DNA of 64,000 bases from an uncultured Oribacterium sp. (GTDB lineage Bacteria; Bacillota; Clostridia; Lachnospirales; Lachnospiraceae). Position numbers and translations under genes: made by a program. The notes beneath the pieces were generated by a model. The model was not told the origin of the DNA. It ran no database searches and saw nothing but the letters and a program-made list of their open reading frames with translations. Shown piece after piece: positions 1 through 64,000 of the stretch (position 1 is the stretch's first letter; each line of letters begins with the position of its first letter). The DNA is taken from NCBI GenBank assembly GCA_946413525.1, contig CAMKKZ010000011.1, positions 1-64,000 on the forward strand. The letters run 5' to 3'.

Positions 1-118
1 ACGATTAACGGAACCAGGGACATGCGCTGACGTGCCCAGAATCCCGCCATTTGGAGGAGAGGCGAAGATCCGCAAAATCCGCAGCGACTGACAGCCGTTG
101 CATCCACGCGCGCCAAAT

Positions 119-161
119 AAAAAAACAGCCCTTAAAACCATTTATGATTCTTAAGGGGCTG
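119..161 (-). terminator. Rho-independent terminator (minus orientation)
   Basis: A 10-bp inverted repeat (CAGCCCTTAA pairing with TTAAGGGGCTG, one bulge) is followed on the minus strand by a run of seven U. It would stop leftward transcription. No minus-strand gene is evident immediately to its right, so its client is unclear. Confidence 0.5.
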
Positions 162-208
162 GAATATCGCTATACATGTTAGAAGGCTTAATTAAGAAAG
201 GAAGGCTT

Positions 209-667
209 ATGAAGCAGAAAACGGTTGGTGAACTAATCAGGGAGGCACGAAATGCAGCCGGAATGACCCAGGCACAACTTGCGGAAAAAATAGACGACCT
301 CAGCGTATCGGACCTGGGAAAGGCGGAACGGAACGAGAAAAATCTTTCAAAGGAGCAGTTGAAGTCCATTGCGAAAGCCACTGGCGTGACACAAAAATCA
401 CTTCTTGAAGCGCCTTCAGGAGTAGCGGCCTCCGGCAAAAAGACTGAAAGTGGAAAGGGGAACGGAAGCAGCTCTGCCAACGCCCTGCAGCTCACCCGGA
501 CGGAAATAAAACTGGTAGAATTATACCGGGCAGCGGATTCCGATACCAGAAAGGCCGCCATTGCCCTCCTAAAAAACGAAAAGACCCAGACGCAGGACAT
601 ACTTGGCTCCATACTGGGAAATACAATCATTATGGACGCCGTATCCGGCTTCCTCTCAAAAGAATAG
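209..667 (+). CDS. XRE-family helix-turn-helix transcriptional regulator
   Basis: 152 residues. An N-terminal XRE/Cro-type helix-turn-helix spans about residues 5-60 (GELIREARNAAGMTQAQLAE start, then a recognition-helix region with SVSDLGKAER). A Gly/Ser/Lys-rich linker follows (about 72-90) and then a C-terminal helical segment of unknown role (about 93-150). The start at 209 is preferred over the in-frame ATG at 176 because AAAGGAAGG lies directly upstream of 209. It stands alone, so its target cannot be read from context; single XRE proteins of this size usually bind a short palindrome and often regulate themselves. The DNA-binding role is firm; the regulon is unknown. Confidence 0.8.
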   Translation: MKQKTVGELIREARNAAGMTQAQLAEKIDDLSVSDLGKAERNEKNLSKEQLKSIAKATGVTQKSLLEAPSGVAASGKKTESGKGNGSSSANALQLTRTEIKLVELYRAADSDTRKAAIALLKNEKTQTQDILGSILGNTIIMDAVSGFLSKE

Positions 668-796
668 CTGAAAAGCTTTCCGGCATCCGCCTGCAACCAC
701 CATTTTTGATTATACTCATGAAAGAAAATCACTCATGGGCTTATGCTCTCTCTCAGGCTTATGCTATTTCCTTATTGAGCGTCAAAACCCCAGGCC

Positions 797-856
797 ATGA
801 ATGCTCAATCAGGAACATTCATGGCCATAGCTTATCCTGGCGCCACGTCCGCCAAT
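797..856. repeat. Diverged copy of the 3' end of the ZIP transporter gene
   Basis: About 55 bp closely match 2222-2280, which holds the last codons and downstream sequence of the ZIP gene, in the same orientation. Shared words include GACGTGGCGC, TAAGCTATGG and TGTTCCTGAT. The copy forms the end of the truncated ATPase reading frame. Confidence 0.7.
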
Positions 857-1154
857 CATCCGTTTGCTTATTATCCAAACAAATCGAATTGCCTGGTTTT
901 TCGCACGGTTCCATCCCGTGCAATACCAGAGAGTTATAAAAATGTTCCAGTTGTGCCTGCAACAGTCCTTTTGCCCCTTCATCTGCCGGGGAGAGGCCTG
1001 TATGTTTGAATGTGATACGGCCTGAGAATGTCTCATCGACAAGAAACGTTTTGCCAATGCGCCTCCTCCCATATATGGCAACAAATTCGGCACGCCCGCT
1101 GTTATATAGACGGTTTAATGTCTTTACTTCGGAAGCTCTTCCAATCATAGCCAT
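819..1154 (-). pseudogene. Truncated AAA-type ATPase (ATPase/DUF234 family), N-terminal fragment
   Basis: Only 111 residues remain. The beginning is a typical archaeal-type ATPase start: IGRASEVKTLNRLYNSGRAE, then AIYGRRRIGKT, a P-loop variant characteristic of the PF01637 family. Full-length relatives have about 450-500 residues with Walker B and a C-terminal DUF234 nuclease-like domain; none of that is present. The similarity to the family appears to stop near residue 95, and the last residues are encoded by a duplicated piece of the neighbouring ZIP gene 3' end (797-856). I read it as a decayed gene joined to unrelated DNA by deletion or recombination. Confidence 0.65.
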
Positions 1155-1425
1155 TCTTTCCTTTAAGCAGTGTTAAACTTCATCATTTTCCTTTCACCGT
1201 TGATTAAATTATGTACTTGCATTATTTCTCTTCTTTAATCAGCGGTCAAGTGTATTTTCTTATTTTTACCGCTTATTAAGGGTGATATATATCAATTTGC
1301 CGACACTTCATACACAGTAGAATGGCCTGTCAAGACTGAAAAATTTACTTCGTCCGGATCTTCACTTTTTTACCCGAGAATGCAATTATTTTTGCGTTCC
1401 CGGAGGCGTTTTCAGAACTTGCCTC

Positions 1426-2058
1426 TTAAATTAATGATGCCCCCATCTCAAAGGCCTTCCTGCATTCCTGCGGAAATACGGTTTCATGACGCTGTATTTT
1501 GGATTCCGGGTCAAACATGGACCAAGGCCAGTCGGTCTTGCTGTAATCCTTAAGCTGCAGCGTATTGCCGCTGATAAGGACCTTTGTGGGTCCCACGAAG
1601 CGGCTCAGGCTCTGCTCATAATTCTGTAGAAGCTGTTGATACGCCGTATCCGGCGCATTGCTCGTCATGATCAGGAGCACCGGAATCGGACGCTCGTTGC
1701 AGCATGGGTTTTCCAGATTATAAGTCAGGTTTTGGAAAATCAGGCGCTCATACAGTGCCCGGAAGGATGCCGTCAGCTCGCTGAGATAATTCGGGGAGCC
1801 GATGATCAGTCCGTCAGATTCCCGGATCGCGTCCAGTACGGGCGCAAGGCCATCATTAACGATGCAGTGACCCTTATTCTTCTCCTTCTTGCAGCCAAAG
1901 CAGGAAACGCAGCCGGTATACCTCTCCAATCTGAAAAGATCGAATTTCCGTACAATGGCGCCCTTCGATTCGGCCCCCCTCACCGCCTCCATAATAAGGG
2001 TGTCGGTATTCCACTTCACGCGGGGACCAGCGTTCACAGCAACAATCTTCTTATTCAT
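1426..2058 (-). CDS. Flavodoxin-fold NAD(P)H-dependent oxidoreductase
   Basis: 210 residues with a flavodoxin-like fold. The N-terminal beta strand and phosphate loop read VAVNAGPRVKWNTDTL. A CVSCFGCKKEKNKGHC stretch (about residues 50-66) resembles the cysteine motif of iron-sulfur flavoproteins and related FMN reductases. DGLIIGSPNYLSELTASF (about 83-100) is the conserved FMN-contacting segment of this family. The protein probably reduces a small molecule or passes electrons using FMN; the substrate is unknown. A run of AT-rich DNA (2085-2115) lies directly upstream. The family call is good; whether an Fe-S cluster is bound is uncertain. Confidence 0.8.
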   Translation of the reverse strand: MNKKIVAVNAGPRVKWNTDTLIMEAVRGAESKGAIVRKFDLFRLERYTGCVSCFGCKKEKNKGHCIVNDGLAPVLDAIRESDGLIIGSPNYLSELTASFRALYERLIFQNLTYNLENPCCNERPIPVLLIMTSNAPDTAYQQLLQNYEQSLSRFVGPTKVLISGNTLQLKDYSKTDWPWSMFDPESKIQRHETVFPQECRKAFEMGASLI

Positions 2059-2117
2059 TCTTATTATCCTTTCTTGAAAATCTCTTCTATTAAATTAAAT
2101 AAATAAATTAAATAAAG

Positions 2118-2182
2118 TAAAGTGGTTTTGGTTCGCTTTAATTCCCGACTAAGATTTGCGGTATCACAGGCTATACGGATCC
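2118..2182. repeat. Repeat family A (REP-like palindromic unit), one copy
   Basis: A unit of about 65 bp with the pattern TGGTTTT-G--CGCTTTAATT, GCGGTATCAC and GCTATACGG. The same unit recurs at 50.9, 52.6, 56.9, 59.9, 60.9 and 63.8 kb. Confidence 0.7.
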
Positions 2183-2254
2183 GGTGGGACCTCCCGGGAG
2201 CGCGGCATATACCCAGGATATAAATGTTCCATCAGGAACACTCATTACCATAGC

Positions 2255-3034
2255 TTACCCCAGCGCCACGTCCAGCACCATCATCAGCACAAAGCCAAAG
2301 GCAAAGGCAATGGTCCCCCAGTTGGAGTGCCCACCCTCCGACATCTCCGGGATCAGCTCCTCCACGACGACATAGAACATCGCCCCCGCCGCAAATGCCA
2401 GCATATAAGGAAGGAGCGAGATAATGAGGCCGGAGGCAAGGATCGTCAGAAGGGCGGCTATCGGCTCGACCGCACCGGACAACACGCCGTACCAGAACGT
2501 CGTCCTCCTCGGCATCCCCTCGGCCATGAGGGGCATCGAGACGATCGCGCCCTCGGGAAAATTCTGGATCGCAATGCCGATTGCCAGGGCCAGGGCGCCG
2601 GCGCCGCTGACAAGCCCGTTCCCGTTAACAAGGTTTGCGTAGACGACCCCCACGGCCATCCCCTCGGGGATATTATGCAGCGTGACGGCCAGGATCAGCT
2701 TCGTGGTCCGTTTCAGGCTTAATTTCGGGCCCTCCTCCTCATTATCAAGGTGCATATGCGGCGTCAGCTCGTCCAAAAGGAGCAGAAAGCCCATACCGAT
2801 CAGGAACCCTGCCGCAGCCGGTACAAAGGACAGCTTCCCCATGTGCTCCGCTCCCTCCAGCGCCGGCTGCAGCAGGCTCCAGAAGGACGCGGCGACCATG
2901 ACCCCCGCCGCGAATCCGGTCAGCACCCGCTGGAGATTTTTTGAAATCGAATCCTTGAGAAAGAAAACCATGGCCGCCCCGGCCGATGTCCCTATAAATG
3001 GCAGCAAAATGCCCATCCAAATCTGCGCGTTCAT
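2255..3034 (-). CDS. ZIP family divalent metal transporter
   Basis: 259 residues with about eight hydrophobic segments, the normal size for bacterial ZupT-like ZIP permeases. The two signature metal-site helices are present: HNIPEGMAVG (helix 4) and NFPEGAIVSMPL (helix 5). A short acidic/His loop (HMHLDNEEEG, about 155-165) lies before helix 4, a likely metal-binding loop. ZIP proteins move Zn2+, Fe2+ or Mn2+ into the cytoplasm; the exact metal cannot be read from the sequence. It precedes no obvious partner gene. A diverged copy of its 3' end is found at 797-856. Confidence 0.88.
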   Translation of the reverse strand: MNAQIWMGILLPFIGTSAGAAMVFFLKDSISKNLQRVLTGFAAGVMVAASFWSLLQPALEGAEHMGKLSFVPAAAGFLIGMGFLLLLDELTPHMHLDNEEEGPKLSLKRTTKLILAVTLHNIPEGMAVGVVYANLVNGNGLVSGAGALALAIGIAIQNFPEGAIVSMPLMAEGMPRRTTFWYGVLSGAVEPIAALLTILASGLIISLLPYMLAFAAGAMFYVVVEELIPEMSEGGHSNWGTIAFAFGFVLMMVLDVALG

Positions 3035-3069
3035 GTATCTTTTAACTCCTTTCCTGCCCGTTTCATTCC

Positions 3070-3207
3070 GAGGTTTTGCCGCGGCACAAGGAATGCCGCG
3101 GAGAAATCCGAAAAAACACGCTTGAAGACATATTTTTTTCAGTACGTATCCCTCCGGGATACGCCAGATACGGAATTGACTGTGCCTGACGCGTAATTTA
3201 TACCTGG
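3070..3207. repeat. Repeat family F4 (multi-hairpin element), copy 1
   Basis: A diverged copy of a 137-bp element with three or four successive hairpins (GCCGCGGC.../GCCGCGG, GTATCCCTCCGGGATAC, and a closing palindrome). Better preserved copies lie at 33137-33273 and 59485-59674. Its right end overlaps the 3' end of the MarR gene and contains that gene's stop codon. Confidence 0.7.
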
Positions 3208-3674
3208 ACTTCCTTCATCCCGGAAAGCGCCCGTTTCAGCAAAATCATGAGCTGCCTGAGTTCCTCTTCCGGAAGCGGGATGCAGCCCTGCATCGCGGCA
3301 GGCACTTTCCTGGCCTGCGCCTTCAGCGCCTCGCCCTCCGTCGTCAGACTGATGAACAGCTTCCTTTCATTGTTTTCCGGACGGTTCCGTTTAATGTAAC
3401 CCGCCTTTTCCAGCCTTTTCAGAAGAGGGGCAAGCGTGCCGGATTCAAGATATACCTTTTCCCCTAGCTGCCCTTCCGTCATGCCCCCATACTCCCACAA
3501 TACCATCATACAGATATATTGGGTATACGTCAGATTCAGCTCCTTCAGAGGCTCCCTGTACAGCCTGACAAGCTCCTTGGCACAGGCATAGAGCGGGAAA
3601 CACAGTTGATTCTCCAGGCGGATCTCTTCATATGTATCCGTTTCCGTTGTAATAGTTTTTTCCATATCCGTCAT
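3198..3674 (-). CDS. MarR family regulator, OhrR-like organic peroxide sensor
   Basis: 158 residues. A winged helix-turn-helix covers about residues 45-125: LTYTQYICMMVLWEYGGMTE, then LGEKVYLESGTLAPLLKRLE and the wing with NNERKLFISLT. The N-terminal LENQLCFPLYA places a cysteine at residue 25, matching the redox-active cysteine of OhrR, which is oxidised by organic hydroperoxides and releases DNA. No ohr gene is visible next to it. The start is supported by GAGAGGGA upstream. The stop codon and last residues lie inside a family F4 repeat, so the tail may have been altered by that insertion. OhrR assignment is by similarity; the targets are unknown. Confidence 0.8.
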   Translation of the reverse strand: MTDMEKTITTETDTYEEIRLENQLCFPLYACAKELVRLYREPLKELNLTYTQYICMMVLWEYGGMTEGQLGEKVYLESGTLAPLLKRLEKAGYIKRNRPENNERKLFISLTTEGEALKAQARKVPAAMQGCIPLPEEELRQLMILLKRALSGMKEVQV

Positions 3675-3687
3675 ATAAATTTCCCTC

Positions 3688-3812
3688 TCTCATGCTTTGA
3701 CTTGATGCCGCAGACATTGAGTCCCATTTGTGTCGCTCCAGCGGCACAAATGAAGTATGAAAGGCTTGCCCTTCATACTTGCCCGTTATGCCCATGAACA
3801 TATTTTTCTTTA
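3688..3812. repeat. Repeat family F5, copy 1
   Basis: Contains CTTTGACTTGATGCCGCAGA, CATTTGTGTCG and AAGTATGAAAGG/CCTTCATACTT inverted repeats. A longer, reverse-oriented relative occupies 24912-25110. It lies directly upstream of the MarR gene. Confidence 0.55.
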
Positions 3813-3814
3813 AC

Positions 3815-3853
3815 AAAAGGCTGACGCAGATCTGTTGTTTGCGCCAGCCTTTT
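3815..3853 (-). terminator. Terminator-like hairpin downstream of ferritin-like gene
   Basis: AAAAGGCTGACGC pairs with GCGCCAGCCTTTT (one mismatch), with U-rich sequence on both sides. It is about 240 bp past the ferritin-like gene; the spacer carries a family F1 repeat. Confidence 0.5.
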
Positions 3854-3858
3854 ATTAA

Positions 3859-3968
3859 AGGAAATGCTGATTAAATTAGCATTTTATCATGATGCACACG
3901 AAAACGCAAAGGAAATTTGCCGCTGCGCGGCGCGTTTTCGGCACCGGAAACGCTTAAATCAGCTTTCC
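3859..3968. repeat. Repeat family F1 (palindromic element), copy 1
   Basis: Ends carry AGGAAATGCTGATT.../...TCAGCTTTCC inverted repeats; the core holds GATGCACACGAAAACGCAAA and a TTTGCCGCTGCGCGGCGCG hairpin. Other copies lie at 13752, 24558, 25294, 33275, 49262 and 55088. Confidence 0.8.
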
Positions 3969-4092
3969 ATTATTTATTCATAGCAGAGAGATAAAGTGCC
4001 AGACAGGAAAGGGCCGGTGAGAAAATCCAGAATACACCGCATCCTGCCCTCTCCTGTCATCAGGCAGCCTGATAAATACTGATAAATACTGA

Positions 4093-4548
4093 TCAAAGCT
4101 GCTGAAGGAGCCAGTTCTGCTTTCCAATGCACTCGATCATCTCAAGCTGCGCCTCGCCCCAATACATGTCTTCTTCCTCGTCCTGATAATATTTCTTCAG
4201 GATATCGAAAGTGGTGTAATCCGTGCGCGCCTCCTCCACAAGATCCTTGAGCCAGGCCAGGCCCTTTTTGGATACTTCCAGATCATATTTGACCCAATCC
4301 ACGGGATCCTTACACACGGGGCCTTCCTTCTTCGCTTCCAGCTTCACCTCGCCGCCAAGGTCGATGATCCGATCGATGCACTGCTGCACATAACCGCGCT
4401 CCTCCTCCGCGTGCTCGGCATACTTATCTGCCAGCTTGCTGAAACCCTCGCTGGCAAAAACGCGGGACTGGATCTGATGCCCGTCCGCCTGCTGCGCAAG
4501 ATCCGTCACAATCACCTGAAGCCCCTCAAGAATCTTTTCCTTTGACAT
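4093..4548 (-). CDS. Ferritin-like (bacterioferritin-type) four-helix protein
   Basis: 151 residues, almost all predicted helix. HAEEERGYVQQCIDRIIDLG (about residues 46-65) and a late DEEEDMYWGEAQLEMIECIG helix (about 123-142) give the repeated E-x-x-H/E carboxylate clusters of ferritin-like diiron proteins. Typical bacterioferritins and Dps proteins are 150-180 residues. Likely iron storage or detoxification in the cytoplasm; haem binding cannot be judged. A TTGATT/TATAAT promoter lies 100 bp upstream and AGGAGGAATT precedes the start. A 10-bp unit (GATAAATACT) is repeated just past the stop codon. Confidence 0.78.
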   Translation of the reverse strand: MSKEKILEGLQVIVTDLAQQADGHQIQSRVFASEGFSKLADKYAEHAEEERGYVQQCIDRIIDLGGEVKLEAKKEGPVCKDPVDWVKYDLEVSKKGLAWLKDLVEEARTDYTTFDILKKYYQDEEEDMYWGEAQLEMIECIGKQNWLLQQL

Positions 4549-4646
4549 ATTGAATTCCTCCTAAAAAGTACCCTTTACTATTCAGCCAAACCAAACAGCA
4601 GAAAAATGCATTGTTCGCTATATTATCGTGCGCAACAACACGGACT

Positions 4647-4674
4647 ATTATAATCATTTTTCAAAGATAATCAA
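4647..4674 (-). promoter_or_regulatory. Promoter of ferritin-like gene
   Basis: Minus strand TTGATT, 16-bp spacer, TATAAT, about 100 bp before the start codon in an AT-rich stretch. Confidence 0.6.
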
Positions 4675-4759
4675 GATGTAATTGTATTTTTTTCAGGCAG
4701 CTTCCCCCTGAGCTGCCTGATTTGCCGGGAAGGCGTCATAATCCAGATAAATCCGCAGG

Positions 4760-5560
4760 CTATACTGTTAAAACCTCCAAATCATCCGGAATCCACAGGT
4801 TCCCGTGATAATACTTTTTGCCTTCCTCTGTATACATCTCTTTTCTCTTTGTAAGATTCCTGTCTTCCGTATGATAAAGGAGCAGATTCTTGATCCCCAA
4901 TCTCTCTGCCAGCTCACAGGCGTCCTTTACCGTGGAATGATGCTTTTCATATGGATCGAAGATATCCGCCTGGGAATACAGGCAGAACGCCTCATGCAGC
5001 ATCCATTCACTTCCTTCAGCATATTTCTCCACGCTGGCGGTCAGCGGCTCATCCCCACAGCAGGTAAGCATCTTTCCATCGCCAATTTCCATACGAAAGC
5101 CAAATTGCTTGGCCTTTGTGGACTGAATATCAAAAAACGTAAACTTATGACCAATAATATCCAGAACCTCTCCGTCAGACACCTCGACCAGATGAAGCCT
5201 TGCATCGATAAAGGCAGATTCTTTTTTCTGAAAAAGCTTACCCGCCATATCCCTGATCAGATTCAATACTTCTCCATGAGAATAGATACAGGCATCGCCC
5301 TTATACTCTCCATGATCCATAAACTGACAGATCATCCTGACCATCCAGATGATCCCCATCAAATGATCAACATGCTTATGGGTGACAAATATATGGCGGA
5401 GATTCATCCAGTCATAACCTGCATGTTTAATCTGATGGAGAACGGCATTGCCGCCACCGCCATCCACCATAAATGTCTGTCCCTGTTCTTCTATTAAAAA
5501 ACAGGTGTTGTAGCACTCTGTAACAAGCGCGTTCCCTGTACCGAGCATTGTCAGTTTCAA
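4760..5560 (-). CDS. Metallo-beta-lactamase-fold hydrolase, RNase Z-like
   Basis: 266 residues. The N-terminus MLGTGNAL and the metal motif THKHVDHLMG (about residues 60-70, the HxHxDH signature) define the MBL fold. CCGDEPL (about 168) and LYHTEDRN (about 231) supply later metal ligands, and LLHEAFC (about 188) fits the RNase Z/arylsulfatase-like branch. It starts with TTG, preceded by GGAG eight bases upstream. It follows the two chromate transporter genes by 58 bp on the same strand and may be co-transcribed with them. Substrate unknown; it is not a standard tRNase Z because no flexible arm is evident. Confidence 0.8.
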   Translation of the reverse strand: MKLTMLGTGNALVTECYNTCFLIEEQGQTFMVDGGGGNAVLHQIKHAGYDWMNLRHIFVTHKHVDHLMGIIWMVRMICQFMDHGEYKGDACIYSHGEVLNLIRDMAGKLFQKKESAFIDARLHLVEVSDGEVLDIIGHKFTFFDIQSTKAKQFGFRMEIGDGKMLTCCGDEPLTASVEKYAEGSEWMLHEAFCLYSQADIFDPYEKHHSTVKDACELAERLGIKNLLLYHTEDRNLTKRKEMYTEEGKKYYHGNLWIPDDLEVLTV

Positions 5561-5618
5561 ATCATCATCTCCGTTTTTATGAACTCTATAGTTCAGCTAT
5601 AATTATAATCTCTAAGTT

Positions 5619-6185
5619 TTAGATCCTGCCATAGACTATGATCCCCGCGACCGCTGAAATTCCGATCAGCCCGATCGGTGACAATCCTTTTCTGATGAGC
5701 TTTGATGAAGCAAAATATATTACAGTCAAAACTACTGTCATAATAATCGCAGTCAGATCGGCAGATACATCCGAAAAGCTGCCGATACAGCGTTCAAGAA
5801 TCATGAATATGCCGGTCGCCAGAATGATCCCGATGATACAGGGCTTAACGCCTCTGAGAACCGCCTGTACATATGAATTCTTCAGAAGCTTTTTCAGAAG
5901 AATCATGAGCAAAAGAATAATGCTGAAGGAAGGCAGTACAACCGCGGCAGTCGCGATCAGCGCTCCTGCAAGTCCCCCCTGCGAGCTGCCGATATAAGTT
6001 GCCAGATTCACCATGATCGGTCCGGGCGTGCTTTCACTGACAGCAATCATATATGCAAGCATCTCATCACTGATCCATCCATAGGAAAGCACAACATCCC
6101 GGATCAGCGGGATTGCGCCGTAGGCTCCGCCAAAAGCGAAGAGCCCCACTTTCAGAAAACCGATCAGAAGATCCAGATAAATCAT
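5619..6185 (-). CDS. Chromate transporter, half-size ChrA subunit (second gene)
   Basis: 188 residues, about five to six membrane segments. KVGLFAFGGAYGAIPLI near the N-terminus and VSESTPGPIMVNLATYIG (about residues 48-65) are the conserved ChrA motifs. Short-chain CHR proteins are encoded as adjacent pairs whose products together equal one full-length ChrA. Its start ATG overlaps the stop of the upstream partner (ATGA), implying translational coupling. Family members export chromate or related anions by proton antiport; in an anaerobe the natural substrate may be another oxyanion. Confidence 0.87.
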   Translation of the reverse strand: MIYLDLLIGFLKVGLFAFGGAYGAIPLIRDVVLSYGWISDEMLAYMIAVSESTPGPIMVNLATYIGSSQGGLAGALIATAAVVLPSFSIILLLMILLKKLLKNSYVQAVLRGVKPCIIGIILATGIFMILERCIGSFSDVSADLTAIIMTVVLTVIYFASSKLIRKGLSPIGLIGISAVAGIIVYGRI

Positions 6186-6769
6186 TTCCCGGCAGCCTCC
6201 TTTCCCGCAAACTGCTTCAGGAGATATACCGAAAGGCTGACAGCCGCGGCCACCAGCATCAGCGTAATAGAGGATATCCGCAGGGCAAGGATATCAATTG
6301 CCAGCATAGCCGCGAATGCTGTAAGCATCACAGCAAGAGGAAACGGTTTTTTCTGCATTTTCCGTATCATTTTGATCGCCGCGTCCAGGATCAGGATGCC
6401 GACGGCGATCCGGATCCCCTGAAACGCGTGAGCGAACCATGGGATCTCCAGAAAGTTGGAAAGAAACATGGAAATCAGGAATATAATGCAGAAAGACGGG
6501 AGGACCATCCCAAGCGTAGCCACTGCCGCTCCCGCAAATCCTTCCTGTTTATAACCTGTAAACGTTGCGCAGTTGATGGCGATCGGCCCGGGCGTGGATT
6601 CCGCGATCACCGTGACATTCATCATTTCATCATGCGTGATCCATTTTTTCTTCTCCACACATTCGTCTTCGATCAGGGCGATCATCGCGTATCCGCCGCC
6701 AAAGGTGAAAAGCCCGATCTTCGCGAACGTCAGAAAGAGATCAGGCAGAATACTCATAGGCTTACCCAT
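6182..6769 (-). CDS. Chromate transporter, half-size ChrA subunit (first gene)
   Basis: 195 residues with about six hydrophobic segments. The motif pair FAKIGLFTFGGGYAMIALI (about residues 14-32) and VIAESTPGPIAINCATFTG (about 54-72) matches the CHR family. It begins 28 bp after the DUF134 regulator gene, with a GAGGGG ribosome binding site, so the regulator and both transporter halves form one likely operon. The two halves are paralogous but clearly diverged, as usual for heteromeric short-chain CHR pairs. Confidence 0.87.
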   Translation of the reverse strand: MGKPMSILPDLFLTFAKIGLFTFGGGYAMIALIEDECVEKKKWITHDEMMNVTVIAESTPGPIAINCATFTGYKQEGFAGAAVATLGMVLPSFCIIFLISMFLSNFLEIPWFAHAFQGIRIAVGILILDAAIKMIRKMQKKPFPLAVMLTAFAAMLAIDILALRISSITLMLVAAAVSLSVYLLKQFAGKEAAGK

Positions 6770-6797
6770 ACGCCATACCCCTCACAGATCTGCCTGT

Positions 6798-7532
6798 TTA
6801 ATCATCTCCCGCGCAGTGATGTTCACCGCATTGTTCATGACCGCAGTCACCATCGTGATGCTCATGATGATCGCAATGCGCATCCGGGTCATATTCCAGA
6901 TTTCCTTCTGCCAGCGCTTTCGCCGCCTCATCACAAGAGCCATGCGCGCCCGGATACAGTTTGATGCCGGCATCCGCCAACGCCATCCGCGCGCCCATGC
7001 CGATTCCGCCGCAGATCAGCGCGTCCGCCTTTGCGGCATTCAGGAATCCGGCCAGGGCGCCATGCCCGCTCCCGTTGGTGGAAACGATCTGTTCGCCAAC
7101 GATTTTTCCATCCTCAACGTCATAAAGCTTAAATGCTTCGGTGTGTCCGAAATGCTGGAAGATTTCCCCATTCTCATAAGTAACCGCGATTCTCATGCTT
7201 TCAGTCCCCTTCTCCCTAATGTTTTGATTGATTTCAACCGGACCGAATTCACAGCAGCCTCCCGTGATCAGAAGCCGTTTACCGTGAACCAGTGCCTGCG
7301 CTACTTTTTTCCGGGCACTTTCATAGATAGCGGTGACCGTTGTTCTGGCTACATTCATCCTGGCCGCGCAGGCCTCCTGTGTCAGTCCTTCATCGTCAAG
7401 AAGCCTTAATGCCTCATATTCATCAACTGTCATTCGGACACTTTCAGCAGACTGTACATGTACATCATCCGGTGAAAAGCTGCGGAAAAGCGGCATTTTT
7501 TCAATTCTTCGGCAGCGTGTTGGTCTTGGCAC
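6798..7532 (-). CDS. DUF134 DNA-binding domain fused to NifX/NafY-like (dinitrogenase Fe-Mo cofactor) domain
   Basis: 244 residues from a GTG start. PRPTRCRRI at the N-terminus and the helix-turn-helix GLTQEACAARMNVARTTVTA (about residues 52-71) are typical of DUF134. From about residue 113 (MRIAVTYENGEIFQHFGHTE) it has a NifX/NifB-type cofactor-binding domain with GGIGMGAR. The C-terminal 35 residues are rich in His, Cys and Asp (HCDHHEHHDGDCGH), a likely metal-binding tail. GTG at 7532 is chosen because AAGGAG lies six bases before it and homologues start at this PRP motif; the longer in-frame ORF would cross the promoter. It heads the chrA pair and is probably a metal- or redox-sensing autoregulator. 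Confidence 0.8.
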   Translation of the reverse strand: MPRPTRCRRIEKMPLFRSFSPDDVHVQSAESVRMTVDEYEALRLLDDEGLTQEACAARMNVARTTVTAIYESARKKVAQALVHGKRLLITGGCCEFGPVEINQNIREKGTESMRIAVTYENGEIFQHFGHTEAFKLYDVEDGKIVGEQIVSTNGSGHGALAGFLNAAKADALICGGIGMGARMALADAGIKLYPGAHGSCDEAAKALAEGNLEYDPDAHCDHHEHHDGDCGHEQCGEHHCAGDD

Positions 7533-7545
7533 AGAAGCTCCTTTC

Positions 7546-7557
7546 TGACATATGTCA
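7546..7557. promoter_or_regulatory. Palindromic operator 1, TGACATATGTCA
   Basis: Perfect 12-bp palindrome between the -10 box and the start codon of the DUF134 gene. A related GACAAATGTC lies 34 bp away, centre to centre (7581-7590). Confidence 0.6.
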
Positions 7558-7563
7558 GTTAAA

Positions 7564-7592
7564 ATTCTACTTCTTTTTCCGACAAATGTCAA
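7564..7592 (-). promoter_or_regulatory. Promoter of DUF134-chrA operon with overlapping operator 2
   Basis: Minus strand TTGACA, 17-bp spacer, TAGAAT: near consensus. The imperfect palindrome GACATTTGTC overlaps the -35 box and a perfect one follows the -10 box, the arrangement expected for a repressor that blocks initiation from two sites. The binding protein is probably the DUF134 product itself (inference). Confidence 0.7.
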
Positions 7593-7652
7593 TAACTAAT
7601 ATGCAATCACGATAATCATTCCGGGGAAGGAATCTTTTTCACTTCCAGGCTG

Positions 7653-8102
7653 ATGGATACCTTCTTTATTCTCTCGGATGGAAGCATGTTTACCAATAAC
7701 AAATATGATGATATTAGAGTTATTTGCTTGTCAATGGAAAAACAAAAGGGAACCAGCGTTTTTATGAGCTTATCAAATCATAGCCATAAGACCGCGAAGG
7801 AAATATTTGATACTTACGCAAATACAGAGGGGGTATTTGTCAAGACAAGAATTCCACTGAAAAATATGTTTGACTCATCCCCTGTTTCCCGTTCCCAGGC
7901 AAAACGGGTATGCAACCGCCTGGATAAATTCAGGGAAGTACTTGTTGACTTCGAGGAAGTAAGTTGGATGGGTCAGGGCTTTGCCCATGAGATATTTGCG
8001 GTCTTTGCCAAAAGGCATCCCGAAATCACAATTACCCCTGTAAACATGAACGAGGATGTCGAAAAAATGTACAACCATGTTCGAATAACGGAAAGCACAT
8101 GA
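7653..8102 (+). CDS. DUF4325 (STAS-like) domain protein
   Basis: 149 residues. The C-terminal half, SRSQAKRVCNRLDKFREVLV followed by FEEVSWMGQGFAHEIFAVFA, is the DUF4325 signature; this domain has a STAS-like fold and usually ends longer proteins that carry an N-terminal ATPase or HTH. Here about 65 unassigned residues precede it, so the gene may be a stand-alone or shortened version. No strong ribosome binding site supports the ATG at 7653; in-frame ATGs further in are possible. It is divergent from the DUF134 operon. Function unknown; the domain is found near phage-defence and regulatory genes in other genomes. Confidence 0.65.
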   Translation: MDTFFILSDGSMFTNNKYDDIRVICLSMEKQKGTSVFMSLSNHSHKTAKEIFDTYANTEGVFVKTRIPLKNMFDSSPVSRSQAKRVCNRLDKFREVLVDFEEVSWMGQGFAHEIFAVFAKRHPEITITPVNMNEDVEKMYNHVRITEST

Positions 8103-8104
8103 AC

Positions 8105-8166
8105 AATCCCTCCCCTGTCAGCGTGGAATTCAACGCGGAATTCCTTACACTGACGGGGGAGGGATT
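8105..8166 (+). terminator. Strong terminator hairpin after DUF4325 gene
   Basis: AATCCCTCCCCTGTCAG pairs with CTGACGGGGGAGGGATT (17-bp stem, one mismatch), with ATTTG following. It also faces the end of trpB2 and could act in both directions. Confidence 0.7.
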
Positions 8167-8198
8167 ATTTGATTCCATCTTTTGCGGCCGCTCAATAT

Positions 8199-8371
8199 GG
8201 CCGAACGTTTGTCATCTTTTTTACCTTTACATGGTGAAAGGGCTTGTCAAAGAGCTTGTGGCAATTTATCCGAACGTTGTCATCCGTTTACCTTTACACG
8301 GTGAAAGGGCTTGTCAAAGAAGTCGCGGCAATCTGGCCGAACACCCGTCAGCCATTTACCTTTGGCAGCTT
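8199..8371. repeat. 67-69 bp tandem repeat containing the trpB2 3' end
   Basis: Units start with CCGAAC at 8201, 8270 and 8337 and share TTTACCTTTACA(T/C)GGTGAAAGGG and GCTTGTCAAAG. The third, partial unit holds the last trpB2 codons and stop; each other unit repeats a version of those codons with its own TGA. Confidence 0.75.
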
Positions 8372-9724
8372 CGAGAGGCTCTTCTCAAGCTCCTCATCGG
8401 TCGGGATATAGTCATCCATCTTGCCGTCATGGAACCTTTCATAGGCTACAAGGTCAAAGTAGCCCGTGCCCGTGAGGCCGAAAACGATGGTCTTCTCTTC
8501 TCCGGTCTCCTTGCACTTCATGGCCTCGTCGATGGCGACCTTGATGGCATGGGCGCTTTCCGGAGCCGGAAGGATGCCCTCGACCCTCGCGAACTGCTCC
8601 GCCGCCTCAAAGACCTTCGTCTGCTCCACGGCCCTGGCTTCCATCAGGCCGTCGTCATAGAGCTTCGAAAGCACCGGGCTCATCCCGTGATAACGGAGAC
8701 CGCCGGCATGGTTCGGGGCGGGAATGAAGCCGCTTCCCAGCGTATACATTTTGGACAGCGGGCATACCATGCCGGTATCGCAGAAGTCATAGGCGTACCT
8801 GCCCCTGGTGAAGCTCGGGCAGGAGGCAGGCTCCACGGCGATAATGCGGTAATCCGCCTCGCCCCGCAGCTTCTCCCCCATGAAAGGCCCGATCAGCCCG
8901 CCGAGGTTCGATCCGCCGCCGGCGCAGCCGATGATCATATCCGCCTTGACGCCGTATTTGTCCAGCGCCGCCTTCGTCTCAAGGCCGATCACGGACTGGT
9001 GCAAAAGGACCTGGTTCAGCACGCTGCCCAGGACATAGCGGTAACCCTCGCTGGATACCGCCTTTTCCACCGCCTCGGAAATGGCGCAGCCCAGGCTGCC
9101 CGTGGTGCCGGGGAATTCGGCGAGGATGCGCCTTCCGACCTCGGTCTCCATGGAGGGAGAAGGGGTTACGGACGCGCCGTAGGTCCGCATGACCTCCCTG
9201 CGGAAGGGCTTCTGCTCATAGGACACCTTCACCATGTAGACCTTGCAGTCAAGCTGGAAGTAGGCGCAGGCCATGGATAATGCCGTCCCCCACTGCCCTG
9301 CCCCGGTCTCCGTCGTCACGCCCTTCAGCCCCTGCTTCTTCGCGTAATAGGCCTGGGCAATGGCGGAATTCAGCTTATGGCTGCCGCTGGTGTTGTTGCC
9401 CTCGAACTTGTAATAGATCTTCGCCGGCGTATCAAGCCTTTCCTCCAGGCAATAGGCTCGGACAAGGGGCGAGGGGCGGTACATCTTGTAAAAATTCCTG
9501 ATCTCATCCGGAATCGGGATGAACCTGGTGTCATTGTCCAGCTCCTGATCCACCAGTTCCTCACAGAAGACCCCCATCAGCTCCTCTCTTTTCATAGGGG
9601 CCAGCGTTCCGGGATTAAGCAGCGGGGCCGGCTTTTCCTTCATATCCGCGCGCACATTGTACCATTCCTTCGGCATCTCCGACTCTTCCAGATAAATCTT
9701 GTAGGGAATTTCCTTCTTCGCCAT
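8348..9724 (-). CDS. trpB: Tryptophan synthase beta chain-like protein, TrpB2 type
   Basis: 458 residues, the longer TrpB2 form (canonical TrpB1 has about 400). The PLP lysine lies in GSHKLNSA (Lys117), and GCAGGGSNLGG (about residues 255-265) binds the cofactor phosphate. The enzyme condenses indole with serine to tryptophan. TrpB2 lacks the features needed for tight TrpA association, and no trpA or other trp gene is nearby, so it probably salvages free indole. The start at 9724 has GGAG in AAAGGAGACAAAGAC; longer in-frame starts have no such site. A tryptophan T-box leader lies upstream. Confidence 0.92.
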   Translation of the reverse strand: MAKKEIPYKIYLEESEMPKEWYNVRADMKEKPAPLLNPGTLAPMKREELMGVFCEELVDQELDNDTRFIPIPDEIRNFYKMYRPSPLVRAYCLEERLDTPAKIYYKFEGNNTSGSHKLNSAIAQAYYAKKQGLKGVTTETGAGQWGTALSMACAYFQLDCKVYMVKVSYEQKPFRREVMRTYGASVTPSPSMETEVGRRILAEFPGTTGSLGCAISEAVEKAVSSEGYRYVLGSVLNQVLLHQSVIGLETKAALDKYGVKADMIIGCAGGGSNLGGLIGPFMGEKLRGEADYRIIAVEPASCPSFTRGRYAYDFCDTGMVCPLSKMYTLGSGFIPAPNHAGGLRYHGMSPVLSKLYDDGLMEARAVEQTKVFEAAEQFARVEGILPAPESAHAIKVAIDEAMKCKETGEEKTIVFGLTGTGYFDLVAYERFHDGKMDDYIPTDEELEKSLSKLPKVNG

Positions 9725-9860
9725 GTCTTTGTCTCCTTTCAACATTCTGTTCCTCTGATACTGCATGACACGAAATGATGCCGCAAGTCTGCAGAAGCTG
9801 GTAGTTCGCCATAATGCCGCATAACCCGGCATGCTGCCGTAATACCCGATATAGCGCCAC

Positions 9861-10024
9861 ATCACTATTCAGCACCCTGTTCGCAGTCGCCTTTGGCGAC
9901 CGCTCATTTGGGCGTTCAGAGGCGCTCCGCGCTTTGCCCGCCCTCTGGATTTCAGAGAATTCCAAATGAAAAGCAAGCTTTCCATTTGAAATTCTCCGAA
10001 ATCCAGAGGGTGCTGAATAATTAC
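9861..10024. repeat. Element family M2 (MITE-like), copy 1, inserted in the trpB2 leader
   Basis: 164 bp, bounded by ATCACTATTCAG and CTGAATAATTAC, degenerate forms of GTAACTATTCAG. Inside lie GTCGCCTTTGGCGAC and a long palindrome, CTCTGGATTTCAGAGAATTC with its inverse. It matches 32777-32936 in inverted orientation. It separates the T-box terminator from trpB2. Confidence 0.8.
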
Positions 10025-10078
10025 AAAATACTGCAATTGCCGCATCAAAGATTGAAGAAGGGACCGGAATTATACAAC

Positions 10079-10490
10079 AAAAAAGTCCTGTCCCCGCTTC
10101 TTTCGCTGGGACAGGACTGGTAAGAACATAAAAACAACCATTTATCCTGCGGTGCCACCCGGCTTGGCGCATAATACGCCCTCTCAACAGCATACTAACA
10201 TATGCCAGCCTTTGTTCACGGAGCGGCTAATCTCCGTCTCACATACTCTGCAGAGCCCTGCCCAGGGAACAATGTCCATGCCGCTGTCAAAATCGGCCAG
10301 ACTGAGTTAACTCAGCCAAAAGCATCGGCTGATGCCGGGATGAACACGATTCCACATAATGAAAAGCGCCCTGCGTTTCCGCTCGCCCTCGGAAGTCCAT
10401 TCGCCGCTGTTTTTTCTGCCGCGTTCCCATCATCGGCGGCTCTCTGAAAGAAAAGCTACAGCAGTTACTTACTCTCCCTCATCGGTTTAT
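10079..10490 (-). promoter_or_regulatory. Tryptophan T-box leader with intrinsic terminator
   Basis: Reading the minus strand: a stem I region with CAGAGAGCCGCC and TGGGAACGCGGC, the specifier context GCGAA-UGG-ACUUCCGAGG (UGG, tryptophan, at 10399-10397), the T-box GGGTGGCACCGCAGG at 10160-10146, then the terminator AGTCCTGTCCC/GGGACAGGACT plus T6 (10118-10079). Uncharged tRNA-Trp binding to the T-box would form the antiterminator and allow trpB2 transcription. The T-box and terminator are unmistakable; the specifier is assigned from its position and agrees with the downstream gene. Confidence 0.9.
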
Positions 10491-10497
10491 GCAGAAT

Positions 10498-10526
10498 ACT
10501 ATAGCCAGTCAGCAGGGAAAAATCAA
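10498..10526 (-). promoter_or_regulatory. Promoter of the T-box-trpB2 transcript
   Basis: Minus strand TTGATT, 17-bp spacer, TATAGT. Initiation a few bases downstream would place the 5' end of the T-box leader near 10490. It diverges from the DUF3990 module promoter about 90 bp away. Confidence 0.7.
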
Positions 10527-10612
10527 GCAGATTTTTCCCCTTCCTCCATTCAAAAGAGGAATACTTCCAATTCCTTGAAGAAATGCCTCGCACCTTATTT
10601 TTCAGCCTGCTC

Positions 10613-10641
10613 TTGATATTGTATCGCTGTTGCGATACAAT
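10613..10641 (+). promoter_or_regulatory. Promoter of DUF3990-XRE module
   Basis: TTGATA, 17-bp spacer, TACAAT. Both boxes are covered by the inverted repeat at 10615-10644, so occupancy of the operator would exclude RNA polymerase. Confidence 0.75.
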
Positions 10642-10644
10642 ATC
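10615..10644. promoter_or_regulatory. Perfect inverted repeat operator of DUF3990-XRE module
   Basis: GATATTGTATCGC and its exact reverse complement are separated by four bases. It overlaps the promoter and lies 22 bp before the first start codon. The likely ligand is the XRE protein encoded by the second gene (inference from typical autoregulated two-gene modules). Confidence 0.75.
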
Positions 10645-10666
10645 GTTGAGGAGGTGATATATACCA

Positions 10667-11338
10667 ATGATTGTTTACCATGGTTCTGATCACATTATTG
10701 AAGCTCCTGTTTATAACGGCAGCAAGCGCAGCAATGATTGCGGCTATGGCTTCTATACCACGGAAAGCCCGGATCTTGCCAGGGAGTGGGCCTGTGCGGA
10801 TAACCGTGACGGCTATGCCAATCGCTATGAACTGAACCTTGATGGCTTGTCCGTCCTGAATTTGAATGCGCCGGAATACAACATTCTGAACTGGCTGGCT
10901 ATCCTGGCAAGATACAGGACGTACTGGCAAAAAGGCAGCATTGCCGAGGAAGCCAAGAACTACCTGCAAGAGCACTTCTTTATTGATCCGACAGGATACG
11001 ATGTTATCATTGGCTACCGCGCGAATGATTCCTACTTCACCTTTGCGCAGGATTTTGTCGCAGGGACAATTTCTCTATCAAAGCTTTCCGAGGCGATGAA
11101 GCTTGGGAAGCTCGGAGAGCAGATCGTTCTGAAAAGCCGGGAATCCTTCTCCCATATCCGTTTTACCGGGGCCGAACTCGCAAGTGCAGTTGTTTACTAC
11201 GAAAAGAAAACAGCGCGTGATCGGGAAGCCCGCCGTTCCTATCGGAATACCAGGCGTCAGTCTGACGGCATACACGAGCTGTACATGATCGATATCATGA
11301 GAGAGGAGATACAAAATGGCGATCCACGCTTACGATGA
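10667..11338 (+). CDS. DUF3990 protein, ADP-ribosyltransferase-like putative toxin
   Basis: 223 residues. The N-terminal YHGSDHIIEAP and the GYGFYTTESPDLAREWA segment (about residues 25-41) match the DUF3990 family, which belongs to the ADP-ribosyltransferase superfamily; the histidine of YHG and the tyrosine of GFYTT correspond to the H-Y part of the H-Y-E catalytic set. An acidic residue for the third position cannot be fixed by eye. GAGGAGGTGAT precedes the ATG. Its 3' end overlaps the XRE gene by 23 bp. Arrangement and promoter design suggest a toxin-antitoxin-like module. A targeted modification of a host molecule is likely but unproven. Confidence 0.72.
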   Translation: MIVYHGSDHIIEAPVYNGSKRSNDCGYGFYTTESPDLAREWACADNRDGYANRYELNLDGLSVLNLNAPEYNILNWLAILARYRTYWQKGSIAEEAKNYLQEHFFIDPTGYDVIIGYRANDSYFTFAQDFVAGTISLSKLSEAMKLGKLGEQIVLKSRESFSHIRFTGAELASAVVYYEKKTARDREARRSYRNTRRQSDGIHELYMIDIMREEIQNGDPRLR

Positions 11339-11969
11339 AGCCTATCTCCACAGCGCCCAGAATATCCTGGGCCATGCGGTAGATTTTTCCGTCATGGAGC
11401 TGGGGCTTGACCCTGATATTTTCGGCAGCGCATTCTGTGTGTCTTCCGTATCAAAGCAGTTTGCAAGCGGCAATCCACGGTATATTGCAGGGATGAACGG
11501 ATGCGAACTCGCCCGGCTTGTCATCGCTGAAACGCATACTCCTTTTGCGGATGCAGCGGATGTCATGTACCTGGACAAAAGCCCGGAATACTGGAGCGGC
11601 TGGGCACTGGCCTTTTGCCAGTGGTACTCCTCCCGTTCCTTCATGGAGATCCTGACTGTTGTTCCCTTGTCCAGGATTATCGCAATGTATCCGGTCTATC
11701 ACGAGATGGATATCTCCCAATTCTCAGAACATATCGAGGCGCAGATTCAGGAAGCAGCCCCCTCCACGAAGCTCAGGACTCTGCGCTCTAACTGTGGGTT
11801 CTCACAATCCAAGCTATCCGCTGACTCCGGTGTGGCGCTTCGTCAGATTCAGCTCTTCGAGCAGCGTCAGAGAGATATCAACAATGCCTCCGCCATCACA
11901 GTGCTTAGACTTAGCAGATCTCTCCACTGCAGCATGGAAGACCTGATGGAGCCGGTATCTGTATCATAG
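11316..11969 (+). CDS. XRE-type HTH protein paired with DUF3990, putative antitoxin/autorepressor
   Basis: 217 residues. The C-terminal 60 residues form an XRE helix-turn-helix (LRTLRSNCGFSQSKLSADSG, then RQIQLFEQRQRDINNAS). The N-terminal 150 residues are unassigned and could neutralise the partner. The gene starts inside the DUF3990 gene with its own GAGAGGAGAT site, so the two are translationally coupled. The HTH at the C-terminus, with a long N-terminal partner-binding region, is the reverse of many antitoxins but known in related DUF3791/HTH proteins. The palindrome at 10615-10644 is its probable operator. Confidence 0.7.
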   Translation: MAIHAYDEAYLHSAQNILGHAVDFSVMELGLDPDIFGSAFCVSSVSKQFASGNPRYIAGMNGCELARLVIAETHTPFADAADVMYLDKSPEYWSGWALAFCQWYSSRSFMEILTVVPLSRIIAMYPVYHEMDISQFSEHIEAQIQEAAPSTKLRTLRSNCGFSQSKLSADSGVALRQIQLFEQRQRDINNASAITVLRLSRSLHCSMEDLMEPVSVS

Positions 11970-12148
11970 CAACGCAGGCTTTTTGATGCAGATCCTTAAG
12001 GGGGCTTTCTATGTATGATCCTATCCATTAATCCTATGTAAGAAGGCGCTGACTCCTCAGAGCCGCGCCTTCACTGCCGCTATCACACATCTTCATAGGT
12101 TCAGGGCGCGCTTCCGGCCGAGCATGCCGCGCAGGCTACACGCCCGCG

Positions 12149-13684
12149 TTAGCAGACCCTCTTGGATGACCCGTTCCCAAGGCGTTCTGCCCAGGACATC
12201 ATCAGATCCTCACGCTTTCCAAACAGATCCTTCTGCATGCCGATGGTATCATCGAAGACCATCGTCTGGCGGTCGTCGCCCGAAAACTTCTTCCACTCGT
12301 ATTTGTCAGTGGAGGGGTTACCCGTCCGGGCAAAATTGGTCCACATCTCCTTTGCGACGTGGCGGAACTCGCACTCGTCGGTACCAACGATCTTTCCGCT
12401 CCCCATCGGATCCTCCAGCGAAGTGTCAAACAGGTACGTAATCTCGACCGCGTGTATCGCGCCAAGCTCGGGGGTTATCACCGGCTTATTGATGAAGTAC
12501 ATGTAGGTGTTGCCGCCGGCGGCAGAGTGCCTGATGGCCATATTGGTGTTACCGGCGCGGAAGTTGAGGTCGTTGCAGTATTGCTCCAGCCTGCTCAACT
12601 CGCTTTCGTTCGCAAGCGTGCCCATGAACTTGTCGTACATGGCCTTTTCCTGCTCGTTAAGCAGCGCGCGATCCCTCTTTGTGATCCACCTTAGTGTATC
12701 CGCGAAGCCTTCCTCGCCGCCCTCGGACGGAACGAAGTACCTGATTTCGTCCAGGTTAGACCCGATCATCAAATCATACCTGGCTCTCTTCTCGTCTCCC
12801 CACATCCCGTACATGTCCGCCCGGTCCTCGGGAAGCGTGACGCCGTCGAGGAGCGGGAAGTTGGCCATTCCGAGAAGGCAGTTCTTATCTATGGCACCTG
12901 CTTTCTGATAGGCGTCTATAAGCTGCTCGGTGGTGAGTGCCATCAGCTCGTCCATGGTCTGGCAGCCCGTTACGCTCAGGAAGTTCTGCGTGACGTGGAT
13001 GCCGTGCTCCATCGTATCGCAATAGGCGATGTTGGCGCTCTGGGCGATGATTCTCTTGAAGAGCCCCTCGCTTCCTTCAATGAGCGGGAGGAAGGTGACG
13101 CTTGCCGAGCCTGCTGACTCGCCGAAAATCGTCACATTGTCCGGATCGCCGCCGAACCCGGCGATGTTTTTCTGTACCCACCTGAGGGCCTCAAGCTGGT
13201 CGAGCAGGCCGAGGTTGCCTGCCTCCTTGAAGTTTTCTCCGCCCGGAACCCGCTCGAAATTCATGAATCCCAGGAAGCCAAGCCGGTAGTCGATGGACAC
13301 GAAGATGATGTCAGGGCACTGTTTGGCGATGTTGGTAAGATCATAAAGAGGCGATGCCTGGGATTCGGCGCAGAACCCGCCGCCGTGAATCCACACCATG
13401 ACCGGCTTCTTGCTGTCAGTGCAGCTCGTATTGCAATATATGTTCAGCACGAGGCAGTCTTCGCCGAACTCTGCCGTTCCCGCCGAGTCGTTCACGGGTC
13501 CGATGGGAACGTGGCCGGGCTTTGTCGCTTCGTACACGCCGTCATTATCCGCGGCAGGAAGTGCCTTCTTCCAACGAAGCTTCCCCAGGGGCTGAGTCGC
13601 GTAGGGGATGCCCTTCCAGATAATCAGATCATCGGTCTCCTTGCCGATGAAGGTACCATTGTTGCACTTAACCTTATTGTCCAT
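12149..13684 (-). CDS. Type-B carboxylesterase
   Basis: 511 residues, the full length of the PF00135 family. Features in order: GIPYATQPLGKLRW near residue 25, EDCLVLNIY (about 75-83), the oxyanion motif WIHGGGF (about 98-104), and the nucleophile elbow GESAGS with Ser190. HAVEITYLF late in the chain carries the catalytic histidine. No signal peptide, so it is probably cytoplasmic and hydrolyses small esters or detoxifies ester compounds. A second, related esterase lies just upstream on the same strand; the pair probably arose by duplication and then diverged. Substrate unknown. Confidence 0.88.
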   Translation of the reverse strand: MDNKVKCNNGTFIGKETDDLIIWKGIPYATQPLGKLRWKKALPAADNDGVYEATKPGHVPIGPVNDSAGTAEFGEDCLVLNIYCNTSCTDSKKPVMVWIHGGGFCAESQASPLYDLTNIAKQCPDIIFVSIDYRLGFLGFMNFERVPGGENFKEAGNLGLLDQLEALRWVQKNIAGFGGDPDNVTIFGESAGSASVTFLPLIEGSEGLFKRIIAQSANIAYCDTMEHGIHVTQNFLSVTGCQTMDELMALTTEQLIDAYQKAGAIDKNCLLGMANFPLLDGVTLPEDRADMYGMWGDEKRARYDLMIGSNLDEIRYFVPSEGGEEGFADTLRWITKRDRALLNEQEKAMYDKFMGTLANESELSRLEQYCNDLNFRAGNTNMAIRHSAAGGNTYMYFINKPVITPELGAIHAVEITYLFDTSLEDPMGSGKIVGTDECEFRHVAKEMWTNFARTGNPSTDKYEWKKFSGDDRQTMVFDDTIGMQKDLFGKREDLMMSWAERLGNGSSKRVC

Positions 13685-13751
13685 GTTGTTCCTCCCTTTC
13701 TTCCTCTATTTTTTTTTTACCGAAGTTTGTCTATATTGCCAAAAGCGCCTG

Positions 13752-14020
13752 TGGAAATGCTGATTTAATCAGTGTTTCCACACGATGCACACAAAAATAC
13801 AAAAGAAATTGTAACTGTTCAGTCAAGCTGAACAGTTACGCCTCGGGCGTGGCGCTTATGCGCATTCCGAGTACGCCCGAGGCGGGCTTTTCGACGCTTT
13901 CATACTGCCTCGCGGCAAGCGCAAGGTGCTAACTGAATAGGTGCTAACTGAATAGTTACAAGAAATTTGCCGCTGCGCGGCGCGTTTTCGGCTCCGGAAA
14001 CGCTTACATCAGCCTTTCCT
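13752..14020. repeat. Repeat family F1, copy 2, interrupted by an M1 element
   Basis: The F1 consensus (GGAAATGCTGATTTAATCAG ... CGGAAACGCTTACATCAGC) is broken after AAAAGAAATT by a 148-bp M1 element and resumes with AAGAAATTTGCCGCTGCGCG. Removal of M1 and one copy of AAGAAATT restores a normal F1 unit. The gap between the two esterase genes holds nothing else. Confidence 0.85.
13812..13959. mobile_element. M1 MITE with IS66-like ends, copy a (nested)
   Basis: 148 bp, from GTAACTGTTCAG to CTGAATAGTTAC (12-bp terminal inverted repeats, one mismatch), flanked by a perfect 8-bp duplication AAGAAATT (13804-13811 and 13960-13967). IS66-family elements begin with GTAA and make 8-bp duplications, so an IS66-type transposase is the likely driver. 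The interior carries GCCTCGGGCGTGGCGC and a matching inverse, with no coding capacity. The right end has a 15-bp internal duplication. Confidence 0.85.
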
Positions 14021-14078
14021 CAGGATTTCTGCCCGCGCAGTGACAATCTCGATCCGGCCGTCAAGGCCCTTTGGTATA

Positions 14079-15719
14079 TTAGGATTTCTGCTCGCGCTCG
14101 GCAACGACACCCATAAGGTAGCCGGGGGTAAAGTACTTGTCCATGAACTGGTAGTAGCCGATCAAAGGGAGCACGGCCTTGTACTGGTCAGCCAAAAGGT
14201 CCTTTTCGATATGCAGGTCATTCGGTCCGGCAATGACCATGACGTTCTGGTCGTCAGCCGAGTACGCCTTCCATTCGATCTGGTCTGTCGACGGGTTGCC
14301 GCAGCGCGCGAAATTAGTCCACATCTGCTGAACGGCCTTGAAGATCTCATCGGGGATGTTCGTGCCGTTGAAGGTGCTGGTCGTCCCGAGGCCGCGAAGA
14401 TTGAATACGAACATGAGCTCCACGGAATGTGCTGCCCCAATATCCGCATCGCTGCTCGGGTAAGACCAGTAATAGCAGAACGTTTTGTTGAACGCGCTCT
14501 GCTCGTCGAGCTGTTTGAGCATGGGAACCCTGAACATAAGCTCGTCTATGAACTCCGTCTCAATAAGTCCCGGCTCCTGGAACCTGCAGACCCGCTGGAA
14601 TTCCTCGTAATACTTCTTGTCCTCTTCCTTCAGGTAGGGAACAGCATCGCCCACGGCTCTCCGGGCGAAGATCTTTTGCTCTTCAATGTTCAGGCTCGGG
14701 CCCTCGCCCATGAACAGCCTAGCCTCGTCGGCCGTGCTTCCTGCCATGATGGTTATGTGCTTTGCGTAGCCCTTCTTGTACAGCTCGATGGGTGCCTCGG
14801 GGAGCACCTCGGTTCCGTAGTAGGGGCAGGACGTGAATTTGCCGACCGCTCCGACATAAGCCTCCTGGAGTTTCTCTTCGCTCAGCGCCATGATGTCGTC
14901 CATAGTCTTGCAGCCAGTGTACTCGAGCAGCGCCTTCGTCTTGCCCTGCGCGGATTCGCAGTCGACCGGGAAAGCCAGGGTGGTCGAACCGCTCTGGGCG
15001 ATGACCTTCTGGAAATACTGATTTGCTTCCTTCATGACCGGCAGAATGGAGACCGATCCGCCGCCGGCGCTTTGCCCGAAGATGGTCACGTTGCCGGGGT
15101 CGCCGCCAAAAGCGGCGATGTTTTCGTGCACCCACCTGAGCGCCATGGCCTGATCGAGCAGGCCGTTGCAGGGTGCAGTCTTGAAGTTTTCGCCGCCGGG
15201 CACCGATGAGAAGTCCATGAAGCCGTACATGTTCAGGCGGTAGTTGATGTTCACAAAGACGATGTCACTGTGCTCCTGAACGAGATTGGCGAAGCTGTAA
15301 GAGATCTGCGATCCTGAGCCGGTGACGTACGCCCCGCCATGGATCCAGAACATCACCGGCTTTTTCTCAGTTTTGTCATCGGTGTTGACCCAGATGTTCA
15401 GGTAGAGGCAATCCTCGGAAGCCAGCTTCTGCACGCAATCCGGATAGCCGTGCGAGCCGAAAGCGCACTTTCCGTAGTATTTGGCCTCGAAGACCCGGTC
15501 GCTTGCGTCAACGTACTCCGGTGCCTTGAAGCGGCGTCCGCCCACGGGCGGCTTCGCATAGGGGATACCCAGCCACGACGCAACCCCGTGCTCCTCGGTT
15601 CCGACGAAGGTGCCGTTCACGCACTTCACGGCATGGGCCTTGTCATAGTCTCCCGTGATTTCGCTGTTCAAATAATCGTATTGCTTGAAAATGGCTAAAT
15701 CCTTGAATTCCCTTTTCAT
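14079..15719 (-). CDS. Type-B carboxylesterase (second, longer paralogue)
   Basis: 546 residues from the ATG at 15719, which has GGAG nine bases upstream; a longer ORF without a ribosome site extends further. Family landmarks: GIPYAKPPVGGRRF, EDCLYLNIW, the oxyanion motif WIHGGAY, the nucleophile elbow GQSAGG, and HSVELMFVF with the late histidine. Compared with the neighbouring esterase it has about 35 more residues at the N-terminus and shares the arrangement WTNFARxGNPSTD near the end. No signal peptide. The terminal codons are partly duplicated 59 bp downstream (14022-14040). Confidence 0.88.
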   Translation of the reverse strand: MKREFKDLAIFKQYDYLNSEITGDYDKAHAVKCVNGTFVGTEEHGVASWLGIPYAKPPVGGRRFKAPEYVDASDRVFEAKYYGKCAFGSHGYPDCVQKLASEDCLYLNIWVNTDDKTEKKPVMFWIHGGAYVTGSGSQISYSFANLVQEHSDIVFVNINYRLNMYGFMDFSSVPGGENFKTAPCNGLLDQAMALRWVHENIAAFGGDPGNVTIFGQSAGGGSVSILPVMKEANQYFQKVIAQSGSTTLAFPVDCESAQGKTKALLEYTGCKTMDDIMALSEEKLQEAYVGAVGKFTSCPYYGTEVLPEAPIELYKKGYAKHITIMAGSTADEARLFMGEGPSLNIEEQKIFARRAVGDAVPYLKEEDKKYYEEFQRVCRFQEPGLIETEFIDELMFRVPMLKQLDEQSAFNKTFCYYWSYPSSDADIGAAHSVELMFVFNLRGLGTTSTFNGTNIPDEIFKAVQQMWTNFARCGNPSTDQIEWKAYSADDQNVMVIAGPNDLHIEKDLLADQYKAVLPLIGYYQFMDKYFTPGYLMGVVAEREQKS

Positions 15720-15877
15720 ATCTCGAGCTCCTTTCTTTCCCTGTCTTTTTATCCTGTCTTTTCTACCGCAATTTTGGGGGTGACAGAAAATCACCCCCAA
15801 TTTTCTTAATGCGGCACTAAGTCTATCGCACAGATTATCGCTTGTCAACATCTTACTTGCGGCGGCTCCGCAATAAG

Positions 15878-15915
15878 AAAAGCCCCGCCAGAGTCATGCG
15901 CTCCGGCGGGGTTTT
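15878..15915. terminator. Bidirectional terminator between surface protein and esterase genes
   Basis: AAAAGCCCCGCC pairs with GGCGGGGTTTT, flanked by A and T runs on both sides. On the minus strand it would end the giant surface-protein transcript. Confidence 0.8.
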
Positions 15916-15999
15916 GTAAATGAGATCAAACGGGATCCTCCTTAGCGGCAGTGATATTGCCCAGCCGGCTCCCATCGGATCTGATTTCAGGAGGTCCTC

Positions 16000-16199
16000 G
16001 TAACTGTTCAGCCGAACCGAACAGCTACGCCTCGGGCGTAGCGCATACGCGCATTCCAGGTACGCCCGAGACGTGCTTTTCGACGCTTCCATATGTACCA
16101 CGCGACAAGTACAAGACACTTGTTACGTCCAAATCAGTTTATCTCAACAGCTTTCCTACGCGCCTCGCGGCAGGCGCGAGGGGCTAACCGCATAATTAC
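16000..16199. mobile_element. M1 MITE with IS66-like ends, copy d, at the end of the surface-protein gene
   Basis: 200 bp, from GTAACTGTTCAG to a degenerate right end CGCATAATTAC. Flanks AGGTCCTC (15992-15999) and AAGTCCTC (16200-16207) match in 7 of 8 bases. The right terminal bases encode the stop codon (TAA, 16198-16196) of the giant surface protein on the minus strand. Confidence 0.78.
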
Positions 16200-19100
16200 A
16201 AGTCCTCCTCTTTCCGCATCGAAAGGTACGCGCCGCCCAGCAGTGCCAGCATAAGGCCAATGGTATAGAACGGGATGCTGCCGGGGCCGCCGGTGGAAGG
16301 CATCCTGTAACCCCTTGCATTGGTGATGGACACAGTATAAACGTTGTTATTAAACGACACGCCGTAATCACTATACGAAAGGCCCGAATCCAGGCTGTAG
16401 CTTACGCCTTTTTCGTTAATGTTTACCGTGACCGTCGTCCCCTTCAGATTGTATCCCTCAGGGGCAGCCGTCTCAATCAGCTCGTAAATTCCGTAATCCA
16501 GTTCGAAAACGGTCTTCTTCCCATCGCTGAGCAGCCCGTCGGAACCGGAAACAAGTCCGGAAAGCATCGGCTTTTCCTCTCGTTTCTTATTCACCACCCT
16601 GTAAAGGGCAAACACCGCCCCGCTCAGATTGACGTCTGAGTCCGTGGCCATGTCCGTCTTCCGGAAGGAAATCTGTTTGAACGGGGCATTGCTGATGTTC
16701 AGAAGGTAAGAAGCCCTGCCTCCGTCCTCGGCCCTGACCAGCTCGACCCCCTCCGGAGGATTTACCAGGGCAATGCCGCCGGTTGAACTGATGTTGAATA
16801 CAATATACTCGCTCATCAGGCGGTAACCGGCAACGGTCGCCTTTTCCCGAAGCTGGTAGGTGCCGGCCGGCAGCGTATTGTCGATTTTCGGAATGATGCC
16901 CTGGGCGTCGGACAGCAGCGCGTCATAGCCCGCCATGGGGTTAAGGGTAAAGGAAGTTACCCCATCCACCGTGACCTGCTTATGGAGCGCGAAGCTTACT
17001 CCCGGCAGGGCCTCCTTTGTGACAGCGTCAATCTTTTTGACCTGGAAATTTGTAGCGCGGTTCCAGACGATAATCGTGGCCATCATCCCGCCTGTTTCCT
17101 GAGTGATGCTGTAGTCCGCGTTTTCCGGCGCGGTATCGGAACCATTGACCAAAAGCTTCCCTGACGCGTCCAGGCGGAGGGTCAGATCCTGATCCAGCCC
17201 GCCGTACCCCTGCGGCGCGCCCGTTTCTTTCAGCGTATAGTCCTTGCCGATGCCCAGGTACGCCTTTGTCACCAGCCCTTCCTTATCGGATGTGAAGCTG
17301 CCAATGACATTATCACCCTCCTGCAACGTGAACACTGCGCCCTCAAGCGGCCTGCCACTCCAGTCGGTCTTTTTCAGCAGGATGCCGAGCCGGTCATTTG
17401 TAACTGTATCCACCCGGACATTTGTATTTGTGCCAAGCTCCCCCCTTTCATAGCCTACGGTATAGCTAAGGCTTGAAGCCTCATTTTCACCTTTCAGCTT
17501 TCCGCCAAGCGTAATCTTCCCGCCGTCCTTCACGGGCCTGATCCCGCTGTAGCCGCTCACGCTTCCGTCCGTTCCGACCACGGGTTCCCCCTGCAGGGCG
17601 ACCTCGTAAATCTCGTACCAGCCGAAGGGTACGTTTACCGGAAGAGGCAGGAAGTACCAGTACAGGGTCTTTTCATCCTTTTTGAGGCGGCGCACTGTGC
17701 CCTCCACGAGCGCAAGCTCATCGCTGTCCTCGCTGCCGACATGGGTGTACACGGCAAAATACGTGTCATCCCTCTCCGACATATAGTCGGCATCGGTCCA
17801 GACCTTGTTCACCCGGAGCCCCCAGCCCTTCAGGTTGCAGACCACCACAAGGGGATCCGCCCCAACCTTTATGACCTTGCTTACCCCCGCGGCAGCATCG
17901 TCAAAGCTCTCGGCTTCCTCTCCGTCCCCATCGTAATAGAGATATTTCTGGAAGGAATAGCCATCCGGAAGCTCCGACGGGCGCTCCACAAGCTTGAAGC
18001 GGGTCCCGGCCAGTACGTTCCGCAGCTCCACGACATAATCAATCGGTATCCTGGAAATGGATCCGTTCATGGACGTGGTGAAGCTGGCCGCCTCCTTTTC
18101 CTGCTCCGTCAATGCGGAATAATCCGTTATACCGCTGCCTATGACCGTGAATTTCTGCGCCTCCGTGTCCCATCCGCAGTAATACCCATCCTTTGTTTTC
18201 ACATGATAGGTATGCATATTCGCGGGAGAGCCATCAAGATCATCTTCATATTCCGTGGCCATGTACAGGCGGAACGAGAAGACGGAATTATCCTCGTCAT
18301 GACTCAGCCTCGTCTCACCGTCCTCCCGGAACAAATTCTTCGTGATCTGCAGATTTCGAAGCGCCTCCGGGCTGACCGCATTGACATAATCTACCTTCGC
18401 CCGGTTTGCCATCGTGTCGTTTTCAATCGCGAAATCCCTGTGGCTTCCCGCGTCATTCCCGCTGCCGGTAAGCTTTTTGCCATTCGCGAACACGGCGTCA
18501 TAGACATCGGTATTGACCCCGCATTCCACGATCCTGTAATCCCTGATTTCCTCCGGGAAGCTGATCTCGGCGGTCTCCTCCGGCTCCAGGAAGAAAACAT
18601 CATTGTAAGTTATGCCGTCTATCTCTATCTCCGTCTGGTATTTTACAGGGTTCGTAGTGCCCAGATGATAGACATAATTGTCAGTCCTGTCGCGGTCATG
18701 GGGAACCGCGTTTGTCAGGTAATGCTCCGCGCCGTCCTCTGTCCTGTAGATGACCTGGTACGGGATTTCGGCCAGCACGCCCTCGGAGGCATCCACGTCG
18801 GAAAGCCTCTTGGTAAGCTGCACCGTGCCCTCCTTCATGGCTGAAAGGTTGAAGCGCATATGGAGGTTCGAGGCGGACGCGCCGCGCTCAGTGTAGAAGA
18901 TCCTCATGGTGTGATTCGTATAATCCTTAAAGATATACCGGACTTCGTCTTCTGCACCCTCCCCGCTTTCAACGACCTTCCTCTCGAAGATTTCATCGAT
19001 CCGCTGCTGAGCCTCCTCCTCAGTCATTCCGCGGCCTATATAATTATTATAGAACAGGTCCTTTAACGTTGTATGTACCTTATTGACCTCCACTTCGCCC

Positions 19101-22100
19101 GTCCGGAAGTTCACTTTTCCGGCCAGCGCGTCATGGATGCCGCCCAGGTCAATGACCAGCTCCCCATCAACATAGAGCCAGAAATCGTCATCGCCTGTGA
19201 ATTCATAGATGATGTCGTGCCCCCAGGCGTCCAGGCCGTCCGGGGTCTGGGTGAAGGAAGCGCTCAGCTCCATTCCCATGTAGTAATCCGGATTGGCGGG
19301 ATCCTGAATGTGGTAAAGCTGCTCGTATTTCCTGGGATCCGTGTCCGGAAGGCTGTTGCCCAGAGCATCGGTCAGGTTCTTCTGGATAGAGAAGACCCCA
19401 TCCTTCAAGTCATTGAAGGGGAAGAACTGACCGTGGGTAGCGAACTTGCCGCTGTAGCTGTCTGTCGTGCCGATTTCCTTATACACAACAAATTCGTGCT
19501 TCTCCTGATCGAGATGGGCGAAATTCTGCACGCTGTCATATTCATAATAACCCGTGGCATTATAGGTGCTCTCGATAAAGAGCCCGTTCACCTCCTCCAC
19601 GCCGTCAAACCACTCTTTAAGGGATTTTTCGGCCTTTGTCACCGGGTATCCGTCCTCCCCCAACGCAGTGGACAGAAGGTTCGGCTCCGTATTGCCATGC
19701 TTATAACCGTTATCACTTCCGATGAAGGTGCTCATGTCCTCCCTCTTGGCAAAGTTGGCCATCCTCATGCTGATACCGTGCTGCCTGTTGTCAATCGTTG
19801 GCACCGTATGCAGCTCAGCATCCACCGGGATGTCCCTGACAATGGCGAAGTAGAAATCATCCGCCTCGGATTTCGGGCAGGCAACAATGGTGCCGTTCCC
19901 GACATCCGCCTTCAGGCCGACATACGCGTAATTTTCCTCATCCCAGGCAAGCACCGTCGAGTAATACTGCCCGTGTTTCCTCCCGTTCAGGTTGATACCG
20001 ATAATGTTGTCAGAAAGGATCTGGCCGTTAGTAACCTGCGGCGCGATATATTTCTGCGAATACTGATTATAAAGCTCGTAATAATTGTTGGGTTCGTCCG
20101 TACCCTCCCAATAATATTCCACAAAGTTCCAAAGCATGGAATTCAATATGGAGCCGACCCACTGGATATCATCACCGCTCTCATAGCAGGGCTTAAGGCT
20201 CCCGTCCTGATCGACCGCGTAATACAGATATTTCTTCAGGCTTTCATTCCATACCCTGGTGTAGACGATGATGCGGGAGCCGTTCGTCACCTCCGGGTCG
20301 GAAACGCTGACCTTCTTTGCGGAATAGGTCAGGAAATAATCCTGCGTCAGCTCCGAGACCTCGGTCAGCTTCAGCCACTCGTTCCCCGACGCGCCGTTCA
20401 CCTTAAAGCCCGTATCCAAATGGCCGGAATAATAAATCATATTGCTGCCGTTTTTCAGGCTGACTTCTCCGAGATGAGTCCCCGTGCCCGGAAGCATCTG
20501 AATCCTGCAGTTCTCGTCCGCCGTGTCCGAAAGGCTCGGGCCGGAGGAATCAATCCTCAAATACTGCGTCATGCCATCGACAACGGCGGTCACATGATAA
20601 ATGTCCTGCTCCAGCCATGTGAACGTCCACTCCGTGATATCACTGCCGTTCGGCACATAGATCCTGTCACTTTCTGACTTTGACATGACCGTCAGCGGGA
20701 TGGCGTCAAGGCTGTTTTCATTCGAAGATCTGGCCATCATGGCACGCCCCGCCGCGGAATAATTCCAGTTCATCAGGCCAAAGCTCTGCCCGTCCATGCC
20801 ATAGGGATCCTCGCTGACCTCCAGGTTCTCCCAAAGGTAAAAATAATTGTTCTTGTCTCCCGCCACGTTCCAGGCGGCAATAATCGTACCGTTGGCATCC
20901 TGCCACATATTCAGGTAGCGGTCGCCATTATGGATGCGCCATCTTCCGTCTTTTTCGAGGATGAGTTCAAAGGCGGTTTTGTCGCTTTCACTGAAGAGTA
21001 TGCTTTCCCCGCCGTCATTCGTCAGATACTGTTTGCTGCCGTCCTCACCATAGCAATAGATATAATACCCTTCAATGGCATTGTCTTCGGCATTCTCAAC
21101 ATCCTCTGAATTGCCGCCTTCGCCGGCAGTTCCTTCACTGCTCGAATTCTCCTCCTCCCCATCGGAAGCTTCCCCTGTGGCAGCTTCAAAATAATAATAG
21201 GCCGCATTGTCGGGAGGCGTTGTCTTTGCCGGCTTGATTTTCAGTATGCCCTTTGTGCCGTCATTCGCAGTGCCCTCCTTTTCCGTCAGGAAAAAACCGG
21301 CCTGCGTTGACATTATCATGCCTTTTGAGGAAAGCTCCGTAAGCCTTTCCATCGTAGTGACATGCATCCAGCCAATCGGAATGCTTTCCGGCCCCTGTAC
21401 AATGGCATAGGCTGAAAAGCTCTCCGTGCTGAAGGAAAAGGTATTCACATCCGTCTCGGCGCTGATGAATTCCGGTTCCTCCTCCTCTCCGCTGAAATGG
21501 ATAACGGAGAAATCATCCCCATTGTCCCCGGCATCCAGGAGCTTGACCGATACATTTGCCCTTGCAGCCGGGTTCACATGCTCCCCGTCCCTGTCAAGGA
21601 TGGATATGTCGAAAATGCGGGCGTAGGAAAATCCCGTTGCTTCCATCGCGGCGGCGGTCCTGTCAAGGTAGTCATCATACGCCTCCCCCATAAGCTCCGT
21701 CACGTCCAGTTGTGCTCCCTGTGGGATCTTCGCTTCCGGTCCGAAATCCACCCTGATCTTGTATTCACGCCCATCGCTGGCCAGCACGTTCTTTTCAAGC
21801 ATTGTCCCGAAAATGCCACATATGGAAAGCCTTTCCGTGGAAAACACGACGGCCTGCGCCTGTCCGGATGTACGCCCGGCAGACTTCTCGTTATCCGAGA
21901 TCTCCTGATCCGCGCTTTCGTCCGTACCTACATCTTCCGTAGCTGTGTCTTCCGATGCGGCTTCTTCCGTAGCTATGTCTTCCGATGCGTCAGCTTCCGG
22001 TACAGCTCCTTCCATACCTGCATCTTCCGCCAATTCTTCAGTTTCTTCAAGAAGTGCCGCTTCCTCCGACGAATCATCGGAAAATACAGTCTCATCCGTT

Positions 22101-24136
22101 TCCTCTTCGAATAATGACGCCTCATCGGATGAATCTGCAAATAACGCTGCTTCCTCCGATGAATCCTCGAATAATGACGCCTCATCCGTTAGCTCTTCGG
22201 ACAATACAGCTTCCTCCGATGAATCCCCGGACTGCTCAGCCTTTTCAATTGTTTCTTCGTCCGAGTGAATTTCGTCAGCAAACTCAACGTCCGAATCCGA
22301 TGCATCAACCAACTCAACGTCCGAATCTGACGCATTATCAAACTCATCGTCTGAATCCGCTTCATCAGCAAATTCATCCCCCCAATCCGCTTCTGCCCGG
22401 GAAGCGGAAAGCGATTCCAGAGACACTGTTTCCAACGAAGTGGTTTCCAGCACTCCTCCGCCCTTTTGAACCTCCCTCAGCTCAAAATCCACTTGTCCCT
22501 GGCCTTCCTCGTCCGAAAGATCCGTAACCTCCAGTTCCTCCGTATCTCCGTCCGCCATCATTCCGTCATAGGAGATCCAGACCTCCACCGGGGCGGCCGG
22601 AAGAATTTCCTCCCCATCGCTGAGAATCTTGAGGTCAAAGAAAGCAGCCGAGGAAATCTTCTTCTCCCCATCGCTCTGGGCCGCCACCTCTTCTTCTTTC
22701 ATGGAAAGGAAGTCGGCATACTCATCCCGGTCTTCATCTAATTTTTCAACCATGAGCTCCGCGTCCGCCGGTATCTCCGCTTCCTTCCTGTACCATACAT
22801 TTACGGTATAATCGCTTCCTTCCGCTGTCAGCACGCCGGCCAGGCTCCCTGTATCATTCTCGCCCTCCCCGGCATATATAGAATAATTTCCTGTATCAAG
22901 AAACACGTCGTCATCCTGCTCCGCGGCCTGGTTTCCTTCGATACTGCCATTCTCCACATCAAGCGTATTCCGCCAATAGAGGCAGACCCCGCCGCCGCTT
23001 CCGGCTGCCGCAAGGTTCCCCCGCCCGGCAGCAAGCTCCGCCGCTTCCGCGTCGTCCACATAGCTTCCGGAAATGTCTTCTTCCGACGCTCCCGGATCAT
23101 ACGCTTCGGCATCCACTGCGCCGATGATTCCCCCCTCCATCAGGAGGCCAGAATACAGGCCGGTCATATGGATGCCGCCGCCGTTCCCTTTTTTCGCGGT
23201 ATTACCGCCGATCCGGGCGCCATCCCTGACGCGAGCAAGCGAAGACTGGCTGCGGAAATAAAGCCCGCCGCCGTTCTTTCCGGCCATGTTGCCGCTGACC
23301 GCCAGGCTGCCCTCAAGGCAGACATCCGAGATCCCGTCAAAATAAATCCCGCCCCCGTTCTCGTCTGCCTTATTGGCAAAGACCGAAACATTGTCCAGCG
23401 TATAGGAAAAGACCGGAGCATCCTCGTCCCTTTCGGCCTGCATCACTGAAAATGCGATGCCTCCTCCATTTTCCGCATGATTCCTGCTGATGATATTTTG
23501 AGGCCCCTGAAATTCAAGCGATTCCGCAGCGTAAGAAAACAATCCGCCGCCGTTCCCGGAAGCGGTATTCCCCGTTATGGTCGCGCCGGAAAGAGTGACT
23601 CTGGCTCCTTTTTCGGCCAGGATGCCGCCTCCGTTTCCCCTTACATTAAAATTGCAGATTGTAACCCCGTCCTCTATCCGAAGGCTTCCGTGTCTGCCGA
23701 CTTTGATGCCGCGGATGTTTTTCTTGCCGCTGCCGTCAATTCTTCCTCCGCCCACGCTGTCCTGAATGGTCAGAGACCCAAAAACCGTAATGGCTGCCGG
23801 ATGCACACCCTTTGCGAAAAGCGTGTAACCATTCAGATCGATAATGACCTCCATGCCCTCATGATCCCAGAGCAGATCATCGAGGATTACAAGGTCTTCC
23901 TCGCAGTCCTTGTAAAGGATGATCTGGAGGATGCGGCTCTCCTCATCGAAAAACGAATCATAATTGTCGCTAAGGTACGGAGCGAATTTATGCTCGTCCG
24001 AAACGCCTTTATGATTCCCGGAATCCTCAGAAGCTCCGGAACCCCCTGCTGCTACGTCATCCTCTTTCCCTTCCTCGGATCCTGCCTCCCCGGCATTTCC
24101 TCCTGGGTAATCATGTCCCTCGATTCCACCTTGCAC
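16196..24136 (-). CDS. Giant cell-wall-anchored surface protein (main part; separated from its signal peptide by a TAG)
   Basis: 2646 codons open from GTG 24136, in the same frame as the signal-peptide fragment at 24140-24493; codon 118 of the combined 2765-codon frame is TAG. Regions (numbered from 24136): parallel beta-helix-like repeats with GNGGG motifs, about 95-425; a Glu/Asp/Ser-rich tract, about 580-750; a long unassigned middle; a fibro-slime/PA14-like domain (DDDFWLYVDGELVIDLGG), about 1570-1680; Cna-B/SpaA-type domains from about 2100 to 2600 (KKTDWSGRPLEGAVF, GTYQLREKATVAGY, GIYELIETAAPEGYNLKG); then a sorting signal MPSTGG, hydrophobic stretch and MRKEEDL tail. Likely a sortase-attached adhesin. 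GTG 24136 has no ribosome site, so without readthrough it is probably a pseudogene. The stop codon comes from a MITE end. Confidence 0.85.
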   Translation of the reverse strand: MQGGIEGHDYPGGNAGEAGSEEGKEDDVAAGGSGASEDSGNHKGVSDEHKFAPYLSDNYDSFFDEESRILQIILYKDCEEDLVILDDLLWDHEGMEVIIDLNGYTLFAKGVHPAAITVFGSLTIQDSVGGGRIDGSGKKNIRGIKVGRHGSLRIEDGVTICNFNVRGNGGGILAEKGARVTLSGATITGNTASGNGGGLFSYAAESLEFQGPQNIISRNHAENGGGIAFSVMQAERDEDAPVFSYTLDNVSVFANKADENGGGIYFDGISDVCLEGSLAVSGNMAGKNGGGLYFRSQSSLARVRDGARIGGNTAKKGNGGGIHMTGLYSGLLMEGGIIGAVDAEAYDPGASEEDISGSYVDDAEAAELAAGRGNLAAAGSGGGVCLYWRNTLDVENGSIEGNQAAEQDDDVFLDTGNYSIYAGEGENDTGSLAGVLTAEGSDYTVNVWYRKEAEIPADAELMVEKLDEDRDEYADFLSMKEEEVAAQSDGEKKISSAAFFDLKILSDGEEILPAAPVEVWISYDGMMADGDTEELEVTDLSDEEGQGQVDFELREVQKGGGVLETTSLETVSLESLSASRAEADWGDEFADEADSDDEFDNASDSDVELVDASDSDVEFADEIHSDEETIEKAEQSGDSSEEAVLSEELTDEASLFEDSSEEAALFADSSDEASLFEEETDETVFSDDSSEEAALLEETEELAEDAGMEGAVPEADASEDIATEEAASEDTATEDVGTDESADQEISDNEKSAGRTSGQAQAVVFSTERLSICGIFGTMLEKNVLASDGREYKIRVDFGPEAKIPQGAQLDVTELMGEAYDDYLDRTAAAMEATGFSYARIFDISILDRDGEHVNPAARANVSVKLLDAGDNGDDFSVIHFSGEEEEPEFISAETDVNTFSFSTESFSAYAIVQGPESIPIGWMHVTTMERLTELSSKGMIMSTQAGFFLTEKEGTANDGTKGILKIKPAKTTPPDNAAYYYFEAATGEASDGEEENSSSEGTAGEGGNSEDVENAEDNAIEGYYIYCYGEDGSKQYLTNDGGESILFSESDKTAFELILEKDGRWRIHNGDRYLNMWQDANGTIIAAWNVAGDKNNYFYLWENLEVSEDPYGMDGQSFGLMNWNYSAAGRAMMARSSNENSLDAIPLTVMSKSESDRIYVPNGSDITEWTFTWLEQDIYHVTAVVDGMTQYLRIDSSGPSLSDTADENCRIQMLPGTGTHLGEVSLKNGSNMIYYSGHLDTGFKVNGASGNEWLKLTEVSELTQDYFLTYSAKKVSVSDPEVTNGSRIIVYTRVWNESLKKYLYYAVDQDGSLKPCYESGDDIQWVGSILNSMLWNFVEYYWEGTDEPNNYYELYNQYSQKYIAPQVTNGQILSDNIIGINLNGRKHGQYYSTVLAWDEENYAYVGLKADVGNGTIVACPKSEADDFYFAIVRDIPVDAELHTVPTIDNRQHGISMRMANFAKREDMSTFIGSDNGYKHGNTEPNLLSTALGEDGYPVTKAEKSLKEWFDGVEEVNGLFIESTYNATGYYEYDSVQNFAHLDQEKHEFVVYKEIGTTDSYSGKFATHGQFFPFNDLKDGVFSIQKNLTDALGNSLPDTDPRKYEQLYHIQDPANPDYYMGMELSASFTQTPDGLDAWGHDIIYEFTGDDDFWLYVDGELVIDLGGIHDALAGKVNFRTGEVEVNKVHTTLKDLFYNNYIGRGMTEEEAQQRIDEIFERKVVESGEGAEDEVRYIFKDYTNHTMRIFYTERGASASNLHMRFNLSAMKEGTVQLTKRLSDVDASEGVLAEIPYQVIYRTEDGAEHYLTNAVPHDRDRTDNYVYHLGTTNPVKYQTEIEIDGITYNDVFFLEPEETAEISFPEEIRDYRIVECGVNTDVYDAVFANGKKLTGSGNDAGSHRDFAIENDTMANRAKVDYVNAVSPEALRNLQITKNLFREDGETRLSHDEDNSVFSFRLYMATEYEDDLDGSPANMHTYHVKTKDGYYCGWDTEAQKFTVIGSGITDYSALTEQEKEAASFTTSMNGSISRIPIDYVVELRNVLAGTRFKLVERPSELPDGYSFQKYLYYDGDGEEAESFDDAAAGVSKVIKVGADPLVVVCNLKGWGLRVNKVWTDADYMSERDDTYFAVYTHVGSEDSDELALVEGTVRRLKKDEKTLYWYFLPLPVNVPFGWYEIYEVALQGEPVVGTDGSVSGYSGIRPVKDGGKITLGGKLKGENEASSLSYTVGYERGELGTNTNVRVDTVTNDRLGILLKKTDWSGRPLEGAVFTLQEGDNVIGSFTSDKEGLVTKAYLGIGKDYTLKETGAPQGYGGLDQDLTLRLDASGKLLVNGSDTAPENADYSITQETGGMMATIIVWNRATNFQVKKIDAVTKEALPGVSFALHKQVTVDGVTSFTLNPMAGYDALLSDAQGIIPKIDNTLPAGTYQLREKATVAGYRLMSEYIVFNISSTGGIALVNPPEGVELVRAEDGGRASYLLNISNAPFKQISFRKTDMATDSDVNLSGAVFALYRVVNKKREEKPMLSGLVSGSDGLLSDGKKTVFELDYGIYELIETAAPEGYNLKGTTVTVNINEKGVSYSLDSGLSYSDYGVSFNNNVYTVSITNARGYRMPSTGGPGSIPFYTIGLMLALLGGAYLSMRKEEDL

Positions 24137-24139
24137 TTC

Positions 24140-24493
24140 CTAGTCTGGAGCCGACCCATCATATTCCTCCGGATTTTCCTGTGGCATACCCTCATCATAA
24201 GGCGAGCTGCCCTCCGACTCGTTTCCATCTATGCTTCCCGCCTCTTCCTCCCGGCTGTCTCCCTCAGCCGATATATCCTGGAAGGGCCCAATGTCATTGT
24301 CCTCCGAAGACCCTCCCTCAACCTGGGTCATGCCCACTCCCGGTCCCGCCCCATACATGCCGCCTTCATCCGTAAACAGCTCTTCCTCAGCCAATACGGG
24401 AAACCGCTGCAGCGATAAGCCATTAGCAATAAGGAAAACAACGAGGAACAAAGACACGAAGCTTTTTGCTTTCCTGTTCAATATGTTTTTCAT
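24140..24493 (-). CDS. Signal-peptide fragment of the giant surface protein (5' part before the in-frame TAG)
   Basis: 117 residues. A basic N-terminus (MKNILNRKAKSF), a hydrophobic core (VSLFLVVFLIANGLSL) and a probable cleavage site after PVLA define a secretion signal. The rest is acidic and Gly/Ser-rich, the same composition as the start of the large frame that follows after the TAG at 24142-24140. GGGGAGGAAGAA precedes the ATG. It makes no sense alone: it is the export signal of the sortase substrate encoded downstream in the same frame. A CAG-to-TAG change is the simplest explanation. Confidence 0.85.
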   Translation of the reverse strand: MKNILNRKAKSFVSLFLVVFLIANGLSLQRFPVLAEEELFTDEGGMYGAGPGVGMTQVEGGSSEDNDIGPFQDISAEGDSREEEAGSIDGNESEGSSPYDEGMPQENPEEYDGSAPD

Positions 24494-24557
24494 TTCTTCT
24501 TCCTCCCCCTTACATATTTCTGTTACATCTTAATGGCCACATCAAATGTTGTTATGG

Positions 24558-24666
24558 AAATGCTGATTAAATCAGCGTTTCCTTATGACGCATACGAAAA
24601 TGGAAAGGAAATATGCCGCTGCGCGGCGCATTTTCGGCGCCGGAAACGCTTAAATAAGCGTTTCCT
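24558..24666. repeat. Repeat family F1, copy 3
   Basis: GGAAATGCTGATTAAATCAG to AAATAAGCGTTTCCT with the usual GCCGCTGCGCGGCGC hairpin; about 65 bp upstream of the surface-protein start codon. Confidence 0.8.
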
Positions 24667-24911
24667 TACTATTAATGTGACGACTCCCCCAGGATGACAT
24701 CCCGAAAAATATGATTTTAGGTATATTTTTCAGGATTTTTCTGTGACATTGCTTTTATCGTAAAATGTATTAATAATTAATTAAAATATTAAAATATTTT
24801 AATTTTTCAACTATATTTTACAACTATCATATATCGCAATCCATGATATCATCCATGCCATTGTTTTGAGTCATGGGGTCATATTGAAATTTTGCGATAC
24901 AACCAACTTAC

Positions 24912-25110
24912 TCTTCTGAAGGCTTGCCCTTCATATTTGCGGTCTTGGAGCCCCGCCCCACAGAAGATCATGAAAGATTTTCCTTTCATACTTGCGGTCA
25001 TGGAGCCCAGATCCACAAAGGATCATGAAAGATCCCTTTCATACTTCATTTGAGCCGCTGACGCGACACAAATGGGGCTCAATGCCTGCGACATCAAGTC
25101 AAAGTTTGAA
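24912..25110. repeat. Repeat family F5, copy 2, with internal duplications
   Basis: Three variants of a CTTTCATACTTGCGGTC(A/T)TGGAGCCC unit followed by CATTTGAGCCGCTGACGCGA, ending in GACATCAAGTCAAAG. The end is the reverse complement of the start of the copy at 3688. Confidence 0.6.
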
Positions 25111-25293
25111 AGTTTAAGATGATTTACTGGTGAATACATGTTATGATTTCATTATGATTTTAGACAGAATCAGTCTGGTATAAGGTATGGCTCATTGCTA
25201 CTTCCGGACCGCTTTGTCAAAAATCAATATGGCATCACCGCGGAGGAGACGCGGGAAAAAGCATTTGGCTACGTACGTGAAAAAACATTGATT

Positions 25294-25408
25294 AGAGAAA
25301 CTCTGATATAAGCGTTTCCGGCGCTGAAAATGCGCAGCGCAGCGACAAATTATCCTTCGCATTTTCGTGTGCATCATAAGGAAATGCTGATTTAATCAAC
25401 ATCTCCTT
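25294..25408. repeat. Repeat family F1, copy 4 (reverse orientation)
   Basis: AAGCGTTTCCGGCGCTGAAA ... TTTCGTGTGCATCATAAGG and AAATGCTGATTTAATCAACA, the reverse complement of the other F1 copies. Confidence 0.75.
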
Positions 25409-25449
25409 AAGTAAGCTTTTATGATGTTAGAAAGATCAGGTAAGCTTTT

Positions 25450-26931
25450 ATGATGAATTTGGTAGAAGAAGCCATACTCTACGCCACTGTCATGCACCAG
25501 GGAAAGGTACGAAAACAGAAGAACATTCCTTTCATCCTGCATCCTTTGGAGGTAGCGCAGATCCTTGCCACCATGACAGAGGACAGGGAAACGATTGCGG
25601 CCGGGATCCTGCATGACATTGTGGAAGATACCGATGGGACGCTGGGCGAAATCCGCTCCCGCTTCGGCGAACGGGTCGCCCTTCTTGTGGATTCGGAGTC
25701 GGAAGGAGCATTCCCGGACGAAGATAAGGAAAAAAGCTGGAAAAAGCGCAAGGAGCAATCTCTTCGAAACCTGAAGAACAGCACGGATATCGGCGTAAAG
25801 ATGCTTTGGCTTGCGGACAAGCTCGCCAATATCCGTTCCCTTGCCCAGGAATACAGCGAGAAAGGGGAAAGCGTCTGGTCTGTTTTCCATCAGAAGGATC
25901 CGGCCATGCATTGCTGGTATTACCGCACAGTGGCGGAATATCTGGAGCTTGACCTTAACAGAACGGGAGCCTTTAAGGAACTCGTCAAGCATATCAATTA
26001 TCTCTGGCCCGGCACTATAGATTCTGATAAGACAAGATACAGAAAGTACAAGGAGGTGTCCCTCGATGGCTGCCGTCTGCTCGGCAGCGGAAAGAAGGGG
26101 GATGTCTACCGTTATGACGATGAGCTGATCCTGAAGGTCTATAACCGCAGCAATACCTACCGGGATGTGGAACGCGAGATTGCGCAGAGCCGGAGGGCCT
26201 TTGTCCTGGGAATACCCACCGCAATCTCCTTTGGCATCGTTTCCGTAGGGGATCGATATGGCGCCATGTATGAGTTCGTAAATTCCGAAACAATTACCAC
26301 CTATATTTTGGGAAATCCCTCTGGACTGGATCACTACGCCGGCGTGATGGCAGAGCTCGCCCGGACGATTCATGCTACGGAGGCGGAGGAAAATGACTGC
26401 TTTCCTGAAGCTGGGGACAGGTTCCGGAAATATGCCGTTGAAGGGATTGGACATTTTGACAACGATCTTTCGGAACAATGCATGCATCTCATCAATGAAA
26501 TGCCTCCGACAAGACATCTGATCCACGGAGACTTTCACACGAGCAATGTTTTTCTGCATAATTCAGAGGCTCTGCTCATTGACATGGACCGTCTCGCGAC
26601 CGGGGATCCGATCTTTGAACTGGGAAATATGTATCTGTATTACGTAGCGATGAAAAGTGAAAACCCGGAGGATATGGATCCCTATCTGGGTATTCCCAAC
26701 AAAGTATGCCTGCGGTTTTATGTTCTTTTCATGAAACATTATCTTGATACCGAAGACGGCGCGCGCATCCGGGAAGTGACAGACCGGGCCAGGCTGCTCA
26801 CAAACCTTCGGCTCATCTATCGTTTTTGGAAGGCTGACGAGCCGACGGAGAAGGAGCGCCTCAAGGCGGAGATGTTGATTGAGGAAACGAGAGAACTGCT
26901 GGAACGGATAGATCATCTGAACATTATCTGA
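25450..26931 (+). CDS. RelA/SpoT-type HD hydrolase fused to an aminoglycoside phosphotransferase-like kinase
   Basis: 493 residues in two parts. Residues 1-185 form an HD domain close to small alarmone hydrolases: His31 in FILHPLEVA, His55-Asp56 in LHDIVEDT and Asp123 in WLADKLANIRS correspond to the Mn2+ ligands of the Rel/SpoT hydrolase site. Residues about 195-490 form an APH/choline-kinase fold: LGSGKKGDVYRYDDELILKV (nucleotide loop), HGDFHTSNVFLH (about 358-369, catalytic loop) and LLIDMDRLATGDP (about 375-387, metal-binding Asp). The gene is isolated and the only plus-strand gene for 50 kb. The start region TAAGCTTTTATGATG is duplicated just upstream. The substrates of both halves are unknown. 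Confidence 0.82.
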   Translation: MMNLVEEAILYATVMHQGKVRKQKNIPFILHPLEVAQILATMTEDRETIAAGILHDIVEDTDGTLGEIRSRFGERVALLVDSESEGAFPDEDKEKSWKKRKEQSLRNLKNSTDIGVKMLWLADKLANIRSLAQEYSEKGESVWSVFHQKDPAMHCWYYRTVAEYLELDLNRTGAFKELVKHINYLWPGTIDSDKTRYRKYKEVSLDGCRLLGSGKKGDVYRYDDELILKVYNRSNTYRDVEREIAQSRRAFVLGIPTAISFGIVSVGDRYGAMYEFVNSETITTYILGNPSGLDHYAGVMAELARTIHATEAEENDCFPEAGDRFRKYAVEGIGHFDNDLSEQCMHLINEMPPTRHLIHGDFHTSNVFLHNSEALLIDMDRLATGDPIFELGNMYLYYVAMKSENPEDMDPYLGIPNKVCLRFYVLFMKHYLDTEDGARIREVTDRARLLTNLRLIYRFWKADEPTEKERLKAEMLIEETRELLERIDHLNII

Positions 26932-27046
26932 CTGGATCATATCAGCTTAGTTCATATATCAGAGCGGGTTTTAGCCACTCTGAATTCTGTCATAGAATCC
27001 GGTTTATTCATATTGTCAATATGCGAAAGATGACTCTGAGAGCCGT

Positions 27047-27082
27047 AAAAAAGCCGGACAGGCAGGTAACTGTCCGGCTTTG
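27047..27082 (+). terminator. Terminator after the HD-APH gene
   Basis: AAAGCCGGACAG pairs exactly with CTGTCCGGCTTT, eight-base loop; A and T runs on both sides allow bidirectional use. Confidence 0.8.
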
Positions 27083-27230
27083 ATATTCTACTATTTTCTC
27101 ATTCTCAAGGTTTCCGCCTTCTCATCCCCAATGGAATGCAAGCTGCGGAAAAAACTTGAGGAATATGTCAGGAAGCTTATTCATTATTCACAGTCACCTT
27201 TCGTGACAGTGAAAAAATAATATATCCTTG

Positions 27231-28772
27231 TCATTCAGCGGAGTCCGGAAAATCCTTCGCGTTGTCGCAGGCCTCAAGGATGGCGCCGATCATATCACCA
27301 TGGGCATCTCTGAGAGACATCGTGGCACCGGAAAGGCCGTCTATTGCTTCTATTTCCTCTTCAGAAAGGGCTTCCCGTTTGGCAACATCTTCTTCCGCCT
27401 CGGATTTCCCGTTAAGGGGCCTCCCGTTCAGGTCGGAGAAAAGCTTTTCAAAGCATTCGCCCAGTTCATCTTTTGTCAGTCCCCGGAACGCGTCCTCATA
27501 AATATCCATTTCCTCAGCCCAGGATCCCGAGCCCAACTGATATGTGTCGCCGCGCTCCCTCTTCGTCCTCCAGGCGTCCACCTGCGGAAGGAAATCCTCC
27601 TCCGTCTGTGTAAGGACAATGTCCACCTTGCCATCGGAATCTTCATCAGCATTATAGGCCTGCTCCGGGAATCCTGTCAGCTTCGGCATGGTCGCGCCAT
27701 CATAATTCGGAGTGGCGACTTCCATGATGTCAGCCGTCATATCGACATATTTCCCGTCCTTGTCAAACACGGCGCCAACAAGCTGGGTGTTAAAGCTGTA
27801 AACGCTCACCTCCTGGTCATCCTTGCCGGGTCCCACACGTCCGGTATTTGTAACGCCCAGACCAATCTTCGCAATCTCACCCTCCTTCACCGGACGGCGG
27901 TTCTCGTAGGCCTTTTCGATCGCGCCGATCATATTGCCATGGGCATCACTCAGGGACATTGTCGCGCCTGAAACCGCATCCGCCAGGGCTTCCTTCTCCT
28001 CATCCGAAAGGGCTTCATATTTCGCAATATCTTCTTCGTTCTGTGATGTGCCATTCAACACCCTGCCATTGACATCCGAGCAATACTTTGCGAACCAATC
28101 CTTCAACTCCTCAATGCTCATGCCCTTGAACGCATCCTCGAAAATGTCCATTTCCGTGGCCCAGTCGCCGGAACCCAGCTTATATGTGTCGCCGCGTTCC
28201 CTCTTCGTGGCCCAGGCCTCTACCTGGCTGAGGAAGTTCTCCTCCGTCTGCAGGGCAAGCTCGTCCACCTTCCCGTCATGATCCGTGTCAGCATTATACT
28301 CCTGCCCGGGGAAGCCCGTGAGAACCGGCATATGCTCCCCATCATAATTCGGCGTAGCTACCTCCAGGATGTCCGTCTCAAGGTCAAGGATCCTGCCATC
28401 CTCATCGAAAAGGACATACGCGATGACTTCATTAAAGCTGTAGACGCTTACATCCTTGTCGTCCTTTCCAGGCCCGATCCGCCCATTGGAAACGACCCCA
28501 AGCCCCTGACTGATGCCGGTCCCTGGTTCTGTCACTTCATCTGAACCGGCAGCATCAGCAGCATCGTCAGTATCGGCATTCTTATCAGTTTCCCCCTCAG
28601 CGGACTCTGCTATTTCTTCCTCAGATTCATCAGGAGCTTCCGTATCCTCCTCGCTCTCCTCCGCTGTCGCGGCGGCAGTAAACTCATTCGGAAGCGGAAT
28701 ATCCAATTGACCACAGGCCATGATCCCCAGGCTCAGGCCAAGGAAGGCAGCAAGAAGCAGTTTCTTCCTCAT
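27231..28772 (-). CDS. Lipoprotein with two tandem FMN_bind-like repeats (candidate flavinylated extracytoplasmic protein)
   Basis: 513 residues. The signal LLLAAFLGLSLGIMAC ends in a lipobox with Cys20. An acidic low-complexity linker follows (about 35-85). Two homologous units of about 205 residues (about 90-300 and 301-510) each open with G(R)xGPGKDDxxVSVYSFN, contain EVATPNYDG, TKRERGDTY and LGSG.WA.EMDI.EDAF, and end in SGATMSL.DAHG.MIGAI. SGAT is the motif in which ApbE attaches FMN through phosphate to threonine in FMN_bind domains (NqrC, RnfG, PplA). That motif and the C-terminal helix agree; the rest of the repeat is less typical. No apbE is in the window. A role in extracytoplasmic electron transfer is inferred. 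Confidence 0.7.
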   Translation of the reverse strand: MRKKLLLAAFLGLSLGIMACGQLDIPLPNEFTAAATAEESEEDTEAPDESEEEIAESAEGETDKNADTDDAADAAGSDEVTEPGTGISQGLGVVSNGRIGPGKDDKDVSVYSFNEVIAYVLFDEDGRILDLETDILEVATPNYDGEHMPVLTGFPGQEYNADTDHDGKVDELALQTEENFLSQVEAWATKRERGDTYKLGSGDWATEMDIFEDAFKGMSIEELKDWFAKYCSDVNGRVLNGTSQNEEDIAKYEALSDEEKEALADAVSGATMSLSDAHGNMIGAIEKAYENRRPVKEGEIAKIGLGVTNTGRVGPGKDDQEVSVYSFNTQLVGAVFDKDGKYVDMTADIMEVATPNYDGATMPKLTGFPEQAYNADEDSDGKVDIVLTQTEEDFLPQVDAWRTKRERGDTYQLGSGSWAEEMDIYEDAFRGLTKDELGECFEKLFSDLNGRPLNGKSEAEEDVAKREALSEEEIEAIDGLSGATMSLRDAHGDMIGAILEACDNAKDFPDSAE

Positions 28773-28935
28773 AAAATCCTCCTTTTCTTGATTTTTGATA
28801 ATTATCCAACGTCCAACACGCAGCCGTCAAACATGGTAAGAAACGATTGCGAAAGCAGACATTCCGATGCGCCCCGCGCACTTCCCCGTTCCCTTGAATA
28901 GCAGGCGGGCGAAATTACGCAGCACTTATAAAATC

Positions 28936-28963
28936 ATCATAGCATAATATTTTTTTGATTCAA
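28936..28963 (-). promoter_or_regulatory. Probable promoter of the FMN_bind-like lipoprotein
   Basis: Minus strand TTGAAT, 16-bp spacer, TATGAT, about 165 bp before the start codon. Confidence 0.45.
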
Positions 28964-29019
28964 GGGGAAAGACAATATCCCTGTACTTCATCCCAGGACC
29001 TGCTATCAATATTTTATTA

Positions 29020-30540
29020 TTACATACTTTGAGTACTGACTCTATTTTTTCGCAAAATCGATAGAAGGCAAAGGTTCATAAGATGAATGCCGGCAGCAAT
29101 GAACAGGACTGGCGTATAAGATCCGGTAAAGTCATAGATATAGCCAATCAAAGGCAAAGACATTGCGCTCCCGCTACTTACGAGAAAGCTTATCTTCGGA
29201 TATACCGTCTGATACCTGTCGAGTCCAAAGGTCTCCCTCGCCAAAATGGCCACACCAACGGCGCTGACAGCATAGATCGATCCGAAAAGGAATGCCCCAA
29301 TTATCAACATAAAATGACTGTGGGCGATAGCTCCCCAAAAAAACAGATACAGGGAAAGAATATTTGTAAGGATCATCAGGATGCAGGCAGGAAAAGCCCC
29401 TGCCCGGTCACTGATAATGCCCAGCACCAGTTTCGTAGAGATATTCCCTATCATGATTAGCGAAAGCAGCATCGCTCCAAATTCCGTACTGAAGCCAAGG
29501 CTTACGGCATATCCGGAAATATGCTGTGATACGGCAGTAACAGAAGCGTGAAAAAAGGCAAATATGGCTATACAGAGAAAAGGCAGAGACAGAAAGCGAA
29601 ACCCGGGGACTTCCTTTGGCGAAGCTTCATTTGACAAAGCTTCCTTTAGCGAGGCTTCATTTGACAAAGCTTCTGTTGGCGAGGCTTCTTTTGACAAGGC
29701 TTCTGTTGGCGAGGCTTCTTTTGACAAGGCTTCTGTTGGCGAGGCTTCTGCTGACAAAGCTTCCTTTGGCAAGGCAACCTTCGACATGACCTCCTCGCCG
29801 GCAACTTTCTTTGAAGCCTCCCCCGTCTCCGGCATCGATTTCGGACTGGAGGAATCATCATCCGCGTTCTGAGCCGGTCTCCCCGCCTGCAGATTGACTG
29901 TTTTCCTGGGCGCGGACTTTTCCCTGCCGGATTCATCCTCTCCATAGGCCAGGTAACCATCCTCGTCAGGATAGCTGTGGAATGGTATGATTATTCCCGG
30001 AAGCATGAAAAGCAGAAGGATGGCCGCCTGACAAAGGTATCCTGCCCTCCAGCCAAAAAGCACGATACAGCGGGATAATATTGGTGAACAGGACGCGCTG
30101 GCAAACCCGGCAAAGCTCAGCGCAATGCTGGTCGCCGTGCCATTCCTTTTCCGAAACCAGTGATTAAGCAAGATGGTAACCGGCACGTTCGCGCACAAGC
30201 CCGAACCGATCCCCCTGCAGATTCCCAAAAAATAAAATGTGCCGACATTCGACGCGACACTCATCCCCAAGGTCGTCAAAATCATTGCCGACGCGCCAAA
30301 TATGGTCAGGAGACGCATGGGAATCCTGGCCATGATGCGCGGGGCAAGGAGAGCCATCATAGCCGTCCCAATCAGAGACAGCGTTGCGTGGAAAGCAAAC
30401 GTTCCGCGGTATACATTCAAATCCTCCGATACGGCGGTATAGAACACGCCCGGAGTGTTCTGGCATATGCCAATCGAGGCCGCTGCCATCCCGCAAAAAA
30501 TGATAAGCATCTTGATATATCTTTGATTATCAGATTTCAT
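29020..30540 (-). CDS. MFS transporter with repeat-expanded central loop
   Basis: 506 residues, about 12 membrane segments in two halves. NHWFRKRNGTATSIALS (about residues 126-142) is characteristic of the monocarboxylate/oxalate-formate branch of the major facilitator superfamily, so a carboxylate substrate is plausible. Between the halves lies an unusually long hydrophilic loop (about 195-315) that includes roughly six copies of a ten-residue unit of the form SKEASPTEAL, encoded by 30-bp direct repeats at 29611-29790. The loop is cytoplasmic in MFS proteins, so length changes are likely tolerated. Stands alone. Confidence 0.82.
   Translation of the reverse strand: MKSDNQRYIKMLIIFCGMAAASIGICQNTPGVFYTAVSEDLNVYRGTFAFHATLSLIGTAMMALLAPRIMARIPMRLLTIFGASAMILTTLGMSVASNVGTFYFLGICRGIGSGLCANVPVTILLNHWFRKRNGTATSIALSFAGFASASCSPILSRCIVLFGWRAGYLCQAAILLLFMLPGIIIPFHSYPDEDGYLAYGEDESGREKSAPRKTVNLQAGRPAQNADDDSSSPKSMPETGEASKKVAGEEVMSKVALPKEALSAEASPTEALSKEASPTEALSKEASPTEALSNEASLKEALSNEASPKEVPGFRFLSLPFLCIAIFAFFHASVTAVSQHISGYAVSLGFSTEFGAMLLSLIMIGNISTKLVLGIISDRAGAFPACILMILTNILSLYLFFWGAIAHSHFMLIIGAFLFGSIYAVSAVGVAILARETFGLDRYQTVYPKISFLVSSGSAMSLPLIGYIYDFTGSYTPVLFIAAGIHLMNLCLLSILRKNRVSTQSM
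29611..29790. repeat. 30-bp in-frame minisatellite in the MFS gene
   Basis: GA(G/A)GCTTC recurs at 29621, 29651, 29681, 29711 and 29741; the three central units are almost identical. A 30-bp period keeps the frame. Confidence 0.85.
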
Positions 30541-30814
30541 ATTATTAACACTCTTCCGGGCGCGACACCACGCCCTTTTTATTCTCGATGAAAGCTCCGG
30601 ACCCTGTAAATTCCTGACAGGATTCCACGCACTTTTTATTCTCGATATCCCCCTGAACCCTGTGAATTCAAGGCAGAATTACACACTTTTTAAAAAAACG
30701 TGGCAGGACAAAATCCCACCACGTATTTTCTGGTATTTTCTGAATTCCTGTAATTCCTGTAATTCCCAATTCAGACAGGAACAACGATCAGCTATGAATA
30801 GTAGCTGTAATCTT
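30541..30814. other. Intergenic region without a gene
   Basis: Contains two imperfect copies of a 100-bp segment (CTTTTTATTCTCGAT at 30576 and 30630), and a hairpin CGTGGCAGGACAAAATCCCACCACG (split arms near 30700-30725) that is a probable terminator of the Wzz-like gene. Confidence 0.5.
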
Positions 30815-30892
30815 CTTAAATTATGCGCGACTTAAATCATGCGCAACTTAAATCATGCACATCTTAAGTAATGCGCAACTTAAGTCATGATT
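30815..30892. repeat. 16-bp tandem repeat across the 3' end of the Wzz-like gene
   Basis: CTTAA(A/G)T(C/A)ATGCGCAA-type units begin at 30815, 30831, 30847, 30863 and 30879. The last unit contains the stop codon of the gene. Confidence 0.8.
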
Positions 30893-32748
30893 GCTCCGAC
30901 AAGCTGCTTCTTCAGGGCGCGGAGCTTGCCAATCTCCCGGGCAATCTGCCTGTAGGAGGTTCCTTCCTTGCTTTCCACAATCAGGACATGCTCATAATTC
31001 TGCAGCTTTGCGACAGCCTCCTTCTCCATCATAATGTCACCGCCGCATACAAAACGGAATCCGGCAGCGTCTTTAGAATCAGGCGCGGCATCCTTCCCTT
31101 CCCTCTCAAGCTGTCCGGCAACCTCTGCGATGTTTTCCGCATTGCTGCCAACCAGCAGGATTTCTGTTTCCTTTCCGTTTTCCGGCTTCAGGAGCGACAT
31201 GATATTGGCAAAGGCCAGGGCGCCAATCTCCTCCATGGTTCCCACACGTTCCGAGTCGTTGGACAGGATCGTACTGATCCGCTGCACGATTCCCTGCCCC
31301 TGGAAGCGCTTCAGGCTGGCAAGGACACTGATGCCGTAACGGCTGGAAACGGCCTTTTCGTCCAACGCGTCGTCCTTGGAAATAAAGCGGACCGTGACCC
31401 ACAGGCCGCAGAGGACGATGCCTAAGAGCATGCCGATAATCGAGTACTTGATTGCCTCACTCTTCGGGTTCATCATGGTCAGCTCGGGCTCCTCAGGCTC
31501 CTCGGGCAATTCCGGCTCAGACGGATAACTCGGCTCATTCGGGAGGGCGGGAGTCTGAGGCATCTTCGGCTCCTCCGCAAGCACCGGTTCCTTCGGAGCG
31601 ATCGGCTCGGCGGATTTGGTGGGTCTCACAATAGCGGCAGCCTTGTTCTGCCAGTCAATCAACTGATTTCCATAATTAGTAAGCAGAGTTTTGTATTCCG
31701 TCTGGGCATTCAGAACAATCTGGGTAAGCGCCACGGCATTGTCAAAACCTCCCTGACCGTCCTCCCCCGCTTCCTCCAGAGGGTGTCTGGACTCATCGAC
31801 CAGCATCAGCTCATGTTCCCGGATTTGCCCCCCGATCTGCTCATGGCAAATCGGGATATATTCCAGCGCGGCCTCAAAAATCTCCTCGGCCTGCTGAGTG
31901 GAATTCCCGAAAACGGTGATTTTCAGGGTCCTTGCGCCGCCATCTATATTGACCACGATAAGCTCCTGAATATAGCGGAGATCCAGCTTCTCTGTCATCC
32001 TATCCTGGATGAATTTCAGGAAATCCTCACCTGCGAGCTTGTTGTTATATGCGTATAATATAGGATTCATCTGGTCAGGCTGGTCATAGTAATAGTAATA
32101 GGTGGAATAATTGGGTTTGTAATTTGAGTCCACGAACCAGACAGCATGATATTCCGCAAAATGGAATGGATCCATATTAAGGAGAACGGAATTTTTGCCC
32201 CGCTCCTCCTGCATATCGATATTGGCCTGAACCGCGTCCATCTGACCTTTGTAGGTGTCCATCTGCAGGTTGTAAAGTGCCAGCCTCTCCTCATACTGCT
32301 CCAGCGCGTTCTTGTAGGATTCCATCTGAACCCCATAATCAGACATGGCTTTTTCATACGCCAGCATCTGGGCATCATAAGTATCCTGCCTGGCCTTCAT
32401 TGCGGCGTCATACGCGGCCTGCCTCTGGTAGAGCACGGTATCGCAGTTCTTGTCATAATCCCTCTGCATGGTTTCGCACTTCCTCTTGTACTCATCCATG
32501 GACCTGGCATATTTCAGCATATTCTTTTCATAGCTGGTCACGCTCTTTTCATATTTCTTGACCGCATCCTCATTTTCCGTCGTTTTCGCCACCTTCCCGC
32601 GGGTAGTAATTCCCCGATAGCAGCCGAAAAGCACGGCCAGCACAAGCGCGCTGATCAGGAAAAGCTTCCAGTTGCGGAGCGACTCGACCAGGAGAAGCTT
32701 AAGGTCAACCTCTACCCCCTCATTATCCATTCTCTTTGTTTCGGTCAT
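30880..32748 (-). CDS. Wzz-like chain-length/exopolysaccharide protein with degenerate C-terminal kinase-like domain
   Basis: 622 residues. Membrane segments lie at about 33-50 and 437-457, enclosing a large extracytoplasmic part with a long coiled coil (about 65-180, with many Tyr/Gln and the repeat YxxxMxxY) and a proline-rich stretch before the second segment (PNEPSYPSEPELPEEPEEPE split over about 405-430). This is the topology of Wzz/CapA-type proteins. The 165-residue cytoplasmic tail resembles a BY-kinase fold (ILLVGSN at the P-loop position, VLIVESKEG at a Walker B-like strand) but has no GKS/T, so it probably cannot bind ATP normally. No other polysaccharide gene is near. ATG has AAGGATGGGAAT upstream. 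Confidence 0.68.
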   Translation of the reverse strand: MTETKRMDNEGVEVDLKLLLVESLRNWKLFLISALVLAVLFGCYRGITTRGKVAKTTENEDAVKKYEKSVTSYEKNMLKYARSMDEYKRKCETMQRDYDKNCDTVLYQRQAAYDAAMKARQDTYDAQMLAYEKAMSDYGVQMESYKNALEQYEERLALYNLQMDTYKGQMDAVQANIDMQEERGKNSVLLNMDPFHFAEYHAVWFVDSNYKPNYSTYYYYYDQPDQMNPILYAYNNKLAGEDFLKFIQDRMTEKLDLRYIQELIVVNIDGGARTLKITVFGNSTQQAEEIFEAALEYIPICHEQIGGQIREHELMLVDESRHPLEEAGEDGQGGFDNAVALTQIVLNAQTEYKTLLTNYGNQLIDWQNKAAAIVRPTKSAEPIAPKEPVLAEEPKMPQTPALPNEPSYPSEPELPEEPEEPELTMMNPKSEAIKYSIIGMLLGIVLCGLWVTVRFISKDDALDEKAVSSRYGISVLASLKRFQGQGIVQRISTILSNDSERVGTMEEIGALAFANIMSLLKPENGKETEILLVGSNAENIAEVAGQLEREGKDAAPDSKDAAGFRFVCGGDIMMEKEAVAKLQNYEHVLIVESKEGTSYRQIAREIGKLRALKKQLVGAIMT

Positions 32749-32776
32749 ATTCCCATCCTTTGTACATAAATAAATT

Positions 32777-32936
32777 GTAACTATTCAGCACCCTCTGGAT
32801 TTCAGAGAATTCCAAATGGTAAGCTTGCTTTTCATTTGAAATTCTCTGAAATCCAGAGGGCGGACAAGGCGCGGAACGCCTCTGAACGCGCATGAAGTCG
32901 CCAAAGGCGACTGCGAATAGGGTGCTGAATAGTTAC
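32777..32936. mobile_element. Element family M2 (MITE-like), copy 2
   Basis: 160 bp with 18-bp-scale inverted ends, GTAACTATTCAGCACCCT and AGGGTGCTGAATAGTTAC. The interior has the CTCTGGATTTCAGAGAATTC palindrome and GTCGCCAAAGGCGAC. No target duplication is seen. It shares its outer 12 bp with the M1 family. The inverted relative is at 9861-10024. Confidence 0.8.
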
Positions 32937-32993
32937 GCACTAACGAAGCTTGTCGCTTAGTTAATGCCTGTTATTTAAAAGCAGCCCTTTGCC

Positions 32994-33030
32994 AAGAAAA
33001 AGCGGCTGCCCAGGAAGCGTCCCGGGCAGT
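32994..33030 (-). terminator. Terminator of the methionine transporter operon
   Basis: Minus strand CTGCCCGGG/CCTGGGCAG hairpin followed by CCGCTTTTTCTT. It is 330 bp beyond metQ; repeats F4 and F1 fill the space. Confidence 0.65.
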
Positions 33031-33136
33031 CACAAACAATCCTCCCTCAAGTACTGCGGCTTCATGCCGAAACATTAGCATATAAGCGGAAAAAATTCAA
33101 GCCTATATCATCGGGGAAGCGAAGTATAAAAAACGC

Positions 33137-33273
33137 CCAGGTTTTTCCGCAGCACAAGGAATGCTGCGGAAAAATCTGAAAAAAACATGCCTGAAGGCAT
33201 ATTTTTTCAGACGCATCCCTGTGGGATGCGCCAAATACGGTATTAACTATGCCTGATGCATAGTTAATACCTG
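33137..33273. repeat. Repeat family F4, copy 2 (best preserved)
   Basis: Four hairpins in a row: TTTTCCGCAGC/GCTGCGGAAAA, TGAAAAAA..ATGCCTGAAGGCAT, GCATCCCTGTGGGATGC, and GGTATTAACTATG/CATAGTTAATACC. Confidence 0.8.
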
Positions 33274-33274
33274 C

Positions 33275-33361
33275 GCGTTTCCTCTTTATGCACACGAAAA
33301 CGCAGCAGTAATTTGCCGCTGCGCGGCGCGTTTTCGGTGCGGGAAACGCCTGCGCGTTTCC
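33275..33361. repeat. Repeat family F1, copy 5 (left end missing)
   Basis: GCGTTTCCTCTTTATGCACA ... GCCGCTGCGCGGCGCG ... GCGCGTTTCC. It directly abuts F4 on the left and the metQ stop codon on the right. Confidence 0.7.
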
Positions 33362-34312
33362 TTAATTAATAGCAATCACGCCGCCCTCGTAGGTTTCCGC
33401 GATAAAATCGCTGATTTCCTGGGACTTCAGGACTTCCACAAGTTTCTTTGCCCATTCCTGATCCTTGTTGGCTTCTGCCACGGCCACTACGTTTCCGTAG
33501 GTCTGGGCTGCCTCGGAATCCGATTTCTCCTGCACCAGCGCGTCAGAGGGCTTGAAACCCGCGTCAATAGCATAATTGCCATTCATAGCGGCAAAGTCCA
33601 CGGAATCCAGGGAGCGGGGAATCTGAGCGGCCTCCACCTCAAGGATGTCAACATTATGGGGATTGTCAACGATATCCTGCTTCGTTGCCGTAAGCCCGGC
33701 GCCATCCTTCAGCGTAATGATACCGTTATCCTGGAGAAGCAGCAGGGCCCTGGCCTCGTTCGTCGTATCATTCGGCACGGCAATCTGCGCCCCGTCGGCA
33801 ATATTTGAAAGGTCATCAGACTTGCCGGCATAAATCCCAAAGGGCTCATAATGAATCTTTCCGACGGACACCACATTGGTCTTGTTTTCCTTGTTGAAAT
33901 CATCAAGGTACGGCTGGTGCTGGAAATAGTTGGCGTCAATCTCCCCCTGATCCACCGCCAGGTTGGGCTGTACATAATCGTTATAGGTCACGATTTCGAT
34001 GCTGATGCCCTCCTTTTCCAGGGCATCCTTTGCCTTCTCCAGAATCTCCGCATGAGGACTTGGGGAAGCTCCGATCTTAATGCTCACGGTCTCCTGCGCT
34101 TCCGTTGAAGCAGCGTCCGCATCCGCATCCGCTTCGCCGGAAGCCTCCCCGGCTTTTTCGGAAGACTCCTCTGTGGCTTCCTTCCCGGCTTCATTTCCCT
34201 CTGCCTGGGAAGCGGCCTCTGTCTGAGCGGGGGCTGCGGAAGACCCGCATCCCGTTAGCAAGGATGCCGCAAATACCGCCGCCAATGCTGCCGATAAAAT
34301 CTTTTTCATCAT
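33362..34312 (-). CDS. metQ: Methionine ABC transporter substrate-binding lipoprotein MetQ
   Basis: 316 residues. Lipoprotein signal MKKILSAALAAVFAASLLTGC with the lipobox LTGC; then an acidic linker (about 25-70) and the NlpA/MetQ domain: IKIGASPSPHAEIL, TYNDYVQPNLAVDQGEIDAN, YFQHQPYLDDFN and ALDSVDFA-like IPRSLDSVDFAAMNGNYA, all diagnostic of MetQ. It binds D/L-methionine outside the membrane for MetNI. AAGGAGGTGT precedes two adjacent ATGs; the second gives better spacing. It is separated from metI by 305 bp carrying a large inverted repeat. Confidence 0.92.
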   Translation of the reverse strand: MMKKILSAALAAVFAASLLTGCGSSAAPAQTEAASQAEGNEAGKEATEESSEKAGEASGEADADADAASTEAQETVSIKIGASPSPHAEILEKAKDALEKEGISIEIVTYNDYVQPNLAVDQGEIDANYFQHQPYLDDFNKENKTNVVSVGKIHYEPFGIYAGKSDDLSNIADGAQIAVPNDTTNEARALLLLQDNGIITLKDGAGLTATKQDIVDNPHNVDILEVEAAQIPRSLDSVDFAAMNGNYAIDAGFKPSDALVQEKSDSEAAQTYGNVVAVAEANKDQEWAKKLVEVLKSQEISDFIAETYEGGVIAIN

Positions 34313-34456
34313 ACACCTCCTTGCGGGCGAAAGATTCCGCCCTCACTAAGCTCCCGCCAATTTTCAGCCTATATGAGCGGACTGCCTTGCATCCGCCCCG
34401 CTTCAAGCCTCAATGCGCGGAATGCTTACAAAATGACCTGCAACAGCCCCGGGGAC

Positions 34457-34529
34457 TGTTGTCTGCCGCAAGGCAGATTTCTACGCATGCCATGTCTCTC
34501 CGCATCCATGCGTCGAAATCTGCCTGCGC
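34457..34529. repeat. 18-bp inverted repeat between metI and metQ
   Basis: GGCAGATTTCTACGCATG and its near-perfect inverse (one mismatch) flank a 17-bp loop. The stem could protect or attenuate the metQ message. The rest of this 305-bp gap shows a small GGGGACTGTTG/CAACAGCCCC hairpin and nothing coding. Confidence 0.6.
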
Positions 34530-34552
34530 CACATTTTAAAATCGCTTATCCT

Positions 34553-34644
34553 GCCCTCTTGTCAACGAAGGAAAGTTAACTCTATTTCGTCCTTTTGTCA
34601 ACGAAGGAGAGTTAGCTTTATTTCGCCCTTTTGTCCACAAAGGA
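34553..34644. repeat. 36-bp tandem repeat of the metI 3' end
   Basis: GTC(A/C)ACGAAGGA begins at 34561, 34597 and 34633. Each unit encodes a version of the last MetI residues (SFVDKRAK) and a stop codon; only the first one read from the gene is used. Confidence 0.85.
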
Positions 34645-35280
34645 TGCGAGGCGCATCCAGAATTCCTGAATCGCCTGAACAATGAGCACCAGCACAACGA
34701 CCGCAATCAGCATTATGTCCGTCTGATAGCGGTAATAACCGTAGTTCAGGGCGATCGCCCCAAGGCCTCCTCCCCCGACAAAGCCCGCCATGGCGGAGTA
34801 GCTCAGGATCGTGGTAATGCAGATTGCCGCGCCGATCAGCAGGCTGGGCTTCGCTTCAGGAAGAAGCACCTTCCAGATGATCTGCCAGTTGGTGGCCCCC
34901 ATGGATTTTGCCGCTTCAATCACGCCCGCGGGAACCTCCTTGAGGGAAGACTCCACCATCCTTCCAATATAAGGAGCCGACGCGAAAATAAGCGGCGGGA
35001 TAATGGCTTTCGGCCCCAGCGTGGTCCCTACCAGGAATTTTGTGACGGGGAGCACCATGACCAGAAGGATCAGAAAGGGAATGGACCGGAAAATATTAAT
35101 TAGGAAGCCCAGCACCGCATGAACCGGGGCAAGGGGATGAATGCCATCCTTGTCCGTCACCACCAGGATGACCCCCAATGGGATCCCGATCAGATAAGAA
35201 ATGGCACTGGAAATGAGCGTCATATAAATCGTAGCCCAGGTCTCCTTCAAATACATGCCCACCATCTGGCTGCCCATCAT
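34618..35280 (-). CDS. metI: Methionine ABC transporter permease MetI
   Basis: 220 residues, five membrane segments. The EAA-type coupling motif EAAKSMGATNWQIIWKVLLP (about residues 142-161) contacts MetN. VLFINIFRSIPFLILLV-like LINIFRSIPFLILL (about 62-75) is typical of MetI. Start overlaps the metN stop (ATGATG following GTGAA), with GAGGAGGTG as ribosome site. The C-terminal codons are triplicated downstream by a 36-bp tandem repeat. Confidence 0.93.
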   Translation of the reverse strand: MMGSQMVGMYLKETWATIYMTLISSAISYLIGIPLGVILVVTDKDGIHPLAPVHAVLGFLINIFRSIPFLILLVMVLPVTKFLVGTTLGPKAIIPPLIFASAPYIGRMVESSLKEVPAGVIEAAKSMGATNWQIIWKVLLPEAKPSLLIGAAICITTILSYSAMAGFVGGGGLGAIALNYGYYRYQTDIMLIAVVVLVLIVQAIQEFWMRLASFVDKRAK

Positions 35281-36374
35281 TTCACCTCCTCAAACAGAAT
35301 GCCCCTTTGCCGGAGGTAATGCGTGATCCTCTCCGCTTCCTCCTCTTTTTCCGGAAGCTCCACCAGCATCTGCCCTACCGCCTGCCCCTCAACCTCGCGC
35401 GTATTGGCAAAGAGAATGTTGACAGCGGTTTTGCAGCTCATCACCATGTCGGAAATAATCGGCTCATGGGCGTTCCTGCCATCGAAGACGATCCTGACCT
35501 TTCGGTTATTGCCAAAATGAACCTCTTCGTTTTCATCCCCAAGGATCAGGCGCCTTGCGATTTCCGTCTTCGGGTTGCTGAAAAGCTCCGAGACAGGGCC
35601 TTTCTCCGCAATATGAGAATGGTCGATAACGGCCACCTCATCGCATATGGCCTCAATAACCGACATCTGGTGGGTAATGACAATGACCGTGACGCCCATC
35701 TCCCGGTTGATTTTCTTCAGGAGGTCAAGAATCTGCCTGGTCGTCTTTGGATCAAGGGCCGAGGTGGCCTCATCGCAAAGCAGCACCTTGGGGCTAGTGG
35801 CCAGCGCCCTCGCAATGGCGACGCGCTGCTTCTGGCCTCCGGAAAGCTGGGCCGGGTAATTTCTGGCCCTGTCCTCCAATCCTACCAGGCGAAGGAGATC
35901 CATGGCCCGCTTCTTTGCCTCCCTCCGGCCCGTTTTCGCAATTTCCAGGGGAAAGGTGACGTTGCGGAGCAGCGACCTCTGATCCAGAAGATTGAACTGC
36001 TGGAAAATCATTCCCATCTTGCGGCGCGCCTCCCGCACCTCCACCGGGGACATGTCGCCAAGACTCTTCCCTTCAAAAATCACCCTCCCGCTGGTGGGCA
36101 CTTCCAGATAATTGATGCAGCGGACAAGCGTGGACTTTCCAGCTCCTGACAGTCCGATGATGCCCTGTATGCTGCCCCGGCGTATGTCGAGACATATATC
36201 ATCAAGCGCCACCACATCGCCTGAAGAAGTAGTAAAAACCTTCCCCATATTTACAAGCCTTATGATGAAGTCATCCACTTCCGCTGCTTTGGCCCGCTCC
36301 GACTGCTCCGAGGCAGGTACTGCATCATGGCCAAAAGCAAGCTCCCCTGATTGCGTATCCATCTCTCGCGCCAT
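35277..36374 (-). CDS. metN: Methionine ABC transporter ATP-binding protein MetN
   Basis: 365 residues. ABC domain about 37-280: Walker A GLSGAGKST, Q-loop MIFQQFNLL, signature LSGGQKQR, Walker B VLLCDEATSAL, H-loop VITHQ. The C-terminal NIL/ACT-like domain (about 290-365) binds methionine and closes the transporter when the pool is high. An extra N-terminal 35 residues (GELAFGHDAVPASEQ...) precede the usual start and have no counterpart in most MetN proteins; translation might instead begin at an internal codon, but the ribosome site favours this region. Order pepV-metN-metI-metQ suggests uptake of methionine together with peptide processing. Confidence 0.93.
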   Translation of the reverse strand: MAREMDTQSGELAFGHDAVPASEQSERAKAAEVDDFIIRLVNMGKVFTTSSGDVVALDDICLDIRRGSIQGIIGLSGAGKSTLVRCINYLEVPTSGRVIFEGKSLGDMSPVEVREARRKMGMIFQQFNLLDQRSLLRNVTFPLEIAKTGRREAKKRAMDLLRLVGLEDRARNYPAQLSGGQKQRVAIARALATSPKVLLCDEATSALDPKTTRQILDLLKKINREMGVTVIVITHQMSVIEAICDEVAVIDHSHIAEKGPVSELFSNPKTEIARRLILGDENEEVHFGNNRKVRIVFDGRNAHEPIISDMVMSCKTAVNILFANTREVEGQAVGQMLVELPEKEEEAERITHYLRQRGILFEEVK

Positions 36375-36416
36375 TCCTTTCTTAGTGTCCTAAGTGATAA
36401 GAAGTTATAAAGCCTT

Positions 36417-37874
36417 TCAACGATCCTTTGCCGGACCTTCTCCCCCGCAGAGCCTGATAATGGCCTCCGTATAGACCTTTGTCGCGGTCAAAAGGTTGTC
36501 GATATCGATGAATTCATCCGCGCCGTGCATCCTGGTATCAATCCCCGGAAGTATGGCTCCAAAGGCGACGCCATTTTCCAGATCATGGACATAAGTCCCG
36601 CCGCCAATGGCCAGGCATTCGCCTTTAAGGCCGGTCACAGCCTCATACGCGGACAGCAGCGTCCGCACAAAAGGGGAATCCGCGGACACGCGGTGGGGCG
36701 GCACCTTCCTGCCGATTGAAAACGAAAAACCTGCAGACTGCGCAGACTCCTTCGCGACATTATAGCAGTTCTCCTCCGATGCCATCAGGGGAGTCCTTGA
36801 GTCAAACTGGAACTCCGCTTGTGTTTCCGAGACGGAGAACAAATCTAATGTACAGCTCAGGGCATGGGATTCCGCGTCTTCCATGGCTATCCGAAGGCCC
36901 GATCCGTCCGTGACGCCGTATGGGAAAAGCTCAAGAACCTTCTCACAGGCCTCAAGCTGCTCGGATGGCGAAAGGGGAAGCTTCCCGCAAAGAATCAGGG
37001 CGGCAAGCCCCGCGTTTTTCCCACCCTCCGGTGTGGAAGCATGGGCAGACTCACCATACACGGTAATCTCCTGCTCTCCGCTTATCTCGCAGCGTACCCC
37101 GCAAAGCTTCTCCAGCTCCCGCATGGGCTCCTCCGCTTCCTGCATCGGAAGCCCTTCAAAACGAAGCACGGCCTTCTGGGGTACGGCATTCAGCGCAATC
37201 CCCGCCTCCATGGAAAGCAGCCTGGGCAGAGCGGCATTTTCCTCGAAATCACGGGAAAGGATTCCGTGGAACTGACCCTTCTCTATATTGATCAGCGGGA
37301 ACTCAGCGTCCGGCGAAAAGGTCATTTCGGCCGGCTGCTCCTCTAAATAGTATTTCCTGATATCGGAAGAACCGCACTCCTCATCCGTCCCAATGATCAG
37401 ACGGACCCCCTTGCTGAGCGGGATGCCACAGGCCTTAATAGCCCTCATGGCAAAAAGCGCGCACAGCATCGGGCCTTTGTCATCCGATGTGCCCCTGCCA
37501 TAAAGCCTGCCGTCCTTTTCAACTACCTTGAAAGGCTCCGTCACGGTCCAGCCCTCTCCCGCGGGTACTACGTCCGCGTGAGCAAGAATGTCCAGAGTTC
37601 TGGGCAGCGCCGGATCGAAATCCGCCGCTCCGACATAGCCGCTATAATTCTGGATGCTGAAGCCATATTTCTCACAGAGCCGAAGCGCATAGTTTAGGGC
37701 GTCGAAAGGTCCGTCACCAAAAGGCTTCCCCTGCTCATAAGAGCCCTTGACGGACGGAATTGCGCAAAAATCAATAATGTCCCTCACAAGCTCATCCCTG
37801 TGCGCGTCGATCCATTCCTCCGCGTCCTTTCTTAATCCCCGCCGTGAAGAATTATCTGAATTATCTATTTCCAT
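36417..37874 (-). CDS. M20 family dipeptidase (PepV/Sapep type)
   Basis: 485 residues. Zinc-peptidase motifs in order: DILAHADVVPAGEGW (first metal-binding His and catalytic Asp), YGRGTSDDKGPMLCALFAM (bridging Asp), IGTDEECGSSDI (catalytic Glu, metal Glu), and a late GGGTYVHDL for the final ligand region. The lid domain lies between. These enzymes hydrolyse a broad range of dipeptides in the cytoplasm. The gene is 42 bp upstream of metN on the same strand, so it probably belongs to the methionine operon and supplies free amino acids. A 12-bp repeat (ACCATCATGAAA) precedes it. Confidence 0.9.
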   Translation of the reverse strand: MEIDNSDNSSRRGLRKDAEEWIDAHRDELVRDIIDFCAIPSVKGSYEQGKPFGDGPFDALNYALRLCEKYGFSIQNYSGYVGAADFDPALPRTLDILAHADVVPAGEGWTVTEPFKVVEKDGRLYGRGTSDDKGPMLCALFAMRAIKACGIPLSKGVRLIIGTDEECGSSDIRKYYLEEQPAEMTFSPDAEFPLINIEKGQFHGILSRDFEENAALPRLLSMEAGIALNAVPQKAVLRFEGLPMQEAEEPMRELEKLCGVRCEISGEQEITVYGESAHASTPEGGKNAGLAALILCGKLPLSPSEQLEACEKVLELFPYGVTDGSGLRIAMEDAESHALSCTLDLFSVSETQAEFQFDSRTPLMASEENCYNVAKESAQSAGFSFSIGRKVPPHRVSADSPFVRTLLSAYEAVTGLKGECLAIGGGTYVHDLENGVAFGAILPGIDTRMHGADEFIDIDNLLTATKVYTEAIIRLCGGEGPAKDR

Positions 37875-37946
37875 CTTAAAAATCCTTTCTTGCCATCATA
37901 AAACCATCATGAAACCATCATGAAAATCCCTTACTGTCTGACTTGT

Positions 37947-39548
37947 TCAGCTTGTCTGGGCATTTGCGAATTCCGAAAGCTCCAGCCCCGGATTCCTGTC
38001 CAGGACCATCCCCACGGACCATTCATGGGCAAAAAGCAGCAAGGGCCTGTCCTTCAGATCCTTGACCCTCTTCATATCTGAGGTGCCGGCGATCTGATCC
38101 ACCTCCGCGCCAGTCCTGTTCACGATCCAGCGTATATACTCATACGGCAGGATTTCAAGCTTGACATCCACCGAATACTCATTTTTCAGCCGGTAGCTAA
38201 GCACCTCAAACTGGAGCTCACCCACCACCCCCACAATGATCTCTTCCATGCCGCTGTTAAATTCCTGGAATATCTGGATTGCCCCCTCTTCCGCAATCTG
38301 CCTGACGCCCTTCAGGAACTGCTTCCGCTTCATCGTATCGACCTGCCTCACCCTGGCAAAATGTTCGGGCGCAAAAGTGGGTATCCCATCAAAACGGAAC
38401 TTCTTCCCGGACAGGGCGAGCGTATCCCCAATGGAAAAAATGCCCGGGTCAAAAATCCCGATAATGTCGCCCGCATATGCCTTTTCCACCAGCTTCCTCT
38501 CGTCAGCCATCATCTGGGTAGGCTGTGACAGCTTCACTTTCCTGTTCCCCTGTACGTGGTTGACCTCCATGCCGGCGGAAAACTCGCCGGAGCAGATCCT
38601 CATGAAAGCCACCCGATCCCTGTGCCTGGAATCCATGTTGGCCTGAATTTTGAATACAAAAGCGGAAAAATCCTCCCCTTCGGGGTCGATCAGGCCCTGG
38701 TCGGAATGCCTCGGAAGGGGGGGAAGGGACATTTCCAGAAAATGCGCAAGAAAGCTTCTGACCCCGAAATTTGTCAGGGCTGAACCAAAAAATACCGGCG
38801 TCAAATCCCCGTGGTTCACCCTTTCCTGGTCAAATTCATCCGATGCCCCATCCAGAAGCTCCCTGTCCTCCAGAAGCTTCTCATACATTTCAACTCCAAG
38901 GAGGGATGGCAGGGAGGCATCTGAAAGCCCATAGACCTCGCTTTGAACCTCGCGGGCTCCTCCCTGCGCGGCCTTAAAAAGTTCCACCGTGTCCCTTCCC
39001 CTTTCAAAAATCCCCTTGAAGGAACGGCCGCAGCCAATCGGCCAGTTGATGGGACAGGTCCTGATTCCCAGTACCTCCTCAATATCGGACAGCAGCTCGT
39101 AAGGATCCCTGGCCTCCCTGTCAAACTTGTTGATAAAGGTGAAGATGGGTATATGTCGCAAAACGCAGACCTTGAACAGCTTGATCGTCTGAGGCTCCAC
39201 GCCTTTCGCGCCATCAATGACCATGACCGCGCTGTCCGCCGCCATCAAGGTCCGGTATGTGTCCTCTGAAAAATCCTGATGGCCAGGCGTGTCCAAAATG
39301 TTGATGCATTTGCCGTCATAGTGAAACTGGAGCACTGAGGATGTGACGGAAATACCCCTTTCCTTCTCTATCTCCATCCAGTCTGAAACGGCGTGCTTCG
39401 CGGCTTTCCTGCCCTTCACAGTACCGGCAAGCTGAATCTGGCCACCGTAAAGCAGGAACTTTTCCGTCAAAGTCGTCTTGCCGGCATCCGGATGGGATAT
39501 AATGGCAAAGGTCCTGCGCTTCTCTATTTCTTCTTTTAATCCTGACAT
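37947..39548 (-). CDS. prfC: Peptide chain release factor 3
   Basis: 533 residues, the usual RF3 length. G-domain motifs: SHPDAGKTTLTE (G1), GISVTSSV (G2), DTPGHQDFSED (G3), NKFDRE (G4). Domains II and III follow, ending with SDMKRVKDLKDRPLLLFAHE, typical of RF3 and not of EF-G. RF3 is the GTPase that removes RF1/RF2 from the ribosome after termination. Start ATG has GGGAGGG upstream. It stands between the dipeptidase and ftsZ, in the same orientation but behind a terminator. Confidence 0.95.
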   Translation of the reverse strand: MSGLKEEIEKRRTFAIISHPDAGKTTLTEKFLLYGGQIQLAGTVKGRKAAKHAVSDWMEIEKERGISVTSSVLQFHYDGKCINILDTPGHQDFSEDTYRTLMAADSAVMVIDGAKGVEPQTIKLFKVCVLRHIPIFTFINKFDREARDPYELLSDIEEVLGIRTCPINWPIGCGRSFKGIFERGRDTVELFKAAQGGAREVQSEVYGLSDASLPSLLGVEMYEKLLEDRELLDGASDEFDQERVNHGDLTPVFFGSALTNFGVRSFLAHFLEMSLPPLPRHSDQGLIDPEGEDFSAFVFKIQANMDSRHRDRVAFMRICSGEFSAGMEVNHVQGNRKVKLSQPTQMMADERKLVEKAYAGDIIGIFDPGIFSIGDTLALSGKKFRFDGIPTFAPEHFARVRQVDTMKRKQFLKGVRQIAEEGAIQIFQEFNSGMEEIIVGVVGELQFEVLSYRLKNEYSVDVKLEILPYEYIRWIVNRTGAEVDQIAGTSDMKRVKDLKDRPLLLFAHEWSVGMVLDRNPGLELSEFANAQTS

Positions 39549-39574
39549 ATCCCTCCCAAATCCCCCCTACTCCC

Positions 39575-39718
39575 CTATATGCCGCAAGGCAAGATCTTCC
39601 TTCGTCGGCTCTTCGGAGGCTCTGCGATAAATCGAGCAGGGAAGGATTTATCCGCACCCCTGCTCGCCCGCGAGCCGCCGCATGCCGCAAGGCAAGCGGA
39701 GGCTCTGCGATAAAAAAG
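39575..39718. repeat. Direct repeats downstream of ftsZ
   Basis: ATGCCGCAAGGCAAG and GGAGGCTCTGCGATAAA occur twice (39580-39632 and 39679-39715) with different internal spacing. Non-coding gap between prfC and ftsZ. Confidence 0.6.
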
Positions 39719-39751
39719 GAAAAGGCTATGCCGGAAAGACATAGCCTTTTC
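39719..39751 (-). terminator. ftsZ terminator (end of dcw operon)
   Basis: Minus strand AAAAGGCTATG/CATAGCCTTTT followed by CCTTTTTT. Confidence 0.85.
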
Positions 39752-39782
39752 AATTCTCAGCAAATATCATTCAGCTATCTTT

Positions 39783-41234
39783 TCAACGCCGGTTTTTCAG
39801 GAAATCCGGTATGTTAATGGACATCTCCTTGTTAGCCTGAGGCCTTGATATGGTCGGCTGAGCATACTGGCCGCCTGATTGCTGGAACTGGCCGGAAGGC
39901 TGGGAGAACTGGCCTCCTGAGGACAGGAACTGTCCGCCGGAAGAACCATATTGCCCCGTGCCCTGCATGGGAACAGCACCTTCCCCCTGATTCCCCATGC
40001 CATAAGAAGCAGTCTGGGAAGAAGACGCTGCCGGACGCTGCGGGAAAGATCCCATGCTGCCGCTCAGGAATGAAGGAAGGCCGGATTGAGGCCTTTGCTG
40101 AGGCTGAGGGACAGGCGGAACCTGGGGAACAGCCTGGGAAGCCGCTGTCGTCTGTGGGATTTCCTGTACAGGCTGAGGGGCAGGCACCGACTGAGGTCTC
40201 GTCTGTCCCTGTGACGTACGCGCCGAAACAGGATTGTTTTTAATGCCAATGGATGGCTTGCCAAATTCCTTTTCTTCCTCAGTGGCCTCCTGTATGCCGG
40301 TGGCAATGACAGTAATCGTTGCCTCATCCTGCATATTTTCATCATACATTGCACCGAAAATGATATTGGCATTATCTCCGGCAAGCTGCTCCACATAGGA
40401 AGCGGCCTCGTTTGCCTCAACCAGGCTGATATCTCCGGAAATATTGATGATCACATCCGTCGCGCCCTCAATCGTGGTCTCAAGAAGCGGGGAAGAGATG
40501 GCCTGTTTCACAGCGTCAACCGCTTTTTCATCACCCTTTGACCTTCCGATTCCCACATGGGCAATCCCTTTGTCCTTCATGACGGAAGACACATCGGCAA
40601 AGTCAAGATTGATAAGCCCGGGAACATTAATAAGATCCGTGATGCCCTGAACAGCCTGCTGCAATACCTCGTCAGCCTTCTTCAGGGCGTCGGGCATGGT
40701 CGTCCTCCGGTCCACGATTTCAAGCAGCCGGTCATTCGGTATGACGATCAGCGTATCTACGGCATCCTTCAGCGCGTCTATACCCTGAAGAGCATTGGTC
40801 ATCCTCTGCTTCGCCTCAAAGCGGAAGGGCTTCGTGACCACTCCTACCGTAAGGATGCCCATATCTTTGGCAATCCTCGCTATCACGGGAGCCGCCCCCG
40901 TACCGGTGCCGCCTCCCATGCCGCATGTGACAAAGACCATATCCGCTCCCTGAAAGGCGGCGGAAATATCCTCTGCACTCTCTTCCGCAGCTTTGCTGCC
41001 TATCTCAGGACGGCCTCCGGCTCCCAGCCCCTTTGTGAGCTTTTCCCCGATTTGCATCGCAGTAGGTGCTTTGCTGAATTGAAGAGCCTGCTTATCTGTA
41101 TTAACGCCGATAAACTCCACGCCAAGGATGCCCTCTTCCACCATCCTGTTGACCGCATTGTTCCCGGCACCGCCGACACCGACCACAATAATCTTTGCAG
41201 CGGCCTCAGACTCAGGAAGCTTGATTTCAAGCAT
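39783..41234 (-). CDS. ftsZ: Cell division protein FtsZ
   Basis: 483 residues, longer than the usual 350-400 because of a Gln/Gly/Pro/Ser-rich linker (about 325-465). GTP-binding signature [10 protein letters not shown] at about 107-116, T7 loop [11 protein letters not shown] near 209-219. The extreme C-terminus [10 protein letters not shown] is the conserved peptide that binds FtsA, SepF and other partners. FtsZ polymerises into the division ring at mid-cell. The linker is encoded by an irregular repetitive stretch ([20 protein letters not shown]), so its length may vary between strains. Last gene of the dcw cluster; GGAGGAAAAAATT precedes the ATG. Confidence 0.97.
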
Positions 41235-41334
41235 AATTTTTTCCTCCAGTTAACCTTACATGAAATCCCATTTAATATTTAATATACTAGGATTTCCGAC
41301 AAATAGCAAGCTGTTTTTACTATTCGGCGTCAGG

Positions 41335-42081
41335 CTATTCGGCGGCGGACTCTTCTTTAAAGATATAGCTTTCCCTTTCCGCGTTCCTGCTGAACACGGA
41401 GAGATCCAGCGTTCCCTTCCGTCCCTCAAGCTTTGGAAGGATGTCATGCAAAAGGGCCACCTTCATTTCCATGTCCGTATCCTGCCCCAGCAGTACTTTC
41501 AGGTTATCGACGGAGAGCGTCGCGTTCAAAAGATAATCGTATTCTATATTCTCACAGCCAATGCCAAAGGATGAGAGCGAACCGGTCAGGTTGAGGATAT
41601 CGTTAAACACCCTCTTGTCCTCTACGGGAAGTTCCCGGTAAAGGCTTATGGAGCCAAACTTAAGGCCTCTGATCATGGGAATGTCCGGAAGCTGCTCATT
41701 GGATGATTCAACCACAATGCCGTCCTTGTCAAAATACATATGGCTGGACATATAATCCACATATCCGACTATGTTCTTCTCATAAACAATGACCTCTACG
41801 GAAAAGGGATCCTCAAAACGAAGGTCGTATTTCTCCACAAAGGGAATGACCTTATGTTCCCCTGTTTTTTCCTTTATGAATTGCCAGCAGGAGTTGGTAT
41901 CCCAGGGTTCGGAAAATACCATGCCAGCCAACTGCTCCTCGCTATAATGCGTGCTGCCGATAATTCGGATGTTTCGGATCCGAAGGCAGGCAAGCAAAAG
42001 AATTAAAAGCAGAATTATGACCAGGAAGCCCATCTTGATCAGAAAGCGGGCTTCCCTTTCTTTCTGTTCATAATAATCCAT
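41335..42081 (-). CDS. ftsQ: Cell division protein FtsQ/DivIB
   Basis: 248 residues from the ATG at 42081 (AGGTGG about ten bases upstream; a GTG four codons earlier is less likely). One membrane anchor at about 15-35 (MGFLVIILLLILLLACLRI region), then the POTRA domain (IRNIRIIGSTHYSEEQLAGM) and an extracytoplasmic beta domain. It joins FtsL and FtsB-type proteins in the divisome and controls septal synthesis. Located between ftsW and ftsZ, where divIB is expected in this order. An M1 element occupies the gap to ftsW. Confidence 0.88.
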   Translation of the reverse strand: MDYYEQKEREARFLIKMGFLVIILLLILLLACLRIRNIRIIGSTHYSEEQLAGMVFSEPWDTNSCWQFIKEKTGEHKVIPFVEKYDLRFEDPFSVEVIVYEKNIVGYVDYMSSHMYFDKDGIVVESSNEQLPDIPMIRGLKFGSISLYRELPVEDKRVFNDILNLTGSLSSFGIGCENIEYDYLLNATLSVDNLKVLLGQDTDMEMKVALLHDILPKLEGRKGTLDLSVFSRNAERESYIFKEESAAE

Positions 42082-42115
42082 ACCATACACCACCTACGCA
42101 AAGCACGCATTGGCT

Positions 42116-42248
42116 GTAACTGTTCAGTCAAGCTGAACAGTTACGCCTCGGGCGTGGCGCTTACGCGCATTCCCAGTACGCCCGAGCTTTTTTTCGGCAC
42201 TTTCGTACGCACCTCGCAGCAAGTGCGAGGTGCTGACTGAATAGTTAC
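42116..42248. mobile_element. M1 MITE with IS66-like ends, copy b, between ftsW and ftsQ
   Basis: 133 bp, GTAACTGTTCAG to CTGAATAGTTAC, flanked by CATTGGCT (42108-42115) and CAATGGCT (42249-42256), 7 of 8 identical. The right flank overlaps the last base of the ftsW stop codon. Confidence 0.85.
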
Positions 42249-42255
42249 CAATGGC

Positions 42256-43389
42256 TCATCTTTCAAGCACGGTCCTATTGGATACGCACAGGCAGACTCC
42301 GATTTCCAATAAGAGAAGGATCAGCGACGTCCCTCCGTAACTTATAAAAGGAAGCGTTATGCCTGTATTCGGAATGGAATTCGTGGCCACCGCGATATTC
42401 AGTATGACCTGTAAAGAAATATGGCACATGATCCCGAAGACCAGGAGGGATCCAAACATGTCCGGCGCGTTCCAGGCTATCTCCAGCATCCTGGAAATAA
42501 TAATCAGATACAGAATCACAAGGGACACGGCTCCGAAAAGCCCCAGCTCCTCACAAATTATCGTGAATATCATATCGTTTTGAGCTTCCGGCATCAGGAA
42601 CTTCTGAACAGATTCCCCAAGGCCCTTTCCGAAAATGCCTCCGGATCCAATAGCGTAAAGCCCCTGCAAAGTCTGAAACGTCGCGTCTTCAAAAGAAGCC
42701 GGATCCTTCCAGGCGAATATTCTCTTACACTGATAATCCTTCAGCAAATTGAACTTGTTACAAAACTGAGCTATCTGGTAGGCATAGATATAGCAAATTC
42801 CGACCAACCCGCCCAATGCAGCGAAAACCACGTAATTCCTGCACACAATAAAAATCATGGCCACTGTAATGCCCGCGATGATAATGCCCGTTGAAAGATT
42901 GCTCAAGCCAATGAATGCAGCGGGAAGCAAGCCCACGGCCAGGCAATAAATGATGTTGTTCTTCTTATTCGCATTGTTTCCGTTCCGAACAATCCTGGAA
43001 GAAAGCATGACGATCACGCCAATCTTCATCAGTTCCGAGGGCTGAAAATTGATACCCCCAATTCTCAGCCATCTTGTAGAACCATGTGAGCTAAGACCGA
43101 TAATAGCCGTCAGAATCACAAATATCCCCGAAACAAAATATATCGGCATATTAAACCTTTGGAGCAGATGATAATCCAAAACCTTTGAAACGACCAGCAT
43201 TCCCACTATGCCAATGACGGAAAATATCGCCTGCCTCTTGAGATAAAACATGGCATCCCCATGATGCTCCATAAACGCCGAATAACTGGATGCCGAATAC
43301 AGCATGACCAGACCAAAGCCGGTAAGAAATATCACTACGAACAGCAGGCTGTAATCATAAAAACGCCTGACCTTTCTTTTCTGCGCCAT
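42256..43389 (-). CDS. ftsW: Peptidoglycan glycosyltransferase FtsW (SEDS family)
   Basis: 377 residues, about ten membrane segments. SEDS landmarks: HGSTRWLRIGGINFQPSELMK (about 107-127, with the essential aspartate loop following), GLGESVQKF and the C-terminal NTGITLPFISYGGTS. The protein polymerises lipid II into glycan strands and works with the transpeptidase encoded upstream. Could also be called SpoVE; its place inside the dcw cluster favours the division role. Upstream, a 26-bp tandem repeat fills the gap to murD. Confidence 0.93.
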   Translation of the reverse strand: MAQKRKVRRFYDYSLLFVVIFLTGFGLVMLYSASSYSAFMEHHGDAMFYLKRQAIFSVIGIVGMLVVSKVLDYHLLQRFNMPIYFVSGIFVILTAIIGLSSHGSTRWLRIGGINFQPSELMKIGVIVMLSSRIVRNGNNANKKNNIIYCLAVGLLPAAFIGLSNLSTGIIIAGITVAMIFIVCRNYVVFAALGGLVGICYIYAYQIAQFCNKFNLLKDYQCKRIFAWKDPASFEDATFQTLQGLYAIGSGGIFGKGLGESVQKFLMPEAQNDMIFTIICEELGLFGAVSLVILYLIIISRMLEIAWNAPDMFGSLLVFGIMCHISLQVILNIAVATNSIPNTGITLPFISYGGTSLILLLLEIGVCLCVSNRTVLER

Positions 43390-43407
43390 ATCGCACCCTC
43401 CTTCCTA

Positions 43408-43510
43408 TTCAGATTCAGAGCCGTTCCATCTTGATCAGATTCAGGGCCGTTCCATCTCGATCAGATCCAGAACCATTCCATCCTGATCAGATTCAGCGCC
43501 GTTCCATCTT
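43408..43510. repeat. 26-bp tandem repeat between murD and ftsW
   Basis: GTTCCATC(T/C) or its variant recurs at 43423, 43449, 43475 and 43501 with GATCAGATTCAG between. About four units, non-coding, inside the dcw transcript. Confidence 0.85.
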
Positions 43511-43523
43511 ATAATCGGCAGTG

Positions 43524-44879
43524 TCACAAAGCCATCACGCAGTCCTTGAACACCCTTCCCCTCTCTTCAAAATTCTTGAACATATCCCAACTCGCGCAAG
43601 CAGGACTCAGCAGGACGTAGTCCCCCTCCTCCGCGTACGCGGCGCAGGCCCTGACCGCCTCATCCATATCCTCGGCAAACATGATATTCGTAAAGCCGTA
43701 TTTCTTCGCGCAGTCCGCAATCTTCTTCCTGGTGTCCCCGATCAGGACAAGGTACTTGACCCGACCATCGAACTCCTGAACCCAACTGTCAAACTCCCCC
43801 TGCTTGTCATAGCCGCCGCCAATCAAAAGGATAGGCCCCGGCATGGCGCGGATCGCCTGTATGGCGGCATCCGGATTTGTCCCTTTGGAATCATTATAAT
43901 AGCGGACGCCTGACCTTTCCCGTACAAATTCAATGCGATGTTCAACGGGCGGAAACTCCTTGCAGACGGAAACAATTTTCTCCATCGGCACGCCCATCCT
44001 GAGCGCCACGCCCATGGCGCACATTACATTCTCATAATTATGTCTGCCCAAAAGCTGCAGCTCCGAAACGGAAAGCAGGCATTCATCCTTTCCCTCATGC
44101 CGGTAATGTATCTCCTGGCCCCGAAGGAAAAAACCTTCTTTAAGCTCCCTCTCGGAGGAAAACCAGAGCACCTTCGGCTTCAGGCTCTTCCTCCTCCCGA
44201 AGCTCCGAAGAGCCGCGTCCTCATAATTCAGGATGACGCTGTCCTCCTCGGACTGGTTCATGGTAATGGATTCCTTGATCTTGATATAATTCTTCATCGT
44301 CTTGTGACGGTCAAGATGGTCAGGTGTGATATTCGTTATTGCCGCGACATCAGGCCGGAAGTCCATGATCGTTTCAAGCTGGAAAGAACTGACTTCCAGC
44401 ACGGTAACGGAACCATCTTCCGTTTCCAAAGCTTCTGCCGTGAACGGGTTTCCGATATTGCCCGCAACATGCACATCCGCGAAATGAGACTTCAATATCT
44501 CTCCTACCAGGGAAACTGTTGTTGTTTTCCCATTGGTGCCCGTAATGGCGCATAATTTCCCCTTGCTGGACTGGAAGGCGAGCTCCAGCTCGCCCCAGAT
44601 TGGAATCCTGGCCGCGTCAATCATTTTCACAAAAGGTTTGTCCAACGGGATCCCCGGGCTGATCACGACCATGTCCACGCCCAGTATATCCTCCGGATAC
44701 AAGTCGCCGGTAATCAGAGACACCGCGCCACTTTCGAAATTGGACAGGACCTCGGTCCTGCTCAGCTTCCTGTTGGAATCATAGAGCAGCACCTCCCCCC
44801 CAAGGCTGAGTATCTGTTTCGCGGCAGCAATACCGCTTTTTCCTGTCCCCATTATCAAAACCTTTTTTCTTCCAATCAT
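43524..44879 (-). CDS. murD: UDP-N-acetylmuramoylalanine--D-glutamate ligase MurD
   Basis: 451 residues. N-terminal Rossmann domain (IMGTGKSGIAAAKQILSLGG), ATP-binding P-loop AITGTNGKTTTVSLVGE (about 112-128), ITPDHLDRHKTMKNYIKIKE in the central domain, and EHRIEFVRERSGVRYYNDSKGTNPDA (conserved MurD signature, split over about 310-335). It adds D-glutamate to UDP-MurNAc-L-Ala in the cytoplasm. GAGGGAAGAGGG precedes the ATG. A 307-bp gap to mraY contains an M1 element. Confidence 0.96.
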   Translation of the reverse strand: MIGRKKVLIMGTGKSGIAAAKQILSLGGEVLLYDSNRKLSRTEVLSNFESGAVSLITGDLYPEDILGVDMVVISPGIPLDKPFVKMIDAARIPIWGELELAFQSSKGKLCAITGTNGKTTTVSLVGEILKSHFADVHVAGNIGNPFTAEALETEDGSVTVLEVSSFQLETIMDFRPDVAAITNITPDHLDRHKTMKNYIKIKESITMNQSEEDSVILNYEDAALRSFGRRKSLKPKVLWFSSERELKEGFFLRGQEIHYRHEGKDECLLSVSELQLLGRHNYENVMCAMGVALRMGVPMEKIVSVCKEFPPVEHRIEFVRERSGVRYYNDSKGTNPDAAIQAIRAMPGPILLIGGGYDKQGEFDSWVQEFDGRVKYLVLIGDTRKKIADCAKKYGFTNIMFAEDMDEAVRACAAYAEEGDYVLLSPACASWDMFKNFEERGRVFKDCVMAL

Positions 44880-45053
44880 CCCTCTTCCCCTCTCCCTCGC
44901 GGAATAGCTTTCGCCCCTCCATTGCCTGAGCCCTACTTCCTGCGCGACCTCCAGCGGCCAGCCATCGCTGCCCTGTATCTCTGATTTTTCTGATTATTTA
45001 ATCATGTAATGCCGGCTTCCGTAAATTTGCCGGTTTCCGTATATTTTTGTGTT

Positions 45054-45143
45054 TTATCTGTTCAGCCGGGCTGAACAGTTATGCCTCGGGCGTGGCGCTT
45101 ACGCGCATTCCGAGTACGCCCGAGGCGCTAACTGAATAGTTAC
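45054..45143. mobile_element. M1 MITE with IS66-like ends, copy c, between mraY and murD
   Basis: 90-bp internally deleted copy, from TTATCTGTTCAG (degenerate left end) to CTGAATAGTTAC, flanked by TTTGTGTT (45046-45053) and TTTGTGCT (45144-45151), 7 of 8 identical. The rest of the 307-bp gap shows no gene. Confidence 0.8.
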
Positions 45144-45186
45144 TTTGTGCTTCCCCTTACTGTTCCGGGCCGCGCAAGCCCGCCGC

Positions 45187-46167
45187 CTACCGAACCCCTG
45201 CGATTCGTCCGCCAATGCCGATATAGGAAAGGAAGCAAAACAGGACCGTAACTATGGTGAATATCGTCACAACCCGGCATTCCGACCAGCCGGACAATTC
45301 GAAATGATGATGAATGGGAGCCATTTTGAAAACCCGCTTCCCATGCGTCAGCTTGAAATAGCTTACCTGTATGATGACCGAAAGAACCTCCACAAGATAT
45401 ACAATGGCAAAAAGAGGGATGAACAGGGGTATGCGCAGCAGGAAGGACAACGCCGCCACAAAGCCGCCAAGGGCAAGGGAACCGGTATCTCCCATAAAAA
45501 CCTTTGCCGGATAGGCGTTATAACAAAGGAAACCCATCAGGGCTCCCAGCATCGCGCCGGCGGCGGGGGCAACATTCCCCCGTTGGAAACGTATGGAAAC
45601 AATGGCGAGGAAAAAAACGATGACGGACGTGACAGAAGCACAAAGCCCGTCCAGGCCGTCCGTAAAGTTCGAGCCGTTGTCGGTCGCAGTAACAATAAAG
45701 ATCGTGACAGGCACATACAGTATCCCCATGTCCACGTCCATATTCATAAACGGTATGGTGAGGGTTTCATCAAAGGTACGGGAAATATAAAGGTACATTG
45801 CAAATATGAAGGTCAGGACAAACTGACAAATGTATTTCTGCAGCGGCTTGAAGCCCTCCGGCTTGTGCTTAACGATCTTCAGAAAATCATCCACGAAGCC
45901 GATACCGGCAAAGCCAAGGGTAAGCAGCATTGCCGGAAGCATGCGAGGGTATTTCGGCACGAAGAAAAGCATCACGAGCAGGGAAACCGGCACGAAGAAA
46001 AGCCCCCCCATTGTCGGCGTTCCCTGTTTTTTCAGATGGCTTTCCGGCCCATCGTCCCTGACCTCCTGCCCGAACTTGAGCTTGTGGAGCAGAGGGATGG
46101 CAAAATGACCTGCCGCTGTTGTCAAAGCAAAGCTCAACACCACGGAAAAAACGAGATCCCGTATCAT
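45187..46167 (-). CDS. mraY: Phospho-N-acetylmuramoyl-pentapeptide-transferase MraY
   Basis: 326 residues, about ten membrane segments. Catalytic Asp pair in IGFVDDFLKIVKH (about 90-102), NFTDGLDGLC (about 166-175), and MAPIHHHFELSGWSE (about 280-294), the last being the MraY-specific histidine motif. It makes lipid I on the inner leaflet. Starts 25 bp after the transpeptidase gene; AAGGAG precedes the ATG. Confidence 0.96.
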   Translation of the reverse strand: MIRDLVFSVVLSFALTTAAGHFAIPLLHKLKFGQEVRDDGPESHLKKQGTPTMGGLFFVPVSLLVMLFFVPKYPRMLPAMLLTLGFAGIGFVDDFLKIVKHKPEGFKPLQKYICQFVLTFIFAMYLYISRTFDETLTIPFMNMDVDMGILYVPVTIFIVTATDNGSNFTDGLDGLCASVTSVIVFFLAIVSIRFQRGNVAPAAGAMLGALMGFLCYNAYPAKVFMGDTGSLALGGFVAALSFLLRIPLFIPLFAIVYLVEVLSVIIQVSYFKLTHGKRVFKMAPIHHHFELSGWSECRVVTIFTIVTVLFCFLSYIGIGGRIAGVR

Positions 46168-46192
46168 TATTTCTCCTTTTCCTTATTCCGAT

Positions 46193-48433
46193 TCATTCCG
46201 ATTCCTGGGAGGCGCCAGAATCCGGCTCCGGAAGCTCGTAGGAATCATCAAAACTGTCCACTTTCTCATCATCTATGTTCTCAAGGAACGCCCTGCTTTC
46301 CTCTTCCGTGGAAGCGTTGTCCCCTTCTTCGGAAGATTCAGCGCTTGCGTCTTCACCTTCTTCATCCTGGGACCCTCCCATGGACTGGGAGCTGATGCCC
46401 TCCGAACCGCTGCCAATCAATTTGTTGATGGAATTCTCCGGATCCGTCTCCCCCTGGGCCGCCACATTAAGGAACTGCAGCGCGTCGTTCATAATCTTTT
46501 GCTCAATCTTTGTGGCGAAGGACGCGGTAGCCTGCTCCTCCCCGGGAAGGTTCGGCGTATCCACAACGACGTAGACAAGGACCTGCGGATCCTCGATAGG
46601 GGCGAAGCCACAGAACGAGACAAGGTAATTCTTCGCCTTTCTGGGGAGCTTCTCCGCCGTTCCGGTCTTCCCCCCCACATGGTAGCCCTGAATCTTCGCG
46701 AGCTTCCCGGTCCCTTCCTCCACTGTTTCAAAAAGCGCCTTTTTGATGAAATCGCAGGTGCTTTTGGACGCGGTCACCCGGAGGAGCTCAGGCCGGACAT
46801 CCTCGATCACCGTCCCATTGGGATTCAGGATCTGCTTGACGACATGAGGCCTGTAGTAAGACCCACCGTTCAGTATGCTGCAATAAGCCGCGGCCATCTG
46901 TATCATAGATACATTGAAATTCTGGCCAAAGGAGTTGGTCGCCAGGTCGGTCCTGCCCATCTTGTCCTCATCGTACAAAAGGCCTGTGGCATCCGCCTCC
47001 GCCGGAAGATCCACGCCGGTCTTCTCTCCGAAGCCGAAGAGGTGCTGATATTTAATGAAATTGCTGATGCCCTCCGCGAATGCGGCACGCATCAGGTATA
47101 CATTGCAGGAATACATCAGGGACTGCGTGGCGTCCAGTACGCCATGCCCATCGTGCCTGTTGCACTTGATCCTCCAGACGTTATAGCCATCGTTCAGCTC
47201 GACGTAGCCCTCGCAGTTGAAGGTCGTTCCAGGGCTGATGGCTGCCTCCTCCAGAGCCCCGGCAATCGTAAAGGGCTTCGCGGTGGAACCAGGTTCATAG
47301 GTATCGGAAATAATGTAATTCCTCCAGACACTGTTCCAGGCAACCTGCCTCCCATAGGCCAGGATTTCCTTTTCCGTATATACGTCAGGAACCTGCTCGT
47401 CCGTAATCGGGTCCTTGTCCGGGTTCTCGCGGCGGTATGCCCTCCTCGCCTCAGTAATGCCCAGTTCCCGCAAATAACTGTCAGGATAGAGGGCCGGGTC
47501 CAGCTCCCTCGGATTGTTCAGGTCAAAGCGATTGGTGCTGCCCATGGCCAGTATCTCCCCGTTCTTCGGGTTCATCACAATGGCGGCGGCAATCTTTGAG
47601 CCGACATCATCATTCTGCCATTGGGCCAGATACTTTTCCAGCGAGGACTGGATATTCGTGTTCATCGTGGTCACGATGCTGTTTCCGTTGGACGGCTCCC
47701 GAATGACGGATTGCAGTTTGACATCCTCATTAAGATAACCGTACTCCCTCCCGTTCGTGCCGATGAGGGTGTCATTATAATACTGCTCCACGCCGCCGTT
47801 CCCGTCCGTGCCCTGTTTATTGGAAAAGCCGATAATGTTGCAGCCCAGGGATTTGTAAGGATAATATCTCTTGTAATTATCCTCAAACCAGATCCCCTTG
47901 ATCCTGTCCGGCAGGTATTGTTTTTTGTATTCCTGATTCTTCTTCTCTATATAAGACTGAAAAGCCGCTTTCTGATCATAGGAAAGCTCCTGCGCATAGC
48001 TGACATAGGAGCTTTCCCTGTTTTTTTGAATAGCCGCCGTAACCTCATCCCTGTCATACCCCATCCCTTCGACAAGGGCGTCAATTGTGGACTTCTCATA
48101 ATCATTGCTCTTGGAGGAGTAGATGACCTTCGGATCCAGTATCAGGCTGTACACCTTCTGGCTCGTAGCCAGGACAGTGCCGTTCCTGTCCATGATGTCG
48201 CCCCTTCGGTAGGGAATGGTCCTGGACCCATAGGATGCTTGCCTCTGGGACAGGACGATATGGTTGTACTCTTCGTTTTTGTTCTTGACGAGCCGATAGA
48301 TAACAACGATAAGGGCAAGAAAAGCTAGCATGATTACGAAATAGGTAACCGCTAGCTTATTCTGCATGTACTGGGGCAGAACCTTTGCCCTGCGTCTGTA
48401 GGCATCGTCCTCAATATTTTGGGATTTTTTCAT
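46193..48433 (-). CDS. Penicillin-binding transpeptidase of the dcw cluster (FtsI/SpoVD type)
   Basis: 746 residues. Membrane anchor at about 28-50, dimerisation domain with RRGDIMDRNGTVLATS, then the transpeptidase: Ser-x-x-Lys in EPGSTAKPF (about 378-386), SxN in MYSCNVYLM, and KTG in VGGKTGTAEK (about 585-594). An acidic Ser/Glu-rich tail (about 665-746) replaces the PASTA domains seen in many Firmicute homologues. It cross-links septal peptidoglycan. Its start overlaps the ftsL-like gene by 23 bp. The stop codon lies at the junction of a 10-bp duplication (ATTCCGATTC twice). Division FtsI or sporulation SpoVD cannot be told apart with certainty. Confidence 0.92.
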   Translation of the reverse strand: MKKSQNIEDDAYRRRAKVLPQYMQNKLAVTYFVIMLAFLALIVVIYRLVKNKNEEYNHIVLSQRQASYGSRTIPYRRGDIMDRNGTVLATSQKVYSLILDPKVIYSSKSNDYEKSTIDALVEGMGYDRDEVTAAIQKNRESSYVSYAQELSYDQKAAFQSYIEKKNQEYKKQYLPDRIKGIWFEDNYKRYYPYKSLGCNIIGFSNKQGTDGNGGVEQYYNDTLIGTNGREYGYLNEDVKLQSVIREPSNGNSIVTTMNTNIQSSLEKYLAQWQNDDVGSKIAAAIVMNPKNGEILAMGSTNRFDLNNPRELDPALYPDSYLRELGITEARRAYRRENPDKDPITDEQVPDVYTEKEILAYGRQVAWNSVWRNYIISDTYEPGSTAKPFTIAGALEEAAISPGTTFNCEGYVELNDGYNVWRIKCNRHDGHGVLDATQSLMYSCNVYLMRAAFAEGISNFIKYQHLFGFGEKTGVDLPAEADATGLLYDEDKMGRTDLATNSFGQNFNVSMIQMAAAYCSILNGGSYYRPHVVKQILNPNGTVIEDVRPELLRVTASKSTCDFIKKALFETVEEGTGKLAKIQGYHVGGKTGTAEKLPRKAKNYLVSFCGFAPIEDPQVLVYVVVDTPNLPGEEQATASFATKIEQKIMNDALQFLNVAAQGETDPENSINKLIGSGSEGISSQSMGGSQDEEGEDASAESSEEGDNASTEEESRAFLENIDDEKVDSFDDSYELPEPDSGASQESE

Positions 48434-49220
48434 ACTGTCTCACATAACCATTTTCCGACTTGTCAAAGGTGATCACCTGACCCGACCCGGCATACACCAT
48501 TCCCAGCTCCTGCGTAGCAACCCGATAGAGCTCGTCCAGGTCAAGGGATGTGTAAATGGAATCTTCCAGCGCCTCATTCTCCGCACGGAGTTTCTCCAGC
48601 GTCCTTTCCTTCGCCTCGATGGAAGAAATCAGGGTATTGGTCTCTGTCTTCAACCGGACGTACTGGACGCAGGCAACGATAACGACGACCGAAAGAATTG
48701 TAAGTCCGACCAATGCAGCCAGGTCGAAGGTGACGGTCTTCCCCCTGAGCCTCTCCTGCTGTGCCTGGAATGCCTTTTCCCGTGCCGCAAGCTCTTTCTG
48801 TTTCCTTAATTCCCTCTGCTCCTGTTCTTTCAGGAAAAGCTGCTCCCTGCGTTTCTGTTCCCTCGGGGAAATCTTCCTCTTCCGATTCCCCGCACCGTAA
48901 AAAGCCGCGTTCCCTTTTTGGCCCAAACCGGCATTTGCGGACCTGGCGGGCCTTGAAGACCTGGCGGCCTTCACCGCGTTCCCCGGACGGGCTGCCTTAG
49001 CCCCCGTGGGCATTGGCCTCTCCATTTCCCTCAAAGCCGCCGCGGCAGCGCGCCCGTCCTTCGCCAAAGGCCTCTTCTTCCCGGCACTGGCCTTCCCCGA
49101 AGGACGCGCCCCCGGTGTCCCGGTCCGGGACTTCTTCTGCTTCTGGGGATAGGCGACTTCCTTGCGGACGGTATTTCCGTCCACATAAGTACGCACACTC
49201 CCGCCTGTACGTCTTGTCAT
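48411..49220 (-). CDS. FtsL-like divisome protein with long basic cytoplasmic N-terminus
   Basis: 269 residues. The first 165 are cytoplasmic, rich in Ala, Arg, Lys and Pro, with a charged helical part (EQKRREQLFLKEQEQRELRKQ split around 125-150). One membrane segment (about 168-190, ALVGLTILSVVVIVACVQYV) is followed by a short coiled coil (about 195-225) and a tail. Position between rsmH and the transpeptidase, single-pass topology and coiled coil are those of FtsL. Classical FtsL is only about 100-120 residues; the extra N-terminal domain is a clostridial feature here. Start at 49220 is preferred over an upstream GTG because of spacing from GGAAGGGG. Confidence 0.75.
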   Translation of the reverse strand: MTRRTGGSVRTYVDGNTVRKEVAYPQKQKKSRTGTPGARPSGKASAGKKRPLAKDGRAAAAALREMERPMPTGAKAARPGNAVKAARSSRPARSANAGLGQKGNAAFYGAGNRKRKISPREQKRREQLFLKEQEQRELRKQKELAAREKAFQAQQERLRGKTVTFDLAALVGLTILSVVVIVACVQYVRLKTETNTLISSIEAKERTLEKLRAENEALEDSIYTSLDLDELYRVATQELGMVYAGSGQVITFDKSENGYVRQYEKIPKY

Positions 49221-49261
49221 ACTCTTCACATCCCCTTCCTTTTCATGCCGCCCCGGTTTTG

Positions 49262-49374
49262 AGGAAATGCTGATTGAACCGGCGTTTCCTTATGATGCAC
49301 ACGAAAACGCAAAGGTAATTTGCCGCTACGCGGCGCGTTTTCGGCGCAGGAAACGCTTGAACCAGCGTTTCCTT
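49262..49374. repeat. Repeat family F1, copy 6, in the dcw cluster
   Basis: AGGAAATGCTGATTGAACCG ... GCCGCTACGCGGCGCG ... TTGAACCAGCGTTTCCT, between the ftsL-like gene and rsmH. Confidence 0.8.
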
Positions 49375-49439
49375 ATGATATGTCAAACCGGGGATATCCT
49401 CCGCGCAGGCCGTATACCCCTTCGGCCTTTTCCGCGCGT

Positions 49440-50429
49440 TTAGTGACCTTGAATCTTATCGCTTGTAACTGTACAGTCAAGCTTTTTTTCGACGCTGCCC
49501 TTCTGAAAAATGCGCAGACGGGCGCTGTGGGACCTTCTGTTTTCCTCCAGTTCCTTTTCTGAAGGAAGGATAGGCTTTTTTGTTACTACAAATCCCTTCG
49601 GCTTCTTTCCGCATACGCAGAACGGAAAATCCGGAGGGCAGGTGCATGGGCTTTCCAGCATCCTGAATTTCGTTTTGACGATCCGATCCTCAAGGGAATG
49701 GAAGCTGATTACGCAAAGCCTTCCTCCGTCACGAAGGAGCTCCGCCATGTCCTCCAGCGAATCCTCCAGCACGTCCAGCTCTCTGTTAAGCGCAATGCGG
49801 AGAGCCTGGAAGGTCCTCCTGGCAGGATGGCCCTGCATGGCCCTGAATCGGGCGGGAACCGCGCCGGAGACGATCTCAGAAAGCTCTTTCGTGCCTTCGA
49901 TTTTTTTCTTCTCACGGAAACGGACAATGGCTCTTGCTATGCTGCCCGCAAACCTGTCCTCGCCGTAATCACGGATAATGCGGCAGATTTCCGCTTCAGA
50001 CTCCGTATTCACGAGATCGGCAGCCGTTCTGCTGCCTCTCCTGTCCATACGCATGTCCAATGGCGCGTCCGTGTGATAGGAAAAGCCCCTCTCCGGGTTG
50101 TCAAGCTGGAAGGAAGAAACGCCGAGATCCAGAAGAATCCCATCCACCTTCGCCACCCCCATTGAGGAAAGCACAGGACTCATTTCGGAATAATTGCTCC
50201 GCAAAATGGTGACCCTGTCCCCAAATTCCTCCAGCCTCGCCCGGGCAGCCTGCACGGCATCCCCGTCCTGATCGAAACCGATAAGCTTTCCCTCCGGAGA
50301 AAGCCTCCGGCATATCTCCAGGGAATGCCCGCCTCCCCCGATGGTGCCGTCCACATATATGCCATCCGGCCTGACCCTGAGTCCATCCACGGCTTCCCGA
50401 AGAAGCACGCTTTGATGAGAAAAAAGCAC
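49440..50429 (-). CDS. rsmH: 16S rRNA (cytosine1402-N4)-methyltransferase RsmH
   Basis: 329 residues. SAM-binding motif [17 protein letters not shown] (about 27-43) and the conserved [20 protein letters not shown] (about 99-118), plus [13 protein letters not shown] near 245. It methylates C1402 of 16S rRNA. GTG start seven bases after GGAGG. The expected C-terminus ([10 protein letters not shown]) is followed by about 14 extra residues ([15 protein letters not shown]) that are encoded by a partial M1 element and the bases beyond it. Confidence 0.93.
49465..49496. mobile_element. M1 MITE fragment, copy e, inside the rsmH 3' end
   Basis: GTAACTGTACAGTCAAG, the M1 left end, joined to CTTTTTTTCGACGC, an internal M1 segment. 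The right end is absent. It is translated on the minus strand as part of RsmH. Confidence 0.7.
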
Positions 50430-50449
50430 TCAGATGCCTCCTTGCTCCC

Positions 50450-50881
50450 TCATATTCCAAGATCCCTCATGTCATCTTCCGCGTCGGAAGATAAAAGGAT
50501 GTCCATGCTCTCCTTCCAGGCTCCGGCTTCCCATATTTCTATATGGTCCCCCACGCCGACCAGGACGACCTCTTTAAAAAGCCCTATTCTCTCCCTGAGC
50601 ACCTGGGGGATCAACATCCTGCCCTGCTTGTCCACCTCGCAGGAAACCGCGCTGCCCAGCAGGAAGCGCTTGAGCTTGCGGGCTTTTTCATTGGTCAAGG
50701 GAAGCTTGTTCAGCTTCTCTTCCAGGATTTCCCATTCCCTGGGAGCATACATGGAGAGGCAGCCATCGAAAGAACGCGTCACAACAAATTCAGCCGCATC
50801 GCCGGCCGCGTCTCGCAGCCTGGAGGGAACGATCAGCCTCCCCTTGGGATCAAGACTATGGTGATATTCCCCCTTATACAT
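50450..50881 (-). CDS. mraZ: Transcriptional regulator MraZ
   Basis: 143 residues with two SpoVT/AbrB-like half domains: YHHSLDPKGRLIVPSRLRD (N-terminal) and CEVDKQGRMLIPQVLRERIG (C-terminal), each with the DxxGRxxxP signature. MraZ forms a ring and represses its own dcw operon by binding repeats in the promoter. The corresponding repeats are present at 51031-51070. First gene of the cluster. Confidence 0.95.
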   Translation of the reverse strand: MYKGEYHHSLDPKGRLIVPSRLRDAAGDAAEFVVTRSFDGCLSMYAPREWEILEEKLNKLPLTNEKARKLKRFLLGSAVSCEVDKQGRMLIPQVLRERIGLFKEVVLVGVGDHIEIWEAGAWKESMDILLSSDAEDDMRDLGI

Positions 50882-50905
50882 TCCCGATCCCCTCTGTCTC
50901 TAACT

Positions 50906-51030
50906 AAGTGGTTTTTTGGCTGCTTTCATTCCCGGCAAAAAACCGCGGTATCACATGACATACCGTCACAAAAGCGGTTTTGGCTGCTTTCATCCCCGGC
51001 GAACATCTGCGGTATTACATGCCATACAGT
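50906..51030. repeat. Repeat family A, two copies in the mraZ 5' leader
   Basis: AAGTGGTTTTTTGGCTGCTT ... CCGCGGTATCACATGACATACC and GCGGTTTTGGCTGCTTTCAT ... TGCGGTATTACATGCCATAC. They lie between the dcw promoter/operator and mraZ. Confidence 0.8.
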
Positions 51031-51070
51031 TCCACTGTCACTCCACTTTGCTCCACTTTGTTCCACTTGC
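51031..51070 (-). promoter_or_regulatory. MraZ box: four direct repeats with 10-bp period
   Basis: Minus strand reads GCAAGTGGAA, CAAAGTGGAG, CAAAGTGGAG, TGACAGTGGA, four GTGGA/AAGTGG repeats spaced exactly 10 bp, immediately downstream of the -10 box. MraZ is known to bind direct repeats of this kind at about one helical turn. Confidence 0.8.
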
Positions 51071-51072
51071 AA

Positions 51073-51101
51073 ATTATAATGCCATTAAAGTGTGAAATCA
51101 A
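51073..51101 (-). promoter_or_regulatory. dcw operon promoter
   Basis: Minus strand TTGATT, 17-bp spacer, TATAAT. The MraZ repeats follow at once, overlapping the probable transcription start. Confidence 0.8.
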
Positions 51102-51286
51102 GAGCATTATAGCGTAAGAGTTTAAAAGAAAGATAAGGAAAAATTGTCATTTTACAATGAAAAATTTAATAAAAAAGCATCCTTTGAAGACTTCATTGTC
51201 AGAAAAGTGAAATTGGAAAAGAATAGAAAAATGGCGTTTTTCTGCGAAAACCGTGACGGGAAAACCGCAAAAATCGTGACAGGAAA

Positions 51287-51315
51287 GCCGCCTGCATCTG
51301 CTGCAGACGGCTTGT
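51287..51315 (-). terminator. ychF terminator
   Basis: Minus strand GCCGTCTGC/GCAGGCGGC hairpin followed by TTTCCTGT, about 100 bp beyond the ychF stop codon. Confidence 0.65.
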
Positions 51316-51416
51316 AAACAGTCAAAACGGAAGCAACAATCCGGCACTCTGTCCGAGGTTTCTTCTCCGATATTCAGGATAATGCCGAATTGTCACAAAA
51401 GAAAATTCATCAGAAA

Positions 51417-52511
51417 TCAGACATTGAACCTGAACAACACCACGTCCCCGTCCTGCATGACGTAATCCTTGCCCTCCACACGGACTAGGCCCTTCTCCTT
51501 CGCGGCAGCCAGGGAACCGCACCGAAGGAGATCCTTATAGTTTACAATCTCAGCGCGGATGAAGCCCCTTTCAAAATCAGAATGTATCTTGCCGGCGGCC
51601 TGGGGAGCCTTGGTGCCCTTCCTTATGGTCCACGCCCTGGTTTCCTTTTCCCCTGCGGTCAGGAAGGACATAAGGCCAAGGAGCGAGTACGAAGCCTTGA
51701 CAATCTTGTCAAGGCCGGATTCCGACATGCCCATGGACTCGAGATATTCCGCCTTCTCCTCCTCGGAAAGCTCGGAAATCTCCTCTTCAATCCTCGCGCT
51801 GATGACGAAGGTTTCGGCGCCGGCCGAGGACGCGTATTCCCTGACCTTGCGCACATATTCATTAGATGCCCCATCATCCGCCACGCTGTCCTCGGAAACA
51901 TTGCAGGCATAAATCACCGGCTTCCTTGTCAGGAGGTACAAAGAATCAAGGAAAGCCTTTTCCTCCTCGCCTTCCTCCTCCAGGATGGCTGGCTTCCCCG
52001 ATTCCAAAAGCCCGTTCAGGCGGTTCAAGAGCTCAAGCTCCGCCCTGGCCTCTTTGTCGCTGGCAGCAAGCTTCTTCGTCTTCGCGATCCGGCGCTCCAG
52101 AAGCTCCATGTCCGAAAAAACAAGCTCCAGGTTTATGGTCTCAATGTCACGGATAGGATCCACGGATCCGTCCACATGAACCACGTTGGGATCGTCAAAG
52201 CAGCGGACGACATGCACAATGGCGTCTGTCTCCCGTACATTTGACAAGAACTGGTTTCCCAGCCCCTCGCCCTTGGAAGCCCCCCTGACGAGCCCGGCAA
52301 TATCGACGAATTCGATCACGGCCGGCGTAACTTTTTTTGAATTGTAAAGATCCGCCAGCATGGAAAGACGCTCGTCCTTCACGGCAACCACGCCCACATT
52401 GGGCTCTATGGTACAGAAAGGATAGTTGGCGGACTCCGCTCCGGCATTCGTAATCGCGTTAAACAAAGTTGACTTTCCCACATTAGGAAGGCCGAGGATA
52501 CCCAATTTCAT
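51417..52511 (-). CDS. ychF: Ribosome-binding ATPase YchF (Obg family)
   Basis: 364 residues. G1 [10 protein letters not shown]3 [19 protein letters not shown], and the NxxE-type G4 variant (YACNVSED) that makes YchF prefer ATP. A coiled-coil insert (about 130-165) and a C-terminal TGS domain ([38 protein letters not shown]) complete the family pattern. It binds the 70S ribosome and is linked to stress responses. ATG 52511 follows AAAGGTGAT; a GTG three codons earlier is less likely. Confidence 0.96.
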
Positions 52512-52561
52512 AAAAATCACCTTTCAAAATTACTGCGCAGCCGGTTCGGCGGGAAGCGACA

Positions 52562-52835
52562 AATGGTTTTTTGGCCGCTTTAATTCCTGACAAACATCAG
52601 CGGTATTGCAAGATATACGGCTCCTTCGTCAGATTGGCTTTTACCACTTTGATTTCTGACACGCCGATGCGGTATCGCATTCGCGAGGCCCTTTATCAAA
52701 ATGCTTTTCCAGCCCATTTAATCGCGGACACGCCGATGCGGTATCGCATTCGCGAAGCCCCTCTACCAAAATGCTTTTCCAGCCCATTTAATCGCGGACA
52801 CGCCGATGCGATATTGCATTCTGCATGGCTCACGG
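52562..52835. repeat. Repeat family A, four units in tandem
   Basis: Units near 52562, 52630, 52690 and 52750 share CCGATGCGGTATCGCATTCG (last ones) or CAGCGGTATTGCAAGATATA (first), each preceded by a (T/A)GGTTTTT-GCCGCTTTAAT arm. The last two differ by few bases. They fill the gap between ychF and ssrA. Confidence 0.8.
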
Positions 52836-53000
52836 TGAATCTGCGATAAAAAGAATTGAGGGCAGTCACAGACTGTCCTCAACAAAGGAAATATCGCTAG
52901 AATTTGACCGGCTGTCTGGAAATCATCGCCATTTCTCCGACCGACCGACCCTCGCCGGGCGGCTACGGAAAATGTAATGCCCGGCGAGAATCGTATCATG

Positions 53001-53030
53001 AAACAGAAAAACCCATGCGGGTTTCCCTGT
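53001..53030 (-). terminator. tmRNA terminator
   Basis: Minus strand AAACCC-GCAT-GGGTTTTTCTGTTT directly after the tmRNA 3' end. A second hairpin (TTGAGGACAGTC...GACTGCCCTCAA with TTCTTTTT) lies at 52850-52888, and a 10-bp stem CTCGCCGGGC/GCCCGGCGAG at 52944-52990. Confidence 0.7.
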
Positions 53031-53037
53031 AAGCGAA

Positions 53038-53377
53038 TGGACCTGAGGGGAGTCGAACCCCTGTCCGAAAATGAATTCCCTCTCCTTCTACTATCATAGT
53101 ACGCTTCAACGATTCCCCATCTGCAAAAGATGCGCACGTCTTTTACAGACCGGTATCCTCTGATACGCCCGCAGCCGGGAGGAACCTGCTACGTCGTTTC
53201 CTGCATAGTCGAGGCCGGGAACCCGGAGTGCAGGTGCCCCGGGGCCGACCGGCGGCCCTTAGGCCGCCATTGCGAAGTTATTATCTTCTGCGTTTATATT
53301 TAGGTTGAAGGTTAACGCCACTGTCTTTCGGATAGCTTCTAAAGCTGCATCATCCCCGTCGAAACCGGTACAAGCCC
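53038..53377 (-). ncRNA. ssrA: Transfer-messenger RNA (ssrA)
   Basis: 340 nt. The 5' GGGCUUG pairs with 3' CAGGUCC as the acceptor stem; GGTTTCGACGGGG follows the 5' end and GGGTTCGACTCCCCT forms the T arm near the 3' end. The tag reading frame is AAC GCA GAA GAT AAT AAC TTC GCA ATG GCG GCC TAA, giving a peptide ending AEDNNFAMAA, a clostridial-type degradation tag. The CCA tail is not encoded. It rescues stalled ribosomes with SmpB and marks products for proteolysis. Confidence 0.96.
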
Positions 53378-53403
53378 ATACATTTTTGCTGCTTCTCCAT
53401 GAT

Positions 53404-53432
53404 ATTCTACATCAGTTGGCAGGATTTGTAAA
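53404..53432 (-). promoter_or_regulatory. ssrA promoter
   Basis: Minus strand TTTACA, 17-bp spacer, TAGAAT; about 27 bp upstream of the mature 5' end, consistent with RNase P processing. Confidence 0.65.
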
Positions 53433-53534
53433 GCGGAAATTCTTCAGTATTTCTTTCGGCATTTCACGGCATTTCACGGCATTTTACTGCATTTCACGGC
53501 ATTTCTTGCAGGGGCGAAAATATTTTCTTCATGC

Positions 53535-55013
53535 TCAAATTGCGGTCGGCACTGCCCCCTCTTCGATTGGGCAGACATAGCCGTCCGCTGTCCGTCTATC
53601 GAATTCCTTCCTGGCCCTTTCCAGGATGTCCGGGCAGCAGAAGAGCTCAGCCGCGGCACAGGCAAGCACCTTGCCGGCGCAAAGCAGCGCCTTATGGCCA
53701 ATTGATGAACCGGCGCAGGAAACATTCTGCCAGCTATGCCCCGGGGCACCGCTTACAAAGGCGCAGACATCCAGCCATGCCGTGGGAGTCTGCCAACTGA
53801 CATCCCCAACGTCCGAGCTTCCCGGATGGAAAGCCGTGCTGTGGCACAAGGGGACAAGAAAGTCGTTCAGCGGCTTCGTCCCCCGGCAGCTTTGCCTCAT
53901 GACCTCCTCCCTGGCCTCCCCGTCATATTTCGGCGCGATTCCCGGAGCCTCGTCCAGAGGGCAGCTTTTCTTGATTCCCTCCGCCAGGGCAAGCTCCGAA
54001 GCCGTATATTCCGGAACGCCCGCATAGAGGAAATTCCGGTAAAGAAGCGCTTCCAATTCAAAATTCGGCACCATTTCCGCCGTGCCGTCAATGAATTGCC
54101 TGGACAAGGTCGTTTCCGTCATCAGGGCCGCCCCCTCCGCAATCTTGTCCACACGGCCAAGAAGCTTCAGGGAATCCCTAACCTTGTTGGCCCTCACCAT
54201 ATAAAGCACCGCCGCATCGGCCTGTACCACATTGGGCGAGACGCCGCCCGCATCCAAAAAGGCGTAATGCACCCTGCAGTCCGCCCCCATATGCTCCCTC
54301 AGATACTGCACACCGGTATTCATGAGCTCCGCCGCGTCCAGAGCACTCCTGCCGTTTTCGGGATCCGATGCCGCATGGGAAGAGAGCCCATGGAAACGGT
54401 AAACGACCTGGATGCTGGAATTATTGGTTCCGCTGCGCACTTCATTTACATCCGCAGGATGCCAGGTCAGGGCCGCGTCCAGCGACCGCCATTTCCCTTC
54501 CCTCGCAAGAAAGGCCTTCGACGCGCCGCCTTCCTCGCCGGGACAGCCGAAGAACACTACCGTCCCTGGCGTCCCGCTTTCCTCCAGCCAGGCTTTTAAT
54601 GAAAAAGCCGCGCAGAGAGCGCCCGCCCCCAACAGGTTATGCCCGCAGCCATGCCCCGGCCCTCCCGGGGTAACGGGTCTTTTTTCCGCAAGCGCCCTCT
54701 CCTGAGAAAGCCCGGACAAGGCGTCAAACTCCCCGAGAATTCCGATGACCGGACGCCCCTTTCCGAAGGATGCGGAAAAGGCCGTTGGGATGCCGCCCAG
54801 CCCCTCCTCAACGGAAAAGCCGCCCTCCCGCAGCATCTCAACGTACATGTTTACGGCATTGAACTCCTTCAGCGATAATTCCGGGTTTTCCCAAATGCGG
54901 TCACTGAGTTCGGTAAAAATCCCCGCATGCTGATCAATATATTTGATAATGCCGTCCTTCCCGAAATCTTTTTCTGAAAAAGCATCCTCTTTTTTCTCTA
55001 TTCTCCCGCTCAT
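53535..55013 (-). CDS. M20 family amidohydrolase, AbgB-like
   Basis: 492 residues from ATG 55013; a TTG nine codons upstream is possible but has no ribosome site. GHGCGHNLLGAG (about 117-128) holds the metal-binding Cys/His of the M20D branch, GCPGEEGGASKAF the catalytic Glu, and LTWHPADVNEVR the loop typical of aminobenzoyl-glutamate utilisation protein B. HSTAFHPGSSDVGDVSWQTP supplies the last His ligands. It hydrolyses an N-acyl amino acid or similar amide. It follows a polar amino-acid ABC transporter on the same strand, so the transporter may bring in its substrate. True p-aminobenzoyl-glutamate activity is not assured. Confidence 0.85.
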   Translation of the reverse strand: MSGRIEKKEDAFSEKDFGKDGIIKYIDQHAGIFTELSDRIWENPELSLKEFNAVNMYVEMLREGGFSVEEGLGGIPTAFSASFGKGRPVIGILGEFDALSGLSQERALAEKRPVTPGGPGHGCGHNLLGAGALCAAFSLKAWLEESGTPGTVVFFGCPGEEGGASKAFLAREGKWRSLDAALTWHPADVNEVRSGTNNSSIQVVYRFHGLSSHAASDPENGRSALDAAELMNTGVQYLREHMGADCRVHYAFLDAGGVSPNVVQADAAVLYMVRANKVRDSLKLLGRVDKIAEGAALMTETTLSRQFIDGTAEMVPNFELEALLYRNFLYAGVPEYTASELALAEGIKKSCPLDEAPGIAPKYDGEAREEVMRQSCRGTKPLNDFLVPLCHSTAFHPGSSDVGDVSWQTPTAWLDVCAFVSGAPGHSWQNVSCAGSSIGHKALLCAGKVLACAAAELFCCPDILERARKEFDRRTADGYVCPIEEGAVPTAI

Positions 55014-55087
55014 CTTGTAAATCCCAGCCCCATAATACAAAGATAATCGCTCAAACGCCTTAAAGGAAACGCTCTCAAGCGCCTTGA

Positions 55088-55211
55088 AGGAAACACTGAT
55101 TCAAGCGTTTCCTGCGCCGAAAACGCGCAGCGCAGCGGCAAATTTCCTTTACGTTTTCATTTGCGTTTTCGTGTGCATCATATGGTAATGCTGATTTAAT
55201 CAGCATTACCT
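55088..55211. repeat. Repeat family F1, copy 7 (reverse orientation)
   Basis: AAGGAAACACTGATTCAAGC ... GCGCAGCGCAGCGGCAAATT ... GTAATGCTGATTTAATCAGC. A partial duplicate of its left arm precedes it. Confidence 0.8.
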
Positions 55212-55276
55212 AAGAAGTCTTGCGCCATCATACGGCTTCCCGCAAAAAGCGCAGTCAACTGCCTGGGCAAGAACGA

Positions 55277-56014
55277 TCAAAGCACCTTCGAAAGGAAATC
55301 CTTCAGGCGGTCGCTCTTCGGATGATTGAATATTTCATCCGGCGTCCCCTGCTCCACGATCCTTCCGCCGTCCATGAAGATGACCCGGCTACCAACCTCG
55401 CGGGCAAAGCCCATCTCATGAGTGACCGTCACCATCGTCATGCCCCCCCGGGCGAGGGAGCGCATGACATCCAGCACCTCCCCAACCATTTCCGGATCCA
55501 GCGCGGAAGTCGGCTCATCAAACAACATGACCTCCGGCTCCATACAAAGAGCCCTCACGATGGCCACCCTCTGCTTCTGTCCGCCGGAAAGCTGTGCCGG
55601 ATACGCCCCGACCCTGTCCAGGAGGCCGACCCTGTCCAGAAGGGCCTTTGCCTTTTCCTCCGCCAGCCCAGGGTCGATCTTCTTCACCTTGATTGGCGCG
55701 ATCGTAAGGTTCTCAAGAATGGTCTTGTGGGGAAAAAGGTTGAAATGCTGGAACACCATCCCCATTTTCTGCCTGTGCAGGTTCAGATCCACCTTCTGTG
55801 CCGTGATGTCCGTCCCTTCAAAAATAATCTGTCCCTCGCTCGGTATTTCCAGAAGGTTCAGGCTCCGGAGGAAGGTGGATTTCCCGCTTCCCGAAGGGCC
55901 GATGACCACCATCACGTCCTTCCTGTAAACGTCGATATCAATGCCGTCCAGCGCCCGTATCTTTCCTTTATTATAATGCTTTTTCAAGCCTTTGACTTCG
56001 ATAATCTTTTCCAT
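55277..56014 (-). CDS. Polar amino acid ABC transporter ATP-binding protein (GlnQ-like)
   Basis: 245 residues. Walker [11 protein letters not shown]-loop [13 protein letters not shown], signature [11 protein letters not shown], Walker [15 protein letters not shown]-loop VTHEMGFA. The NLFPHKT and MGFA sequences are the usual hallmarks of the PAAT (glutamine/cystine/histidine) subfamily. Forms the cytoplasmic motor of the transporter with the permease and binding protein encoded upstream. GAGAGGGGGAG precedes the start. A heptamer-repeat spacer separates it from the permease. Confidence 0.93.
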
Positions 56015-56082
56015 GCCGCTCCCCCTCTCAGAATGGTTTTCAATACCGGTCTCTACGCCTTCTTTCGCTCAGCACTTAATGC

Positions 56083-56198
56083 TTAACGTTTAGCGTTTAG
56101 TGCTTATCGTTAGAGCCTAGCGTATAGCGTTTTGCGTTTAGCGTTTAGAGCTTAGCGTATAGCGTTTTGCGTTTAGCGTTTAGTACTTAACGCTTGTC
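56083..56198. repeat. Degenerate GCGTTTA heptamer array after the permease gene
   Basis: About 15 units of a GCGTTTA-like heptamer, including a 38-bp block (AGCTTAGCGTATAGCGTTTT...) present twice. It begins at the permease stop codon (CGT TAA), which is itself part of the pattern. Confidence 0.75.
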
Positions 56199-56888
56199 GC
56201 TCTCCCGCATCCTCCGCTCAAAATATCCGATAATCTTTGATGTAGGGAAGCAGAGGCAGAAATAAAGGCAGGTTGCCACAAGCAGCGGTTCTACAATGAT
56301 GAACGACGCGGATTGTACGGCCTTGACGTTGAACATGATATCCTGAACGCCAATGGTATAGCAAACCGAGCTTTCCTTAATGATCGTGACAAACTCGTTG
56401 GCCACGGCAGGCAGGATGTTTTTGACTGCCTGGGGCAGCACAATCTCCTTCATGGTCATCCAGCCGGGCATGCCAAGGCTCCTCGCCGCCTCCGTCTGCC
56501 CTATGTCCACGCCTTCGATCCCACCCCGGATCACGTCGCTCATATATCCGCCGCTGTTCAAAGAGAGGGCGACAACCGCGGGGAAAAAGCGTTCAAACTG
56601 AATGAAGCCCAGAAACTGAAATTTTGGCAGGGAAATAAAGCCAAAAACAGCATAATATACCAGGAATACCTGCACCAGCATGGGCGTGCACCGAACAAAC
56701 TGCACATAGGCCCCGGCCACAAGCCTCAGCAAGCGATTTTTGGACAAAAGCATAAAAGCCAGAAACATGGCAATGAAGAAACCGATAATGACGGTGAAAG
56801 CTGACAAAAGGACAGTGACAATCAGGCCCTGGCGGAAAAGCGTGCCATAGGTAAAAATCTTGTTCATATGTTCCATGCTGATCGACAT
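56187..56888 (-). CDS. Polar amino acid ABC transporter permease (HisM/GlnP family)
   Basis: 233 residues from ATG 56888 (GGGGAGG nine bases upstream). About five membrane segments. EAARSLGMPGWMTMKEIVLPQA (EAA coupling loop, about 135-156; QA-VKNILPA continuing) and the N-terminal RLVAGAYVQFVRCTPMLVQV are diagnostic for this subfamily. It forms a homodimeric channel unless a partner permease exists elsewhere. The last codons lie at the edge of a GCGTTTA repeat array. Confidence 0.92.
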   Translation of the reverse strand: MSISMEHMNKIFTYGTLFRQGLIVTVLLSAFTVIIGFFIAMFLAFMLLSKNRLLRLVAGAYVQFVRCTPMLVQVFLVYYAVFGFISLPKFQFLGFIQFERFFPAVVALSLNSGGYMSDVIRGGIEGVDIGQTEAARSLGMPGWMTMKEIVLPQAVKNILPAVANEFVTIIKESSVCYTIGVQDIMFNVKAVQSASFIIVEPLLVATCLYFCLCFPTSKIIGYFERRMRESDKR

Positions 56889-56907
56889 AAACACATACCT
56901 CCCCTAT

Positions 56908-57090
56908 CAGAGCAGGTTTTGACTACTCTGATTTCATGACAAACTGATGCGGCATCACATCAGCAAGGCTCTCCCCTATCAGAGCAGGTTTTGACTACTC
57001 TGATTTCACGACAAACTGATGCGGCATCACATCAGCAAGGCTCCTGGTCGCTTTAATACCTGACAAACAACCGCAGTATCGCAAGCCACC
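56908..57090. repeat. Repeat family A, three units
   Basis: Two almost identical units, TCAGAGCAGGTTTTGACTAC + CTGATGCGGCATCACATCAG, at 56908 and 56976, then a third near 57045 (GTCGCTTTAATACCTGACAA). Each unit forms two hairpins. Confidence 0.85.
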
Positions 57091-57143
57091 CGGCTACCCT
57101 GTCGAAGCAGTTTATTGTCCAACAGGCAACTGGCCGGGCACCG

Positions 57144-57312
57144 AATTAAAACTTACCCAAACAGGAATGTCATCTGCTTTTCCTGCGATCATGGACGCGA
57201 CAATAAGGGCAGCGATTTAAGACTTACCCAAACAGAAAAGTCATCTGCTTTTCCTGCGATCATGGACGCGGCAAAAAGGGCAGCGATTTAAGACTTACCC
57301 AAACAGGAATGC
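57144..57312. repeat. 71-bp direct repeats between binding-protein and permease genes
   Basis: ACTTACCCAAACAG occurs at 57151, 57222 and 57293, with GTCATCTGCTTTTCCTGCGA and CATGGACGCG between. Period exactly 71 bp. Confidence 0.85.
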
Positions 57313-57340
57313 CCGCGGAAAAGCAACCCTCCGCGGGCAT
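57309..57340 (-). terminator. Hairpin/terminator after the binding-protein gene
   Basis: ATGCCCGCGGA pairs exactly with TCCGCGGGCAT; a weak U tract follows. Such a hairpin can raise binding-protein mRNA relative to the permease mRNA. Confidence 0.65.
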
Positions 57341-57400
57341 AAAGCCATAAGGCAATACAGGCGAATACAGGCACATTAGAATGTACAAGACGGAAATATC

Positions 57401-58369
57401 TTATTCAATCTTGTTTCCTTCCTCGTCCAACTGCCCTTCATATACATTTTCCTGATCCTCGGCCAGCCCCTGTGCCTCTGCCACATACCCGGCCATCGTC
57501 CCATCGTCAACAATCTTCTTGATGACGCCGTTTACCGCGTCAAGAAGCTGCTGATTACCCTTTTTCAGCGCAATGGCGGATCCTTCCGAATCGTATTCCA
57601 CATCGCACATAAGGTAAAGCTCCGGATAATTCTTCTGGTACTGCAGGGCGACGTCCTTCTCTATGAAAGCCCCCTCCAGCTTTCCGTTCAGAATCTCATT
57701 GATGATGTCCGTCACCTTGTCCAGCCCCACGATGTCCGCATCCGGGGTATTTGTCTCCGCAAGCCCCATCTGAATTGAACCGGTCTGGGCGCCCACGGGA
57801 AGCTTTCCCTTGTTAAAATCATCATAGCTTGTATATTTGTCTTTGTCCGCCTCGCGGATGACAAAGGCCTGTCCGCCCAGATAATAAAGCTCCGAAAAGT
57901 CAAACTGCTCTTTTCTCTCCGGACTCGGGGAAAAGCCGGACACTCCCATGTCAATGCTGCCATTCTGCACTTCCAGAAGAATGTTGTCGAAGGACATCGG
58001 CACCACTTCGAGCTCAAGGCCTAATTCTTCCGCAATCTTCCTGGACATGGCAATGTCGAAACCAACCAGGACCGGCGTCCCATCCTCATCAATATGATAA
58101 AACTCATAAGGAGCAAAGTCGGGGCTTGTCCCAATCGTAAGCTTCCCAGGGTTCGCAGTCACGATCTCCCCTCCCGTCTCGCCCTTGTCTTCTGCCTCTG
58201 CTTTTTCCTCCCCGGCCTCCGGAGCTGCCGCGTCGGCAGCCGCAGACTCCGCAGAGGCCGCTGTTGTGGCAGCGGCTTCAGAGGCAGCAGGCTGTGAAGC
58301 GCCGGCGCCGCAGCCGGCAAGGCCAAGAACAGCAGTTATCATAAGAGCAGCCGTAAATATCTTTTTCAT
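57401..58369 (-). CDS. Amino acid ABC transporter substrate-binding lipoprotein
   Basis: 322 residues. Lipobox LGLAGC after a hydrophobic core (start at 58369, with CAGGAGGGTAT just upstream). An Ala/Glu-rich linker (about 25-65) is followed by the SBP_bac_3 domain: LTIGTSPDFAPYEFYHIDED, GFDIAMSRKIAEELGLELEV, DMGVSGFSPSPERKEQFDFS. It captures a polar amino acid outside the membrane. First gene of the transporter operon. Substrate not readable. Confidence 0.92.
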   Translation of the reverse strand: MKKIFTAALMITAVLGLAGCGAGASQPAASEAAATTAASAESAAADAAAPEAGEEKAEAEDKGETGGEIVTANPGKLTIGTSPDFAPYEFYHIDEDGTPVLVGFDIAMSRKIAEELGLELEVVPMSFDNILLEVQNGSIDMGVSGFSPSPERKEQFDFSELYYLGGQAFVIREADKDKYTSYDDFNKGKLPVGAQTGSIQMGLAETNTPDADIVGLDKVTDIINEILNGKLEGAFIEKDVALQYQKNYPELYLMCDVEYDSEGSAIALKKGNQQLLDAVNGVIKKIVDDGTMAGYVAEAQGLAEDQENVYEGQLDEEGNKIE

Positions 58370-58678
58370 ATACCCTCCTGTAATTATTCCTGGGAAAAAG
58401 CACGGAAATACGCTTTCCGATGCCTTCCCTGCAACAAAAACTCCCATGAAGTATAGTTAGACATCTTTCCTTTGTCAATAGAATCAACGGAATATGGATG
58501 ATAAAAACGGGGAATTATAAGGAGAATTATAAGCAGGCAAGAATAATTATCCGCAAGAATGGAATAATGAGGCAGAAATGCTTATAAAGAAGCAGCCTTC
58601 GCGAAGCGGCACGGGCGAGGCTGATAATGTCCCGGAAATCAAGTGGGAAAGCCTATGAAAAACGTCCAGGAAGCCCGG

Positions 58679-59185
58679 CTAAGCTGAATCAAAATGCCTT
58701 CCCACCCTCGCGAAGACGATCCCGCCCAGAAGCCCCACCAAAAAGCCGGAAACAAGTCCCGAAAGCAGGAGGACGGGAAGATAATAGGCAAGCTGCGCCG
58801 AATGAAGCAAAGCCACCGCCACGATAAGCTGGCCTATATTGTGAAGCATTCCGCCGGCACAGCTCACGGCAACTGACGAAAAAAGCCCGCTTTTTCGCAG
58901 CGCGAGCATTCCAAAAAGGCTCAGGGCAAAACCGCCCAGGGAATAGGCCAGAGTCATCATATTGCCAAAAAGAAGGGAGACAAGCAAAATTCTCAGAAGC
59001 CCTATGAGGCCTGCGGCTCCGGCTCCCAGGGCATCCAACGCGAACACCGTCACCGTATTCGGAAGCCCCAGCTTCACGCCGGGTATTCCCAGATTAATCG
59101 GAATCATAGCCTCTACATAGCTCAAAATCATGGCAAGAGCAAGCAGCATGCCATAACGGCTGACCCTGCCGGAATGAATCCTCAA
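58679..59185 (-). CDS. Gx transporter family protein (heptaprenyl diphosphate synthase component I-like)
   Basis: 168 residues from a TTG start six bases after GGGAGGGGG; a longer frame has no ribosome site. About five membrane segments. The N-terminal YGMLLALAMILSYVEAMIP and the loop GVKLGLPNTVTVFALD are the signature of PF07456, small membrane proteins resembling ECF-type substrate-binding subunits. In other Clostridia this gene sits beside a NusG-domain II protein and an FMN_bind or ApbE gene; none is adjacent here. Function uncertain; possibly uptake of a cofactor precursor or a role in membrane redox proteins. Confidence 0.8.
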   Translation of the reverse strand: MRIHSGRVSRYGMLLALAMILSYVEAMIPINLGIPGVKLGLPNTVTVFALDALGAGAAGLIGLLRILLVSLLFGNMMTLAYSLGGFALSLFGMLALRKSGLFSSVAVSCAGGMLHNIGQLIVAVALLHSAQLAYYLPVLLLSGLVSGFLVGLLGGIVFARVGRHFDSA

Positions 59186-59247
59186 ATCGCGCCCCCTCCC
59201 AAATATACAGATACACAGCAAACGTGTTATTCAAATTCGCGTGATGC

Positions 59248-59388
59248 GTAACGATTCAGTGCCCTGTTTTAAGCCGCCTCTCGCGGCTGGCCGCACACCT
59301 AAAGAGGCAATCCTCGCCATGTCCGCTCCCGGATTTCAGGGAATTCCATTTGGAATTCCCTGAAATCCGGGGAGTGTCAAATAGTCAC
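59248..59388. repeat. Element family M2, copy 3 (diverged)
   Basis: 141 bp, GTAACGATTCAGTGCCC to GTCAAATAGTCAC, with the palindrome CCGGATTTCAGGGAATTCCA and its inverse. The interior is shorter than in the other copies. Confidence 0.6.
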
Positions 59389-59484
59389 GAATACAATTAC
59401 TGTCATTGCATACCAAAACAGGGAAGGAACGCCTCCCCTGCCCGAAAACAAAGGCACAAACCATGCCTGATGCATAGTTTATTC

Positions 59485-59674
59485 CTGGGTTTTCCGCAGC
59501 GCAAGGAATGCTGCGGAAAAATCTGAACAAAAAATGCCTGAAAGCATATTCTGTTCAGACGCATCCCTCATTGCCGGGTGGCCAGACTCAATCTGGCTTT
59601 GCCAGATTGAGTCATGTCCCTGCGGGATGCGCCAAATACGGTATTAACTATGCTTGATGCATAGTTAATACCTG
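59485..59674. repeat. Repeat family F4, copy 3, with inserted hairpin
   Basis: The usual F4 hairpins, but the GCATCCC/GGGATGC stem is split by about 50 bp containing GACTCAATCTGGC/GCCAGATTGAGTC, an insertion absent from the 33-kb copy. Confidence 0.8.
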
Positions 59675-59875
59675 CAGTTAAACCATATATCCAAAATATA
59701 TATATCAGGGTTTTGATTTGAATCTGAATTCCAAACACTCAGAAAGACTGAATTACCCGAATCCCCTATATTCAAAACTTTTCTATAATAATCAGATGTA
59801 AATCAGATAGAATAGAGCAGATATAAAAAATCAGATATAAAACACAATGCAGTATGGGTTGAAACGACGCTATTA

Positions 59876-59939
59876 AAGTGGTCTTTGACCACTTTAATTT
59901 CTGACAAACAGTTGCGGTATCACAAGCTATACGGCTCCA
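59876..59939. repeat. Repeat family A, one unit
   Basis: AAAGTGGTCTTTGACCACTTT hairpin, then CAGTTGCGGTATCACAAGCT and ATACGGCTCC; it abuts the 3' end of the cold-shock gene. Confidence 0.8.
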
Positions 59940-59942
59940 CTC

Positions 59943-60146
59943 TCAAAGCTTTTTCACGTTCTTTGCCTGGGGGCCCTTGTCATCTTCCACAATCTCAAAC
60001 TCTACCTCCTGCCCCTTCTCGAGTGATTTAAAGCCGTCTCCCAAGATGCCGGAATAGTGGACGAATATATCCTTGTCCTCCTCGCCGCCAATGGAGATGA
60101 AGCCGTATCCTCTAAGGTTGTTAAACCATTTCACTGTACCTTTCAT
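59943..60146 (-). CDS. Cold-shock-domain protein (Csp family)
   Basis: 67 residues, one OB-fold cold-shock domain. [16 protein letters not shown] (RNP1-containing) and [10 protein letters not shown] (RNP2) are the nucleic-acid-binding motifs. It acts as an RNA chaperone in the cytoplasm. Start at 60146 with GGAGG nine bases upstream; the longer in-frame ORF is a shadow extension. Driven by its own strong promoter. Confidence 0.95.
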
Positions 60147-60197
60147 CAGACAATACCTCCACAAGTTATTGTAATAACCAAAAATTACAACAGAAGC

Positions 60198-60226
60198 ATA
60201 TTAGCATAAACTGAATACCGCGTCAA
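60198..60226 (-). promoter_or_regulatory. Promoter of cold-shock gene
   Basis: Minus strand TTGACG, 17-bp spacer, TAATAT (preceded by TGC, an extended -10-like element). The leader is about 45 nt, much shorter than that of E. coli cspA. Confidence 0.75.
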
Positions 60227-60283
60227 TACGAAATGCTTCAGTTTAGCAAAAAGCAATGAAGATATTGAACTATTTTGGCTTTG

Positions 60284-60832
60284 TTATTCCGGCATGGCAG
60301 AAGTACGCTCCATCTCCTGATCCTTCCTCATACAGCATTTCTTGTATTTCTTCCCCGAACCACAGGGGCAGGGATCATTGGGATATATCTTCGCGCCTTC
60401 CCTCCGCACCGTCCCGGATTTCTTCTGCTCCCTGTACAGTTCCTTTCTGCGTTCCTCCGAGAGTATGTTGTCCCAGGCCTCCAGCCCGTAAAGCCACGTG
60501 GCCTTCGCTTCCACCATGTTGTAATACAACTTCTCAGGGTCGATCTCTATTTTGACCTCTGTGCCTTCCTCCATAGTCTCAATAGGGTTCTGGTAGCCCT
60601 TCAGGGACTCGTTAATGCCGTCCAGCACGCCGGTAAAGTTGAAAAGGTCTATGTGAAATGTCTCTGCCAGTTCCTTCACAGTACCCGTCCATACTTTCGA
60701 TGGATCCGCAAGAATCTCTGTATAGAAGCCCTTTTCCAGGGCGAAATAATCCTTCCAAAGTTTGTCCTGATCAGCCTTGGAAAGTTCGTTCCCATAGGCT
60801 TTTTCCCTCCACTGCTCCAGCAAAGTTGCCAT
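60284..60832 (-). CDS. SEC-C metal-binding domain protein
   Basis: 182 residues from ATG 60832 (GGAGGAAGAAG upstream). The N-terminal 150 residues are mainly helical and of unknown role. The C-terminus PNDPCPCGSGKKYKKCC is the SEC-C zinc motif found at the end of SecA and in many small proteins of unknown function. It is not SecA. A longer ORF would run into family A repeats upstream and is not credible. Confidence 0.82.
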   Translation of the reverse strand: MATLLEQWREKAYGNELSKADQDKLWKDYFALEKGFYTEILADPSKVWTGTVKELAETFHIDLFNFTGVLDGINESLKGYQNPIETMEEGTEVKIEIDPEKLYYNMVEAKATWLYGLEAWDNILSEERRKELYREQKKSGTVRREGAKIYPNDPCPCGSGKKYKKCCMRKDQEMERTSAMPE

Positions 60833-60848
60833 ATTACTTCTTCCTCCC

Positions 60849-61068
60849 CTATCAAAGCAGCTTTCTGCCGCTCTGATTTCGTGACAAGCCAGCGCGTCAT
60901 CGCGTCGGCAAGGCTCTTCTACTTTTATCAGAGCGCTTTTCGACCGCTCCGATTTCATGACAAGCCGGCGCGTCATCGCGTCGGCAAGGCTCTTCTACTT
61001 TTATCAGGGCGCTTTTCGACCGCTCTGACTTCGTGACAAGGCTGCGCGTCGGCGCGCCAGCCCGTTTT
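60849..61068. repeat. Repeat family A, three units
   Basis: TATCA(A/G)AGC-GCTTTTCGACCGC-CTCTGATTTC and GCGCGTCATCGCGTCGGCAA recur at 60849, 60922 and 60995 (period 73 bp). Confidence 0.85.
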
Positions 61069-61069
61069 C

Positions 61070-62530
61070 TTAATACCCTTTGTCCCTGTAGCTTTCCCCA
61101 TCCAGAGGCAGACCCTTTTTTTTCAAATGCCTTTCCACAAGCCTCTCCATCAGTTTCATGATCACTGACCATAAGGGCACGGCCACAATCATTCCCGGAA
61201 CACCGAAAAGGCCCCCGAAAAGGATGATCGAGAACAACACCCAGAAACTGGAAAGCCCCGTACTGCCGCCAAGAATCCTGGGCCCCAGTATGTTACCGTC
61301 AATCTGCTGGATGATCAAAATGGCGATAATAAAATAAATGCTCTTCAAAGGATTGACCAGCAGGATCAGGACGAAAGAGGGGATCGCCCCAATGAAAGGT
61401 CCAAAAAACGGAATAATATTCGTCACCCCTACAACCACGGAAACAAGCATGGTATAAGGCATCCTCATAATGCTCAGGACAATGAAGGTAAGTATTCCGA
61501 TGATCAGCGAATCCAACAGCTTCCCTACAATGAATCCGCCGAAGGCCTCATCGGCCTCCCGGCATACCCCGATCAGTGCCCTGGCCCAGCCGGCAGGCAG
61601 AAAGGCATAGACCAGCTTTTTGCTTTCCACCAGAAGGCTTTCCTTCATGTTCAGGAGATAAACCATGACAATCAGCCCAATTAAAATGTTCTTTATGAAG
61701 TTGACCATGGACCATACGCCCGAAGAAAACTGGGTCAGAATGTTGCCAAAATTTGAAAGCTGCCTCATTATATTTTCCAGATCAAGCTGGAAGGTACCGC
61801 TCAAATCCCTGAAGAAATCCCGGAGAAATGGAGGTATTTCGTCTCCCTGCAGCGCGGCTATCACCTGGTTGTATAAGGCCGCGCTCCTCTCCGGCAATGT
61901 CAAAGAAACCGTCCTGATGGACTGGACAAGCTCCGGAATAATGAGGTAAAACAGGCCTGCGACGGCAAGAAGCAGAAGCACAAGACTCAGCACGGTAGCG
62001 ATGACCTTCGCTGTCCTCCTGAAACCCCCCTCTTTTTCAACGCCATCCAGGGTCTTCCCACTGTCCTGCCGGCTCCCGGCCGTGACTGCCTCTTTTTCCA
62101 AATCCATCCCGCTCTGCGGCTTAAGCCCATTCCCGGCTCCCGCGTCTCCCTTTTTGCTTTCACCCGAACCCGGGTCCCTCGTTCCGGCGGTCTTAATTGC
62201 TGGCAATCCGGAAAATGCAACAGTAGGCAGGTGAAAAGGATTTTCAAACTGAATGCGTGAAATACGCTTTCCAATCACTCTCCCGAAAAAGGAGGACAGG
62301 CCCCGTAGGGAAAATCCCGCCAGAGAAAATATGGGATTGTAAATCCAGCGCATCAGGTAGGCCAGCACCGCCCCATAAATGACCGGTGCCAGAAGCCTTG
62401 CCATGGTGTCCAGAAAAGATCTGAACTCCGTCCAATGCAAAAAGAAAAAAACAACACCGGAAACCGACGCCAATACAATGAAGGCCGTAAGCCCCCATTT
62501 AATCTGATCTTCCCATTTGTTCTCTTTCAT
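61070..62530 (-). CDS. AI-2E family (PerM/YdiK-type) membrane transporter
   Basis: 486 residues from ATG 62530 (GGAG seven bases upstream). About eight membrane segments; FIVGKLLDSLIIGILTFI, IIPFFGPFIGAIPSFVLIL and GNILGPRILGGSTGLSSFWV are the conserved blocks of PF01594. A hydrophilic loop (about 115-170, Lys/Gly-rich) is longer than usual. Members export peptides, ions or AI-2; the substrate here is unknown. A 12-bp perfect hairpin lies 20 nt before the start codon. Confidence 0.9.
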   Translation of the reverse strand: MKENKWEDQIKWGLTAFIVLASVSGVVFFFLHWTEFRSFLDTMARLLAPVIYGAVLAYLMRWIYNPIFSLAGFSLRGLSSFFGRVIGKRISRIQFENPFHLPTVAFSGLPAIKTAGTRDPGSGESKKGDAGAGNGLKPQSGMDLEKEAVTAGSRQDSGKTLDGVEKEGGFRRTAKVIATVLSLVLLLLAVAGLFYLIIPELVQSIRTVSLTLPERSAALYNQVIAALQGDEIPPFLRDFFRDLSGTFQLDLENIMRQLSNFGNILTQFSSGVWSMVNFIKNILIGLIVMVYLLNMKESLLVESKKLVYAFLPAGWARALIGVCREADEAFGGFIVGKLLDSLIIGILTFIVLSIMRMPYTMLVSVVVGVTNIIPFFGPFIGAIPSFVLILLVNPLKSIYFIIAILIIQQIDGNILGPRILGGSTGLSSFWVLFSIILFGGLFGVPGMIVAVPLWSVIMKLMERLVERHLKKKGLPLDGESYRDKGY

Positions 62531-62551
62531 GCAATGCTCCATAAACGAATT

Positions 62552-62585
62552 GTACTCGTGGGCAAAGCTTCCCGCCCACGAGTAC
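62552..62585. promoter_or_regulatory. Hairpin in the leader of the AI-2E family gene
   Basis: GTACTCGTGGGC pairs perfectly with GCCCACGAGTAC around a 10-base loop, ending about 20 nt upstream of the start codon. No poly-U tract, so it is more likely to affect mRNA stability or ribosome access than termination. Confidence 0.5.
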
Positions 62586-63090
62586 GCAACACCAGGGTCA
62601 TGCCGATAAGCCAGGCATTTCTTTATGATGCATATGAAAGCGACTCGTTCCTCGCTTTCTAAAAACAGAGGTCCAGAACGCCGTACTGCACTCCTGACTC
62701 CTAGCTTTCAGCCAGGTGGGTAACCTCACGGATATATCTATAGTCCTTAACCATCCGGAAGGCATTATATCAATATCACAGATATTGGAATCCCGTATGT
62801 CATGTTTGTAGGTTCAATTTGTACAGCCTCGAACGCCCCAGATCACTCTTTATCGGAATTATAACAGAGCCTTTCCTCTTTCGCAAGATGTGAAGGAAAA
62901 AAATTTGCTTACATATCTGAACAGGCTCATCATAGATGTCAGCATAGATATTAGCATAGATATTAGCATAGATATTGTCATAGATATTATCATAGATATT
63001 TAAGAAAGAATTGACCTCAAGGAATTGACGAAAGAATGGCATAATTGCTAAACTAAGGGGCAGAAAAAACCAATGTTTACTGCCGTTTGA
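62586..63090. other. Intergenic region between divergent genes
   Basis: Apart from a 12-bp tandem repeat at 62935-63003 I see no gene or RNA. Promoters for both flanking genes should lie here but none is convincing. Confidence 0.5.
62935..63003. repeat. 12-bp AT-rich tandem repeat
   Basis: About five and a half units of (A/G)(G/T)CATAGATATT. The period of four codons gives open frames on the minus strand with repeated Asn-Ile-Tyr, but no gene features. Confidence 0.8.
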
Positions 63091-63091
63091 A

Positions 63092-63255
63092 AAAGCGGCA
63101 ACGAGCCTGCTGTAAAATAACAATGCACTTGTTACAAAAACGGCAACGCGCTCGCTGCAAAGCGGCAACGCGCTCGCTGCAAAGCGGCAACGCACCTGCT
63201 GCAAAGCGGCAACGCGCCTGCTGTAAAATAGCCTCGCGCTTGCTGTAAAAGCGGC
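63092..63255. repeat. 22-bp tandem repeat upstream of the DUF4364 gene
   Basis: AAAGCGGCAACGCGC(T/C)(C/T)GCTG units start near 63141, 63163, 63185 and 63207, with degenerate ones on both sides. They end about 35 bp before the DUF4364 start codon. Confidence 0.85.
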
Positions 63256-63290
63256 AAAAACAGCAGATGAGACAACAAAGGAGGAGCATT

Positions 63291-63815
63291 ATGTCCACGG
63301 AACCCCTGACACTATACAAGCTGATGATTTTATATCTTTTGAAATCTGTGAATTATCCCCTGACCAACAACCAACTGGGGCGTTTTTTCCTGGACTATGA
63401 CTATACGACCTATTTCACATTGCAGCAATGCATTTCAGAGCTGTGCGAGGCGCAGCTCATCCACGCCCATTCCTCCCGGAATACAACGCGCTATGAAATC
63501 ACGAAGGAAGGGTCTGAGACCCTGAATTACTTCCAGTCCGACATCACGCAGGGCGCGATCGAAGACATGGACAAGTTCCTCCGGCAGAACAAAATCCACC
63601 TCCGCTCCGAATCCTCGAATTATACCGATTATTATGAGACGGAGAGAGGTGATTACATCGCCCAGATGGAGGTGCGGGAGGAGGATTCCATTCTGTACAG
63701 CCTGCAGCTCTCCGTTCCTGACAAGGAAACCGCCGAAGCCGTCTGCTCCCGCTGGGCGGAGAAAAACTCCGCCATTTATGCCTTCCTGATCAAACAATTG
63801 ATGGGCTCAGACTAG
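63291..63815 (+). CDS. DUF4364 family protein
   Basis: 174 residues. An N-terminal winged-helix-like region (LTLYKLMILYLLKSVNYPLT, NNQLGRFFLDYDYTTYFTLQQ, ending with TRYEITKEGSETL) is followed by a beta-rich C-terminal half (DYYETERGDYIAQMEVRE). This matches DUF4364, a family restricted mainly to Clostridia and usually described as winged-helix proteins. AAAGGAGGAGC lies just upstream of ATG 63291. Probably a DNA- or RNA-binding regulator; targets unknown. Confidence 0.85.
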   Translation: MSTEPLTLYKLMILYLLKSVNYPLTNNQLGRFFLDYDYTTYFTLQQCISELCEAQLIHAHSSRNTTRYEITKEGSETLNYFQSDITQGAIEDMDKFLRQNKIHLRSESSNYTDYYETERGDYIAQMEVREEDSILYSLQLSVPDKETAEAVCSRWAEKNSAIYAFLIKQLMGSD

Positions 63816-63823
63816 GGAGCCAT

Positions 63824-63910
63824 CCAGCTTGCGATACCGCGGCTGTATGTCAGGAATTAAAACGCCCAAAAACACTTAAATTCAGAGCGGCGGAAACCCG
63901 CTCTGATAGA
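63824..63910. repeat. Repeat family A, one unit (reverse orientation)
   Basis: GCTTGCGATACCGCGGCTGT, then CAGGAATTAAAACG and a TCAGAGCGG...CCGCTCTGA hairpin, the reverse complement of the other units. It may serve as a terminator between two convergent genes. Confidence 0.75.
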
Positions 63911-63922
63911 CTTTACCGCCCG

Positions 63923-64000
63923 TCAGGACGGATCTGCCGCCGAAGCGCCGGCATCTTTCGCCAGGGTCTCCCCGTCCCCCTTTCCCTCCGAAATGATCCC
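63923..64000 (-). CDS. Partial C-terminus of an unidentified protein at the window edge
   Basis: A minus-strand frame enters from the right edge and ends with TGA at 63925-63923. The 25 visible residues (…GDGETLAKDAGASAADPS) are polar and low in complexity and cannot be assigned. The frame choice rests only on openness and the converging repeat that follows. Confidence 0.3.
   Translation of the reverse strand, partial: GIISEGKGDGETLAKDAGASAADPS

Follow-up and report, generated by a model that had tools for sequence, protein, structure and literature searches.

The data presented here point, with a probability that we put at roughly 70%, to the inactivation of a giant cell-wall adhesin gene by one nonsense codon, located in the variable acidic linker of the encoded protein. 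The gene lies on the minus strand of the window, that is, the whole stretch of 64,000 nucleotides of an uncultured Oribacterium sp. that was analysed, and the interrupted copy is most likely an ordinary loss-of-function nonsense allele. In such an allele the full protein would be absent, the change would be recent, and the loss would have been tolerated or favoured.

Architecture of the interrupted gene

Specifically, the signal-peptide frame starts on the minus strand with an ATG at position 24493, preceded by a purine-rich ribosome-binding site (AGGGGGAGGA, 24501..24510, minus strand). It extends for 117 codons (24143..24493), encoding a signal peptide of about 35 residues (24389..24493), which ends in ...FPVLA at a cleavage site assigned by eye, followed by an acidic linker, up to an in-frame TAG stop at 24140..24142. 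Beyond this stop, the same frame remains open for 2,647 codons (16196..24139), free of any second stop or frameshift, and terminates with a TAA at 16198-16196. The initial annotation had placed the TAG at 24142-24140 of the minus strand, inside an interval of 24134-24148, and had described it as splitting a gene of 2765 codons whose frame continues to a sortase signal; the position, the total length (117 + 1 + 2,647 = 2,765) and the open frame of 2,647 codons are all borne out by the sequence and its translation.

Codon-usage scores, trained on a 0.9-Mb sample of the same genome, assign 0.20 to the signal-peptide ORF, with none of the seven readings in other frames exceeding -0.16, and in five of the six body blocks after the TAG the frame of the gene exceeds every other one. 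The first 40 codons past the TAG, which belong to the acidic linker, score 0.19, and the highest-scoring other frame reaches 0.22; this block taken alone is therefore non-discriminating. In our judgement, the combination of an in-frame signal peptide, an open frame of 2,647 codons and a sortase signal did not arise by chance. In addition, a search of the organism's own genome found the signal-peptide frame in a single copy. A further split gene was suspected on the minus strand at 25396-26940, where two frames meet across a TGA, and was dropped because a plus-strand gene encoding HD and APH domains runs opposite to it.

Downstream of the TAG, profile searches outline the body of the protein, with all features on the minus strand. 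A right-handed beta-helix (PF13229; 23150..23668), scoring 23.4 bits and thus slightly below the 25.9 cut-off, falls in a region common to the giant paralogues found on C7, C20, C21 and C39 of the same genome. It is followed by a fibro-slime domain (TIGR02148; 19046..19210; 49.1 bits, cut-off 45), by three SpaA domains (PF17802; 17156..17383, 16775..17050 and 16397..16675) and by a sortase anchor signal composed of MPSTGGPG..., a hydrophobic stretch and a charged tail (TIGR01167; 16208..16300; 18.4 bits, cut-off 15.9); the PF00746 profile gave no match to this sorting signal. The C-terminal part resembles, with low scores of 20-33 bits, solved chains named putative surface protein, FimA-like and fibronectin-binding protein. 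From the domains, the sortase signal and these low-scoring resemblances, we infer that the product would function as a wall-anchored adhesin. The genome, assembled to 4.02 Mb in 70 contigs and 93.5% complete, holds two sortase genes.

The gene family qualifies as encoding a sortase-anchored surface protein, but the window allele as read does not: the signal peptide exists, yet the TAG separates it from the body with which it would have to be in frame. In the mechanism that we propose, ribosomes would initiate at 24493, synthesise a 117-residue peptide, whose export is possible, and terminate at the TAG, leaving the body hardly translated. Any body that were made would not be exported, as it carries no signal peptide of its own, and the adhesin is expected to be missing from the cell wall.

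The first start-type codon past the TAG is a GTG (24134..24136, minus strand), only one codon beyond the stop, and its closeness lends some appeal to the idea that the region holds two separate genes, with the body translated from its own start. We regard this idea as scarcely credible and reject an internal start at GTG 24136, which has neither a spaced ribosome-binding site before it nor a signal peptide behind it and is therefore implausible as the start of an exported, sortase-anchored protein; moreover, the arrangement is absent from all assessable homologues. An annotation starting at this GTG would depict a giant surface protein that is non-exportable.

The homologues comprise 19 loci in other species, with identities of 44-57%, all derived from MAGs by their titles, 10 of which name a part of the ruminant gut. 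A locus was considered assessable when the ORF holding most of the match had a readable 5' end; four of the five others are cut at a contig end and one (L037) contains an assembly gap. In all 14 assessable loci, the signal peptide, recognised by eye, and the body lie in a single ORF. This continuity supports the initial proposal of one gene cut by one stop, and none of the 14 loci has the two parts as separate genes, the arrangement that had been named as evidence to the contrary.

Among 60 relatives, with at most five candidates scored per genome, no near-full-length counterpart was found. On the same scoring, some match occurs in 25 of 61 genomes, the organism's own included, and the best outside match among those scored shows 36% identity over residues 1442-1985. 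Since such a counterpart is missing from the 60 relatives and the linker is not conserved, the codon that was lost is not readable from them. In a plasmid search, 11 records matched the SpaA part weakly. A search of viral contigs gave one relative.

Reading of TAG and age of the stop

TAG is a normal stop in this organism. It terminates 61 of 343 long ORFs in a sample of 901,699 bases with small overlaps, as well as 7 of the 40 ORFs of the window, the interrupted gene counted, and the release factor 1 gene, prfA, is intact (515 bits). The tRNA complement amounts to 43 Rfam matches, and no CTA anticodon is present among the 42 typed by ARAGORN; the 43rd match (C16:38971-39071), which has an odd long variable region, shows by eye an anticodon loop without CTA. 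In a profile search of the genome, PylS reached a top score of 20 bits versus a cut-off of 178, with none above it.

These data bear on read-through, one of the options raised in the initial annotation, according to which the TAG would be read by a suppressor tRNA, as pyrrolysine or in a programmed manner and the full protein would be made. Two surface genes of this genome do share the layout of signal peptide, TAG and body; however, their TAG contexts have no common motif by eye, and we reject UAG recoding, pyrrolysine and a suppressor tRNA in view of the absent CTA anticodon, the low PylS score, the intact release factor 1 and the common use of TAG as an ordinary stop. Read-through as a whole is, in our opinion, highly improbable. 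The search for a suppressor tRNA that had been proposed thus yielded none with a UAG-reading anticodon among the 43 matches. The absence of a tRNA gene from the assembly, which is 93.5% complete, is in our view possible but unlikely.

Phase switching had also been suggested. The tandem arrays detected within 16000-25000 lie at 21933-22376 and none is present at the TAG, which disfavours slippage at the stop itself. The upstream intergenic region carries one arm of a dispersed repeat element (arm A, 24552..24664, plus strand), of which a second, inverted copy lies at 25297..25410 (plus strand). This pair of arms made an invertible promoter a promising candidate; however, both belong to a dispersed repeat family, with 26 and 22 blast hits in the sample when self and partial hits are counted. 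Given the lack of a tandem array at the stop and the dispersed nature of the inverted repeats, we see no fast switch at the window gene.

The body also sets a limit on the age of the stop. A stop would be created by 919 of its 23,823 single-base changes and by 122 of its 7,941 transitions, and none of these has occurred. Dividing 3 by the two fractions gives fewer than about 80-200 substitutions (1-2.5%) since the TAG arose, at 95%, if the body drifted freely and with indels ignored. For the initial suggestion of a recent change, this is only a loose bound: it is compatible with a young null allele or with a polymorphism still under selection. Likewise, the intact body also fits its maintenance by selection in a polymorphic population.

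Stops and signal-peptide losses across the genome

A sample of 901,699 bases was scanned for stops, and stops only, flanked on either side by 40 codons that score as coding. The sample was non-random: 400 kb came from C1, C3 and C5, picked regardless of surface genes, and the rest, made up of the window and a further 438 kb or so, was picked largely around surface genes. The scan listed 12 sites. Seven of them resemble, judging from the sequence letters, gene-gene junctions with a nearby start, one, a TAG on C4, is the sole site within a surface-protein gene, and four (L133, L137, L140 and the minus-strand site of L142) are ambiguous. The window TAG does not appear among the 12, as its first linker block did not pass the frame test.

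With these counts in hand, we consider it decidedly unlikely that the TAG is a sequencing or assembly error and that the real gene is intact. In favour of an error, the assembly is a draft (70 contigs, 93.5% complete), one base is enough and the homologues are intact; caution on G-tract lengths in database sequences, which is relevant to the C7 paralogue described below, is expressed in excerpts of PMC9187656. On the other hand, the 901,699 bases yielded no more than 12 stops flanked by coding signal, frameshifts being outside the scan, and an error rate striking two of 12 surface genes should also strike many ordinary genes.

Thirteen surface genes of the anchored type were counted in the genome. 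Nine of them lie above the TIGR01167 cut-off; C21a was counted though just below it, C2 (2,772 codons) and C21b were counted on account of SpaA matches together with a C terminus of anchor-like type, and C39 because it is a paralogue, its C terminus lying beyond the contig end. Four more TIGR01167 matches below the cut-off were excluded. The 5' end is readable in 12 of the 13 genes, C20a running off its contig. In eight of these 12, the signal peptide is in frame (C2, with genes of 516 and 2,772 codons, C9, C20b, C21a, C32, C39 and C48), and in four it is not, namely the window gene (C11, TAG), C4 (TAG), C7 and C21b. Thus, the lesion reported initially is confirmed in the window and, beyond that report, three more surface genes also lack a signal peptide in frame with the body.

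The second TAG case, at C4:103676-103678, consists of a 61-codon signal-peptide frame, the TAG and then, directly in frame, a 756-codon body that contains a sortase signal as well as thioester, pilin D1 and SpaA domains; outside its own genome, this gene finds matches only from residue 542 onward, which leaves no counterpart for the residue at its TAG. On C7, a long frame with signal peptide and acidic sequence moves to another frame within approximately 14558-14609 of L045, a stretch of about 50 bases that includes a G8 tract, the exact point being unfixed because the score is nearly flat across the stretch. Runs of at least eight G or C occur four times in 916,657 bases. The C21b gene is 5'-truncated, and its body begins abruptly, without a signal peptide, past unrelated DNA that resembles by eye an ABC-transporter permease. 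Measured along the coding length, the three breaks that could be placed fall at about 4, 8 and 7%.

As a control, an automatic check was carried out on 25 anchored ORFs, one of which (C2, 516 codons) comes from the organism's own genome; of the other 24, L037 was set aside for its assembly gap, and six further ORFs open at the 5' end were not counted. The signal peptide is in frame in all 23 resolved anchored ORFs of other genomes, 19 recognised by the filter and four missed by the filter and plain by eye. The comparison of 4/12 signal-peptide losses here versus 0/23 elsewhere gives a Fisher p of 0.0095, post hoc and on related genes, some on the same contig, with a control that mixes pilins and giants. 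In our view, this excess hints that surface display may be selected against or switched.

The same excess speaks for the alternative that the TAG allele belongs to a living polymorphism, in which part of the population carries an intact gene and the surface set is varied by lesions near the 5' end (nonsense, G-tract slippage, truncation). The confinement of the three placed breaks to the first 4-8% of the coding length and the frame change of the C7 paralogue around its G8 tract point in this direction, as does Bifidobacterium breve, in which, according to excerpts of PMC9187656, a G-tract that separates the signal-peptide ORF from the body serves to switch pilus genes. Nevertheless, we hold this alternative to be unlikely, as no repeat array exists at the TAG to drive frequent switching, and the comparison is post hoc and based on few and partly related genes. 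At the level of the whole genome, one may also envisage a surface variation of mixed origin, in which amber codons, a slip in a G-tract and a 5' truncation have repeatedly and independently hit the region between signal peptide and body, with the intact bodies serving as a reservoir. This suggestion is unlikely too; if it is true, silenced giant bodies could be recovered by later mutation or by recombination with paralogues. Under the reading that we prefer, an ordinary loss-of-function allele, the window gene would be the nonsense case among four of 12 surface genes cut off from a signal peptide by differing lesions.

Comparison with known systems

Within the genome, the giant paralogues on C20, C21, C32, C39 and C7 share with the window gene a signal peptide, a long acidic linker and a giant body, and carry sortase signals at their visible ends (C39 runs off its contig). 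They differ from it in their open frames of 4,567-5,330 codons. Moreover, the signal peptide is in frame in C20, C21a, C32 and C39, and not in C7.

Single nonsense losses of surface genes are already known, and what deserves further attention is the pattern across several genes. In Streptococcus suis, sfp2 (SSU_0425/0426), an ancillary pilin gene of the srtF cluster, contains an ochre codon after codon 49; as described in excerpts of PMC2797073, the ochre is common to several strains, the protein was not detected, and an earlier annotation had divided the gene into two coding sequences, one short and one long. As far as these excerpts describe it, sfp2 resembles the window gene in being a sortase-type adhesin gene with one nonsense codon near the 5' end. 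The two differ in that sfp2 has an ochre, lies in a pilus operon and is known from several strains, whereas the window gene has an amber codon, encodes a giant beta-helix/fibro-slime protein and is known from one assembly. In the literature on read-through of sortase proteins, on early stops with phase variation and on adhesins of rumen Lachnospiraceae, no closer precedent was found by title.

In Bifidobacterium breve UCC2003, excerpts of PMC9187656 describe bbr_1889a/b and bbr_0113a/b, each consisting of a short ORF for the signal peptide and, split from it, a long body that ends in a sortase signal; the two parts of bbr_1889 measure 65 and 2,674 residues. The split is due to a G-tract, whose length varies in the population, and a drop in transcript is described. 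On the basis of this account, the likeness to the C7 paralogue, whose break lies at or near a G8 tract, is close. In contrast, the window TAG is associated with no tract or array.

In conclusion, the window gene would provide a clean example of a giant adhesin of a probably gut-living Firmicute that has been lost or silenced while its body is still readable. By analogy with the two systems described above, it appears to match the sfp2 kind, and the C7 paralogue seems to resemble the B. breve kind.

Surface genes with unusual 5' regions

A second surface gene of the genome under study, on contig C4 (C4:103493-105946; 3493-5946 of the extracted stretch L114), shows the arrangement of a signal peptide followed by an in-frame TAG and then by the body, which carries a thioester domain, a pilin D1 domain, a SpaA domain and a sortase signal.

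On contig C7, a giant paralogue of the gene under study contains a frame change (stretch L045, about 14558-15650, minus strand), such that its 4,818-codon body lies in a different frame from the signal peptide and acidic linker. The frames switch at a G8 tract or close to it, which makes this a candidate for either a contingency site or an assembly error. An anchored body of 3,797 codons without a signal peptide was found on contig C21 (stretch L109, 984-12374, minus strand), starting abruptly behind permease-like DNA with tandem copies of a unit of about 32 bases at its end; 5' truncation and misassembly are both candidate readings of this start.

RNA genes and release factor 3

Contig C16 holds an unusual tRNA-like gene whose variable region is long (C16:38971-39071; 572-672 of stretch L106, minus strand). 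It scored 38.5 bits with the Rfam tRNA model, and ARAGORN made no call for it. In the window, the minus strand carries a tmRNA gene (53035-53377; tag AEDNNFAMAA), a 6S RNA gene (62666-62847) and, as a single open frame, a peptide chain release factor 3 gene with an RF3_C domain (37950-39566).

Dispersed repeats

One dispersed repeat is palindromic and about 115 bases long; it occurs in the window at 3860-3972, 24552-24664, 25297-25410 and 49263-49375, and at many sites across the sampled part of the genome. Another dispersed repeat, of about 70 bases, lies near 25035-25112 of the window.
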